A stretch of 64,000 bases of DNA from Meandrina meandrites. Its lineage: Eukaryota; Cnidaria; Anthozoa; Scleractinia; Meandrinidae. The stretch is taken from the NCBI GenBank assembly GCA_963693305.1, contig OY855903.1, forward strand, positions 53,155,650 through 53,219,649, written 5' to 3'. A program made the translations under genes and the position numbers. The notes beneath the pieces are model-generated. The model saw nothing but the letters and a program-made list of their open reading frames with translations. It was not told where the DNA came from and ran no database searches. The first letter of the stretch is position 1. The number at the start of each line of letters is the position of its first letter. Of the stretch, positions 1 to 64,000 are shown one piece after another.

Positions 1-1461
1 GAAAAGCAGCTGGTCCCGATGGCATACCATCAGAAGCCATCAAGGCAGATATAAACACCTCGACCAAAATGCTGTATGAACTGTTTGGCAAGATCTGGGA
101 AACGAACGAGATACCAGATGATTGGAAAGAAGGCTACCTAATCAAACTTCCAAAGAAAGGAGATCTGAAGGAATGTAAGAACTGGAGAGGCATCATGCTG
201 CTGTCAACAGCCGGAAAAGTACTAAATAGGGTAATTCTGGAGAGGTTGAAAGAAGAGGTAGACAAACGACTGAGGGAAGAACAGGCTGGGTTCATGCACA
301 GATCAAATTGCTACCCTGAGGATCATCTTGGAGCAGTCTTTAGAGTGGAACTCTCCTGTTTATACAACCTTTGTGGACTATGAGAAGGCATTCGACAGCG
401 TTGATAGGGAAGTGTTGTGGAAGCTGCTACGCCACTATGGCATCCCAGACAAATACATCACTCTTATACAGAAGACCTATGAGAAGTGCACCTGTAGAGT
501 CATCCACAATGGAGTTCTTTCAGAACTGTTTGAGATGCTCACTGGAGTGCGCCAGGGCTGCTTGCTGTCGCCCTTCTTGTTCCTACTTGTCATCGACTGG
601 ATAATGCGGAGGACGACAGAAAAACATCAGGATGGCATTCAGTGGGCACTCACGACCCGGCTAGAAGACCTTGACTTCGCCGACGACATCGCCCTTCTCT
701 CACATAACCACAGGAGCATGCAATCCAAGCTAACAAGACTGGCAAAAATCTCAATGCAGACAGGCCTTAGGATCAGCAAATCCAAGACGAAGGTGATGAG
801 GGTAAACACCACGAATGTAGACAGAATAGAACTAGCTGAGGATGAAATCGATGAGATGGAGGACTTTGCGTACCTTGGAAGTAACATCAGCAAGGACGGT
901 GGATCTGATCAGGACATACGAGTGAGGATCGGAAAGGCAAGAACTGCATTTACCATCTTGACACCGGTTTGGAGATCAAAAGTGATTTCCAGAAAGACCA
1001 AACTACGGACATTTAATACCAACGTAAAGTCGGTCCTCCTTTACGGCTCTGAAACGTGGAGAGTAACAAAAGCAAACTCCACCAAACTGCAGACCTTTAT
1101 CAACAAATGCCTGAGGTCCATCATGGGCATCCACTGGCCAGAGGTCATAACAAATGAAGAACTATGGACAACAACTGAGCAGGAAAGGATCAACATCCAG
1201 ATAAGAAGGCGAAAGTGGGGTTGGATTGGGCACACCCTCAGGAAACCTAACTGCAATGTCACCAAGCAGGCACTGAGATGGAACCCACAGGGGAAGAGGA
1301 GCAGAGGCCGTCCCAGAAACAGCTGGAGGAGGACGGTAGACAACGAGGCGAAAAATGCTGGCTACACCTGGTGGCAGTTGGAAAGGTTAGCACAGAACAG
1401 ATCACGGTGGAGAGCAATTGTTTCCGAGGACCTATGCTCCACCAGGAGTGAAAGGGTATAA
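1..1461 (+). mobile_element. LINE (non-LTR retrotransposon) reverse transcriptase, 5'-truncated by window edge, frameshifted
   Basis: Reading starts at base 3 in one frame (AAGPDGIPSEAIK, then WKEGYLIKLPKKGD and NWRGIMLL, RT motifs of the RTE/CR1-like type). It switches to another frame between about 290 and 330, where the expected AGFR-type motif is scrambled, so the copy carries an indel and is probably dead. The second frame continues through FVDYEKAFDSVDR, the GVRQGCLLSPFLF motif and the catalytic LDFADDIALL box. It then runs through the usual C-terminal tail (RRKWGWIGHTLRK, GKRSRGRPRNSWRRTVD) to a stop at 1459-1461. The endonuclease half lies outside the window. The exact clade cannot be settled by eye. 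It probably sits in the first intron of the minus-strand gene that begins at 2220. Confidence 0.93.
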
Positions 1462-1595
1462 GTCAAGTAAGTCACACGTACCTCAAAATCCCGAGTAAGC
1501 CCCCCCACTTATAAGCCCCCCTCTGACAGTTCAATATATATTTTAATAGGCCCACCCCCCTCCCCCCATCCTCCATGCTTATTACTTTTCTTTAC

Positions 1596-2220
1596 CTTTC
1601 CCATAATTCTTTTTTGCCTCGCCAGTCTCCTGGCTCCCATGTTCTAATTTTGCTCGCTTATTTCTTTTCCAAGATTGATCATCCATTGAGTTATCGGACT
1701 CCATAGAAAGGTTTGCACTGTCTGTGTCAACACATTTAGTTGCGTCAGGCATGAACTCTTCGTCCAAAAGTTCCTTCTTGCTACACTCGTCCACAACAGA
1801 GCTTGGTGTTACAAATGTAAAGTTATTCGTGACTGTTTCTTTGGAATCCTGAAATGGTTTTGTCGTTTTCTGAACGTCGTTCAAGTCTACTCCAATTTCC
1901 TCCTCACAGTCCATTTTCTCGCCGTCTTCACCTTCATCAGACCCTGATATTTCGCCATCCTCTGTCTTTCCTATGTCTGTACAATTTCCATTTGTAATGT
2001 TTATATCCTCGATAGCAAGCTTGCATGTGTCTTTGCAAGGAATTGGATCACTTGTGACGCCAGCATGTTGTTTGATATCCTTTTTGTTATTATTTGTAGT
2101 TATTGTTTTCACATTTGCGTTGAAATTTTCCTCTTGACATTCATGCAGCTCTTCGTCAAACTCATTAAAAGAAACGTCCAAATCTATTTCGGCTTCGAAA
2201 CGTTCTTCGTCGTCGGCCAT
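1596..2220 (-). CDS. First coding exon of an acidic, probably nuclear protein (partial gene)
   Basis: The ATG is at 2220 on the minus strand (MADDEERFEAEIDLDVSF). About 208 codons run without a stop to a good donor (AAAG/GTAAAG) at 1596/1595. Read through, the frame stops only a few codons later, so splicing is the better model and the remaining exons lie left of the window. The product is rich in Asp and Glu, has an EDGEISGSDEGED patch, and ends in a basic cluster (WKRNKRAKLE) that could be a nuclear localisation signal. There is no signal peptide or membrane segment. The DGEIS-type acidic patch recalls the N-termini of CCCH zinc-finger proteins such as ZC3H4/6/8, but this is too short to name the family. 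It is divergent from the ZCCHC7 gene. Confidence 0.6.
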
Positions 2221-2815
2221 GTCTGTGATAGTAGTACCACGGGCTCAACGGTTTCACTCCCTTAAGCTTACTACTTCGTGTAAGATAAGTCCTTGTGTAC
2301 CATTTTTGTTCTGGTTTTTCTTGGATGTTGAATTCGCGAAATAAAAATTTTGTTTATAATTTTCGCTATTCCTTGTAACAAAAATTTGTCAGAGATTGTT
2401 TTAAATTCCCTGAAAACGTTTACCTCAAATTTTTGCTTTTGAAAGGGAACCGTAAGACTATTTCATGACCCATTACATGACGCATTCAACTTTCACCTTG
2501 CAAGCGCCTGGCACATTTTGACTAACACGTTGCGACGTATACATGTACAATGTAAGCTTATATTTGTCAAGTGTTTCCCTGTGTTTTTCGAGGTCCGTGT
2601 CCTAGATTCTGCTGATAATTAACTTTTTTCATTTTACGATTTAAACAATCTTCAACGTATAAAGGTGAGTAAACTCCATCAACTTATAATAATTATTTTT
2701 TGTTGCTTCTCTCATTCCGGAAGCTATTAAGCTCATCCATGTCCTCTATAATTGAAAAAAATCGTGTGTTTTTTAAGATTCTATGTGTTTATGTGTGCAA
2801 AGTTTATCTTTAGCT
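2221..2815. promoter_or_regulatory. Compact divergent (bidirectional) promoter region with ZCCHC7 5'UTR intron
   Basis: About 595 bp separate the minus-strand start at 2220 from the plus-strand ATG at 2816. A consensus donor (AAAG/GTGAGT at 2664/2665) and an acceptor (TTTATCTTTAG ending at 2813) suggest a non-coding ZCCHC7 exon ending at 2664 and a 149-bp 5'UTR intron that closes two bases before the ATG. No clear TATA box was recognised. Transcription start sites are therefore expected between about 2221 and 2660. The head-to-head layout suggests co-expression of two nuclear housekeeping genes. Confidence 0.5.
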
Positions 2816-5800
2816 ATGAGCAGCGATGACGAGTTTGATGCCGCAGCTTACAAAGCATTTGAAGATCAACTGTATGAAGAACAATCTCTATCTGGGTTAG
2901 TGATGTTTTGGTTTGTGGGAGTTTTTTTTCTGCTGGGTTCAAGCACTGGTTCTGGAATTATTTTGTCGTTGGCTCTTCCAAGTCGTTATTGTTGTTGTAC
3001 ATCCTATCTGATTATAAAGTAATTGATATGTCAAATAAGTGCTCAACACTTGAATATCACATTTATAACTGTTTACGATTTATTTACAATGTACATGTAT
3101 TGCATCCAGGAAATCCTCTCTGGAAGGGGGTGAATAGGTTTACGGATCGATTGATTTGAACTTATAAAGTGCACAGATTGTGAGTTTCTGCAATACTTCA
3201 AGCAGATAATTTTGCAGATTACCGTATTTTCTTGAATAAACGCCAGGTACCAAATAAACGCAGGGTCTCCAAGGCGGAGTTGAAAATAGGCCCCTCAGGT
3301 ATTTATTTAAGGTATATTCAGCTGTAGGTATAGTAGCCAGATACAATTTTGTTAAAAAGAGTGACTAAACCATTGCTTTATGAAAACAGCACTTGAATAA
3401 ACTGTAGGAGTCAAATAAACGCTGGGTCCACAAAGTACAAGGCCTAGTTTGAAATAAACTCCGGGGACATCTAATCAAGAAAATACAGTACGTGAGAATT
3501 TTGACCTGGATTCTGGATTCTTCATGTCAAGAAGTTGGGGCCATGGCTATACTAAACTGAGTTCGGATGTCTTCGATCTGCCTTGTCAGTATGTTGGTGG
3601 AATTGTTGCAAAAACAAGCAATGAAACGAAACTTCTTTAAAAAGATTGACATAAAAACAATATCTACCACACTGTTGCAGTGAAACTATACTACAGAAAG
3701 TTTTCAAGTAATGCAGATTCAGATTTGAATGAAAATAGCACTTGGTGGTTGACAGATTTGGCTAAAAACTAACATGGATCAGCAGATTTGTCTACCGTTA
3801 TTCACCCCTGCTCTTTCTGTCATTTAAGTAGACTAAAATTTTAATAGGAATCTCTAGAAAAGTTATCTATATACCAGGCTGCATTTTATGTGGGTTACGC
3901 TGAAGATCTTCGGCATGGACTTCAAAAGTTTGCGGTGTACTGGCATACGATCGTGGTCGGCACATTTTAACTGGCATACAGATGACGTATTTTATAAAAG
4001 AGTAACAGAGAGCCTTGGCGTAGACCTTTAAGGTGATTCCACTGAATTGCATTGCGCATCCTTGCTGCGCACGATTTCTCGCGTCATTTAGTGCGCGCAC
4101 GAGCGCTCGCGCACACAACGTTAAGGCATTTCCTTCAGATTAAGCTTAGCAGGGAAATTAATGGTTATTTTCTTCGAAACGAGCACGGTAACCCCCATTT
4201 TTTAAGGCATTAACTTAAATGACATACGGTTGACTACAATATATCGCAATTTAAAGAAAAGTTGATTATTCTATTTTGAGATATTTATATTTGAATGCTT
4301 TAAACAGCACGTATTTTGGTAGTGCTGCTTATGTGCGCACGCAGCAAAATCTCTAATTTCTTTTATAATCTTAATTCCAGTTCAATTAAAATAGTTTGTT
4401 ATGTAAGATTAAAGTCTATTTTGTATAACTGCTTCGATATTTTAATGCAAGAAATGATTTTTTCTAGAAATGATAGCTCCCTTTTCGGATTACTAGGATT
4501 CCTAATATAAACCTTGAGGGTCATATATTTACCATAATAGCCGTCCAGGTTGCACAAAAACGAGCACGTTGACCCCCATTTTTTATTGCATTTTTGCAAT
4601 GCTCATAACATAATTATGAACTGGACCAAGTCTTAGAAAATTTTGATTACTCCTTCTTTTTCAGTGGAATCACCTTAAAACCTTGGCGTATCTTCGGCGT
4701 TGGATGTACCTAGAATGCACCCTGGTCTATATATCAAGTTATAATTTGAACTTTTGGCCAGGTTTATTTAACTGTGTGGTACGTTTTTCAGCATACAGTG
4801 GAAATATCACAGTTCATTGTTTCACAGGCTCACATCACGATTGTTCAAGTTTATTGAGTGTAATTATATGAGAATTATCAAAAGGATATTACTGTTTCAA
4901 TGCTTCCTGTTTTTACGTCTCTTCTCTAGAAGTGGTGATGATTTGGACAGTGACGTAGAAGAGGCTCTTTACAGCCAAGTACATTACGCTTCTTCTCTTT
5001 TGGTATCAGATAATTCCATCCCAGGTATGAATGTCTCTTGCTACACAAAACTGCATGACTAAAATAATTTGTGGACATGTAGCAATATCCTGAGGAAAGA
5101 GAATGCCTTGCATGACATGCCCACTTCTTTTGTACCAGACTCCTTACTGAAAAAATTCTATCTGTCAAGTAACCCCAGTTTGGGGTTGTAATAGCTGTGG
5201 AACACACAGATGTCTTGAACTCTGGACTCCCTTCTGATTGACCTGGCAAGGTTCATTGTACTATTGTATTGCATAATTTTGGGCAAGATGCTCTACTTTC
5301 ACAGTACCTTGCTCTACCCAGGCGGAGAAATGCCAAAGGTAGCCCAGCAGTGAACTAGTGACCCATCAAGGGGGAATAGAAATACTCCTAGTTGGTAATG
5401 GAAACCAGGATAAGTTGGTATGGGCCACTTGGCCTGATACCGACTAGATTCTTGTGTATTTTCAATAGAACTATACAATGTCACACTTTCTGTGAAACAC
5501 AAGGTGTAGGCCAGTGTTTCAATAGCTTCTTCTTGAAAGTTCTCCCAAACATTCACAAGGGCTCTTACTATTACTTGATAGAAACACAGAGAAAACGTCT
5601 GCAGAAACACAACTTTCAGTGTGGTGCACTCTACCAGTCATGGTACATGTTTTCTAGAGGCTGTTTTTTTTTTTTTTTTTTTTTAAAAAAAAAGGATTCT
5701 TGTTAAAATATCTTAAGTACATATATTGAACCTGTCTTTCTTGTACTACATTTAGGTGAGGGAACACCAAAAACAAGAAGCTTTGTGGATAATAGCTTTG

Positions 5801-7123
5801 ATGCTCAAGGACAAAAGTGTCATTTAGACCGCTCTGTGATTGAAATCTCCAATGATGATGATGATGACAGTGATGGTGGCACCAACAATGATGGAGATGC
5901 TAACCTTAGTTCTTCCTTTAGCTATCCAGGTATTCATGTATAAAGCTTGATAAAATTTGAACTGTTGGAACTGTATTTGAGATATAATGTCTCCTATTAA
6001 GGTGTTACTATGCTTATCTGGAAAGAAAAGTTTGATGGGGAGGGAAGGCTTATAACTGGAAAATTGCCTGATGCTTAACCGATGAGGCCGTTGGCTGAGT
6101 TGGCTTAAGTCGACAATATTCCGCAAGATTTTGCAGGATAATTGTTTTATTATTCAACAAATTGTCCACAAAAAAATATTTTATAGCTCAAACTTTATGT
6201 GGTTATGTAGCACTTGGCGACTCTTCGGATTCGTCTTGGCAACCTATACATATCACAGGATATCTGTTATGCATGGATGATGGATAACAAGAATGTCTTG
6301 ACCATATTTGGGCATTGTGACAATTTGTTGAATAATAAGAACCTAGATATATACATCTGGGCTTGTAAGTGGAGGGGGGTGGGGGAGGGGACGAAGAGGG
6401 GGGGAGTTCCAATTGGCATTTTTATAAATCTTAGACAAATTTGGACCATACTGAGAACTTCCTGCAGTAGAGTTTGTCACTACTAAAAGAAGGGTTGTAA
6501 CATGTAAACTGTACAGGTATCCTTTGTTTTTTGCAGAGGTTGTCAACATATTTTCTGATGAAGGCATTTTAACTGACAAGGTATTTTGAATATTTACTAG
6601 TGAGTCTCTTAACATGTACAGTACAAGATATATATGAAAGAACCAAATTAATTCTGTTTCATAGTCTACCTGATTATTTGGTATCTATTCTTCTATCAAA
6701 TCAAGTGTCACGTGAACATCATCTTTTCACACACTATGTGATCTTTCCTTGTGAGTATATCTGATCAATAAAATGGCAATTTGTATGAATTGCAGACCTA
6801 TCTTTTACTTGTGTTGTAGGAGTCATCTCTTGCACAGAATGAAGTAGGACCAGGGGAAATAGCAGGTAGAAGCCTTTTTATAGTAATGTGATTTATATTA
6901 CTGTTTCTAGAATTTGAGCTGTTAGTATTCTTTTCTGAGAAAAGTTGTTTAACATTCATCCTGCAATAATAAAGTCTTCAATAATATGTTATGCTCAAAT
7001 AAAATTTCTCTTAAATTATTAAATTATTAAGTTCGGAATTAATTCACTGCTGTTTGTTTATGTTTTTGCCACAGAAAACTGGGACTTAAATGAAAGAGAC
7101 CTTCAGGTAGATTCTTATCAATA

Positions 7124-7154
<31 letters not shown>

Positions 7155-10100
7155 CTTCCCCCACAGAAGGGATTGGAAATTCTGGGGAGGAGGGGGGGGT
7201 CTCAAAGACCCAAAAATTTAAAGCAATGTATGAAGCTAAATTGGAATTTCTGGAGAGGTGGGGGGTCAAAGGGCAAATCCCTTCCGTGGCTCCGTGGCAG
7301 GGGGTATGGATATTTTCTGGAACCACACATTATGTAAAACTAGAAGTAATCATGGATTATGGGAGTGCGTTCGAGAGTCTCTCATGCGAGAAGACATTAG
7401 AACTAGAAGGCAATTAATTGCGTTACATCAATGTCAACAATACTACGACAAATGAATATTCAATGTACGTAACTTACCGATCAGAGCGAAGAAAACAACA
7501 GCAAAACGAACAACCATAAAGTCAACAACTCCCCCAAAACGTTGAATCAACGTGGGGGGGTCAAAGGGCAAATCCCTTCCGTGGCTCCGTGGCAGGGGGT
7601 ATGGATATTTTCTGGAACCACACATTATGTAAAATTATGTGATCAAGAAGTTTTACACATTTTTCCTTAGCAAGCTGTTTTATAGAAGTGAATTTATTTG
7701 CACTGCATGTTACATTTAAAACAATGTACAGTACTTACATGTGAGCAGTTGTGAAAAAGAAGCCTTAAAAAATTATTCCGTCTTGAACATGATTTGAACC
7801 CATGACCTCCGCGATACATGTGCAGCACTACTACCAACTGAGCTACCATACTAACTGGGAGCTGGCTGCTTCCTGAGTTTATAATAATTATACCTGTAAA
7901 AGACAAAGATATAAAATTGAATATAACAAATTATGGATTTCTTACTACCTATTTTACCTATTGATTAGTGGTATGTGAGCATCACATGTGCTTATTGACA
8001 TGTGTCCTTTTCCAGGACTCGAAGACGACCAGACAACGTCCAAGATATTATTCCCCAGGAAAGGGACTTGCACACGTGAGGTGCTACAACTGTAACGAGA
8101 AAGGACATCTATCACAAAATTGCCCAGAACCAAAGGTAGAATTTTTTATACTGGATTACATAACTTTAATCATCATTAATCCCCAGAGCGTCATTGGACG
8201 CATAAGACCTCTTACATAACTCTGTTTAACTAATATAATGTTTTAACTAACTGATCTGCATGTGTACTGTTAAGGAGTAAAATAAAATCTTCTTGCTGAA
8301 TAGGCTAATGAGTTGGAACATTTTGAGAACAGATTTTAATTATTTTTTAACGTTTCTTTATGATTTGATTTCATAGAAAATCAGTGTGTGTTTCTTGTGT
8401 GGAGGTGTTGGTCATGTGAAAAGATATTGTCCAAATGAACTGTGCTTCAACTGCTACGAACCTGGTCATATGTCCAAGGTATGTACAGCCAAGATTTAGG
8501 ACATTTTTGTTAGCAGGATCTCAAAAAATAAAGGAAAATAAATTGCCAAGTACATTTATAACATAGCTAGCAGAGTCACGCAATCAAATTCAGTATACAT
8601 AGGCCTGCACCATAATCCAATGGTGCACGCTGGTAGCATTAGCAAATCGCTTTGCAAGAATTTTTTCTTGCGTGAGTTTTGATGTACATTTTCACCAGCA
8701 ATGTTACCAAAAAAAATTAGCTCATGCTTTTTGCTGTGCATCATTGAGTTATGCTGTACTTGGGAAGTTTCAAGAGCACTCAAGAATCTACAGTTGCTGT
8801 CGGCTATCACCTCGAGCAACTCTTACACTTCTCTCGTGCTCCCCAAACTTCCTGTGTGCACCATAACTCAATAGCGCACACTAAAGCATGAACCAATTGT
8901 TAAATAGCGCAAAATTTCATTTACTTAGTAAACCAGTGGAATGTACATGTACACTTTACTGCGCCGTTCAAAAACATGAGAACTCTGACTGAGTATGATG
9001 GCAGTAAATGAGCCTCAGAAAAATAGGAGTGAAATGGATTAAAATCTACCAATAGTACATTGCTACAGCTACTGGTACATGAAGATAGTGTATTTGTATT
9101 GAAAAAACATTTGTGTCAAGTTGACAATCACAGAAAATTCTTCTTTGAAAATTTAGTAAATATTTTTCAGCAATGCAGAAAGCCCAGAAGACGGCCATTT
9201 GATCGCTGTAATAGATGCCACGTGCTTGGTCATCTGGCAAACGTAAGAAGTTCCAACATGCTGGATTCACTATTACTGCTTATAACAATGCATGTACCTG
9301 TATTCCTACATTTCAGTCTTTTAGTAGACATCAAAAAGGTTCACCACTTGTAGTAACTCAAGTAAGAGGTGAATGTTGGCCATACAGGGTATTGCTCCCT
9401 TGTTAACTATCACGAAGTCCACTGCATGTCAGCCCCTAGTAGGTTGTTATAGGTTTCTGTGACTGATTCATCAGTATCTTATTATACTCCAGAGTGGAAA
9501 GAGGTAAAGTCTGCATACGAGCCAAGGGGCCCATCAGGCCGGAACTTATCCCGGTTTCCGTAGCATGAAGCGACTAGGAGTATTTCTACTCCCCCCTGGA
9601 TGGGATGCTAGTCCATTGCAGGGTTACCCCCAGCAGTAAATTCACCGGTACCCATTTATACACCTGGGTGGAGAGAGGCACTATGAGAGTAAAGTGTCTT
9701 GCCCAAGAACACAACGCAGTGCCCCGGCCAGGGCTCGAACCCAGACCGTTCGATCCGGAGTCCAGCGCACTAACCATTAGGCCACCACGCCTCAGGGTGG
9801 AAAGAGGCACTGTAAAATTAAACTGTCTTGCCTTAAAAGTGCTCTTGTGTCATCCACTATCGGTTGAGTTGATCTTCCCAAACTCCACCAGAACTGGTGC
9901 GAGCTCTCCCACTGTTTGTGAATAACATTAATTTTATGTTTTGCTGTTTGCAGGAATGTCCTGATCGTTGGAGGCAATACCACCTTACAGTAAGTAAATC
10001 CTGAGATATTCTCCTTTTCAGTGCTCTTTAAGTTTTGCTCTGCCTACTGCAATCACAAACAGTCATTCTGGATTATTGCAGCGATTTTTAATTGGGTGTT

Positions 10101-13100
10101 GTAAAGCCAAAACCATGCTCATCGCTCTGGCCAATCACAAACGGCACAGACAATCCAGTGAACCAATCAAATGTCGAAGCAAATACATGCAACCGGCACG
10201 AAGCGCGGGAAAACGTGTGTGAGCAAGTCACGACTGGTTTTGATGGGTCTTTGATTTTACTTCTGATTGGTCGAGAAAGTAGCACGAGCCTTTTAAACCA
10301 ATCGCTGAGCATAGTATAGCAAAACCAAAGCAAATGCGAATTACATGTATTTTTCGACATTGAAGTGAAAATTTGCTCTAAACGGAATTTATAAAAACGA
10401 GGATGCGTCATTCTAATAGTGTTGAACAATGATTATTTTTATTACAGACCGAAGTTGGTCCAATTATTCGCCCTGACAGACCTGTTTCGCCTCGTCCGTC
10501 TGTATATTGCTATAACTGTGGTAGTCAAGGTCATTACGGACATGTAAGTATACACTCGTTGCAGAAAAATTACTAATTCCTTTGACTGTGAAAAGGGACA
10601 ACATTAGACATGCCCCCTGACAGAAGTTTGAAATCACCGCAGCAAAAGAGTTTCTTTGGAGAATAAAGCAATTGGCTATATTTCTCGCGTTGACATGAAG
10701 TTTCAATTTCTTCTTTTTTCTGAATCTTAAGGAATGTAGAGAGGAAAATGCAACAAGAAGAAGCGAACTGCCTTTGCCTTTTGTTGTGAACTATGACGGC
10801 TGCCAAATGCCTTCATTTCGCGAGAAAAAGAATTTCGACAAACGAACACCGAAGCTTAGACCGAAAAACAAACGACGGAATCAGCCTTTGTCGAAAGGGT
10901 TCTATGATCAAGCCAGCCAGCAAGATTTTGATACGGACAGCAGGCTATTTCAGCCTCCACCGGAAAAGATACGAAAGATAGATGATGATGCTGATGTTCG
11001 GAGAGGTAGGTGTGACTACGGATCTTCTCGGTGTATTATATTAACAATAATACAATAAGATTAGACAACAAGTCACAAATGACATCAAAAGGAAATATCC
11101 GAATTTGATTGTTTTAATAACACAGAGAACTAAATAACCCTAGTCCTTAGAATGAAAAATCTTGCAACTAATTACGTGTTTTTTCTTTCTTTTGGTTATT
11201 GTAATTTCTTTCGTTTTGATTTTTTACGATTCTGTACTAAGGTAACGCCATCTATGTGGGAATGCCAATAAATTATTTACCGTCAACCGGTTATGCCTTC
11301 CCCCCCCCTCCCCCCACCAACCTACTTCTACAACATCTCACAGAACCCCCTCCAGGTAATTATCTTACTTATTTTACCTCGATAACTCGAACCCCCCGAT
11401 ACTCGAACCTTTTTCGATTTCCGCTGAAGGTTCGACCTATCGGGATTCAACTGTAGTTGTACAAGCCCAGGGCTTATAAACGGCATTTCACGGTATCATA
11501 TTACATGTACATGGTTTCTTGATGATAAGGAAGGTATCCACTTAGTATTAGAACTATTTGTCACTGATTATCCTAAGAAAAAACGTTATACAAAATTCGC
11601 GCCCTTTTGTCTGCTTTCCAAACAGCGAAGCGCATCATGGTGAAGCATATGACTATATCGTTGATGACACGTTTGTTTTTCTCTTCTTGTAGTAACGTTT
11701 CAGGCTGACAGCTACAATACCAGGGAATTTAACTCGCCGTATACAGATCGTACACCCAAGAGGAAAAGGAAAAAGAATCGGCAGAGACAAGAGACAGCAG
11801 GAGGAAACGAGGTATCAATAATTCTGTTAGTGTAACAAATGTCAGTGAAATGGATCTTGAATTGAGTCCCCAGAGCTTGAATTTTACTTTGAATTTATAT
11901 CCGTTCGGGATAGAGGACATAAATATTGCCAACTGTCATATAATAAGACTTGCAGTAAGTTGAAAGAATCCAGTTGAAGTACATGTAATTTTTGTTGAAT
12001 AGAAAAATATACTGTAGCAAGAGATTATGAAATAACAGTGGTGCAGAAAAAAAATAAGAGGGTTGGGGGGGAACTCTCTATATTGGACTATACGGACAGG
12101 CTCCGCCTAAAAGAGGTACCTTTTTGATGAAGTTCATCCCAAGAATATAAAAAAGGTACCCACAAGGTCCATGTGTGGGATACAATGTTGCAACTCATTT
12201 GCATTAACGGCTTACAACCCGACCACATTAGTGTGCGATACCACAGGTATCCCACACGAAAAGGAATAGTCATGTAGTGTATTCGAAAGGGGTAACTCTT
12301 TCAAACACTGTCCATACAAAATCGTAACTATTTTCGGACAACAATGGCATTTAAAGAGGCAAAGGTTTAGACGTCGTACACAATTTTGTTGAGTATCCCT
12401 TCCCAATGGGTGTAAGTTTTAGGTCTTCATTATTTCTTTGTGTTGACCGAACTGAGCTAGCTTGCGCGGTAATTTGACGTAAATGATGATCTTTTTTTCT
12501 TCAGCGTATCGTTGAGATCTTAGACCCCAGTCCCTCCAATGATGGCTTGATCGAGGAACCATATCAATTTAAGAAAAAGAAATCGAAAAAGGTGAGGAGT
12601 TTTTTTGAATACTATCTGTTACCAAAAGCTCGAAAAGGAACATGGATGGAAAAGATCAAATGAAGATCAAAATGGATTACGATAGACGAACTTCTATCAT
12701 TCAGTCTAGGGCGATTATCATTAGTCAGAACTGGTCGGCCAGATCGGTATATTCGAAAACAGGGTGCTTACCATTTGTCAGAACGAGCCGGATGGAATGA
12801 CGATTAAATTGTGTAAGGGTTTTTTCCAAAATCAGCAAACCAACCGAACGAGATGGCACTTACCATTTGGCTTCCTGTTATTGTTTTCCGTTGATGGGAG
12901 ACTTGAACTGGGAAACCGTGCAAATGGTAAGGAAATTTCCGACGTTCCATTCCAAACGGAAAAAGAGGAGTTCCTCTGGAGGTTGTACGCATTCTCCGGA
13001 AAATCACCTTTCCATTTCACTTCGAACCGAAATTTCCGGATTTTTGGCTAAATGGTAAGCACCCCAGAGCTCTGTTGTTAGTCAGATTTGCCCTGTCAAA

Positions 13101-13953
13101 TCAGTCAATGCATTGTTATACACTGTTGTGGTGAAAAAAGCCCATTTCACATTAAAAAGCAGCGGATCAGCCGGCCAGTTCTGACTAATGGTAGGCGCCC
13201 TAAGTTTCCAAGATGAGCTCCCCGTGCTGTAATCTGATGTAGCTATCCGTTTGAAAGAAATGAATTAAATTACATCGCTTTTAGTTCCGGCCGGAAAAGA
13301 AAAAGTTTGTCAGTTTTAAAGTAGCAAGAAAGCGATATATGAAAATCACGGTAGTCACAAAGTAGTGTTTTGCCTGAATTGTTACGTATTTTGTAATTAT
13401 TTGGTGTAAACAGCGAAGGTTCGTCAATTCGCGCTCAGAAATCATTTTCGTTCGTTCTAACCAATTACAGAGTTTTATTGATGCATTCGTGAACGTTTCG
13501 CGCCCCTCTCACTTGTGTGTGTGTATTTGTTTTTCAACACTGTTTATTGACTTACTGATTTTTGACAGCTGTTTTCACTGACTTTGTATAATTTGCTGAC
13601 TGCTTACGCCTCAAGATAGCTATTTTTCATGATTTTTATACTTATCGAGTTTTCCTTTTCTGCAGCGTGGAAAACAACAATGGCAAGTAGGAAACAGTTT
13701 CGACGATAACTTCGACAGCATCGACTTTAATGCGCGAAATGATTCAAAGCACCGAAATGACAGGAGATTTTCTAACCCACATCGGAAGCAAGACTTCAGA
13801 TCATTCGAAGAAAGGCAATTTGATTCAAGAAGAACTTCGTCTAATCCCAGGAGGGGAAACAAGGATTTTACCTCAAACAGAGGATTTCGATTTAATAACG
13901 AACCACGTGGCAAAAAGTCGAAGCCGCAATTTTTGAAGCGGTATACTTTTTGA
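2816..13953 (+). CDS. ZCCHC7: Zinc finger CCHC domain-containing protein 7 (TRAMP complex zinc-knuckle subunit)
   Basis: Coding exons: 2816-2895, 4930-5024, 5756-5929, 6537-6580, 6820-6865, 7075-7106, 8016-8135, 8377-8478, 9171-9242, 9954-9989, 10448-10543, 10732-11005, 11242-11355, 11693-11811, 12505-12591, 13666-13953. All junctions are GT-AG and in phase, giving 592 aa. The N-terminus is acidic, with a YSQVHYA motif like the vertebrate protein. Five zinc knuckles follow at about residues 180-193, 202-215, 220-233, 244-257 and 288-301. Between knuckles 4 and 5 lies RWRQYHL, matching the IWRxYxL motif with which Air1/2 proteins bind the Trf4/PAPD5 poly(A) polymerase. The tail is basic and proline-containing. 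By family knowledge it delivers nuclear RNAs to TRAMP and the exosome. Human ZCCHC7 is of similar length (about 540 aa). Confidence 0.93.
3220..3490. mobile_element. MITE with TACCGTATTTTCTTGA termini (ZCCHC7 intron)
   Basis: The left end TACCGTATTTTCTTGA is inverted at the right end as TCAAGAAAATACAGTA, within about 270 bp that code for nothing. The interior has repeated AATAAACGC-like phrases. Fragments with the related GGGCTTATTTTTGG phrase occur at about 1495-1545, 47695-47735, 53035-53085, 53390-53440 and 55585-55640, so the family is abundant here. A TA target is likely. Confidence 0.7.
4032..4674. mobile_element. TTAA-target MITE with GGTGATTCCACTGA termini
   Basis: The element is bounded by TTAA at 4028-4031 and 4675-4678. 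Termini are GGTGATTCCACTGA and its inverse TCAGTGGAATCACC. TTAA duplications are typical of piggyBac-like and Kolobok-like elements. The host sequence at about 3870-4730 has its own inverted ends (ATACCAGGCTGCATT against AATGCACCCTGGTCTATA), so this looks like an insertion into an older element. A related end (GGGGGAATGACCTTAA) lies at about 29424-29441. Confidence 0.75.
5281..5455 (+). mobile_element. SINE fragment, family C (3' part)
   Basis: Diverged copy of the 3' two thirds of the SINE at 9500-9794 and 50350-50660. It shares GGGCAAGA, CTCTACCCAGG, the AATAGAAATACTCCTAG phrase and the AACCAGGATAAGTT...CTTGGCCTGAT tail. The tRNA-like head is missing. It lies in ZCCHC7 intron 3. Confidence 0.75.
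7131..7328. mobile_element. Short MITE with GTGTGGTTCCAGAAAATATC termini, plus a partial second copy
   Basis: Inverted ends begin GTGTGGTTCCAGAAAATATC and are at least 25 bp long, with a G-rich interior. ATT flanks both sides, a possible 3-bp target duplication. The right-hand ~70 bp recur almost perfectly at 7555-7624, so a truncated duplicate lies about 225 bp downstream. This is ZCCHC7 intron sequence. Confidence 0.75.
7755..7853 (-). mobile_element. tRNA-derived SINE, family B
   Basis: The minus strand reads GGTAGCTCAGTTGGTAG (A-box-like), then GCGGAGGTCATGGGTTCAAA (B-box-like), then a poly-T/A tail. It resembles the copies at 54519-54607 and 60200-60340. The cloverleaf is degenerate, so this is not a functional tRNA gene. 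Confidence 0.75.
8016..10543 (+). CDS. ZCCHC7: ZCCHC7 exons encoding the five CCHC zinc knuckles
   Basis: Five CX2CX4HX4C knuckles read CYNCNEKGHLSQNC, CFLCGGVGHVKRYC, CFNCYEPGHMSKQC, CNRCHVLGHLANEC and CYNCGSQGHYGHEC. All metal ligands are present. Knuckles 3, 4 and 5 are each cut by a phase-0 intron at the same place, directly before the residue preceding the last Cys. Knuckles 1 and 2 are uninterrupted. As I recall it, the third knuckle of the human protein lacks the usual glycine-histidine pair, whereas here it is intact. Confidence 0.93.
8556..8890. repeat. ZCCHC7 intron 9: probable old dispersed repeat
   Basis: Non-coding. CACCATAATCCAATGGTGCACGC near the left end is echoed by GTGCACCATAACTCAATAGCGCA near the right end, which suggests a decayed element. 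No termini or second copy were found in the window. Confidence 0.3.
9500..9794 (-). mobile_element. tRNA-derived SINE, family C, near full length
   Basis: The minus strand starts at about 9794 with GGCGTGGTGGCCTAATGGTT (A box), then GGTTCGAGCCCTGGCC (B box). A body follows with CTCTCTCCACCCAGGTGTAT, AAATGGGTACCGGTG and ACTCCTAGTCGCTTCATGCT, and a tail reading GCTCGTATGCAGACTTTACC. It is very similar to the plus-strand copy at 50350-50660. It lies in ZCCHC7 intron 10. Confidence 0.88.
10108..10335. repeat. Dispersed repeat R1 (ZCCHC7 intron 11)
   Basis: Phrases such as CACAGACAATCCA, GAACCAATCAAA, GAAGCGCGGGAAAAC, CGAGTCACGA/CAAGTCACGA and TTGGTTTT recur in the same order at about 46826-46960. 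Both copies are non-coding. The family is unnamed here. Confidence 0.6.
12709..13200. mobile_element. Outer MITE of a nested pair, TA target
   Basis: TAGGGCG...CATTAGTCAGAACTGG on the left is inverted on the right (CCAGTTCTGACTAATGG...CGCCCTA). TA flanks at 12707-12708 and 13201-13202. It is interrupted by a second element at 12762-13064. It lies in the last intron of ZCCHC7. Confidence 0.8.
12762..13064. mobile_element. Inner MITE with perfect 15-bp inverted ends
   Basis: The left end GGGTGCTTACCATTT is the exact reverse complement of the right end AAATGGTAAGCACCC. The 303-bp element lies wholly within the outer MITE, so it inserted later. Confidence 0.8.
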
Positions 13954-14079
13954 ATTGTGATAGCAGTACGTATTTTTTAATCAGTTTTGGGTGACGATAA
14001 TTGCGCCGGTTCACAATCCCAAACTTCACCTTTGCCATTTCATTTCCAACTCGAAGTTTCGACCCTTCTTACTTAAGAC

Positions 14080-14355
14080 AAAAAGGTAAAGGTAAAGCAA
14101 CTTTATTTATACACGGTTTGTGTTTAAAGCTAGAAGCTTGTGGGGCCGTGTATATGAAACAAATATTAAATAAACATAACATGATTAAAAATCCCAACTG
14201 GCAGGAGGCAGACCAGTTGGCTATTTACAAGTATGACCGAGGATTTGAACTCGGGACAACCGAGAACAAATTCAGATAGCGGTCAGAACGGGACTTGAAC
14301 CAGGGACCTCCGGATTTCAAGTCCGGCGCTCTAACCACTCGGCCATGCTGCCTCC
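14080..14355 (-). mobile_element. tRNA-derived SINE, family A (Ser/Leu-like head)
   Basis: From 14355 the minus strand reads GGAGGCAGCATGGCCGAGTG (A box), a stem with loop CTTGAAA, then CTGGTTCAAGTCCCG (B box). The long body ends in a (TTTACC)n tail near 14080. A long variable arm is lacking and a body is attached, so it is a SINE rather than a tRNA-Ser gene. A truncated relative lies at 44184-44310. Confidence 0.8.
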
Positions 14356-15647
14356 TTGTTGACTGCTGGTTTCACGGGGCATAAACACGAGCATAAGCGG
14401 ATACGAGAATCGAACACACTTATTCTTTTGATGCTGTCCTTGCTAAAACACCGCGACTTAAACATAAACGTATTTTCTTGTAATTTTGTTAATGCTCATG
14501 CCACGGCGATTCTTGGTGAGAACTGCATAAGAAGCCGGAATGTCTTTATTCGCTCATTTTGTGTTTGTGCTTATGCCCAGTGTGAAAAAAGCAAGCTTTT
14601 ATAACAATACATGATTTTCCTTATTCTCACCTCATGCCGGTCTCCTGGTACAACGTAGATGGATTTCCGCCGGGCAGAAATCTGACTGCGATTGCAGGCT
14701 GTCTTGGGAGCTTATTGGATAGTTGTATGTTATTTGTTTTTCTTTTCAAGAAAGAAGACTTATGGTAGTCAAATTTAATCCCTTTTATAAGAATAACTCA
14801 GGTGACTGAGCCAAACTGCAGAGCACTTTTATTAATACATTGCAAAACTGTTCAATAGCTTATCGAAATAAACTTTTTTTACTAGCCAAAGTAGGCGAAT
14901 TTTTCTCTTTTAGTGCCTGAGAATGGACCTGAAAGGCTCGATACCAGAAACGTAGCCCTACAGTGAGAGCCTAGGGTCCCTCTGTCTCCTTCGGCTGCGA
15001 AGGAGACTTAGGGTCTCTTTGATTGGTTGTACGTTGCGCGCGAAATTTCAAAATCGAGCAATGACCAATCAGTGCGTTACACGTAGGTCTGCGTCATCAG
15101 TATGGAATTTCTCATGACAAATCTCGGACGTCTCCGAGCGGCGAAAGAATCCACAATACCGGAAAAGATGGTGGCTGATGCATTTACCTAAAAACGCTTA
15201 ACTCGCATAATTGAACTAATTCTGAAGATTAAAAAGGTTAATCCTAAACACGTTCATAAAAATGCACAGAAAAGCTTTGAAAACTTCAAACCCAGTATGA
15301 ACAATGTTGTAATAACCGGTTCGAATCTCAAAACATGGCTTAGTTTCAATGTGCCCTGTTCGTGTTGGGTTCGCATGGTGCAGCCGCCATGTTCTTTTAG
15401 CCTGCGTAGCAAACGTTCCGCATTTTGGGTGCGCAAAAATTGAGACGAAGGCAAAAAACACCGGGAGGGGGAGGGTATTCCAGTTTTTTTGCTCTCGCCC
15501 CAATTTTTGCGCGGCCAAGAAGCGAGAAGCGGATCGTATCGCGTTCGCGCTCTACGAGAACGCTTGCTATGAAGAAGAACTCTTATAGCCGTTTTTAATA
15601 GCATTTTTCATTAATTAAAAAATGGTGTTCAAGAATTAATTCATTAA

Positions 15648-16684
15648 GGTGGAGTACACCCGATTTTGAGTGAAATTTTAACCCTTAGTATGCTAAATTT
15701 ACTCCAAAAGACACGTTTTTTAACCGTTAAATTGATTTTTTTAGCGCTACGATGCTAAATTTCTCTAAACTTTGCCAGAAATGCATTTTCTTACACTGCA
15801 GTAAGATTTTGAGGAAGATTTCACCTAAAAATGTACAATATTTTACTTTGGCGCATGCGCATAAGCCAAACTTTGAACTTGTTTTTGTTGTTTTTCTTTG
15901 TTGTTTTTTTTTGCCGAACAGTTCTGATTTTTTTTCCTCGTAGCGTTGCTTTTCGTTTTTCTCTGCTTTCTTATTCTCTCTACCTTCTACACCGTACATC
16001 CTTTCTTTTGAACTGAAAAGTTTCGATCTTTAGCAATGAAAAGTTTTGGAAAAGAGACCATGATCAAGTACAGGTATATTGGCCCGTTTTACCACCAATT
16101 TTGCACCCAAAAACTGATCACGTTTTTTCTGATTAGCTCTGTCAGAATGCAGTCAATTGTCAAAATGGACAGTCCTGTGGAAAGATCTATTCAACCGTTT
16201 TAGTTGCATATCCCAAGAATCTGTTGACCTGCAAATTCGTGACGTTACAAGTGGTTGAATGGACATTCCTCCAAATCCCGGAATAATCCGGACTTAGCAT
16301 ATTAAGGGTTAAGAGGTTTAAGGAAGGGATAGAAGAAAGAAAATTATTTTTGAACCACCAACAGACAGTTGACCCCACGCAAGAGCACCCCAGGTTGTCG
16401 GGGGACTGTTTGGGTGTCCATCTACTAATTTTTAACTTCAAATTCTAATTTTAAAATCACATTAAATCTTGAATATTTCTTAAATCTCCAAATTTAACTA
16501 AACCTTTGAGAAAAACTATCTCTTCCCAAACATCTCCAAAAATCACCCAAAAATATACAAAACCCCACTAAACAAAGCTTTGTGAAATGAGCATAGAGTT
16601 TCTGGATTACTCGAAACGCGGACGAGATATTCGCATTAAACCAAGTTTAGCGGTGGAAAAGCAGGCTTCAGGTGTACCCCCGCC
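15648..16684. mobile_element. TTAA MITE (GGYGGGGGTACACC family) split by another TTAA element
   Basis: Ends are GGTGGAGTACACC and GGTGTACCCCCGCC, flanked by TTAA at 15644-15647 and 16685-16688. The two halves match, in inverted order, the uninterrupted 389-bp copy at 61235-61623. The extra ~627 bp is a second element (15682-16308). Confidence 0.85.
15682..16308. mobile_element. TTAA element inserted inside the 15648-16684 MITE
   Basis: Inverted ends are CCCTTAGTATGCTAA and TTAGCATATTAAGGG, flanked by TTAA at 15678-15681 and 16309-16312. The copy at 61235-61623 has a single TTAA at the corresponding place, which serves as an empty site and confirms the insertion. The open frames inside are not recognisable. 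Confidence 0.8.
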
Positions 16685-17926
16685 TTAAAGAACATTAATT
16701 CATTAAGGAATTTATTTTAGAGTCTTAGAGTCTTCATCAAATTCGAAGTGCCACTCCTTCGCATTGCGTTCTGGTTTGCGTGTAAGCTTTTGCCTAGTAT
16801 GAGCCAAACAATTCCAATTGCCATTATCATTTGTTTGCTTTTCAGAGAAGCAGAAATTCTTTTACAGTAAGAACGTTCGATCGTTTTTGTCGATTTTTGT
16901 TTCATTTTTTTTAGCTTCGCGTGAAAACAATGATGAAAATTGTTAAATCCAGTCCACTGCAGTTTACTATTGTTATTTTTACATTAACAGGTTAGTTGGG
17001 CCAGAATTGGCCAATATTAACTGGTACTCGTTGATTCTCGTTCTCGGTGTGTGAGACCAGTCTGAGCCCGCAAATTTTTCTACGAAGTTGCTAAGCAACT
17101 GATCACACCGTTGCGGGCGAACAACTTTCCAGGTACACTTTAGTGCTCTAGCTTATGCTTGATCGGATAACACAAGTTGACAAAAATTTGCCATAAACGA
17201 CACTTCTCTCTTGACTGAGGTAGTATTTTCGACTGACACGAAAGTAGTCGTGTGCATGGAAAACGTTGCTAAAAACCCCTTCGTTTAACTAAGAAATTAA
17301 AAGGTAGTTTATTGAAGTTTAACAATCAGGTAAGTTATTGAGCAATCTCGGTCTCAGAGCTTACTTGGCATTCCTTTCCAAAATGGCGTCATCTTGCAAG
17401 GAAACGCCGAGAAGGCTCTTGGGGTGAGGTGAGTTCCTTTGAGGTCTTTTATAAGGGACTGTGGCGAGGCTACATGTTGTGACGAACTGGTGACGAGTAA
17501 AGAGCCCGAAGATTATACTTAAGGCAAGGCAAGGTAGCCGTAGACTGAACAAGACTTGAATTTATCTTCGACTTTTTCTTCCTGCTTACTTCCTTCCATG
17601 TTCATTGCTTCCTTCCTTCTTCCGTCTCTTTCTCACGGACATCATTCAGAGGTTTCCATGACTGACTTATGACCGAGTTAATTTGCACCCTGAGTTTATT
17701 TACATAGGGCACCCCGACATTTGCAATAATATTTTGACCGATTTGCCTTTCATCGACCGGAAACGAAGTGCAGTTATTTTTCCTAAAATAATTGGATACA
17801 GACCAAGAATGCTGTTAAAAGACCTAGACTTTGACATTACCAAAACATTATTGCTTTACGCTGACGGTGAACTCGTGAGCTAACTACAGCTATAGCACAG
17901 CACGCTCATACACAGATCACGCCAAA

Positions 17927-20900
17927 ATGTTTGGGGATAGAGTTTATCCGCGATTTCTCCTTTATGCATCGGTGCTATTCAGCTGTGGAGCTTCTTCTCT
18001 TGAAGGTATTTCTAGAAACTTCGGTATTTTTCCCTCTGGATGTTACGTAACTTGCAAATTTTACCTACGTTTGTGCATCACTTGCAACTTGTTCGTGTTA
18101 AAAATCTTTTAGATTTCCCGTGACGTGGCGCTCTTGTTAACGTTAAATCAGTGAGCTTTTTTTCCGAGTTAAACACCATGAAAAAAGAGTCAAAAAAGCA
18201 CCAACCCGGATTTGTTGTTTATCGTGCTATGCGCGGAGAACAGTTACATCGCTTTTACTGCTCTCACTCCCACACATATACCCAAAGGAAATGTTTTCAA
18301 GCCACGATCCCCAGAAAGAATACTGTTATAGGCTGAATTTAGAACGACACTAATTAAGGCCGTTAATTAGTAACTATATCGAACAATTATTACATGAACA
18401 GAATTACTGAACCCATTACTGAATTCCTACTGTCATTACTTGATAAATTCTCCCTTCTTTTACATTACTTCAAATTCAAGAAGGCAGGTGATGAGAGTTG
18501 CGGAATTGATCTCATCGAAGACATATTGATCATGAACTAAATTCTTGCATGGAGAATGACAGAGATGTATGAAAACAGTTCGGAGAATTTCGTTGCTTAT
18601 CACAATATGTAAATGGCTAAACGCACGATTTGCTTAAAAGAAGGTAAATTTAACTTTTCGGTAAAATATCGCCATCGATAAACAGAGATCTCTTTATAAA
18701 GAGCGCATTAGTAGTTCAGTATTTCTCAAGAAACTTTGACTCGAACTATGTTTACACGTATCAGAAATGATTGGTCAAAATATCAATTAGAGTTTTTTCC
18801 TTTCCTGACGCTGATGGTAATTTGGACGGAAACTCTTTTCATCAGCTATTTTCAAGCTCTGCGGCTGGAGTTTAAGTTGACCTTAAAAACGGCAGTGGTA
18901 AATCAAAAGTACATCATAAGATAACAACAGTAAGTCATTGCTTTTTCTAAGGCATGCGGAATTTTCAGAAATAGCTGCCATGAATGGCAACTTCCAACCA
19001 GTGTGTCTTGCACATCTGTTCCTTAACAGATGAATTTGATTGAATTTACGTGAGCTCATCCATGGAATATATTTATTTTTACCCCAAGCATGGAAAGGTC
19101 ACGACGCGTTAAACTGAATTCGTTGCCAGCATTGTTGTGAGAATGCTGTCATACTGTTTTTGATCTTTTAAAACTGTTGGGTTTCTATCTAATTATGTTC
19201 TTGGTGTTGAATGATCTTCTAAATAGCCATCAGGAAATGACTGAGCTTGGTTTAGTATCAGGTTGATTACGCATGTGTTGTGCTTGCAAACAATTCCTTA
19301 ATTGGCGCCCAATCTTTCTCGGAATAGTCTCGCTGGCTCTGACCGCCCGCCGGACGTCATGTAAGAAGAAATGGATTTACCGCGCATTAAACGTGGACTC
19401 CTTGATTTTCCCTTAGTATCAATCTCGTTCCCAGAGCCTGCGTTTGACCTGCTGTCGGGAAACGCAACGGCTCTGGGCGATTCAAAAACCGGAACCAGGA
19501 ATTTCTGGTTTCGGTTTGATTCTCCGCGTGCGTCGGTGATTGTGGTTGAAATGAACCATTCTCGTCCCCCCGTGGCCGCGATCCTTCTGGTCTGCGCCAG
19601 GAATCGAGACCTCTGCCTGCTCCCAATTTCTGAGCATGCGCAGAGTACTCGTTCTGTAGTTTTCAGCCAATCAAATTTGTTACATTTGACAATGAGGTAT
19701 TGGACGCGGCCACAGGTCTCGATTCCTGGCGCAGACCAGAAGGATGTAAATGTAAAAAAAAAATGTAAATGTTGTTTATAGTGGTCATGCACTTACCTTA
19801 AAGATAGCTAATTTACAGGCATCGCAGCCTCTGGAGACGAGAATGGAAATGAGATTTGGCCATATTTTTGGCGGGCTTTCAGTCTAGCCCAGAGGTCTCT
19901 GGGGACGAGATTGCCTTAGTATGGGCTACTTCGTTCGTTTGAAATTTGAGTTATTCTCGGGGTTACCTGTGGTATAAAAAAAGCACATAAAGGCATGTTG
20001 GTAAAGTAGACGAAGCATACCACCTCGGGTTTGACGAGAGGTTGTGTCAAAGAACACGTCAAAACAATTAATCAAACGAAAAAGAAAAATGTTTCTTCGT
20101 TCTCTCATCAGAACGACGTTTCATTGACAGCCACGTGACTTGTGCTCAGGACTTCATCCAACTTGTCGTAAAATTGAACTCACACCTCTGGCAAACGCTT
20201 GCGTCCAAGATTGACATGCATCTTAACGACGAACACTGCAAACCATTCTTTGTGAATAGTTCGCATGTCTTCATAAGGACACCGCATTATGGCTGCGGTA
20301 CAAAGTCCGAGGTCACCCGAGATAACGTGATTTTCACCAATACGTTTATTGCGCGAGAGGAGACTGGCGCCGACCAGCAGGTATCGTTTTTCCCGGATGT
20401 AGAAGTTGGTTTTCGTTGCACTTACGACAGAAGGAAAGTACCGCCTGTGACAGGTATGCAATAAATGAGAAGTGAAAAGAAAAGGAATAAATGGATAAAT
20501 GAAGTAAGACGAGTAACTCGGACGTGTAGTGGAGTAATTATTGTTTACGCTCGCGGTTCCTTAATCTTAATCCGTAAGAGTATGTTGCTAATTTAATTTT
20601 TGTTCGCTTCTAAAACACGAGAGACAGCATTTCATCACATTTTCAAACACCGAGAAGAGAGTTGAAAGTACGACGTACAACGGAGTGTTTTTGAATGAAT
20701 TCTTGGTGTATGAAACCGTGACGAAACACCATCTCGATTGTTTGATATACACCTCATTGAAGAAACGTTGACCATATGAAAAGCATAAACCATGAACGAT
20801 ATGACCCAATGGCATTCTCGGTAGACAGCATTGGTAAGCTTAGCTATATTCCACTGATTGATAATCAAGATATTTTCTTTTTTTTTTTGAGAGCCTTAAG

Positions 20901-23900
20901 AGCACGATTTATGCAACTTGTCCATAGGCGTACGGGCCGGGGGGGCTGGGGGGGCTGCAGCCCCCCCCCCCCCCCCCCCCCCCCAAATTTTGGGCAACTG
21001 TTGAGGCCTCAAATGTAATAAAGGTCCTAAGTGTAATAACTTTTGGTCCTAAATGTAATAAAGGTCCTAAGTGTAATAACTTTTGGTCCTAAATGTAATA
21101 AAGGTCCCAAGTGTAATAACGTTTTGCCCTGAATGTAGTAAAGGTCCCAAGTGCAAAAACTTTTGGTCCTAAATGTAATAAGGTTCAGCTCGTGACGTTA
21201 CATTCGGCTAAGGAATCAGACACCCATTTCTTTTTATGCTGATAGTAAAGTGGTTTTACCTAACCCTTGCTAAACTTTCAGATAGTATTACATGCTAATT
21301 CCATTGACTTGTTTTGCTTAGTTTTGACTATTACACACTAGTTGTTAGATGATGTTTCACGGGTTAAGTAAAGAGGACAAGTTATTTCTTTTGTGTAATA
21401 ATAGTTCTTGTTACTCCCGTTAATTCGAGACAGGTCGAAAGGAAGTTGTCGCATTACTCTGAATCTTTGTGTACTCAGTAAATAGACTGTTGAGGCTCCT
21501 AAGTTGTTTGATGAAAATATTAATTATTTTAAGCGCCTGATAAAACTCTAAAATGCATAGACGTATCGAAGCTTCTGCCTCTTTATTAGTTTATTTATAG
21601 GAACTACTGCATGCGATACATTTAAAGTTAAATTTAAAATGGTAGCATTTTTAAACGTACAAGCAAAAATATACAGCCTAGAGTTTAAATGAAACTGAAA
21701 ACTTTGTTTAGTACACATGGGTGGTGAGTGCCGTGACTAAAAATTAGGAGCGTTTGTGCGTGAGGACTCCAAATGAGAATGGCTGACCATATGTATGAGG
21801 CAAAAGGGCAACCTGTACGGAGCATTTCATCCCCTCCATGGTTTATTTACTTCAAGAAAATCAAAACTTGGAAATAAGGGTCTAAGCCTGTGGAACTAAC
21901 AGATAGATCAGTAGTGAGAATAGTAACAAAGGAAAAAAACACAAGAACAAAGTACTTGAGTTAGCATATGCCGGATTGACACTAATAGTAACAATAATAA
22001 CAGTCAGTGTTCAATAAGCAGACATGCTTGTAAGTCCATTGGGTTCTAGGCTGGATAACTACATGTATAACATTTGTAACAAAAATCAACCCTCTACAAA
22101 AAAGTACAATTATGTGTAGATTTACAATGTGGATAATACCGTATACTTAAATGTCTACAAGTGCTATTCTTAAAGAGAGCCAAAGAAGGTTGGGTGGGTA
22201 AGAATTTTTGTGGCAACACTTTGGGTAGCCTGCGTGCCTTCCGTCTCCTACTTCCTTCTTTAAGGTGAGGGGAACGACTATACATAGGCTACGCTTTTGG
22301 GAGGTCAAAGAACTTTGCAGTGAAACTACAGATGCGTAGATAAGACCGCATGGCCTTGATTGACATAAAGGGAGAGCGGCAAGGGGGCTGGCCGGCCCAG
22401 GATAGCACGTCAGATATACTGCCGGGTACAAGGGGTGAATATGACATTTGGACGTAACACAAGAGTGTTTGTCGTGCCAGCATATTTGCGTGACAGATCT
22501 GTTTGTTTGAGTGGATAGCTCAGATCTCTCTTTCATGGTTGTCTTATCGACTTAAATTTATATACATTGTAAACTGGCTTAAATTGTAGACTTAGATATT
22601 CATATGATTGAACTGGTCTAAAATGACATTGGTCAAAATTTACTACTTTTGTTGTTACTATAATTAAGTAAGAGATAATTACTGAGAACGGAAGTAATGA
22701 TCCATATAATTTCATGACACCAAGCTATTACACTTAGGACCTTTATTACATTTAGGACCAAAAGATATTACACTTAGGACCTTTATTACATTTAGGACCA
22801 AAAGTTATTACACTTAGGACCTTTATTACATTTAGGGACATTTATTACATTTGAGGCCTCAACACAACTCAGATTTTTTGGGCAGCAAAAGAAATTTGGG
22901 CAAAGCCAGTTTTAAAAGAACTTTCCATGTTTTTGTTTTTTGAAGAGATAGATATTTTCTATTTTAACCTGAAGTCGGCGTGGTAAAGCCAGTTAAATTC
23001 ACACGAGACAGTGGTTGCCCAGCACGTGATGAGTTTCTGGTTATTAATGTAGTACATATCCTTGCAGTGATACCTGCTACATCGTGTTCAGCAGAACGAT
23101 CATTCAGTGCGTTGCGCAGATTGAGAACGTACCTGAGAAACACCATGCAGCTGACCATGGGGCAACAACGTGTCAGTAATGTTCATCGCACTTATTAACA
23201 TTGAAAGGGAAGATGCCAACTCTGTAGTCAACAATGACATGGATCGTATCATTGATATCTTTGGCCGTCGAAATGACCGAGACAGCTATTTCTTTTAACA
23301 TGTTTTATGAGCTCATATCATAGATTCATTTGTAAGAATAATTTCACATCGTAAGTAGGCCTATGTTAGAGCATCGTATATGACCCTCGTTTCTTTTCGA
23401 CTTTTTCGTAAAAATTTGGGCAACTTGCGAGAATTTTTTGGGCAAATGGTTCACCGCCCCCCTGGTAAAAAATTGCCCGTACGGCTATGAACTTGTCATA
23501 TTATTATGTTTATTCTGTCACAGACAACGATTATTTTTTCCGATTTCCCAGTAACATTTGGGTCGCATCGTTCATGGTTTATGCTTTTCATGGGTCAACG
23601 ATTCTTCAATCAGGTGTATACATGTATTCAATCGAAGCTAAAGCTCAATTAAGATCAGATATCCACACTTTCATCACCACCACACTTCCATCACGGTTTT
23701 GATTAAACTGGATGGAACATATCAAGCACGCGACACAGTGTTTCATAGTATTTTCAATATTTCTTCGAGGTGTTTGGAAATGTGATGAAACACTCTCTTG
23801 AGTGTTTGATATATCTTCTCTATCGAAAGTAAAACTACGGAGAAAACGGAAAAATATGTTACGTACTTTTGGACTTTTGGGCGTCATCCAAACAATAGGC

Positions 23901-26900
23901 AATTCCGAGTTACCCTTTGCCTCGGTTTCAAAACGAGTCTACGTGCAAAACCATTGAAATGAAAATGACTTTGATTTGCATGAGAATGGACGTGAAGGTG
24001 GAACACATTTTCATATGAATGGTTTCGCACGTAGACTCGTTTTGAAACAGAGGCAAAGGGTAACTCGGAAATGGCCTATTTGTTTTTTTTTTTCACTGAC
24101 AATATTCAAAGGAAACCTTTTCGACTTGCTATTTTTTCCAGCACCTCTACAACTTGATAAGCTCCATACAAGTCCCGAGGAGGTCAGGACTTACTGTGGT
24201 TTGCCAGTTGAGCTTAGGTGTACATTCAAATACGGCGCCCATCCCGTACGAGCTGTTATTACTCACGAAGGAAAAACTGTAGCTAACCAGGAAAATGGCA
24301 CTCAAACAGTCACTACTACCGCCGGACGTCTTAGCAAGGAATATGGTTTATATACTTGCCTGGCTGAAGACGCGAATCACGAGAAAATCACATACAACAT
24401 CATGTTGAGACAAATTGGTACGCCGGCCTGTATGTGGTGTAATTATTTGTCATTGTTGGTTTACTGTCGTTTGCAGGGCAATGTTTGGAGCCAAGAGGAA
24501 GGCTCAGAGTGGAATTCTAAGTTTATCCCAATCTTTGGCAGTCGTAATCAGCTTTTGGGTTGCTGTTACGTTTTTTCGTTATTTTCTACCCCAAGAGAAA
24601 TTCGCTGGAGGCACACCGGTAAAAGATAAGATTATCATTCTTTGTTAAAAATGTGGTTAACTTTAGTTTCACATGGTGTTGGTCCAATGTCACTTTACTA
24701 ATGAAATGACGCTAATCACTGCAAGGGATTAATGGGTTATTTTTTAAAAGAACTTTTTTCACGTAGTATCAGCCTTGCTGTATTGTTTGTAATGTGATTT
24801 TTGGCTGATTAGATCTCTTGTAGGTCCTACGTTAGCGGCATTATTGTTTGCGGGCCCTTGCTGTTTTGAGTTGTATTTTAAGTACGTAGAATGCCCTTAC
24901 GACTTATATCTAGTACATCTGTCAGCCCTTAAACTGTGTTTCTTGTTTTCATAGATCCATCATCTATTTCACTTGATGGTAAAAAGATCTCTTGCACGCC
25001 AGATGAAATGCAGCTGACGCTTGACCGTTTGACGTATCCATGGTTACACCCAAAGTACTTTGACATGCATCTGCTAGACGTCAACTGTCGACCTTATCAC
25101 GTGAATTTCACGCACATTATAGTGAAGACTACATACGGACAATGTAAAACGATGACGAAGAATTCAGCTGATAGCGTCATTTATCGCAATATCTTTATGG
25201 CGTTTGTGAGAGCTCAACCCGGAGAACTGGTCACAAGAGTGCCGGATATTCTATTTCCTTTCCAGTGTCGGTTTGATCGCAAGAAAGAGAAGTTGACGTC
25301 GATTCCTTCGATAAGAGATGTGAAGAAAATCATTCCAAAAGGTAATAAAATCAATAAACTGTTTCAAGAAAAAAACAAATGCAGCATTCTGATTGGTTTC
25401 TTCTTATTTCAAACATTGTACAAATGAAAACTGCTCATAAATTTTGGTTCAACTTCTTGGAATTGGATTAATGGTGTGTGAAATGTGTTTAAAATTTTCA
25501 CACGCCTAAACTTGATCGAGTTTGATCGAGTTTCACTTTTATTTCTTTTTACAAGTTTGTGGACCGAGCGACAAATTTTTATTTCAAGGAACGTAAGTTC
25601 TAAAAATACACACATACGGCATTCATTTTCGTTTCTAAGTTTTCAAAATTTCCCTTTGACCGGCTGATGATATGTGAGCAATGCGCTAAAGAAACCAGTA
25701 ACGATCGATGGTCATAACATGTAACGAATTAAATAAAGCATGTTGTGTTTTGTTACAGAGCCGCTGACCGTGGTTAAATCCAAGAGCAGTCCACCCATCG
25801 TTAAAACTTACAAGAAATTTAACGTCCGATTGGTTTGTACGTTTAAGGGCGGAGACGCTCCCATCAACATCACACTGACCAGGAGAGGGAGGAGGTTGAC
25901 TGACGGGGTAGAAGTGAGGGGAAAGGTTTTGTTCGGTGCGGTAAAGACCAATCACTGGGCAGCATTTGGAACATATCAGTGCATTGCAACGGACGCTAAA
26001 GGAAACCAAGTGAAGCATAGAATTAATCTGAAAAAGGCAGGTAAGACACTTGATTAGAGAGCTGGTACCATCGGTATAGGTATCTTTAATATGTCACTAA
26101 TTGTTTTGTATTCTAGTGTATTTTTCTTAGTTTTGGGACTTCTTTTCTTACTTTTACTTTTCAATCATTCTTCAAGCAAATTTGATTCCCGTATCAAGTA
26201 GAAGTTTATTTCTACGCATATCAAGTTGAGCGTATCCAAATTAAAAAAAAATACACGAATATATAAGAGAGTGTTCATTGAAGAGCACAAAAATAAAACA
26301 AGTAAAACTTTCAAAAAACGCTTACTGACCTGTAATGATTTCCTATGGCAAAGCACTGTATTTTACACAAAAGACGAAGTACATGTAGGAAGTGTTACCT
26401 TGACAGCCAGCATGTGACATCATGTAAATGATATCGAACTCTCACCAGGTTGAAAAGATTCTCTGTCGTCAAACAAAAATTTCAGTCAAGTAATTGCTCA
26501 TCTTTGCCACCGTCAGCGATGACATTTTCCTAGACTCTGAAAAACATTTGTAACCAGGTTTAAAATCGATTATGGCGCAGTAGAAGCGAGCGTATGAAAG
26601 TCAAGTTTTAGACAAGAACTATACTATCGTCGACTCGTCGACTCTCGTCTACTGTTATTCTCCTCTTTCCTTAGCCTCAGACGATATGTTTATATTATAT
26701 ATTGTTCAGATATATATTTTTTTTTAGTGAAGTCATGATTTTCTTAAAGTTTTACATCATGTTCATCTTTAGGGCCGCGTGATATGACGTCAGACGGATT
26801 AACAGTGACGTGTAAAAGTCATTACATGGATGTGGCCTTGGACAGACTCGTTTATCCATGGCTAGACCCAGGGACGCTCCACTTGAGTCTTACCCAATCA

Positions 26901-29900
26901 AACTGCACTGCGTACAACGTCACCGATTTCCAAATCAGGATCCAGGCCCCACTCTATGAGTGCGGAACCAAGACACTGTGGAAGAACAAGTTCGTGCTGG
27001 AGTCTCGTAACATATTTATTGCCCGCGTGAAGCGACCGCCTGGATTCCGTGTCATATATCTGCCCGATACGTACTTTCCATTTGGTTGTCGTTATGAAAT
27101 AACTCGGTCAGCTGGAAAAACAGTACTTAAACCACTTGGTAAGTTTCCTTTTTAAGCGTCAGCTTGTATTGCAGTGAATTTAGTGAAGATGATTTTAAAT
27201 ACATCGAAAAATTGAATATAGCTGAAAATGTTGGTATCCTAACCACCCCCCACCCCTCCATCACCTAGCAATTTATAGTTAATTCCTCTGCCTCGTACCT
27301 ACAACATTTCCGTCGAAGTGGTCCAATAATATTACATGTTTTGTTTGTCAAGATTCTTTGACCACTGAAATAAAATTATTTGACATCCTCCCGGTAAATG
27401 ATCCCCTAGGGTAATTTTATGGTCCGCCAATATGTACTTAGTCTGTTGTTTTATTTCTTTCAGTTTGTAATATTTCATTTTTTTTTCTTTCCAATTCTAA
27501 TTAATAACACACCGTGTAAGTGCTTAATAACCTGATATATAGCAAACATTTTAAATAAAGTTTAAATTCCAGTTTAATTCATAAGGAACATGAAATTCAA
27601 CAAACAACTTTGTTGGCTTTCAGTAAGTCAGCGTATAAAAAATTAGAAAGAGAAAAGATCATTAAGATCCTTGCATCTTTTTCCTTTCAGAACCACTTAC
27701 ACTCGACCAGTCAATGTCGACTTCACGCAAAATATTTTCCCCGCTCAACATGGCTGTAAAGTTGAGGTGCACTTTTCATGGAGGTGAGCCCCCAGTACAG
27801 GTCAGCATCATCAGACGCAAGGCGGTGATTGCAAGTGCGCAAGGCAGGACGTTGAGTTTTGTTTTGAAACCACGCTTCCAAGATGGCGGTCGTTATGTGT
27901 GTCAAGCGTCCGATGCCCGCCGAAAGACCGTTAGGCATGTTATCAACTTGGAGGTTCCAGGTAAATAAGTTTAAGCTGTAAAACGATGATGTAGACAGTT
28001 TTAGTTTTCCTCCCGTAAACGTTAAAATCGGGAATAGGTACTGTTTCTCGAATACTTTCCGAAACTTTTTGCGACGAGTTTCCGTATCCCACCACCCAAT
28101 CAGAAAACAGCGAGCATTTAATCAGGTACAGAATTGTACAGTACTATTAATGTTTATCAAATTATTGTTTGTTTGCAACAAGAAAACAAACATGAAGATG
28201 TCACATGTTTAATTAAAGACTTCGTTGGATGCATGTCAATGGCACGAAGTGCGCAACCTGGGCCGGGTCATTCAAAGCACGATTAAGCTAATCCAGGATT
28301 GGGGTAAATTGTGAGTTTGGCTTTATAACTTTTCCGTGAAGTTTTCTGTTAACATTTTCTGGACTCCAGTTTTGACGTCGACTTATCTCAAACTCGACCA
28401 AACATAAGCAATAAAAACACTTTTATACAAGAGAAATTGAACGCTCGATCATCTTTTAATCTTGGGATAGTGTTAATCGGCTTACGAATAACCCGGCCCT
28501 GGTTAATTAACTACCCAAGGGTAGCTAACTTTCGATAGACCGTCCTGGGAGCGCGCGCAAGTAAAATTGCCGAAATCGCAAACCAAAACTGTACATAAAC
28601 CACTTTGACTGAACTTTTTGTTGAACACATCGGGGTCTGGGTTATGCTAAAACAGTTAGAGGGCTCGCTTTTGGTTTCTATCGACTTTGATAGTCGGCTC
28701 AAGGCCTCGTCCCTCGCCAACTACGAGCCTGTAGAAACCGCGAATTGCTGAAATAAAATACATAAAACTTTGTTAACGTGTCGATGCCACATAGCCTGTG
28801 AAAATCCCATCCCGTAGCGCGCGCATGTTTCCCCAATGTTTCCCAGAGTCTCCACACGGGAATCATTGTTTCCAGCGTCAATTTTGTTTCCAAGAAGCAA
28901 AATTTGCTTCTGCTACACGACAGAAACATTTCGTGTTTCCGCGCGGCATGGAAGCATGGCAAAACGAGGAAACAATTACGGAAACATGTTTCTCAAAACA
29001 TGTTTCCTCGTTTTGCCAGGCCTTTACTGCGCACGATTTCTTGCGCCATTAGCGCGCGCACGTAAACAAAATGGCGGCTTTTTTCTATGCAACTTAGTCC
29101 GCGAGAGAAATAAATCGTCGATTTCTCGTAAACGAGTATGGGGACCTATCAATTTTTTCACGTATTTTGGGTGTAACGATCAATCTCTTTCTATAAAATG
29201 AATACAGATCAATTTCTATGATTGAAAAAAAAGATTATCACCGAAAACGTGTACTTTGCCAGTATTTGCAATGGAATTATTAAGGAATTATTAGGTAAAT
29301 ACAAGGTCTTCCCGCTCCTAAACGAATGTGGTGACCCCCCTTTTTTATTTCAAAATTTAAGTTCCCTTTAGGTAATCAACCAATATGCAAAGTTTGGTTG
29401 AAAATCTATGTTCAGTTCTAGTTCGGGGGAATGACCTTAAGTTTTCGCTGATCTAACGTCTGGCCGGGATGATTTTCCCCACAATTTAGGCCCAACATAA
29501 CGCAAAGTATACTTACCATATGTTACCGTATTATAGCTAGGAGTGGAGAAGTCTGGTTGTCGTAAAATGACAAATGATGATATTTTCTTTGCAGTCAATG
29601 GTGTTGTCTTTGGCAAAGGAGCAGCAGTCATTGAATGCGGCTCACGAATTACCACCATCACTTTAGACCGCGGGAAGTTCCCCTGGTTTAACCCAGAGCG
29701 CATGCGCATGCATCTCAACGATCCAAGCTGTCGACCGTCCTATGTTACCACTGCGCATGTCAGTTTTAAAATGCCGCTGGGTGGTTGTGGAAGCAGGCAC
29801 ATAACGTCGCCAAGGAAAGTAATATTCACCAACCGCGTGTACATTGTCGAGAAGGGTTACCATGGTTACAAAGAGAAGGAAATGAAGACCTTAATGGAGA

Positions 29901-29974
29901 TTCACTTTCTTTGTAAATACAGACGGATTGGCTTCCTGCGTGAAAGCATCATCCAAAAGAAGCGTCTGTTGTGA
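17927..29974 (+). CDS. Secreted protein of alternating ZP-N and Ig-like domains
   Basis: Coding exons: 17927-18005, 20112-20453, 24142-24417, 24955-25341, 25759-26040, 26773-27138, 27691-27960, 29595-29974, about 793 aa. All seven introns are phase 1 and GT-AG. The ATG (context GCCAAAATG) opens a signal peptide (FLLYASVLFSCGASS). One domain per exon follows: ZP-N 27-140, Ig 141-232, ZP-N 233-361, Ig 362-455, ZP-N 456-577, Ig 578-667, ZP-N 668-793. Each ZP-N has the four family cysteines, with CGT or a variant at the third. There is no ZP-C, furin site, GPI signal or membrane segment, and the C-terminus is a short basic tail. ZP-N modules mediate polymerisation and gamete or matrix recognition in known proteins. 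The role here is unknown; a matrix or egg-coat component is a guess. Confidence 0.85.
19582..19743. repeat. Inverted repeat in ZP-N/Ig gene intron 1
   Basis: About 30 bp beginning CCTTCTGGTCTGCGCCAGGA at 19582 are inverted at 19712-19743. The 98-bp loop contains no gene. It forms part of a larger repeat-rich stretch (19400-19920) with CTCGTTCCCAGAG-like phrases. An open frame of 136 codons here is repeat-derived. Confidence 0.6.
20112..20453 (+). CDS. Exon 2: ZP-N domain 1
   Basis: Cysteines lie in VTC, EHC, YGCGT and FRC, with MHLND before the second Cys and NVIFTNTFIA after the third. This is the classic ZP-N pattern (L.D..C, CGT, I.Y.N). The exon joins a phase-1 signal-peptide exon. Confidence 0.88.
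20923..23489 (+). mobile_element. hAT-superfamily DNA transposon, decayed
   Basis: Termini CATAGGCGTACGGGC and GCCCGTACGGCTATG are inverted. The element is flanked by a perfect 8-bp duplication AACTTGTC at 20915-20922 and 23490-23497, the hAT hallmark. The open frame at 22980-23198 carries the C-terminal hAT dimerisation motif (ATSCSAERSFSALRRLRTYL). The rest of the transposase is missing and a second element is inserted at 20999-22864. Confidence 0.9.
20999..22864. mobile_element. Inner TIR element inside the hAT, with tandem subterminal repeats
   Basis: Both ends start TGTTGAGGCCTCAAATGTAA and continue as inverted tandem arrays of a ~38-bp unit (GGTCCTAAGTGTAATAAC, TTTTGGTCCTAAATGTAATA). 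These occupy 21003-21182 and 22727-22860. A short CAAC duplication flanks it. No transposase is visible inside. Confidence 0.65.
23894..24080. mobile_element. MITE with ~62-bp inverted arms
   Basis: AATAGGC(A/C)ATT, GAGTTACCCTTTGCCTC and TTTTGAAAC/GTTTCAAAACGAGTCTACGTG are mirrored between 23894-23958 and about 24018-24080. Only about 60 bp separate it from the acceptor of exon 3 at 24141. Confidence 0.75.
24142..24417 (+). CDS. Exon 3: Ig-like domain 1
   Basis: I-set-like strand pattern: VELRC for the B-strand Cys and GLYTCLAEDA for the F-strand Cys. The core Trp normally found 10-15 residues after the first Cys is absent (VRAVITHEGK). An additional Cys (TYCG) precedes the B strand, which is not seen in Ig 2 or Ig 3. 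Confidence 0.8.
24955..25341 (+). CDS. Exon 4: ZP-N domain 2
   Basis: Cysteines lie in ISC, VNC, GQC and FQC, with LTLDRLTYPWL and MHLLDVNCRP as in the later copies. The third Cys reads CKT rather than the usual CGT. A 20-residue linker containing IIPKG follows the domain. Confidence 0.85.
25759..26040 (+). CDS. Exon 5: Ig-like domain 2
   Basis: VRLVC and GTYQCIATDAKGN give the two core cysteines. The Trp position is occupied by a hydrophobic residue (INITLTRRGR). The GTYQC motif is typical of I-set Ig domains. Confidence 0.82.
26773..27138 (+). CDS. Exon 6: ZP-N domain 3
   Basis: Cysteines lie in VTC, SNC, YECGT and FGC. The shared phrase VALDRLVYPWLDP marks it as a close duplicate of ZP-N 2 and ZP-N 4. 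N-x-S/T sites flank the second Cys. Confidence 0.86.
27691..27960 (+). CDS. Exon 7: Ig-like domain 3
   Basis: VKLRC and GRYVCQASDARRK give the two core cysteines. The core Trp is again absent (VQVSIIRRK). The opening EPLTLDQ parallels EPLTVVK of Ig 2, supporting a tandem ZP-N/Ig unit duplication. Confidence 0.82.
28513..28745. repeat. Dispersed repeat R2 (ZP-N/Ig gene intron 7)
   Basis: Phrases CTTTTTGTTGAACA, TCGG(G)GTCTGGGTTA, TATGCTAAAACA and CCTCGCCAAC recur in the same order at about 46288-46625. Both copies are non-coding. Confidence 0.6.
28956..29020. repeat. Palindromic GTTTC-rich hairpin
   Basis: GGCAAAACGAGGAAAC is mirrored by GTTTCCTCGTTTTGCC, with a nested GAAACATGTTT / AAACATGTTTC pair. 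It sits inside a GTTTCC-rich stretch (28820-29020) that looks like a short non-autonomous element. Confidence 0.6.
29595..29974 (+). CDS. Exon 8: ZP-N domain 4 and C-terminus
   Basis: Cysteines lie in IEC, PSC, GGCGS and FLC, with TLDRGKFPWFNP and MHLNDPSCRP. After the last Cys a basic tail (QKKRLL) ends at TGA 29972-29974. Nothing resembling a ZP-C domain or transmembrane helix follows in this exon. Confidence 0.86.
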
Positions 29975-32760
29975 GAAATGAAGATATCAAGAACTGGACT
30001 ATTGTAATACAGGTCAAGGAGTGAGGAGTAGGTGGAAGGGAGGACACGCATGAAGTAACCTTTAAGTATGTTAAGACCCTTCTCTTCTCCCCTCCACCCA
30101 CCCTTCCTCTGACATGAAGACTCGCTCCCACTCCCTTGGTTGACTTTAATTATCCCCAGTTTTCCTCCCTCTCGTGCAATGGACAACTTCAGTAAAAATT
30201 TTACGACCGTTTCCCACGAGAAAGTGTGTGCTGCAGGCTCACCGGTGTAATGTGTTCGTCCCATACGTCATCGTAAAAACACTTACAGAATTCGTTGGAA
30301 GCAACGAAATATGAAACAGTCTTGATTGACAGAGTAAGTTTATGCCTATCTCTTTCCTTCGTTCAGTGCTATTAACTCCCCCTTCCCGGCCCCTCCTCGC
30401 TAAGGCTGGGTAAGAATGAGTTTAAGAAGTAGACATGTCTCTTACCTTACATTATGCCTCGACAGTACAATAGTCCATCTTCAAACAATAACGAACTGTC
30501 TGTACTGTATATAAATGTGTATAAATAACGCTGTATAAATAAGTTTGATTACCGATAAATGACATTACAAGGTGTTTTTTTCGGACGAGTAATCCGTAGC
30601 TTGAATTTCAGCCGCTATCTTTGGCCGCTTACTTTGAGCTTCAGTCAAAGATAACAGCGACGACTGAAATTCAGGAGAAGTATTTTAGTTTCAGTTTTAG
30701 GATTTGACAGCTTTCCTCTTAGCACTAAAGTTAACGTAGTTCCAGCATTGCGGTTTCCACTGTTTTGACATTACTGGACAAACCGAAGGGGATTGTATCT
30801 TTTTGTATCACTAATTGAAATGATTCGAAATAAAGCGGTTTTTTTTGTGGAATTTATTGTGCGTGACACATACGAATACTAGTGAGCGAATCAGGGCGTG
30901 AAACGGGATAACGGCCCTACCTTAACCACCCTCTCCCGTATTTATTTGCAATATTTGTGCAATTTGTTTTGGATGTCACGGTATTAAACCGCTCTATGGA
31001 TTTTGCGTTCCTCTTAAAAACCGCAAATCTGAAAAATCCAGTCATCGTCGAAAATGTGTTTTTCAAAAACGACTCTTCCAGATCGTTCACAATCAGTGTA
31101 AGCTTTGAAATGGCCGTTGTCTTCTCGTTTCAACAAAAGAGACTGAGCGATTTCAGACTATCATTCTGAATGTTTTCTCAGCTATCCGCAGTTGATATAG
31201 CGTCAATTTCAGAAGGCGAGACAATTTGCCATTCTTCCGTCTATTAGTCTACCAAATGACATAAAATAGGCAGTAAACACTTTCTTACAGACTGAGGTAT
31301 TTGGTCGGCAACTTTGTTGGCGACGCAAGCCGATAACTCAGTTATTATGTGTCGCACCGCCTCGTGAAATATTTTAGTAATATTTGGAACGACAGATGGA
31401 ACTATTTTATGGCGGGGGTCGACCTTTGTCACGACAACTTAGATGCTTTGGTGTGGAGGGAATCTAATGCAAACGTGGGTCCTCGCACGCATCTTTGGTT
31501 AACTGAACAAATTCATAGATTCAAATAACTGCTGTTTGTTTTACTTACTTTGTTTGCGCGCCTGGTTCAGTCAGTGCTTATTTCCTGTTATAAAGAGATT
31601 TTTTGCTTCAGGGGCGTTGCAACTTTTCCAAAAAATGAAGTGCGATGTAAATCGTACATCAATTCTCGCACATAGTATGCATGGGTAGACGCATTTTCTT
31701 GGCGACGTTGAACGGGGTCGTCTTACGAGTTGTCCGCTAGAGTGGCATAAGATGTGATTTAGCTGCGCCTTGCCAAATATTGCTCGTGTAACCCCGAAAT
31801 ATTTATAGTAGTTAGGTATGACTGATATCGTGGCGCCAATTCTTGTTGGCCCGTCTGAATAACTATCGCGATAAACTTAAATCGGTGAGAGTAGATAAGA
31901 TTATTGAAAAGATCAAGAATTCAATTGACCTGAAGCCCAAGGAAATATGCTATTGCTTTGCACTGCTGTTCCCAGGAAAGGTTTTTCCCCGGGAGAAGTT
32001 TATCCCTATATCGACCATATCATGCTTCCTGGGGGACTTAATTCCGGGGTAACACCTTTTCCGTAAACCCGTTACTTTTGAGGGCGCGGGAACTCAAACT
32101 TCTTCACGATCTCATGTATGCTAATATTTCCTTCTATAAAATTCCGAAACAACATGTTTTAGCATTAACAACAGTATTACAAAGCTACGTCATGGGAAAT
32201 TCGCGGATTAGTAGTATGCAACTTAATCCATGAAAAACATTTTCTTTGAATATCTAAAGGAAGATATAATCTTAATTTTTTGAAGACGCGTGGAAACACT
32301 TGAAAAATTAAGCCTTAATTTTTCAAGTTTCAATCCATATCGATCCTTGCCATCGGCGGCCATGCAAAGACGGTGGCCAACAGTTTTAGGGCTCTAATGT
32401 AGCAATTGTTAATAAAAAAATGGACCATTATTTTTAAGATTCCTTGGACACAAATATATATTTTGGCTGTTCAAAACTCTGTTAAAATCTGTGATAAAGC
32501 CCCTTTAAAGAGGTTTGCTAACGGCATGCAGTGAAGGCTGCCGTATACAGACAAGCAAGGTTACAGGAATTTTAATGAGGAAATTTCATCATCAACTCTT
32601 TTAAATTGTTCTATTTGCATTGCTAACAGGAATGACTGTTGGTGGAAAAGTAACCTAAATAGATATCGCTGGTAATGTTATATTATATTCCCCCCCCCCC
32701 CCTCCCACACACACAATTAAAGGGTCTTTCCTCAACGACACCTTTATAGTCTGCACAATA

Positions 32761-32775
32761 CATAATAATAATAAT

Positions 32776-32809
<34 letters not shown>

Positions 32810-32870
32810 TATTTATATAGCGCCAATATCCTAAAAGTTCAAAAGCGCTTTACAGTTAGAGATATTAAAA
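32761..32870. repeat. (AAT)n tract with TTTATATAGCGCC retroposon-like tail
   Basis: About 45 bp of AAT repeats are followed by ATTTATATAGCGCCAATAT and AAAAGCGCTTTACAG. This is a 3'-end signature seen in retroposons of many marine invertebrates. The body of the element is not identifiable. Confidence 0.55.
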
Positions 32871-35800
32871 ACACTTGAAAAATATTAAATATTGTAAAAT
32901 AATTATAAAAATGCCTTAAGACTAATAAAATAAAAATAAAAAATGTCGCTAAAAAATTGCCCACACGGAATTGATAGCGGTGCGTAGGAATGTTTATAGA
33001 GGCAGTGTGGGTTACTATGTATATGCTCTGCTGGATTGTTTGAGTGGGAACAAAAAAACTTATTCACATTTTTCAGCACCTACGCGAGATTAACGCAGTG
33101 TGTATTATGAAATACCTGTGGGTTACGATGGGCTGCCGAGTCTATTGGAAACGCGCAATTTTTAACACACTTCTGCAATGGGCAAAAATGATTGTCTTCA
33201 TCGATTAAATTTTCAAAACCGTTATTTTAAACCGTTTCCTGTCAAAACTTCAGTATACGTCAAATTCTCTATCTACAAGTAGTCACTTCTTTGTGTTCTG
33301 TTACTGACTCTTATATTGACGTTTTGTAAACAAATCCTTCGAGCAGCGATCATCTCAATTAGGCGTGCGCGGCCACATTTAAAATTGTTATTACAATAAC
33401 AGAAAACGGAAACCTTCAATAAGCGCACAACAAACCATGATAACGTCGGTTTCTCATCTTAAATACCATAATTCCATTTAGAGACCTCGAGTATGCGGAC
33501 GCAAATACCTTGTTACCAAATGAATTTCAAGTAAGTGTACTTGAACTTAACGGAAAGCGAACTGTAACTCTGAAAAGCAAAGTTAGGCACGTAGTCCTTT
33601 TGATTTCAGTAAAAGTGAAAATTGTAACATTAAGACACCAAAGAACATCAACTTTCTTTGGGTCAGTTACACGTACGATACAAAAATGAGGTAAATTTAC
33701 TCTAGATAATCGAAACTGAGTTAGAATAATAGATATTTACATAACGGAAGTTGGTTGGCACTAATGCTTGAAAAAGGAAATAAAGAGAAAGTCAATTTTG
33801 TTTCCCAATAATTTCATTGTTCCTCGGCACCGCCTCAGGAAGCATTGAGATTCTAAGGAAACACAATTTACTGTTTTCCGGCGGGACAAGTTAAATAATA
33901 ATAAAATATATATAAATAATGGTATATAATAAATAAAATTATATACTCAAACTGTTACATTAAGCGGCACATTAAGTAATTTCACTTGTGTCGTGTAGTT
34001 GAACAAAAAGTAAAATTAAAGTTATAGCATAGTAAATAATAAAGATGGTAAATTTTAGCATGTTCTTAAATTTTCAAGCCAACAGGCCTTTCTTAGCCTC
34101 GACGTTTTTATTACGAAAGGAATAAGGCCCCAAAATGAGTGAAAACTGGAAGTTTGGAACGTCATCCATGATTAGAAAACAGATTAAGGTGGCTGAACAC
34201 AGTCTTTAAATCTTTGAAGTACCTATCCTTTTGAAAAGGTGTTACCCACACGTAATTGGTAAGTAAGTAAGTAGTACTACTATAATTATTTTTCCTTTTT
34301 GCTCATATTTTTTTATGTTTAATAACATTTTTAATATTTTTGATGTTCTTCGAAATCTTTTTTATTTTGCTTTCACGTCCAAAACGCTGCAACGGACGAG
34401 CACGAAATTGGAAGGTTACAAGATAAACTACTGTATTTGTAATTTTTGTGTGTCGCTTTAGACCTTGTTGCGTTACCATGGCAGCCCAGTTGAATATAAA
34501 TCAGCCAAAAATTTGAAAAACAATACTGCAAGGCTGATCGTACTACATAAAAAGTAAACTTTGTGAGACACCAACACGACTAGAACCGATATAGTGGGAT
34601 TGCAACCGTGGACAGCTGTTTCGTTCTTTTTGGAACTCGTCAGCACGGTGTAGCAAATCTAAATAACGCCAGCGAATGAGCCAACGCAAATAGATTGCCC
34701 AATGTACACTATATCAAGTTCCGTACTTTGAACTGCGGTCCCTTGCTTTAAAGTTGTGCTTTAAAAATTTGAACTCCACTCGATTTTAGGAAAATTAGTC
34801 ATCAGACTTCTTCATTGTTTGTGTGCAACAAATTCAAAACATTCTGACATTTTGATATTGAAGTAATAAAGTTGGAAGAGACGGAATTTTAATTTTTCGT
34901 TGAGCTTATGTTTTTCCGTAATTATGTCCAAGAATAGTTATATATTCCTTTTGTTTAATTTCAGACTTTATGTAATCAGCAGTTTTCTTGCTTCTGAAAG
35001 TACAACTTTGTAAAACTTAAAATTTTAATGACTGTTTCGTTTAAATATTGTGCCTTTCTGGTAAGACAATAAACCTCCCAATCGCAACTTTTTGATCAAC
35101 TGAACAAGCGCAGCATTGTTTCTCTCAAACTCTTGAGCTCGCGTCAGCGTTGAATGCAAAGAGCGCGCGGAAGCTGTGTCCAGCCGCCTTAACCTTCTTT
35201 AACCGTTGATTGCTCAACTCAACAGTAAACCACGGCGTGTCCGCTAATGACTTGGGGATGACCTTCCTGTCGAAAGACGGAAAGTCAGGCTAAAGTCACT
35301 AAACCAGTCCAATTTGTGGAATCGTTTCACGTGCGATTTTAAATCACATGACATCCACTCGTTGTTCCTGCTTGACCAGTTACGTTAGTTCCGGTTTCTA
35401 GAATTTGTTTTTTTTTTTTACTGTGTGTTCACACGTCCATTTGCGATCACCATAAAAATTGAATAGTGCAAAATGTAAAGACCCGGATGTCTTTTCTTTT
35501 CGAAAGTCGTTGATGACTTTATTAGATGCATTTCAACGCGTTGGTGCTTCAAATTTCACCTACCTTAGAAAATGAAGTCCCATTGTATGTGATGACATTA
35601 CGACTGGAAAACCCTTCTAGACCCGGGGAACAGCGAGAAGCCGTACGTTTCAGAAAGTTCTAGTTAACTTAAGCACACAGAAGATATAACATTAAACATG
35701 CAAAACCGTGGCTGTCTAACAACGATTAAGACGATTAAGAGCAAAAGTGCAAATTTGTAGATGTTTAAGGTGTCGATCGCATATTTACGGCTAAACAGTC

Positions 35801-36108
35801 CGGTGGATCGAATTGTTGTTTAGTGGAGCGTATTGTATTATCGCAGATTCACATTTAACCATTTTCTCCTTTTCCTGTTTACTTAATATAAAAACTGTAT
35901 CTCGGAAACTGTAAATAGCGGTATTTGCTACAAATGAAATCTGTACTAATTTCAAGAAAGGTGGGTCGTACACGAAAAAAGCTTTATGAAATCAAACTAA
36001 ATGAGTAAATGGAAACTAGTGAACTCGACGAACAAACGTGAAAACGTTAGGTTTTCAATTTTGAAGTTTGTTCACATTGTAGGTTAATCCACTTCCGTGG
36101 TCGTCATT

Positions 36109-36475
36109 AGGGACCTTACGAAACCACGACGGCGACTGCAACGAGAACGTCACCAAACAAAAGGCTTAATGAGCAGTACAATAGCTTAGCACGTGCGTTA
36201 TCCATCTTGGTACATTTCTCCGTCGCCCTCTGCAAAGCAACGACGTGAAATGACCAAATTTTGCGTAGTCTGGAGAACGTGAAACACGACAACGAATTTT
36301 TCTTGTTTTATGTTTGAATTTAATAATGCGCTTACATATTCAGCTAGAGATTAGTTCTGACAAAAATGACGCACTAAATAAATTAGGATAGCTGCGAAAG
36401 TGTTAACTAAAATATAAATTCATTTTTCAGTCGCCGTTATCGTCAGCGTCGCCGTCGTGGCTTCGTAAGGTCCCT
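36109..36475. mobile_element. MITE with AGGGACCTTACGAA termini
   Basis: AGGGACCTTACGAAACCACG and GGCGAC on the left are inverted on the right (GTCGCCGTCGTGGCTTCGTAAGGTCCCT, shared with one gap). ATT flanks both sides as a possible 3-bp duplication. The 367-bp interior is non-coding. Confidence 0.8.
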
Positions 36476-38319
36476 ATTGTCAGCAATGCTCGCTTCCTGA
36501 TGGGCGAATGTCGTTTGTCGAACACTGTCTTTTTACAGAGCCAAGCTGTTATTATGAACTTCTAGAAATATCAAGAAAAATTTCCTTAAGAGTGATCCAT
36601 TATTAAAGATTGTTCTGGTTACAAGTTTAAGGATTCACGAATGGCGCAAAAATCACTGTTTCGGTATGTACATGGGAATCTTTGTGTAACCTCAAAATAA
36701 TTAAAGACCATTTCCACAACAGTGGATCAAACAATAGCGATTAAGGTTCATCATTCACGAGCCTTAACTTCAACGCTAATTATCGCGGAAGGAATGTCGT
36801 GTTTCTCCTTGATCCAGAGGCTGTTACACGACGCACGTGCTTCGGGAATCGGAAAAGCACTGAACTCACTGGATTTTAAAAATGTTTCAAACGTAATCCT
36901 ATCATTATCCACCGGATAGGCAATATCGGCTTTAAAGTCTTTAAATCATAGTTATTTTTCTATCATAGCTTATTAAAGTATTTTTTATAGACACTCGTGG
37001 ACGCTTTTCCTTTAGCCGGCTTGTCCGACGTTTTCGAACGGAATTACATTCTTTATCCACGCGAGACAGAATTATTAAAACACCAGTTAACAAATTGATT
37101 ATTTCATGCAGTTAATTGAAATACGTATAAACCTGTGTATCTTTGTTGACTTCGTTAATTTCAATGACACCCCCACATAAAACAAGCTTTCCACATCGAA
37201 CAAAACGTTACCATCTCGGCAATGTTCTTTGAATACTATACTATACTGATTAAAAGGATTTGTTAAAAAAATGAAATTTTTACTTATTAGTCCCATATCC
37301 TATATTATTTTGCAAGGATCACGTTTCGTTCCGGTTTTAAAAAAAAACATGTTGTGGAACACATCCCATTTTGTATATACTGGTCTGGTAAAAGAGCACG
37401 TGAAAAATTTAACTTTAAAAATAATAACTGGATTTCTCGGAAGAATTTTGCATTGAAACGCCGATTTTTATTAATAGCCTGGCGGAATTCCGACCAAACT
37501 AAAAATATTCCATTTTTATATTTTTAGAATCTCCAAAAATATAAACTGATTTGTTAACCGCTAGAACTTACATTTCATACAGTCTTTTTTATGCCAGATT
37601 TTATATTTCTCAAGAGTAGAAGAGAGAGAATAAGTGAGAAATTCAGAAAGGTTTATCGGCATCTAATTAGCAGTGAACAATTACTATAATAGACATTCTT
37701 GGATAAAACATTTTTACTGTTTATCCTTAAAAATCAAGAAAACAAACCGTTAGTTATCATGGTTATCATTATTGGTTAGTTATATTGACCGTATGATTTT
37801 AATTAACACTTAAAAGAAATTGTTTCCTCGATGCACTCCAAATAATGCCAGTTTTGTGCCGGGTTTTGTGCAACTGTAGAAGTATTGTTTTGGCTTCTTG
37901 TCAAGAGAGGGTAGAAGTCTTTTAATAAGTGCTATCAGAAACTGATAAAGATCAGCCAAGACAGACAATTCTCGAATCAAATATCTCAAGAATTCTGTGG
38001 GTTGTTCTGGTGCGTACCCCCGCCATAGACAAAACACAACTGAAGTAGGATTTTAATCCTCTGAAGGAAGCGCTACAAGTTATGAAAACAGACATTTTAC
38101 ACGGTCACGCTTAGCGTCTAACATGGCTGTCACTCGATATGTTCTAGATATGTGTTACATTTATGAGTTTCCTGTCAAGGTAATCTGTTACCTGACATCG
38201 CCTTTTGCGGTATAGACACAACTCATCGTTTCCCGTGTGACGTATGACTGAGAGTTTTACATAAAGTCGAGAATTCACAGCACGAATTTCGCAAAAACTA
38301 CATTTGACGCGTGAGAGCA

Positions 38320-41300
38320 ATGGCGGGGATACAAATGGGTTTACTTCGCTTCGTTTTAATGGCGAGTTTGATTAACATTACGCTAATGTCTCCTGTGGCG
38401 GAGCATCGCACTGCAGCGTTTGATGAGATAGCCAAAGTGAATGAACATTACGGTAAGGCTTTCCTATTCTTTTATTGTCGTGATAAATGTTCGTTTTCTT
38501 TCTCGATAAATGTCGTGAAAGTGTGCGAATGTTTCAGTGCAACTTATTCCTCGACGCTGTAATGCAAAAAGGGTTTCGAAGTTTTCTGCTCTCCGTCGAG
38601 AATAAAACCCGTTTGCGCAAGCCTTGTTTGATGTCCTCATTATTATTTGAGTTTCCTTTCAAATGTTTTTACCATTTGGACCAAGTTTTTACCTCAAATG
38701 AACCGAAGAGCTTGAAGACATTGCTGTGGAACCAACTCAACTCACATTTCAACTCAAAACGTCCCTTCGTTGAAGAAAAGCATTGATCATGTGTACAGGC
38801 ATATCATGTCGATAAATATTAGTCTCATAATTTTAACCCTATACATGTAATCGAATTGACATTTCTCGTAGTATCTCTAAGTGAGTATATATTTCAGCTA
38901 TAAAAATATCTTATTGTTTAAATGGTTTTTGAAAGGTCTTTAGCGTGAAATATTTAAAACCCATTTTCGCCGGAGAAGATATTGTAATCGCTGTACTTTG
39001 GAAGTCAGTCTTGTCGCTGTAAAATGCTTTGCACTTATAAATTAGCAAAGACTCATTCATGCGGACAAAAGTGGTCTGTTATTTCTTAAATTTCAGTGTA
39101 CTACACTAATACTTCTAATTAAAAAACAAAACAAATGTGCGACAAGTCAAAAATATCGCTGCCTGCACAGCGAAATCGTGGTCGGGACAAACGCAAACAA
39201 GCGCTATCCTCTTGGAAGCGTTTTAATCGTCGGGAATTCTCTTTACGATACAGATTAAATCGCGTCAAAAATGTTTACAGGGCTCGGTTATGGCTTGAAT
39301 AGAACTGAGTGATATCCAACTTCAGTTCTTGTGGGGACTGAAGCCTTCAACGCTACAAAATGTGTAAACTATCATAAGTTATATCAACATTATTCCGTCT
39401 GGGTTGAATTTCACCAAATATGATAAATATCAGAACTGGCTCAAAGCTGCACAGTGTGAGTTCAGGCAATGCAAAAATCTCGACAAGGAATTAGAAATTC
39501 GATCGCCGTATCAGCAGAAAGAATTATAGTATTTTTTTATTCGTTTGCCCAGCCAAGAGTTCCGCCTGGCTGAGGAAACGGCATCTTTTTATTTAGTTCA
39601 AAAAAGGGGGCACATATCTTGTTGTGATCTTTCGGGATTTTAAAGATTGTTTTCATTTCTTGGGATACAGTGTTCATTAGCTAAGATAACGATTTAATGC
39701 TCGTTCTTCAATCTGAAGCAATTTGTACGAATGTTGTTTTTCGTAAGTTACGTAGCTTGTAGCGACTGCAACCTTTCTCTTCTTTTTTCTAGCGTGCAAC
39801 GCGAAAACACGAAATGACGAATGCGAATCGAGTTCGAGCCGCGAGAAGCGCGTGCTCGGGCCCTCACTTTTTTGGTCGCGCGTACGATTTCAGGAACAAA
39901 GCCGACTACTCGCTGCCTATAGTTTATAGTATTTGCGGAAATGCACAAAAGTTTGACAAGTTTATTGTAGGATTTGTGAGCAGATCCCGCGTACTACCTT
40001 TTAGACTGACAAGAGACGCTCTCCAAAAAGAAAGAAATGCTACTGAAACCAATCTGAAGAGGAAAGGTTGAGTGAAGAGCTATTCGATATTTCGACGCCT
40101 TGTCACGAACGGATTATATTGTTTTTGATTGTCTGCCTCATAACAGCTTATGTTATCCTGGTTCTATCTAAAATGTCACAATTTTAGTTACAAAGAGTGT
40201 GTTCCTGCTGTATTGAAATTTCAAGAGATTTCTGTAAAGAACAAGAGAGCACCGAGTACTCAAGAGATGGAGGTGCTTTAAGCTACCAAATAAAAAGCAT
40301 GGGTTGTTAAAAAAGAACATATGTCTCGGTTTTAAAAGGGCTTTTCGTTCATTTGACTAAAGCAATACTGCAGTTTAATCAATTAATCAACACCATTCCT
40401 TCGAAGCTCGAGCAGACATTGACGTCATAATAACTTCCGGTCCGCGAGGTGATCTTGGTAAGCAGATTACACCTTCATAACACGCACAAGGCTTTGTTTA
40501 TTTATTTACAAGTGCTTTGTTTTCCTTTTAATATTCCATTTCAACTGGCTTTCCGCGCATTTCGGTAAGCCATTTAACAGTCGCATTTAGCGTTTTTCTT
40601 TGGAGGCAGTTTAAAAGCGGCATTCTCTCTTTGTGAGGGAATAAGGACGTCTGCCAATACATTTAATTGTATTGTTTATGGACGCTAAAATATACCGGCC
40701 TTCACAGGAAAAGAAAAAGCCTTTTGAGGCCCTCCAAGCCGGAACTAACACTACGTTTAATCCCAGTGCGAAAGTGTTTGATAAAGACATCATTTTTACG
40801 AGCACCCGGACTCACGAAACCACCCGGGGTCACTCGGATGCACTATATTTCAACACCAAAAACAAAGTCTAGAATTTGTTTTCTTTTCGAGTTTGTAGAT
40901 TTAACCGGGACTCAAAGTAAGAACGAAGAAACAGGGAAATTGATTTTACATAAAGATTAAACTGCAGGACAATCCTAAAAAAACTGCAGCAATTCACTCT
41001 AACTTTTAAAATAGCGTTATCACAACTTGTCGGCTTTCAGAGAAGAAATTCCTTATGCCTGATAAGTGTTTTGTCAAAACAAATCGCACTAAACTAACAA
41101 AAGCATAAAGATTCCTTCCGTAACAACAAAAACATTGAAAACACACGTCTTTCTCACAAAACCCAAATAATCTTCCTGCAAGATCAGATGGTAGCGATGC
41201 AAAAGGCTCTTCGTTCTGTCTCGGGCCAGCGACAGAGCGTGTAAAAGATTTTACAGGATATTCGTGTAGGAAAATGTCCAACTTTTTTTCCGATCACGTT

Positions 41301-44300
41301 TTTTGGAAATATTATTTTGGAGGTCACGTTCAAGAAAATCACACTAAGCTCTTGGCCTGATGAATATCGCGTCTGTCAACGACAGCTGTTTTTAAAATGG
41401 AATTATTCACGAAAACTAAAACGCAAAGCTGAAAAACCTAACATGGTGTTAAGTGCAACGTACTTCCACGATTGTTCCGCACTGGCAGATTAAAAATTGC
41501 TTATTGTTTGATAACTAAAGAGAAATTAACAACAGCATTTTGGTATCTTGACTGAGGTCTTGAATTATGTCCAGAAATCCTTGGAACTTGACTCGATCAC
41601 TTGATCGCATGATACGACGGGCAAACGCTTAATCTGCCAAAATTCATTTTACTGATCTTGATTACATAATCGTGTTAACGAGAGAAAATCGGATATTGGC
41701 AACCCGAGAACAATCACAGTTTTTTTTTTCAATCTCGAAATGTATAGCTACTTAACCCAGTAATGTTATAAAATACTTACTGGAAAATTTTCAGCACTAG
41801 AAGAACCGCAGGAAAAGACTGCTCAGTATCTTTCATTTGTCCTTCACCGGGGTTTCATCTGGAGTAGAATTACCTTGTACGGCCATAACAAACATTACCA
41901 CATGAAAGTACTGTTCGAAAGCTTTCATTTGAATGGTAGCACACTGGGGTTTCATCCAGAGACTCAAAAGTCAGAATTACCTTGTACAGCATAACAAACA
42001 TTACCACCTGAAAGTACTGCTCATTAGCTTCCATTTGAATGGTAGCACACTGGGGTCTCAACTACCGACTGAAAAAAAAATAGAACCACGGTTCAGTCCA
42101 CGCCCTTTGCACCGCTTCAACGTTTGATTTGCTCGTTACATCGTTATTTGTACTTTTGAGATTGCCCTGGGGTGATTATGGTTGGTTTAAGGTTTTGGTT
42201 TTTTTTGTTTGCTTTTGTTTTATTAGTGTAAATTTACATGAAGCAAAGGGCCTTGGAATACAACAAGTATGTATTAGGTAACTGGGCGAAGTGAGGATGG
42301 GCTTCTTCTTCCTCGAAAGAAGGAGGTCGGGGTGAAAGTTGACCCTCCTTCCACGTCTAAAAACTTCTTGCCCCTTTGAGCCTTGAATTTTTTTTCAGTC
42401 ATACGGAAGGACCACCTGGACATTCTTTTCCCAGTGATGATTTTTATCAAGTGACTGTTTCAATATTTGCTCGTTTATTTGGGGAGAGCCCAAGCCACAG
42501 AAACGTTCCATCGAAGGAGGAGAGTACAAATACGTTTTGTCGCCTCAGTAAAGTAGGAGAGTCAGACATGAATCACCCTGTAGGGAAGAATAAATTAATG
42601 CTTCTTTTGCTTTGTTTGCAGCAAAGTATCAAGATGGTCGTCTGTGGCAAGTGGATATGAAAATTCCAAGAAGAAATGTGGGAGTGACAGGCGTTGATGG
42701 CTCCGCCCCCATACGAGACAGGACGAGTCTGTGGCCAGGGGGGGTTATACCGTACACCATAGCCTACAGCATCCGTAAGTACCAAGTCACCTTCATTCAA
42801 CAAAGGCCCGCAGGTAGCATTAGAGGACTCGCTCCTGATAGACTAGGAGCAGCCCCTATTTTTTCGCAGTCCGTAGAGCGTGAAGCGAAAAAAAAATGAC
42901 CGCGCGAAAATTGGGGGAGGCGAGGGGTCATTTTGTTTTTCGCTTTACGCTCGATGGAGTGCGAAAAAATAGGGGCTGCTCGTGGTCTACCCTCCTGATG
43001 AACACTACCACCCATTAATTATGGTGACAAGAAAATTTATAATCTGTACTAAATAAATACCATCGGTCGTTTAAAACTCTTGCAATACAGTCTTGGCAAA
43101 AAGGTTTGCTGTCGACGGACGAGGCAAACGTCGCTTTCCTGTCGTCTCCTTTCTCGCTGAAGTGACTGTGTTTAAATAAAGATTTATTTAGAGCTTTTAA
43201 AATAAACATTCTAGCCTACGCAGTTGGTAGCTTTTCTCACGCAATTATTGCAAAATAATGGGGACGGTGCAGCGGAAAAGAGCTTGTTTTTAGGCTTCCG
43301 GACGCTATTATTTTGCCATCGTGCGACATTCCAGCTAAACCCGCTAATTAGTCATGTTGATTTTGAGTTGCTTTTATCAGATTCTTGTCTAATTTTCCTT
43401 TTTTGGCATTTCAGCTGAAAGCAGCCAAACTCGTCAGCTTCTGAAGGATGCGATGGCAGAATGGGAAAAACACACTTGTATTAAATTCATAGAAAGAGTA
43501 AATCAAACTGACTACGTGGAATTTTATTACGGCGAAGGGTAAGTGATATTCATTGGATATTTAATGACGCTTGGTTGAATTGAACTTGTGCACTGTTTTC
43601 TGTCTTTGTATCCAGAAACTGAACAGAAACCTCGCATCTTACGTCTCGGTTTCTTGTTGGTAACTCGCCAAGACGTGAGTTTATCTTCTGACCCTTGCCG
43701 ACAACACTTTCCTGCTTTAAGGAGTGCTTCATTCTTGAATTTCCTAGGTTAAAAATTAAATCAAAACGGAAATAAAAACAGGTAGGTCATAGAAAAAAAA
43801 AACAAGCAAAACCCGATGAAAATCATATGATGTGAAAAGTAGGAGGAGCCAAGCCGGAAGCCCCTTTTAGCTGTCCACTTTCGTGTTTAAGGTTAACACC
43901 TTGTGCCTTCTGACGAAATGACCAGAATACATTTGGTTCCTTTTCTGATCATTAAATCGGTTTATTATGCGCTAATTCAGTCTGTTCTTCTTACATGAAG
44001 GTGCAACTCTGATGTTGGCCGAGCAGGCGGTCGACAGACTACATCACTGGGTCGAGGCTGCGCGCATCACGGCATTGTGGTCCATGAACTTGGACATTTG
44101 ATTGGTTTCTGGCACGAGCAAAACAGGCCTGACAGGGATAACTACATTGAAATCAAAGACGAAAATATTTTACCAAGTAAGTTTCAGATCGTGAGGAGTT
44201 GAACTCGGGACCACCGAGAACGACTCTAGGTAGTGACCGAGTATAGGGCTTGAAACGAGGTTCCCGGATTACGAGACCAGCGTCCCAAACCACTTGGCCA

Positions 44301-44818
44301 CCCGACCTCCAAATATGTTCTATTGAAGAGTCGGTGAAACGAAAGAATGCAGACCTGGCAGAGTTTTAATTTTAATCAATCAATCAATCAATCAATCAAC
44401 CAATCAATCGATCAATCAATCAATTATCTAATTTTCCCGAAAAGGATCAGGGACTTCAGCGAAAATTTCCAGTGGGAGGTACGCTGAAAATTTCATGTCA
44501 CCCCGCTCCGATATTTCGAGAAAAAAAAATAGGGAATGATGTGAAGTCTAGTGTTAATACAACGCCTGCCTTTCTCATCACATTGTTATGATCTTCTTTC
44601 AGAATTCAAGTTTGCATTTGATAAGTACAGCAACCGAAAGATCGACAGCTTAGGTGTGCAATACGACTACTTTTCTGTTATGCACTACGGTGCAAAAGCG
44701 TTTTCCAAAAACGGTCAACCGACCATAGTGGCACGGCTGTCGTCCGTCAAGACGTTTGGAAACACACATCTGAGTGCGCTCGACATCAAACAAGCAAATC
44801 TCTTATACAAGTGCCCAG
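38320..44818 (+). CDS. Exons 1-5: signal peptide, propeptide and astacin catalytic domain
   Basis: The ATG at 38320 starts a hydrophobic leader ([16 protein letters not shown]). The propeptide has RLWQVD at 52-56, where astacins usually carry FxGD, whose Asp blocks the zinc. The catalytic domain starts near [14 protein letters not shown] (76-89). The zinc-binding HELGH is at 165-169, the third His at 175, NRPDRD follows, and the Met-turn SVMHY is at 220-224. All catalytic residues are present, so it should be active. Propeptide removal is likely by cleavage near R76-R78. Confidence 0.92.
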
Positions 44819-47800
44819 GTTTGTAAATATTCTTTATACAAAAATTGGAGTTTATCTTCCATCGACCATCGCCGCGTTCTCGAGAAGTTTACCTTATAAC
44901 AATCGTTTTTCTGTACGTCAGTGTTGGTTATCGGCGAATAGTCGACGACGCACAGCCAATCAAATGCGTTGATATGTAATGCACCACTAGTTTCTAGCAG
45001 CAGTACCATCCCACGTTTTTAGATATCTCCACAGTAATTCCCTTTGTTAACAGTTTTGTGTTTGTTTGAAATCTCTAGATTATCCAGTCTTCCCGCGAGA
45101 TTTTATTTGGAGAAACAATGGGCCTATGAAAAAGAACGCAGTTTGTCTACGAATTTTTCATCCCAAGTCCGAGGGTTGGAGGGACAACTATCTCTGCTAC
45201 CGCAAGGACAAGAAATCTCTCTCACTCAGGTAACAGCTGGCTCAGTTTTGTGTCAGCGGCTACTAATCTAAAGATAAACATCCATAAAGAAACTCCAAAT
45301 CAGTTCAGTTATGTTGTCCTGACTTTACAGTAAATCCTGCGAATAAAACTAAAGCGTAATATCTTTACAATTTGGATAGCAGTCCTTCGGACGTCAGTCC
45401 TCCAATGTTAAACGGCCTATTAAAAGCCTTCTGGGGCGATTAGCTCAAGGTAGAATAAACGGCAAACCCGTGCTTGCGAAGGTACTCAGTTAACTACAGC
45501 TTGGCAAGGCCTCAGCTGGCACTAAACTAAAGATTCCGAAATTACATTGTTAGTCGTGACGTATTAACGGAATTACACAATTGTAACACTACGAGTAAAA
45601 CTACAACATGCGTGTACTTCCGCAACGTAGATATTTTACAAAGTACATTTCAAAGTTGTCCGATAATCCTTGTGTAACAGCGTGTGACCACACAATGATA
45701 GCAATTAAGGAGTACTTACACGACGTGATGTATGTTGAAGCTGAACTTGTGTTTTCCAGCTTTTGGCATAGAGGACCCATAAGAGGCCGAAGATGCATCC
45801 AGATTAACGTGCCAACCAAACCTTCATATGAGAGCTGGGAGCGATCCTATCTGTGCTGGCCGCACGACGGAATTTACAAATTTACATGGCTGACGCAAGC
45901 TCCAAGTCGAGAAGAAAGAGGCAATTGTTTGGAATGGACGGAACCTCGTGACCCAACGTGGGGCAGCAAGCGTTATTACCTGTGCGCTACTAAGGATCAA
46001 CAACCCATTGGTATGTACTTGCGTGACAAGCCAAGGGTGCAATAACACGTTAAAAGCACGCTCTCATTGGCGAAATCGAGGTTTATATAGTTATTTATAG
46101 AAAACACAATGGTTTCTTTTGAGTTACGTTTATAAAGAAGACAAAACATTGTTTTCTTGTTTCTATTCTTGAACAGTTAGACTGACAGCCTAAGGTTTGT
46201 ATCTGTTAAACCTCAGACGCACAAGAGGGAGCGGGGGAGGGCGGGGTGGATGCCTACCCCCCCCCCCCCCCTCCTCCCCAACCATTGACTGCCAAAGGAA
46301 CGAGCGCAACTAAAATTGCCAAACCAAAGCTATAAAAAAACCACTTTCACTTAGCTTTTTGTTGAACAGATCGGTGTCTGGGTTAATTATGCTAAAACAT
46401 TTAAACGGCTCACTCTTGGTTAGGCTCGATTACCAGCTATTGTTCGGGGAATGAGCCCGCGCTCCTCTCCTCTCTTCTCGGGGATGAACAAAGACCGGAC
46501 TCGAGACAGCGGCGGAAATCGAGCCTAGCTCTTGATTTCCATCGGCTTTCAATAGTTGACTCGGGACTTCGCCCCTCGCCAACAGTCAGCCAATAGAAAC
46601 CTCGATCTTGCCCGTTTAATTGTTAAATAGAAACCTCGAGTTCGCAGTTAAATTGTTTTCGCGTCACCAAGAGGCTGATCCGCTAAATCTCTCCCACGTG
46701 CGCTCTGAAGGCCCTCTATTGATCTGTGCCTCATTTTGTTATCGATTACCAAGTGACTTGTATTTTGATCGCTTTATTTGTTATTCAAACAAATCCGTAG
46801 AGAGGTTTTCTCCAAAATAATCACCCTGGTCAATCGCAAAAGACACAGACAATCCATTGAACCAATCAAAACTCGAAAGAAATATATATAGCCGACTAGA
46901 AGCGCGGGAAAACATGTGCGAACGAGTCACGATTGGTTTTGGTTTTGTAAATAACATTGGTCCACATTGAAAGGAAGAAAAAAGAGATCTCTAATTTACG
47001 ATAAGGATCGAACTATCGCGCGCCATGATTGTACTTGCGGTCTGTGTAGCGCGTGACATCACTCAGCAATATGTGTTGAAACTTCTGCGTATTGTTATCT
47101 CGAGATTTTATTTTATTTTGTTCGCAGACGGCAACTGGACAAGATGGTCTCCTTGGAATACATGTAGCCGGCGATGTGGCGGCGGAGTTCAAACTCGCTC
47201 TCGCACGTGTACCAATCCTCAACCGTCCAACGGAGGCCGCTACTGTGATGGCAAGTCTCTGGAGCGAAGACCGTGTAACTCACAAGAGTGTGCTGGTATG
47301 TTTGTTCAGTTTATTAACCATTCAATCTCATCGTCCAATCTTTCTTACCAACTGCAAAGCAAAAAAATAAATAAATAAGGCATTATTCGTTTGATGTCAG
47401 AGTTTGATCTACTGATACATACATGTCAAGGCGATTCTTCGGATATCCCCTTGAAGAATTGTTGCCGGTTTCCTTTTACGAGGGGCGCTGGTTGTAGGTT
47501 TTCATCATTCTCAACGCCTGTCCGCTTGTTTCCCTCACGTCTGGTCTTGATACCATTACTTATGTTATTAAGACAATTTTGGCTTACGATTGACATAACC
47601 GTTTATAACCTTGCACTTTGATGGAATGGAACTACGATACTAGATCAGTTCACAATGCTTGTATGAATAACAGGTTATTCGTTCCTTTTACGCGGGTGTA
47701 TTAACGGGAAGGGCTTATATACGGGAGCTTATTTTTGGAAAAAGACATGCCATTTACATTTGCTTTCAGAATGGCCAAGCTTCCCCCAGGACTTCAGCTT

Positions 47801-50800
47801 CGGCCCCAAAATCCGCCCTGGGTCAAACGAGATATGCGTGCGGATATTCGAGAGACTTGATTACTTTGCGTGGAAAGATTACTTATTTTGCACTCCTGCG
47901 GACAAGAGGCAACTAGAGATGCGCTGGTTCGACAAAACACCGCCCAATATTGACATGCCATGTACACAAATCTATGTTCCCGATGATACCCGCCGAAGAG
48001 GCTTGTGGACCGACAACTATCTGTGTCTTCCACGAAACTCTGGCTTTCCATACAGGTAAGCGAGCTATCAAGCGTGGCCTGTTTTGACAACCTGTCATCG
48101 AGACTTGTCTGGAAGCAGAGGAAGCTTAAAGGGGAAGTATTTTGATGCATTTGTGGTCATAACGGAGCTAGAATTTCGACTAAGTAGTTTCGCACATTCA
48201 CAAGATGCGCCCAGAAAACCAAAATGAAGATATTGAGTGAATTACTCAAAGGAGAACAGAGTGTAATTATTTTTTTTGGCGACTTATCCCGGCAAGACAC
48301 ACGGGCAGAGTTGGAAAACGTCTGCTGGACTTTTTCAATTTTTGATTGAAATCTCATGCCTGTATAAGTCATGATAATACCTGTTTCGTTACTTTAGTGG
48401 AGTAATATAGTCATTTCTAACAAAGCTAGACCGTTATTTTTAGGTTTCCATTAATGTTAATATTTCTTTTGACTTTTGACTTTTCCAAGTGATGCTCATG
48501 ACACTGCCCCTTTAAGGCCTTGGTCAAACGTCGAATAGCTTTCGCTCATTTGCATAAGGTTCGACTCCTGTTAAGTTCGACGTTTGACCAGCGCCTAAGA
48601 AGCGTGTTATCGATAGGTCGGTTGGTATACCTACCAAGGAACGCTGTAAAATAGAAAACAACTCAATCAAACAAGATATGATATTGATACGCTTGCACTG
48701 AAGATAGCATAGCGCGCTAGGAATATTAATCCAAACAACTCATTTCCATTTAAAAGGTTTCCCAAATTAGAGTACAATGCAGGTCGCAACCTTGGAAGCC
48801 CTATCTCCGCCCCCCCCCCCCCCCCCCCCCCACCTCATATAGGTAGGTGCTTCAAATGGCTGTCCAAATCACATCGTGTAATATTTAAAGTGGGCGAGAA
48901 CTGTTTCAAGGGATATCGAGCGTCTTTACATGACATCATGGCGGCCATGTTCGTATTTCGTCAGTTGTGTATCAAACATTGAGTACTTCATGTGAACATC
49001 TCGCTTGTCTGAAAACAATGCGAAACGCTGATCACTGTTTGTGTTGACAGGTTCGAGTGGTCGTACTCGGGTAGACTTCCAAACGTGCCGTGCATGAGAT
49101 GGTTCGCAAAGAGGGGAAGAGACGGCTGGGACAAAACATACCTGTGTGCCAAGAACGCTTCAAGTACTGCCAGTAAGTCACTTCAGTAAAGAGATAGGTC
49201 CGCGATGCATACAAACTGCTGCTTTACCGAACCAGTTGATCCGCACGTGCGAGATGGCAGGTAGTCAGTTGAGTAGCCTGAAATGCCAATCATTGGCAAA
49301 CAGTAGTGTTGAAATCAACACCTAATTTTTTCTTAGTGACCAGCCTGTTTCGGGCGTTCGGTTAGTTGGGAGCAGCGCGAAGAAAGAAATTTGCGCGATT
49401 TAGCTTGCCGTTCTTGGCGCTGCTTCCCAAGCAACCGAACGCCTGGAACAGACCACTTAATGGCTTGCAAACATGGCATGATCATATTACGAATAATATG
49501 ATTATTCTCGTAGAGGACTTGAATTTCGAATTAGAAGTTTAAACCGACTATTGATCTTCTCCCCAAAACACAGCACTTTATTTGGCAGTAGTTTGTTCAC
49601 TGTCTCGTCACAGGTGCGTTGCTAGGATTTCGTTTAAAAGTTGTGTTTCATACACATGCCCTAAACAACTTAACCTGTTGTTTTAAAGCTACTCTAACAG
49701 CTCTTCCTCACCTAATTGAGTCGCTGTTCCAACCACAGCACAGCTAAACCACTTCTTCATCTAACTGATTCACTGTTCTAACCACAGCACCGGTAAACCA
49801 AGCAATAAATGGTGGATGGTCTCCCTGGACGTCATGGAACACTTGTGATAAAAGTTGCGGCAATGGCACCCAACACAGGATAAGACGCTGTGATAATCCG
49901 AAGCCACAGCACGGAGGGTTACCATGCCAGGGAAACGAGTTGGACGAGAAAAGGTGTAATGAGATGAAATGCCCTGCCTGTACGTACTGAAAATTTTTAC
50001 AATGACTTTTTGTTATGACATTATTTTCCTGCTTAGCTGTCAAACCGTGTTCAGTTTTTGGGCAGTCGCATTTTTCTCTGACAGGTACGGTGGCCTACTG
50101 GTTAGTACGCCGTACTCTGGATTGAGCGGTCCGGGTTCGAGTGCTAAGACGCTTTATTCTTGCGCTGCCTCTCTCCACCCAGGGGGTGTGAATGGTGCCA
50201 ACGAATTGCTTCTTAAGAGGAACCTGTGATTTATTATTATCCCGTCGAGGGAAAGTACCAGTGCTTCTCATGACCTCAAGCTGCTGCAACTCAAGCTAAA
50301 GCGCTAGCACCGACCCCTCGAATTGGAATGGCCTTTAACTTTACCGGGAGGAGTGGTGGCCTAATGGTTAATTCGCTGGACTCCAGATCGAGCGATCCGG
50401 GTCGAGCCCTGGCCGGGGTCACTGTGTTGTGTTTTTGGACAAGACACTACTCCCACAGTGCCTTTCTCCACCCAGGTGTATAAATGGGTACCGGTGAATT
50501 TAATGCGCGGGGGGGGGGGGGGGGGGGGTAACCCTACGATGGACTGCGATGAACATCCCATCCAGGGGGGAGTAGAGATACTCCTAGTCACTTCATGCTA
50601 CTGAAACCGAGATAAGCTCTGGCCTGATGGGCCACTAGGCTTGAACGCAGACTTTTTACCATGTTGTTCTCTGACGTTCCTCGCTTGTCACGTGATTATT
50701 TCTTGGAATGATTTGTGGTAATAAATGTTTTGCTATTTTCACAGCTTGTAGCAGTGTGTTCGAAGCGTCCAGTGGTAGATTCACTTCTCCTAACTTTCCG

Positions 50801-53800
50801 AAACGTTATCCAAACTCAATGGATTGCGAGTGGATCATCCGCGTACCGTACAGACAAAGAATTACTCTTAGGTTCTTATTTTTAAATATTGAAGGTGGGT
50901 CATATTTCGTACAGTATCTCATTTTTTCTTCCCGACTATCCTTTGAGTAAAAACATGTAGGGAGGTATCGTGTTGTAGCTAGGCAACAGCACAGGGAAAA
51001 TAGCAGAAGATAGAGGACAGTTTGGTTCTATTTATAGGGTGGTCCTAACTTTAAGTCTGTAGATTAAACCTGGCATGTGTGGTCATTCATGTAAAAGCTA
51101 TTGTGTTGTATAAGGCGATTCTAACTGTAACATCTTGGCGAAAAATATGGCCATTGAAATGTAAGCTATTGAGCAGTTCTCTCGCATAGTTCTCGCGTGA
51201 GTATTCAGTGGAAGTTTTGGCGGGGTTGTGTTTTCAGATAAAAAATATCGTAGGGAAACTTGGGAAAAAAAAAACAACTCAGGGGGAAGCCCCCCGTCTC
51301 GCCCCACCCCGGGTCTTGTAGTTATGTTTGTGTTTGTGAAAGGAGTTTCTAACTTAAGGCATATGGATTCGACCTGATTTGTGACCATTTAAATCCATGC
51401 ATTCGAGTAGTATGTTCATGTTGTACCATTTTTCAGTTATTTTTTTGGCTTTATTTTGAACTCGACATGTGCTTTTAATGTTACAGGTTCCGCTCCACTG
51501 TGTAACTACGACTTCGTAGCGGTGTATGACGGCCAAACTGACTCGTCTCGTCGTATCGGCAAGTTCTGTGGCACTGTTACCCCACCTATTCTCCAATCCA
51601 GCTCAAACATCTTGCTTGTTAAGTTCCGCTCAAATAGAGCAAGAGGTTACTATGGGTTCAATGCTAGATGGGACTCCAGGATCGAGACTGTCAGAACAAC
51701 TGTTCGTCCTGCAGGTGAGATTAGAAAAGAATGCACACTTAGGTAAATTAACTTACGTAAGGTTAAAATCAGCTGGAAGTGAAAGGGCCTGTTAATAAAG
51801 AGAAAAATTACCCATGGCATGACGGTTACTCTCCATCCCGAGCCACCCCAGACCAGAAAGCTTTTCATATGGGTGGCCAGGTCACTCTCACTGAAGGCAG
51901 GGTGGCACTTCAGGGGGTGGGGTGAACCATATTTTTCCATGTAAGCTATTTTTGAACTTCAAAGTTGAATTAAATCTATCTCATGTTTCATACGAAATAT
52001 AAGGAATGCCGCCTTATTAGGATAAGGACGATAAACCATAAGTCCCGTCTCCTGCATCTTCACGGTTATGGTCAGCAGGGGACGTTAAATAACCCACACA
52101 CTTATGGCAAAGAGTAGGGCATGGAGTTCCCGGTGTTGAGGTCTGGTCTTGTTCCGAAAATTACATTGGCGGCATCTGCAAAAAATGTCCTCATTCGTTG
52201 TAAACTGCTTAATTGCAGTCTATGGTCTATGTCCCCCGCAAAGTGTTGTACATGTAACGTGCATTGAACGTATGGAAATACACTATATGAATGTCGTTAT
52301 TATTATAGAATACGAGCCCACCATAACACGACTAACTGTCAGACTGACTACCTGACCACCTGCTTGCCTTCCTGCTACACGGACAGACACACTGACTAAC
52401 TCACTGACTGACTGACTGACTGACTCACCGAGCACTTTACTGACTGCGCTTACTTGCCTGCGTACCTGCCTGACCTGATTACTGGAACAAACAACAAGCG
52501 AACGAACGAACGAACGAACGAACGAACGAACGAACGAACGAACGAACGAACGAACGAACGAACGAACGAACGAACGATTTGGACGGCAGATATAAGGATC
52601 GCACAAAGTGACTTTACCGCCCACTAACAGAGTTCATCTTTGCAGAGTGCGGACGGCAGATAACTGAACCGAATGGAACACTCTCCAGTCCCGGGTATCC
52701 CGGCAATTATCCCGCTAATGCCGACTGTATCTGGGTGATAACAGCTCCGCGCGGTCACTATATTGAACTGAAGTTTAAAAGATTTGACATATACAAGGTC
52801 GGGAGAGGATGCCGATACGATTACGTTGAAATACGAGATGGTAACTCCAGGGATTCGCCATCTTTAGGAAGGCACTGCGGGAGGACAGGTAAATAAAATA
52901 AAAAAAAATAAAGTAATGAAAGAGTTCACGCCATTTTGAGAGAGAAATGACGTCTCTGTGAACTTTATCAAAGTATTGGAAAATTCCGAAAATCCGAAAT
53001 AAGCCCTGCGATATTTTGTCAACGTTCCTTTAGGGGGCGTATTGACGGGGAGGGCTTGTACACGGGGGCTTATTTTTGGATAGAAGTTTGCGTTTCAAAA
53101 GTGGTTGGGTTCTTCGTTGAACGGGATATATCTGAAAATTCTTTGATGCATACTTGAAGATCACATGGTTAAACTGAGTAAATATTACGATAAGAATGCC
53201 AAACCAAATCCTTCAGTCGTTCAACAAACAAAACAGGTCTCAATCATATTCTATAACGATGTAAAATACAAAACAAAAGTCCGTCAATAGGGGTTCTCAA
53301 TCAGAAAAGTGAAATTGTTCTTATAACAGCTGCAACTTAACATAAGCCCATGGCGTTATATTCTGGATGACGTAACTAATTTTGGCGCTTATTTTGGCAG
53401 TGTCGGGAGAGGGGGGTTCGGAATTTTTCGGTATTAAGACAAAAAGGCTTTTATTTCTTACGTAGGTCTTTGTCACAACCTAACCAGATTTTTCATTTTC
53501 AGTTGATGAAAAATTCCAAACAGTATCCAATTACGTTCGAATCCGTCTTCACACGGACAACTCGCTGGAAAGGCGGGGATTTGTGCTGACGTGGAGGAGT
53601 GTACCACGTGTCATTGCTACACAGGAGCCACCAACCAAACGTAAGTCTTGAAGACTATCAATCTCGTTCCAAGAGCCTTCGCTTCTACCATTCAGGTCCC
53701 TGTTGCTGACCAGTAGCTGATTCAGATTGAAACTTAGTTTTAGGCTGCCGTCTTTATGCGGTCGGTTTCAAAGACGGAAGCTCTTTGTAGCCACTGTCGA

Positions 53801-56800
53801 AGAGTGCGTAGAGCCAATCAAATTCAATAATTTTGTAATAGAAACTAACATCCTCGTCCATTCTCTTTAGCCGTGTGTCCCCGTGGGTGGGTGTCTCATG
53901 TGATGGAAGACACGGACACAGTGTACTGTTACCTCGTGAGAGCGAACACACACACTTGGTACATGGCAAGAGATGACTGCTTAAACTCTGACTCTGACCT
54001 GCTGAGTATCACGAGCGCCAAAGAACAAGAGTTCGTTACCAAACATCTGCTGGCGGAGTCATTCATGTGGATTGGGTACAATGATTTAGAAAGAGAAGGA
54101 AAATGGGCCTGGAGTGACAGGTACTGTAAAGTCCTCTTCTTGTGGTGTGAGTTTGTTTTTGGTTCTCGATCTTGCTCCGATGGTTTTCCAGTTTTCTTCC
54201 CTCCACAAAAACCAACAATTCCAAGACTGACGTAATAAATATACGAAAGACTTCTATGAACTACGGATAAATGACGAAATGAATGAAATGATCCTCGCAG
54301 TTAGCCTGCGTTGCAGACGAACTAAACCCCGGTATAGTCCGTCTATCAACGAGCGCCTAAAAGCTTGTTCCGTCCCCCGCGTTTTACCAGGGTTTTCTAG
54401 AATAGCCTCCAATTTGCTCTTGCATATGGCCGTTCTTTCGTCCTCCGCGATTGGTCGAGTAGATCACGTAAAAAAACATAGTCGGGAACAGGGTCAATTG
54501 ACCTGGCTCCCAACGCTTCATAGCTCAGTTGGTAGACCAACGACCGGTAACGCGGAGGTCATGGGTTCAAATGCCATTGTAGCCTTGAATTTTTCAGGCT
54601 AAAAAAATGGAATTGTTTAAATTGCTTTCACATTGCAAGGATCATTTATTGTATTTAATTAATTTGTTTGCAATTCGAGCCAAAAAGTTGTATCATCATT
54701 TCATTTCATTGCTGGATTTTTACGAATGGAATTTAATTTCCTATGTTAAAATCTAGCCAGTCAAATAATAGACACTTTGCATAAATGGCGTCGGCATTTC
54801 AATAACAGTACTTGTTCATCTTAAGCCTCACATTCACGGAGAAAATCCTTTGTCTACAAACATCCTCACGAGGCTAAGGATAGTATGGTTAATCAAATTT
54901 GCTCGCCATTTATGTAGTGGAAATGTGTCTCCTCTGTCAGCGTTACCTTTTGGAAAGGACCCGTCGGCTAAGAGGAAGAGGAGGCTCTGGGGAGGAGTAT
55001 GGTGACGCAAACAGATTTCAGAGCTACGTCATCAGTATGGCCCGACGTCTCTTGGGCACAGGTGTTGGGGGAGGGGAGAGTTCAGTTGTTTCTTCCGTCT
55101 TGGTTTCTGTACAAATAATAAACAGCCATGAATGCTAAAAACACTATAAAGGAACGACTTTTTTGTTCAAGTGCGCCAAAGGCGGTTTTATTTCTTTAAA
55201 ACGTAGATTTACTACAATTCTGACGATATTACAGAAACTTGCCTTCGTTTCTTAGGTCTTGAGCCAAAAGCAATCTATTTTCTGAGGTGTACCACGACCA
55301 ATTATACCTTCTGGTGTTGTCGCGTATCCTTAAACGCTTCTTCCAATAAAAACAATAACTCATTTCCTCCCCGTAGAACTCACCAAAATTACAAGAACTG
55401 GGCCACGGGCGACCCTAACAATGGTGGCACGTACAGGAAAAAGGACGAAGACTGTGCTGTGCTGAAATCAAATGGAAAATGGAATGATTATCCGTGCAAC
55501 ACACGCTTCAAGTACATCTGCAAGGCTAGAGCAAGTAAGTTACAACTGCAGTGATGATTCCATTTTGTTAATAGTGCCGGGGCGCTTATTTTGCTTCGAG
55601 AACTCGACGGAGGGCGCTTTATATTTTTTAATATAGACGCCTGAATGCGTAAAACAGGCGCGATCTTTTTATCAAGGAATTGTATCCTCCTATAAGAATG
55701 ACAGGAGAGATTTCACGTTTATATAATAGGTTCGCGTTCTAGTATAGGGACGCTTATTAATAACAAAACACGTTTAAAGGAGAGCTCATTACAAAGGAGG
55801 TGATAAATCGAAACATGACGGTAGCCTCGTTTTCTATAAGCGGTAGTCATCTCGGCTGTGCCTCGTAGGAAACTAGGGCTCGTAGCCCGATTGTTAAATA
55901 GTTTGATTAAGATGATGAATTGGATCGACGGAATAGGTAGCACCTTGCCCTCCGTCCAAGAAAAATCACAGGCAGACAAATCCTCTGTATCTGAGACTGT
56001 GTGATACGTCACAATGCGCTAATTAATCTCATACATTCACTGTAATTTGTAATGACTGACCTCGGCTTAATACAACTGATCGCGAGAAATGCTCCCTAAA
56101 ATACTGGATTTCACATCTTTTAATCCTAAACTGGGATCTACTGTAAGCCAGATACATAACGTTCACTTACCTTCTGTCTTTTGCGTGGTATTTTGCGATT
56201 TGATGGGGTTTTGAGTCCGTTAATTCCTCGCTAGCCGTTTTCTCCCACTACAATAGTACTAAGAAGAAAAGACACGTCTGCCTGAAAAAAAAATCAAGAT
56301 AATTTCACAATGCAGAGAATTAATTCGCTTTATTATTTTGTTTCACAGGCCGTCTATCAGTTGAAGGGTTGCACACTGCGAGGAGGGCAGATAGAGGATA
56401 GAATTCATGCAAAAGTTTATTTAAGCAATAGAGTACAGCTTTATGGTTTTTCGCTTCAACGAACCTCACAGAATAGTGGAAGAATACTAAGCACATAAAT
56501 GACATGACGAGCTGTTCGAGGGTTCCTTAAACGTAGTATGTGGTTTATTGATCCGAAAAACCATAAAAAGGTGGGCCATATTGCTTTTTTGGAATACCAA
56601 GTAACATTTCAACGTGGTAAACCGGAGCAATAGTCAAAAGTAACTATGGACTAATCGGAGTAGTGCAGGGTGTTCATTTATTGTATTATATCATTCTAAC
56701 CTGTAAAAAATATTGTTAGAATGTTGTTTCGGTTTTAGTTAAATTTATATATACAGTATTTACGAACTGTTTTACTAAATATCATCTTTTCACCTCTGTA

Positions 56801-57313
56801 ACCCCAGCAGCGACCAACTTGTAAGTTCTCTTTACCTTTTGGGAATACAGGACTTGATCGTGCGAGGTGTTTTGACAAAAAAAAGCAAATTCTCCCAAAG
56901 AGAATAATAAAGGATGTGAGGAAATGACAGGCAGACATTTGGTGTCGATCAAATGACGTATTTCATCAACTTCTTAGTCTTTCGTCTCAAGAAACAATAC
57001 TGTTTTGATGTCTAGCGAAGCTATAGTTCATTGAACTACAGTGTTAGTCACAGAAGCCTGAAACGTGTATTATTCAGTAGACGGAGCACATCTCTTTGCT
57101 CTTCCGGTTGACCGAGAAATACAGTAACAGTTTTTTTTTTTAATATAAGTAAGTTGTATAACTAGAATGTTGTGCTAGCGTTTGCGAATAAGTGGAACGA
57201 AAATAAATATTTATCTGGCGTATTTTAATGTCTATCTGTTTTTTTTTTTTTTACATTCTTACATTCTTTCTTTCTCACTCTCTGTCCTCTTATTAGCTAA
57301 GAGCCTACAATAA
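38320..57313 (+). CDS. Secreted multidomain astacin metalloprotease with TSP1, CUB and C-type lectin domains
   Basis: Coding exons: 38320-38452, 42622-42774, 43415-43538, 44001-44176, 44603-44818, 45079-45229, 45760-46010, 47128-47295, 47770-48055, 49051-49172, 49788-49979, 50745-50894, 51487-51714, 52646-52888, 53503-53640, 53871-54120, 55377-55534, then a tiny terminal exon (57297-57313, or 56349-56401). The frame is continuous through all junctions, about 1,050 aa. Order: signal peptide, propeptide, astacin catalytic domain (zinc site [12 protein letters not shown]), three-fold Cys/Trp module, TSP1, second three-fold module, TSP1, CUB, CUB, C-type lectin domain. Astacins are secreted zinc endopeptidases that process matrix proteins and growth factors. 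The CUB and lectin domains suggest substrate or glycan targeting. The true last exon is uncertain; no membrane anchor was found. Confidence 0.87.
40678..40872 (+). CDS. Small open reading frame in astacin intron 1, hypothetical
   Basis: A 64-codon ATG-started frame encodes a hydrophilic peptide ([20 protein letters not shown] at the N-terminus) with no signal peptide. Composition looks protein-like, but the length is compatible with chance. No domain was recognised and no promoter or poly(A) signal is evident. Confidence 0.2.
   Translation: MDAKIYRPSQEKKKPFEALQAGTNTTFNPSAKVFDKDIIFTSTRTHETTRGHSDALYFNTKNKV
41849..42061. repeat. Two-copy tandem repeat of ~100 bp
   Basis: GGGGTTTCAT starts recur at about 41849 and 41946, with GGGGTCTCAA at 42052. 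Each unit holds AGAATTACCTTGTAC, ATAACAAACATTACCAC, TGAAAGTACTG and CATTTGAATGGTAGCACACT. It lies in astacin intron 1. Confidence 0.85.
42840..42988. repeat. Foldback hairpin element in astacin intron 2
   Basis: The arms share AGACTAGGAGCAGCCCCTAT and TTTTTTCGC against GCGAAAAAATAGGGGCTGCT, about 60 bp each with a ~25-bp loop. Non-coding. It lies 66 bp after the donor of exon 2. Confidence 0.75.
44184..44310 (-). mobile_element. Truncated family A SINE
   Basis: On the minus strand from 44310 it follows the 14080-14355 copy (GGAGGTCGGGTGGCCAAGTG, then a degenerate B box, then CGGTGGTCCCGAGTTCAA). It is cut short before the (TTTACC)n tail. It starts about 8 bp after the donor of astacin exon 4. 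Confidence 0.75.
44374..44424. repeat. (AATC)n microsatellite
   Basis: About twelve copies of AATC/CAAT with a few substitutions, in astacin intron 4. Confidence 0.9.
45079..46010 (+). CDS. Exons 6-7: unrecognised three-fold Cys/Trp module 1
   Basis: Three ~40-aa repeats share an aromatic lead, then C-x-x-[IW], a variable loop, and W-x(2-3)-x-Y-L-C. The signatures are CLRIF...WRDNYLC, CIQIN...WERSYLC and CLEWT...WGSKRYYLC. Outer boundaries are phase 1; the internal junction between repeats one and two is phase 2. I do not recognise a named family. Confidence 0.8.
46288..46960. repeat. Second copies of dispersed repeats R2 and R1 in astacin intron 7
   Basis: 46288-46625 matches 28513-28745 (R2) and carries an extra block with TCTCGGGGATGAA. 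46826-46960 matches 10108-10335 (R1). A C-tract at about 46258-46272 precedes them. The intron holds no recognised gene. Confidence 0.6.
47128..47295 (+). CDS. Exon 8: thrombospondin type-1 repeat 1
   Basis: [20 protein letters not shown] with RSRTC, C, PCNSQEC gives the six cysteines and the W-x-x-W-x-x-W ladder of a canonical TSP1 repeat. WSPW is a potential C-mannosylation site. The exon is symmetric, phase 1-1. Confidence 0.95.
47770..49172 (+). CDS. Exons 9-10: three-fold Cys/Trp module 2
   Basis: Three further repeats of the same type: CVRIF...WKDYLFC, CTQIY...WTDNYLC and CMRWF...WDKTYLC. The module is again bounded by phase-1 introns, with an internal phase-2 intron, here between repeats two and three. 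It parallels module 1 and is likewise followed directly by a TSP1 repeat. Confidence 0.8.
49336..49458. repeat. Hairpin MITE in astacin intron 10
   Basis: GGGCGTTCGGTTAGTTGGGA and GCAGCGC on the left are mirrored by GCGCTGCTTCCCAAGCAACCGAACGCC on the right. GTGACCAG/AGACCACTT-like outer ends are also mirrored. Non-coding. Confidence 0.65.
49788..49979 (+). CDS. Exon 11: thrombospondin type-1 repeat 2
   Basis: [26 protein letters not shown] and C, C make a canonical TSP1 repeat. The donor is GTACGT at 49980. Phase 1-1. Confidence 0.94.
50088..50235 (+). mobile_element. SINE related to family C, variant body
   Basis: The head ACGGTGGCCTACTGGTTAGT and GGTCCGGGTTCGAGTGC is tRNA-like. CTCTCTCCACCCAGG is shared with family C, then the sequence diverges. 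It lies in astacin intron 11, directly before a full family C copy. Confidence 0.65.
50350..50660 (+). mobile_element. tRNA-derived SINE, family C, near full length
   Basis: AGTGGTGGCCTAATGGTTAA, CGGGTCGAGCCCTGGCC, TCCACCCAGGTGTATAAATG, ACTCCTAGTCACTTCATGCT and CAGACTTTTTACC match the minus-strand copy at 9500-9794. A G-tract of about 18 sits inside the copy. Confidence 0.88.
50745..51714 (+). CDS. Exons 12-13: CUB domain 1
   Basis: [20 protein letters not shown] then [16 protein letters not shown] and GYYGFNARW are the standard CUB landmarks with four cysteines. The YD..VYDG acidic residues are consistent with a calcium-binding CUB. The domain is split by a phase-1 intron at 50895-51486. 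Confidence 0.93.
52375..52577. repeat. Microsatellite cluster: (CTGA)n and (AACG)n
   Basis: A CTGACTGACTGA stretch near 52400 is followed at 52499-52577 by about 19 near-perfect copies of AACG. The long minus-strand open frame over this stretch (runs of SFVR) is an artefact of the repeat. It ends about 70 bp before the acceptor of CUB 2. Confidence 0.92.
52646..53640 (+). CDS. Exons 14-15: CUB domain 2
   Basis: [36 protein letters not shown] and RGFVLTW define a second CUB domain with its four cysteines. It is split by a phase-1 intron at nearly the same domain position as CUB 1. Confidence 0.93.
53871..55534 (+). CDS. Exons 16-17: C-type lectin-like domain
   Basis: [32 protein letters not shown], then W(x)5[24 protein letters not shown]. 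Six cysteines are seen. WND is intact, but the sugar-specificity loop reads DPNN without a clear EPN or QPD, so calcium-dependent sugar binding is possible but not assured. Confidence 0.9.
54519..54607 (+). mobile_element. tRNA-derived SINE, family B
   Basis: TTCATAGCTCAGTTGGTAGA, GCGGAGGTCATGGGTTCAAA, CCTTGAATTTTTCAGGCT and an A-tail. It lies in the intron that splits the C-type lectin domain, preceded by further repeat-like sequence from about 54296. Confidence 0.8.
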
Positions 57314-57314
57314 A
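56349..57314 (+). other. Alternative candidate terminal exons of the astacin gene
   Basis: After the phase-1 donor at 55535, two acceptors lead to short in-frame endings. TTTGTTTCACAG at 56348 adds 17 residues with TAG at 56399-56401. The T-rich acceptor ending at 57296 adds five residues with TAA at 57311-57313, overlapping an AATAAA at 57309-57314. The second has the clearer 3'-end signal; the first is nearer. Sequence alone does not decide. Confidence 0.4.
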
Positions 57315-58217
57315 ATTTGGGAATCAGCGCAATCTGCAATGCACGATTACCAAGAACAATGTCAAGTTCACGGGTGGTGAGTGGCATCTCGCGCACAGTG
57401 AAGTAAAAACATGGCTCGTGGATCAGCTTCTTCAACACTGCGTTCGGCGTTACTTTCTTTGGAAACGATTTTTTTAAAAAGATTATTAGATTCGGTTTTT
57501 GTGATTTCCTTCGGCTTCAGGTGATAACACTTACCTGCGAGTGGACCTTGATTATTCCGGATATCACAAAAACCTCCACCAATAATTATTTATACCAAAA
57601 TTTTCAAATCTGGAACGCTTTGTAACTTGACACCTATTTCATTCGTGCGTCAAACATGGGGATTAATGGGCCAGTTCCGAAATGCCTTTTCCTAGTCTTT
57701 TAAAAGGAGTCCAAAGGCTCGTTTCTCGAAGGTCTCGGAAAGCCATAGCAAAATCTCAAAATTTATGATACAGAGCTGTTTTAATTCCATGGTATTTTTA
57801 ATATGAACAAGAGGTTCCCTTCGTACACAGTTTTTTCAGGCCTATACACTTCTCTGTGTTTTTTTTTTCGAGAAACGGGTCCCTGTGCCTGGCTGCATAA
57901 GACGATCGTATTTGGGCGAGGCGCTCTTAACAAAATTACAGCATTTGTAAATGATAACAGGAGAAAGAGCAATAACACTTAGCCTCTTCGAACTAAAACA
58001 TTGTAATCAGGGAGAATTAATTACCGAAGATGCTTCAGATTGAGTTGTACCGTACTTCATTTTTTAGTTGAACTCCGAGAAAAAAATCAGTCTGATCCTT
58101 CGATTAAGCGCTGTTTTGTTGTGAATGAATGCGGCGCTTGCTCAAGGGTGCCGCTCTTTACAATCTGCAACCAGTTTCAAAATTGATGAAACCCTCACCC
58201 GAAAATTGTGTTCTTAA

Positions 58218-58951
58218 GAGACGGTCTCTGTAAAAGCGGTCTGGTCGATCTAGCTTGAAAAATAAATTTCGCTTATTTCTTGTGTGTTGCAAGACTTTCA
58301 TGTACTTATACTAAAACCACAATCCGCTTGACCAGATCATTCATTTTTCCCGAGTTTTGAAGGATTTTCGGTTCACCCGAACGAGCGTTCGTAACGACCA
58401 ATGTCAGGGCTTAAATTTACCACAACTTTCAAGGTGAATTAAACAAAAACGAATAACTTCTGTACCAAACAAACTCCACAGACAGTTATATTATGTCTTC
58501 TTGATTTATCACACCGACTTTCATGAACAATGAGTTCGAATCAAGCCAGCACCAAGACATTAACGACACCCTATCATACACTTTGATGAAACACGCGAAA
58601 ACTTTATTTTTGAAAAAGTGAGGCGGTCTATTTGAATTAAACCAACGCAGCCGAAAAGTAGATACAAAAGACAATGTCACTACAGACAGAAACCTTGCGG
58701 TATCGTCTAATTGAAATATTTATAGCTGTGCAAACTTGCCAAATTTCGACGGTCTTCATGTTTGCCGCCATTTTGAGGTACTCGTCAGGACTAGGCGTTT
58801 CATCAACTTGCCTCACAGATGTTGTGTGATCTGGTCAAGCGGATTGTGGTTTTAATAAAGTACATGAAAGTCTTGCAACACACAAGGAATAAGCGAAATC
58901 TATTTTACAAGCCAGATCGACGAGACCGCTTTTACCGGCAGAGACCGTCTC
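58218..58951. mobile_element. TTAA-flanked element with ~125-bp inverted arms
   Basis: TTAA at 58214-58217 and 58952-58955. Arms start GAGACGGTCTCTG and share TTGTGTGTTGCAAGACTTTC and AACCACAATCCGCTTGACCA, ending at about 58340 and 58828. The ~490-bp interior has no gene. Confidence 0.85.
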
Positions 58952-59257
58952 TTAATAAAGCATGCCACCGCTCAATAAAATAAACAAATTCAGTTTATCC
59001 TGAGTTCCCCTCCCAATTTCAAAGTTGCTACTTTAATGTTTGAATAAAATCCTGAAATTTGGACAACAATGATCAGGGGGAAAGGGGGCGACACAAGGTA
59101 ACAATGCGAAAATATCTTGCATGGCATTCTTAACCAAGAGTGTCTCAACCCTACTGGGAACTGGTTGTAGCTCTCATATGCGACGCTGAATCACCAAGAT
59201 TAAGTGCTACTTGAAAATCCAATGAAGGTGTTCGTATTAATTCGAAACTACCAGTAG

Positions 59258-59729
59258 TTGTTACTTATCCTCATCGGGCCCATGAGGACTCTTGACGCCG
59301 GCCAGAAGATTGCGCCATCCATCCCGGTCTGCCGCCGATGCGATAGCCCCGCCATCCCAGCTGGTTTCTTTCTTTCTCCACGGTTCTTCTCCACGTTTTT
59401 CTCGGCCGGCCTCGCCGCCTCTTACCTTCAGGTTCCCACGTTAGCGCAGTCCTTGAGATGTTGCCTGGACTTGTCCTCAAAACGTGCCCTTTCCATCGCC
59501 ATCTTCTCACTCGTATGAGGGCTGATACCGGCGTACTCCCTGTTGCTTCGTATAGCTCTTCGTCGCTCAGATGGTTGGGCCAGAATCTCCTCAGCACTCT
59601 CCTCAGGCATGTGCGGTGAAACATATCCAATTTGTTGAGATCAGTTGTTGTCACTTTCCACATTTCAGCTCCATAAATTGCATTGCATTTCCATTGCTTG
59701 GTCTTGCTTAAATGCGCTGTACTGGTCAT
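59258..59729 (-). mobile_element. LINE 3' fragment, 5'-truncated
   Basis: The minus-strand frame 59729 to 59271 encodes the C-terminal part of a LINE reverse-transcriptase ORF: AIYGAEMWKVTTTDLNKLD, RWRWKGHVLR and GKRRRGRPRKTWRRTVEKER. It parallels the tail of the copy at 1-1461 but is a different lineage by sequence. The RT core is absent. Confidence 0.88.
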
Positions 59730-60116
59730 GAAAATTGTTTATAACTGGTGTGGCTACGGGCAGGTAGGAAAGAAGAGGTCTAAAAATTGAAAACGTCTGG
59801 CCACCTTTTCAATTTGACAGCGTTACTTTAACTGCACCTTTCATCAAGTAAATACGCTTAGTGTGCTCGTAACAAGGAGAGTTGCATCAAATTAACAGTT
59901 GCACTTCCATTAAATTAACAGTGGCTGCACTCACGATTTTTCGTAAGAGTCATTCATGCATCAGAAATGGCGGATGTTGCATAAAACGTTTTTAGGTTAA
60001 AATAACATGTAAGTTTACGGGACCTATAAAGGTCCTGAATCTTTACTAAAGTTAACGCGAATTTTCTCTGAAAAGTGAAAGACGTGAAGTATATGACATA
60101 ATTCACATTTGAACTG

Positions 60117-60396
60117 TAGATAGATGTGAAGTAAAGAAATGATCCTCGCAGTGAAATTGTACGCAATTAAAGAAATAACAAAGAAATCTGAAAAAAAACA
60201 GGGCTTCAACGATATTTGAACCCGTGACCTCAGCGATACCGGTGCGATGCTCTACCAACTGACTTCAGCTTCAGCCCAATTGGTATCGCGGAGGTCACGG
60301 GTTCAAATCCTGTTGAAGACTGGTTTATTTTTAGGCTACTTTCCTTAAAATTTCACTGCCATGATAATTTCTTTTGTTTACTTCACATCTATCTGC
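60117..60396. mobile_element. Head-to-head SINE pair forming a ~280-bp palindrome
   Basis: Minus-strand (60200-60263) and plus-strand (60269-60340) family B heads face each other (CCCGTGACCTCAGCGATACC against GGTATCGCGGAGGTCACGGG). Flanking arms 60117-60159 and 60349-60396 are also inverted (TAGATAGATGTGAAGTAAA). The whole can fold as one hairpin. Confidence 0.8.
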
Positions 60397-61234
60397 ATTT
60401 AAAATTCTTCACGGAATTGTACGTTCAAAAGCAAAGCGATTTCAAGCGGCAGAAAATTGTGGGGAGTTTGAAATTAACAACGCTCGTCAAACAACACAGA
60501 TTTGCGAAGGGACGACAACTTAGAAAGCAAACGTGCCCGACTTTCCTTCCGAAATTCTTAAATGAACCTTTCAAATATCGTGTTTTAGCTCTAGCTCGAA
60601 AATAATGCAAAGCAAATCGACAGATTTTTTGCAAGTTGCAGTTATATCATTCGTTTCATTTTCTCAATATTTCGTCGTAAAATTGTCCATCTTTGTTGAT
60701 TGCCAAGATTTGATGTAAATATACGATCTTTTAAACTTTTTCGCACCAGTTTTAAAATCTGCGGTTAGGATTATCATGTAACTTGCTGTGAGTAAACTTT
60801 AACAGTTTTCCAGCTTGTTTGAGGTCATTAGAAAAATTCACCGTGGCATATTAAAATAATCACGTTTTTATTAAAAAGAAGGCTTCAGAAAACTGCTTAC
60901 AACTTAGACTAGTCTTGAATGATCGCCATAATCTTTACAATTTTACATAAATTATCTCAAGATTCTTCTATCAGGCTTAAACAATTCTAAGAAATCGCTC
61001 AATGTTTTGTTTTCTAAAGTGCGTTTTAAAAAGGGACCTGTCAGACAAACAAATACCCACGGGCTCCCTTAGGCGAAAAAAAAAATACAGTAGAAAACTG
61101 TAACTAATACAATTGCAGAAGTCAAACGATCAGACAATTCAGGCTTTAACGAAATAACCGCCACGCCAGAATTAACTAATCTTTTAATTTCTGCAATTGT
61201 ATTAAATGCAGTCTACTTGGTCCATGGCCCTTAA

Positions 61235-61623
61235 GGCGGGGGTACACCTGAAGCCTACTTTTCCACCGCTAAACTTGGTTTAATGCGAATATCTCGTCCG
61301 CGTTTCAAGTAATCCAGAAGCTCTATGCTCATTTCACAAAGCTATGTTTAGCGGTGTTTTGTAAATTTGTTGGTGATTTTTGGGGATGTTTGGAAAGGAT
61401 TAGTAAAATTTGGAGAAATAAGAAATATTAAAGATTTAATGTGATTTTAAAATTAGAATTTGAAGTTAAAAATTAGTATATGGACACCCAAACAGTCCCC
61501 TGACAATCTGGGGTGCTCTTGCGTGGGGGTCAACTGTCTGTTAGTGTTTCAAAAATAATTTTTTTCTTCTATCTTTTCCTTAAATCTCTTAAAATTTCAC
61601 TCAAAATCGGGTGTACCCCCACC
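61235..61623. mobile_element. TTAA MITE (GGYGGGGGTACACC family), uninterrupted copy
   Basis: GGCGGGGGTACACC at the left, after TTAA 61231-61234, and GGTGTACCCCCACC at the right, followed by TTCA (mutated TTAA). It aligns in inverted order with the two halves of 15648-16684. Confidence 0.88.
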
Positions 61624-63094
61624 TTCATGCTTAGTCCTTGTTCCATAGTCCTGAGTCCCCTGTCCATAATCCTTGAAGTTATTATTAGTCCATGGGTCAG
61701 CCCACTGGGTTCTTAGAGTAGTCCAGCACCTCTTGTGAACCTCTAATTTCAGAGGCATTCTTAAATAATATTGCTCATTGTCTTCAGGGATAGAGGCATT
61801 GTTTGTGCCGTTTGTCCTATTGTTCTTATGGCCAATCATGTGAGATGTTCAATGAGGTGCTGGTCGACTCGGTTCTTACCACCTCGAGGGACAAATTGTG
61901 AGTGGTATTATTTTAAAGTTTGGGTGAAGATGTTTCAATATTTGACGATAGCAATCGCACAGAGTAGTTTTAAGGTATAAATTTCAATCCGTTTTTTTCC
62001 AAAATGGCGCTCAAACATGAAAACAAGGAATAAAACGAATCATATTTAAATTCGTTTATCCATATTCCTTTGACCCCTTTGCTTAGATATAAATACATGG
62101 CATTGACCTTGTAATTTTTGGGGTCTCACTTTTTTGAAACGGCTCATCAAACACAGAATTCAGCAAATAGTTATCTTTGGAAATCGTTGAGAATTATGGG
62201 GAAATCCAAGATGGCGGCTCATGCGTCTCGTAAGTTCGTACTTTTGCTTTCCATTTTTTTATTGGGTTAAAATCCTTCCGATCTTTAACAAAAACCTTTT
62301 TCTGGGTAAATATATCAAGTAAATATATAAGTGCTCTAAAACGTTTTTCATTTGGATAAAATAGCACGATTAGGAGGGGAAAAAAAGAACAGGAAACGAT
62401 GATCTTGGGGCCTAAGGAAGAAAGGTATATTATCCACTGTAGCAACGATAATTCTAGTGAGCTGACTTCCCGCAAAACACTGAATCACGGTTAACACTTT
62501 TGAGAGCTGCCGAAATTCGGGATTACCAACCCTTCTGGACGTTTCTAAAACTTTGAAGGATGGTGAAATTCCCAACGTTTTGTATCATAGAAAATGTCAC
62601 AGCATTTTTACTCTATAAAGGGATTTGGATAAATGTTAGACGACCGAGGACGACGCCAGTGACTCTGATGCCGTGGGAGGAGATTCTCTATCCGAGATGC
62701 ACCCAGCACGAACACAACGTGCGAACGTGTTTGCATATTTTGCGGAAAGAATAGCAAATACCCAAGAGGAAGTAGAAGTCGGGAGGTATTGTTTCAATGT
62801 ACGGATCTGCGTGCTGATGAAACTTGAAGGAGAAACGCTATAGGTAATAATGATAGCAGGATTTTAGCTATAGTATCACGAGAAATAGTCGCGGCTGAGG
62901 CCTGCAATCACAAATCCTGTACAAGGATTACACTCGGCCACAGTTAGACAGCGGCACCAGTAATGCAATAACTGCAGCATCCCCAGATGAAGAGTACGCA
63001 CGCCTCGAGTCTAAGGCGTATGAATAGCGTTTTGACCACGTTAGGTCGAGTATACTGAAGAAGCCTAAATTAGGTATCGCAAGGTTAATGAGAG

Positions 63095-63335
63095 GCACTG
63101 TGGCCTAATGATTAGCAAGGTAAACTATGTCTGTCTAATGTGTTTTGCTGTCTAGTGGTCAGTGTGTTTTGTTTCTTGGGTAAGACGCTATATGTCCACA
63201 ATGCATTACACTTCCCACGGGTATAAATGGGTACTGTCAAATTTAATGCTGGGGAATGCAGAAGATTAACCCTGCAACGTACTATAGCATCCCATCCAGG
63301 GACGGTTAGTTAATAATCCTGGGCCCAGTTGTTAT
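63095..63335 (+). mobile_element. Diverged family C SINE
   Basis: GGCACTGTGGCCTAATGATT, TTCTTGGGTAAGACG, GGTATAAATGGGTACTG and TAGCATCCCATCCAGGGA follow the family C order with many changes. It lies just before the HECT-like fragment. Confidence 0.75.
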
Positions 63336-63379
63336 TAATTTGCTTTATTGGATCTGATTGGTCACTTGTGAATCTTTAG

Positions 63380-63756
63380 GCCTTTTGGATTTACTGACGA
63401 AAAAGCCATAGATCAGGCCATACAACTAAGCATTAATGAACATGGAGGGGACGATGAAGTAGTACTTGCTCAACCAGAAGAAGAAGAAGTTTCCAGTGAT
63501 CAGTTTACTGAGTTACTGAAGTTACATGCCATTAGCCAAATATCTGGTCAACATCGGAAGATAGTGGTAAGCAGGGCATCCATTTGGGAAACAGTATTGC
63601 CCTACTTTGCTGAGAGCAAAGGCTAAATTGAGGTCACATTTGCCACCTTTGAGGAGGAGGAGGAGGAGGAGGACGCAGTCGACTTGGGTGGCCCAAGAAG
63701 TGAATTCTTCCACCTGCTCCAGGGTGCTATCCGTAGAGATAGCAAGACTGTCACAG
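63380..63756 (+). pseudogene. HECT-type E3 ligase-like exon (G2E3-like) with an in-frame stop
   Basis: A single frame from 63381 reads FTDEKAIDQAIQLSINEH, an acidic stretch, then RKIVVSRASIWETVLPYF. A TAA follows at 63624-63626. The same frame then gives IEVTFATF, a Glu run and DAVDLGGPRSEFFHLLQGAI, ending at a GT donor at 63757. VDLGGPRREFF-like motifs are characteristic of the N-terminal part of the HECT domain in the G2/M phase-specific E3 ligase-like proteins expanded in cnidarians and fish. The stop makes this a probable pseudogene or transposed fragment, unless an unseen splice removes it. It may continue beyond the window. Confidence 0.6.
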
Positions 63757-64000
63757 GTACTTTTAATGATAAATCTTGTTTGCTATTTACCTTTCATTAA
63801 GAAAACAATAATATTTTTGTTGCATTGTTCCCAATATTTATGCATGTTTTTTTTTCCAATTATGACAAACTGGAAATAGATGCTGCCAAATCAAATACAG
63901 TTCCATCCCAGTTTGTCAAAACCTTCAATGGTAACAAAAACTGCTTTCAAGAATTGAGAGGTTGGAGAAATGGGGGGAGGGGGGGATACAGAGCAGTACT

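Follow-up and report, generated by a model that had tools for sequence, protein, structure and literature searches.

A stony-coral gene for a probably secreted protein that alternates ZP-N and Ig-like domains

An eight-exon gene encodes four ZP-N and three Ig-like domains

In a 64,000-nt stretch of Meandrina meandrites DNA (hereafter the window), we find a single plus-strand gene, at 17927-29974, whose product strings together four ZP-N domains with an Ig-like domain between each two. This is a new architecture built of known domains. Since ZP-N is mostly treated together with ZP-C as a single polymer module, the coral protein permits asking what ZP-N does on its own, in animals whose reef skeleton is built by extracellular matrices.

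The gene was assembled by splice-site reading and extends over 12 kb. Its eight exons join into an open frame of 2382 nt, coding for 793 aa, and all seven introns are GT..AG and of phase 1; the original prediction of one domain per exon with phase 1 introns throughout is thus found in place. Exon 1 (17927..18005) provides the start codon, a signal-like peptide (26 aa) and a phase 1 donor. The chain then continues with ZP-N1 (exon 2, 20112..20453), Ig1 (exon 3, 24142..24417), ZP-N2 (exon 4, 24955..25341), Ig2 (exon 5, 25759..26040), ZP-N3 (exon 6, 26773..27138), Ig3 (exon 7, 27691..27960) and ZP-N4 (exon 8, 29595..29974), all on the plus strand, the last with a basic tail that ends in KKRLL before a TGA stop codon at 29972-29974.

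Judging from the signal-like exon, the protein is probably secreted. This call was made by eye rather than with a signal-peptide predictor, and draws on similarity and on an exon 1 junction common to the Oculina patagonica relative described below; the signal exon is 69% identical to the window in Oculina and 32% in Stylophora pistillata. A motif scan of the window protein returned six N-x-S/T sites, making N-glycosylation probable, and a slightly stricter pattern gave 6 to 10 such sites in eight relatives.

Two minisatellite arrays with 40-bp units lie in intron 2 (window 21011-21181 and 22722-22836), and their units look mutually reverse complementary. In the same intron, the frame at 22968-23198 resembles a hAT transposase on visual inspection, and part of the intron may therefore be a transposon.

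Identity of the ZP-N and Ig-like domains

A Pfam search of the spliced chain bore out the alternation of four ZP-N with three Ig domains. That is, the ZP-N model PF23344 matched four stretches (E 3.1e-42, 143.4 bits), while Ig_2 (E 2.8e-16, 59.9 bits versus a cut-off of 27) and Ig_3 (E 2.5e-13, 50.7 bits versus 30) each matched three. Taken singly, all four ZP-N exons scored above the PF23344 cut-off (34.7-46.9 bits versus 24.7; E 3.7e-12 to 2.2e-08), with E values of 2.3e-11 for exon 2, 2.2e-08 for exon 4 and 1.8e-08 for exon 6. The Ig exons gave best E values of 0.016 (exon 3, to Ig_3), 4.4e-05 and 1.5e-07 (exon 7, to Ig_2); of these, exon 7 alone exceeds a cut-off.

We also built leave-one-out profiles from the window's own exons. 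With these, every omitted exon was recovered, at E values no worse than 3.6e-17 for ZP-N and 1.2e-12 for Ig; the latter value is that of exon 3, weak by itself, with a profile made from exons 5 and 7. An eighth domain of either type was not detected by these profiles among the stop-to-stop frames in all six frames of the 64 kb at E up to 10, and the full profiles produced no match below 1e-3 in ten 2-base-block-shuffled windows per family. An artefact or chance origin can be set aside, given the open phase 1 splicing, the leave-one-out profiles, the shuffles and the relatives in other corals.

The cysteines follow the same assignment. In the 32 ZP-N copies counted (5 of 37 were absent or truncated and left out), the four ZP-N cysteines are conserved in 31, 32, 32 and 32 copies, the four being present in window ZP-N1; the first is missing only in P0002, a relative whose sequence begins within its first ZP-N. 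The ordinary Ig cysteine pair is kept in all 28 Ig copies.

For the fold, we modeled ZP-N2 (exon 4) with AF2. The best of five models reached a pLDDT of 77.0, the others 62.5, 43.3, 38.9 and 35.9. Among its Foldseek matches, the best 41 rows consisted entirely of ZP proteins, with an E value of 0.001 or less in 19 rows; they include the ZP-N of ZP3 and of uromodulin, and the best rows lie closer to polymerization-module ZP-N than to isolated ZP-N repeats. The ZP-N fold anticipated for these exons was hence predicted for exon 4, in one confident model of five. Ig2 of the Stylophora relative matched receptor-phosphatase Ig domains, in a list that cannot exclude ZP-C.

The chain ends after its last ZP-N

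We looked for ZP-C with PF00100, which we take to be the Pfam model covering it. At E up to 1, the spliced chain contained no ZP-C match and no match to any ZP family besides ZP-N and a sub-cut-off Ig_ZP2_N. The 15 kb downstream, to ~44.97 kb, showed no ZP-C or anchor exon in the three plus-strand frames either (Pfam, E up to 0.1; each stop read as X, so that the scan addresses plus-strand exons with a Pfam model); such a scan does detect exons, as astacin exons surfaced there. By hydropathy, there is no transmembrane or GPI-like stretch, the top 19-residue window scoring 1.21 and the maximum in the last 60 residues 0.34. An RVKR motif at residue 540 sits within ZP-N3.

In all eight long relatives (P0001-P0008), just a short tail follows this same final ZP-N. 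There are five shorter pieces besides; two of them, P0012 and P0013, continue past this end, with a W at the position of the window's stop codon, after KRLL and RRLL, respectively; this W probably results from translation with table 4. Because the relatives share the end, no ZP-C exon was found downstream and the C terminus is not hydrophobic, we consider the chain very likely complete and probably soluble. The absence of ZP-C foreseen by the original prediction therefore held in the chain, in the 15 kb downstream and in the eight long relatives, which end at the last ZP-N, and its picture of a secreted, soluble protein is borne out as probable by the signal-like exon and the lack of a transmembrane or GPI-like stretch.

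Relatives in other stony corals

A search of 5.8 billion proteins yielded eight long relatives. Named ones come from Oculina patagonica (ACROYT_G016078, P0001; 1007 aa, on a 64-Mb contig), Stylophora pistillata (LOC111323825, P0003; 789 aa), and Porites lutea and P. harrisoni (655 aa), and their records are called only "uncharacterized" or "hypothetical". The remaining four (P0002, P0004, P0005 and P0006) are unbroken frames of 669-744 aa. Their contigs measure 2.4-3.6 kb, against 12 kb for the gene in the window, and we therefore infer that these contigs are spliced transcripts. P0005 and P0006 begin at or near Ig1. Neither P0003 nor P0001 had a match in NCBIfam, whose families are bacterial and archaeal.

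The same domains, order and end recur in the Oculina, Stylophora and Porites proteins, and these relatives are orthologs or close family members. Oculina and Porites depart from the window protein in domain number. Oculina has five ZP-N, owing to one extra Ig-ZP-N pair, whereas both Porites models, one of them called isoform X2, are without ZP-N2 and hence have two adjacent Ig domains. Strict alternation consequently stands for the window but not as a universal rule. Since symmetric phase 1 exons permit skipping, the ZP-N count per chain may vary by splicing. The extra Ig2-ZP-N3 pair of Oculina is identical to its counterpart at 209 of 216 residues, indicating that an Ig and a ZP-N were recently duplicated, or homogenized, as a unit; phase 1 exon units would thus be still multiplying in an extracellular protein.

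According to NCBI taxonomy, the gene occurs in two suborders, Vacatina (Oculina, Stylophora) and Refertina (Porites), and assuming vertical descent it is older than their split. When trees were built from 32 ZP-N copies and 28 Ig copies, domains grouped by chain position, with splits at 0.974-0.999 for ZP-N and 0.951-0.990 for Ig, indicating an old array. Identity to the window varies rather little from domain to domain (56-67% in Stylophora, 77-91% in Oculina). Diverged relatives may escape such a search, so a restriction to stony corals is a statement on the named matches.

Comparison with known ZP and Ig proteins

In the open-licence literature, we found no description of a ZP-N/Ig repeat architecture or of LOC111323825, and none of the coral and anemone ZP-domain genes reported there was shown to be the window gene. 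The claim that this architecture is unfamiliar stands to that extent; the list of known kinds that came with it omits ZP-N-only proteins. Section 5 of PMC1479692 describes several of these (PLAC1, Oosp1-3, Papillote and CG16798), which are secreted and have ZP-N without ZP-C; the lack of ZP-C they share with the window protein, whose secretion is probable. However, the table in that paper gives PLAC1-like proteins one ZP-N match each and contains no ZP-N/Ig repeat, as opposed to four ZP-N here.

Measured against better-known families, the chain does not qualify as a ZP-module protein: neither a ZP-C match nor, by hydropathy, a C-terminal anchor after a cleavage site was found, in contrast to ZP3 and uromodulin, which possess ZP-C. 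Nor is it an array of the VERL or ZP2 type. VERL and the N-terminal region of ZP2 do have several ZP-N per chain, but the coral protein places an Ig between every two ZP-N, an arrangement we know of in neither, and no ZP module was found in it; their repeats are also a poorer structural match to the ZP-N2 model than the ZP-N of ZP3 and uromodulin. In VERL, 22 repeats stand ahead of a ZP module, according to the account in PMC11673550. A further coral comparison is an Acropora skeletal-matrix protein, likewise extracellular and with ZP homology; unlike the window protein, it has, as outlined in PMC4890752, a furin-type site and a transmembrane segment after its ZP domain. As for the Ig domains, Ig-superfamily receptors and adhesion proteins such as LAR and other receptor phosphatases share the Ig fold of Stylophora Ig2. 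These proteins are membrane bound and not known to carry ZP-N.

A possible role as a basic, multivalent matrix or adhesion protein

All nine sequences have a basic pI (9.57-10.07). In the eight sequences tabulated (Oculina left out), Ig2 carries a net charge of +14 to +17, with +14 in the window, and ZP-N4 one of +7 to +14; window ZP-N1 and Ig1 are at -1 and 0. The reading we put first, tentatively and at somewhat less than an even chance, is that of a secreted, probably N-glycosylated, strongly basic and multivalent protein of the stony-coral extracellular matrix or of adhesion. The ZP-N domains would be the adhesive parts, each pairing by its edge with the edge of a ZP-N in another copy or in a coral ZP-module protein, and the Ig domains would keep them spaced and offer a second set of surfaces for binding. 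The basic stretches in the middle and at the end, above all Ig2 and ZP-N4, could anchor the chain on polyanions, with acidic skeletal-matrix proteins, mucus and glycosaminoglycans as candidates. Carrying three to five ZP-N per chain, the molecule would be a multivalent linker and not a building block of ZP filaments.

Consistent with a matrix or adhesion role are the signal-like N terminus, the lack of a transmembrane or GPI-like stretch, the N-x-S/T sites, the conserved ZP-N cysteines, the modeled ZP-N fold, the basic pI in 9 of 9 sequences, and an old array with fairly even identity between domains. We favor a multivalent linker, and count for this reading the report in PMC1479692 that an MBP fusion of the ZP3 ZP-N forms filaments. 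On the other side, ZP-N without ZP-C builds no native filaments, as argued in PMC7737619; moreover, only one of five ZP-N2 models is confident, the number of glycosylation sites varies, and ZP-N1 and Ig1 of the window are not basic. Domains of this sort are also assigned a matrix role by default, which may be mistaken here.

Among the alternatives, an egg-surface or gamete-recognition protein, with ZP-N binding sperm ligands as in ZP2 and the VERL repeats, strikes us as unlikely but worth keeping in mind. The ZP-N fold of the exon 4 model speaks for it, as does an astacin-type protease gene downstream on the same strand. Ovastacin, an astacin-family member, reportedly cleaves ZP2, so that an astacin gene beside a ZP-N gene may recall this pair, or the neighborhood may be due to chance. 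According to PMC3567151, sperm lysin binds to abalone ZP-N motifs on their own.

A secreted protein for recognition of microbes or algal symbionts, a counterpart of hemolin or of bacteria-trapping uromodulin, appears decidedly unlikely. A secreted multi-Ig chain with a strongly basic character would suit such a role; hemolin (1bih) is among the whole-chain Foldseek rows, weakly so (TM 0.12 and 0.21), and PMC7737619 includes an account of bacteria captured by sheets of uromodulin filaments. Yet no domain stands out as diversified, no further such domain occurs within the 64-kb window, and Pfam at E up to 1 detected no lectin or other recognized microbe-binding domain in the chain.

The protein might instead be a soluble multivalent regulator, whose ZP-N units dock on the ZP-C ends of coral ZP-module proteins and so cap or cross-link their filaments. 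Docking of this kind is conceivable because the modeled ZP-N resembles polymerization-module ZP-N, and we regard the idea as improbable. If it were true, a ZP-N-only partner would control ZP matrix assembly, with the Ig spacing setting the mesh.

The original prediction had also proposed that each Ig replaces a ZP-C, the chain thereby imitating ZP-N/ZP-C polymer units. Such mimicry is very improbable. In its favor, the ZP-C fold is Ig-like (PMC7737619), the order ZP-N then Ig occurs three times, and one ZP-N-to-Ig linker of ~24 residues falls inside the range of 22-26 that the same source gives for ZP modules. The other two linkers, however, measure ~11 and ~16 residues, two Ig are adjacent in Porites, and the Ig domains match ordinary Ig_2 and Ig_3 rather than ZP-C, with the usual Ig cysteine pair retained in all 28 copies; in addition, the uromodulin filament mechanism set out in PMC7737619 requires strand exchange by a real ZP-C. 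Finally, we give hardly any weight to a soluble growth-factor trap or co-receptor-like protein resembling betaglycan or endoglin.

Surroundings in the window

Downstream on the plus strand, one or more multi-domain genes occupy window 43993-55524. They comprise astacin protease exons (best stretch 43993-44232), TSP1 pieces (47142-47291 and 49820-49972), CUB pieces (50747-50896, 51474-51668 and 52648-52917) and C-type lectin pieces (53948-54124 and 55372-55524).

Toward the edges of the window, frames that by eye look like LINE-type reverse transcriptase were seen at 3-1458 (plus strand) and 59274-59738 (minus strand). In the one frame of 3000-17997 scanned, a weak zinc-knuckle match (PF00098, E 0.00021) at 8079-8129 on the plus strand is perhaps a retroelement remnant, and on the minus strand an acidic 220-aa open frame lies at 1585-2244.
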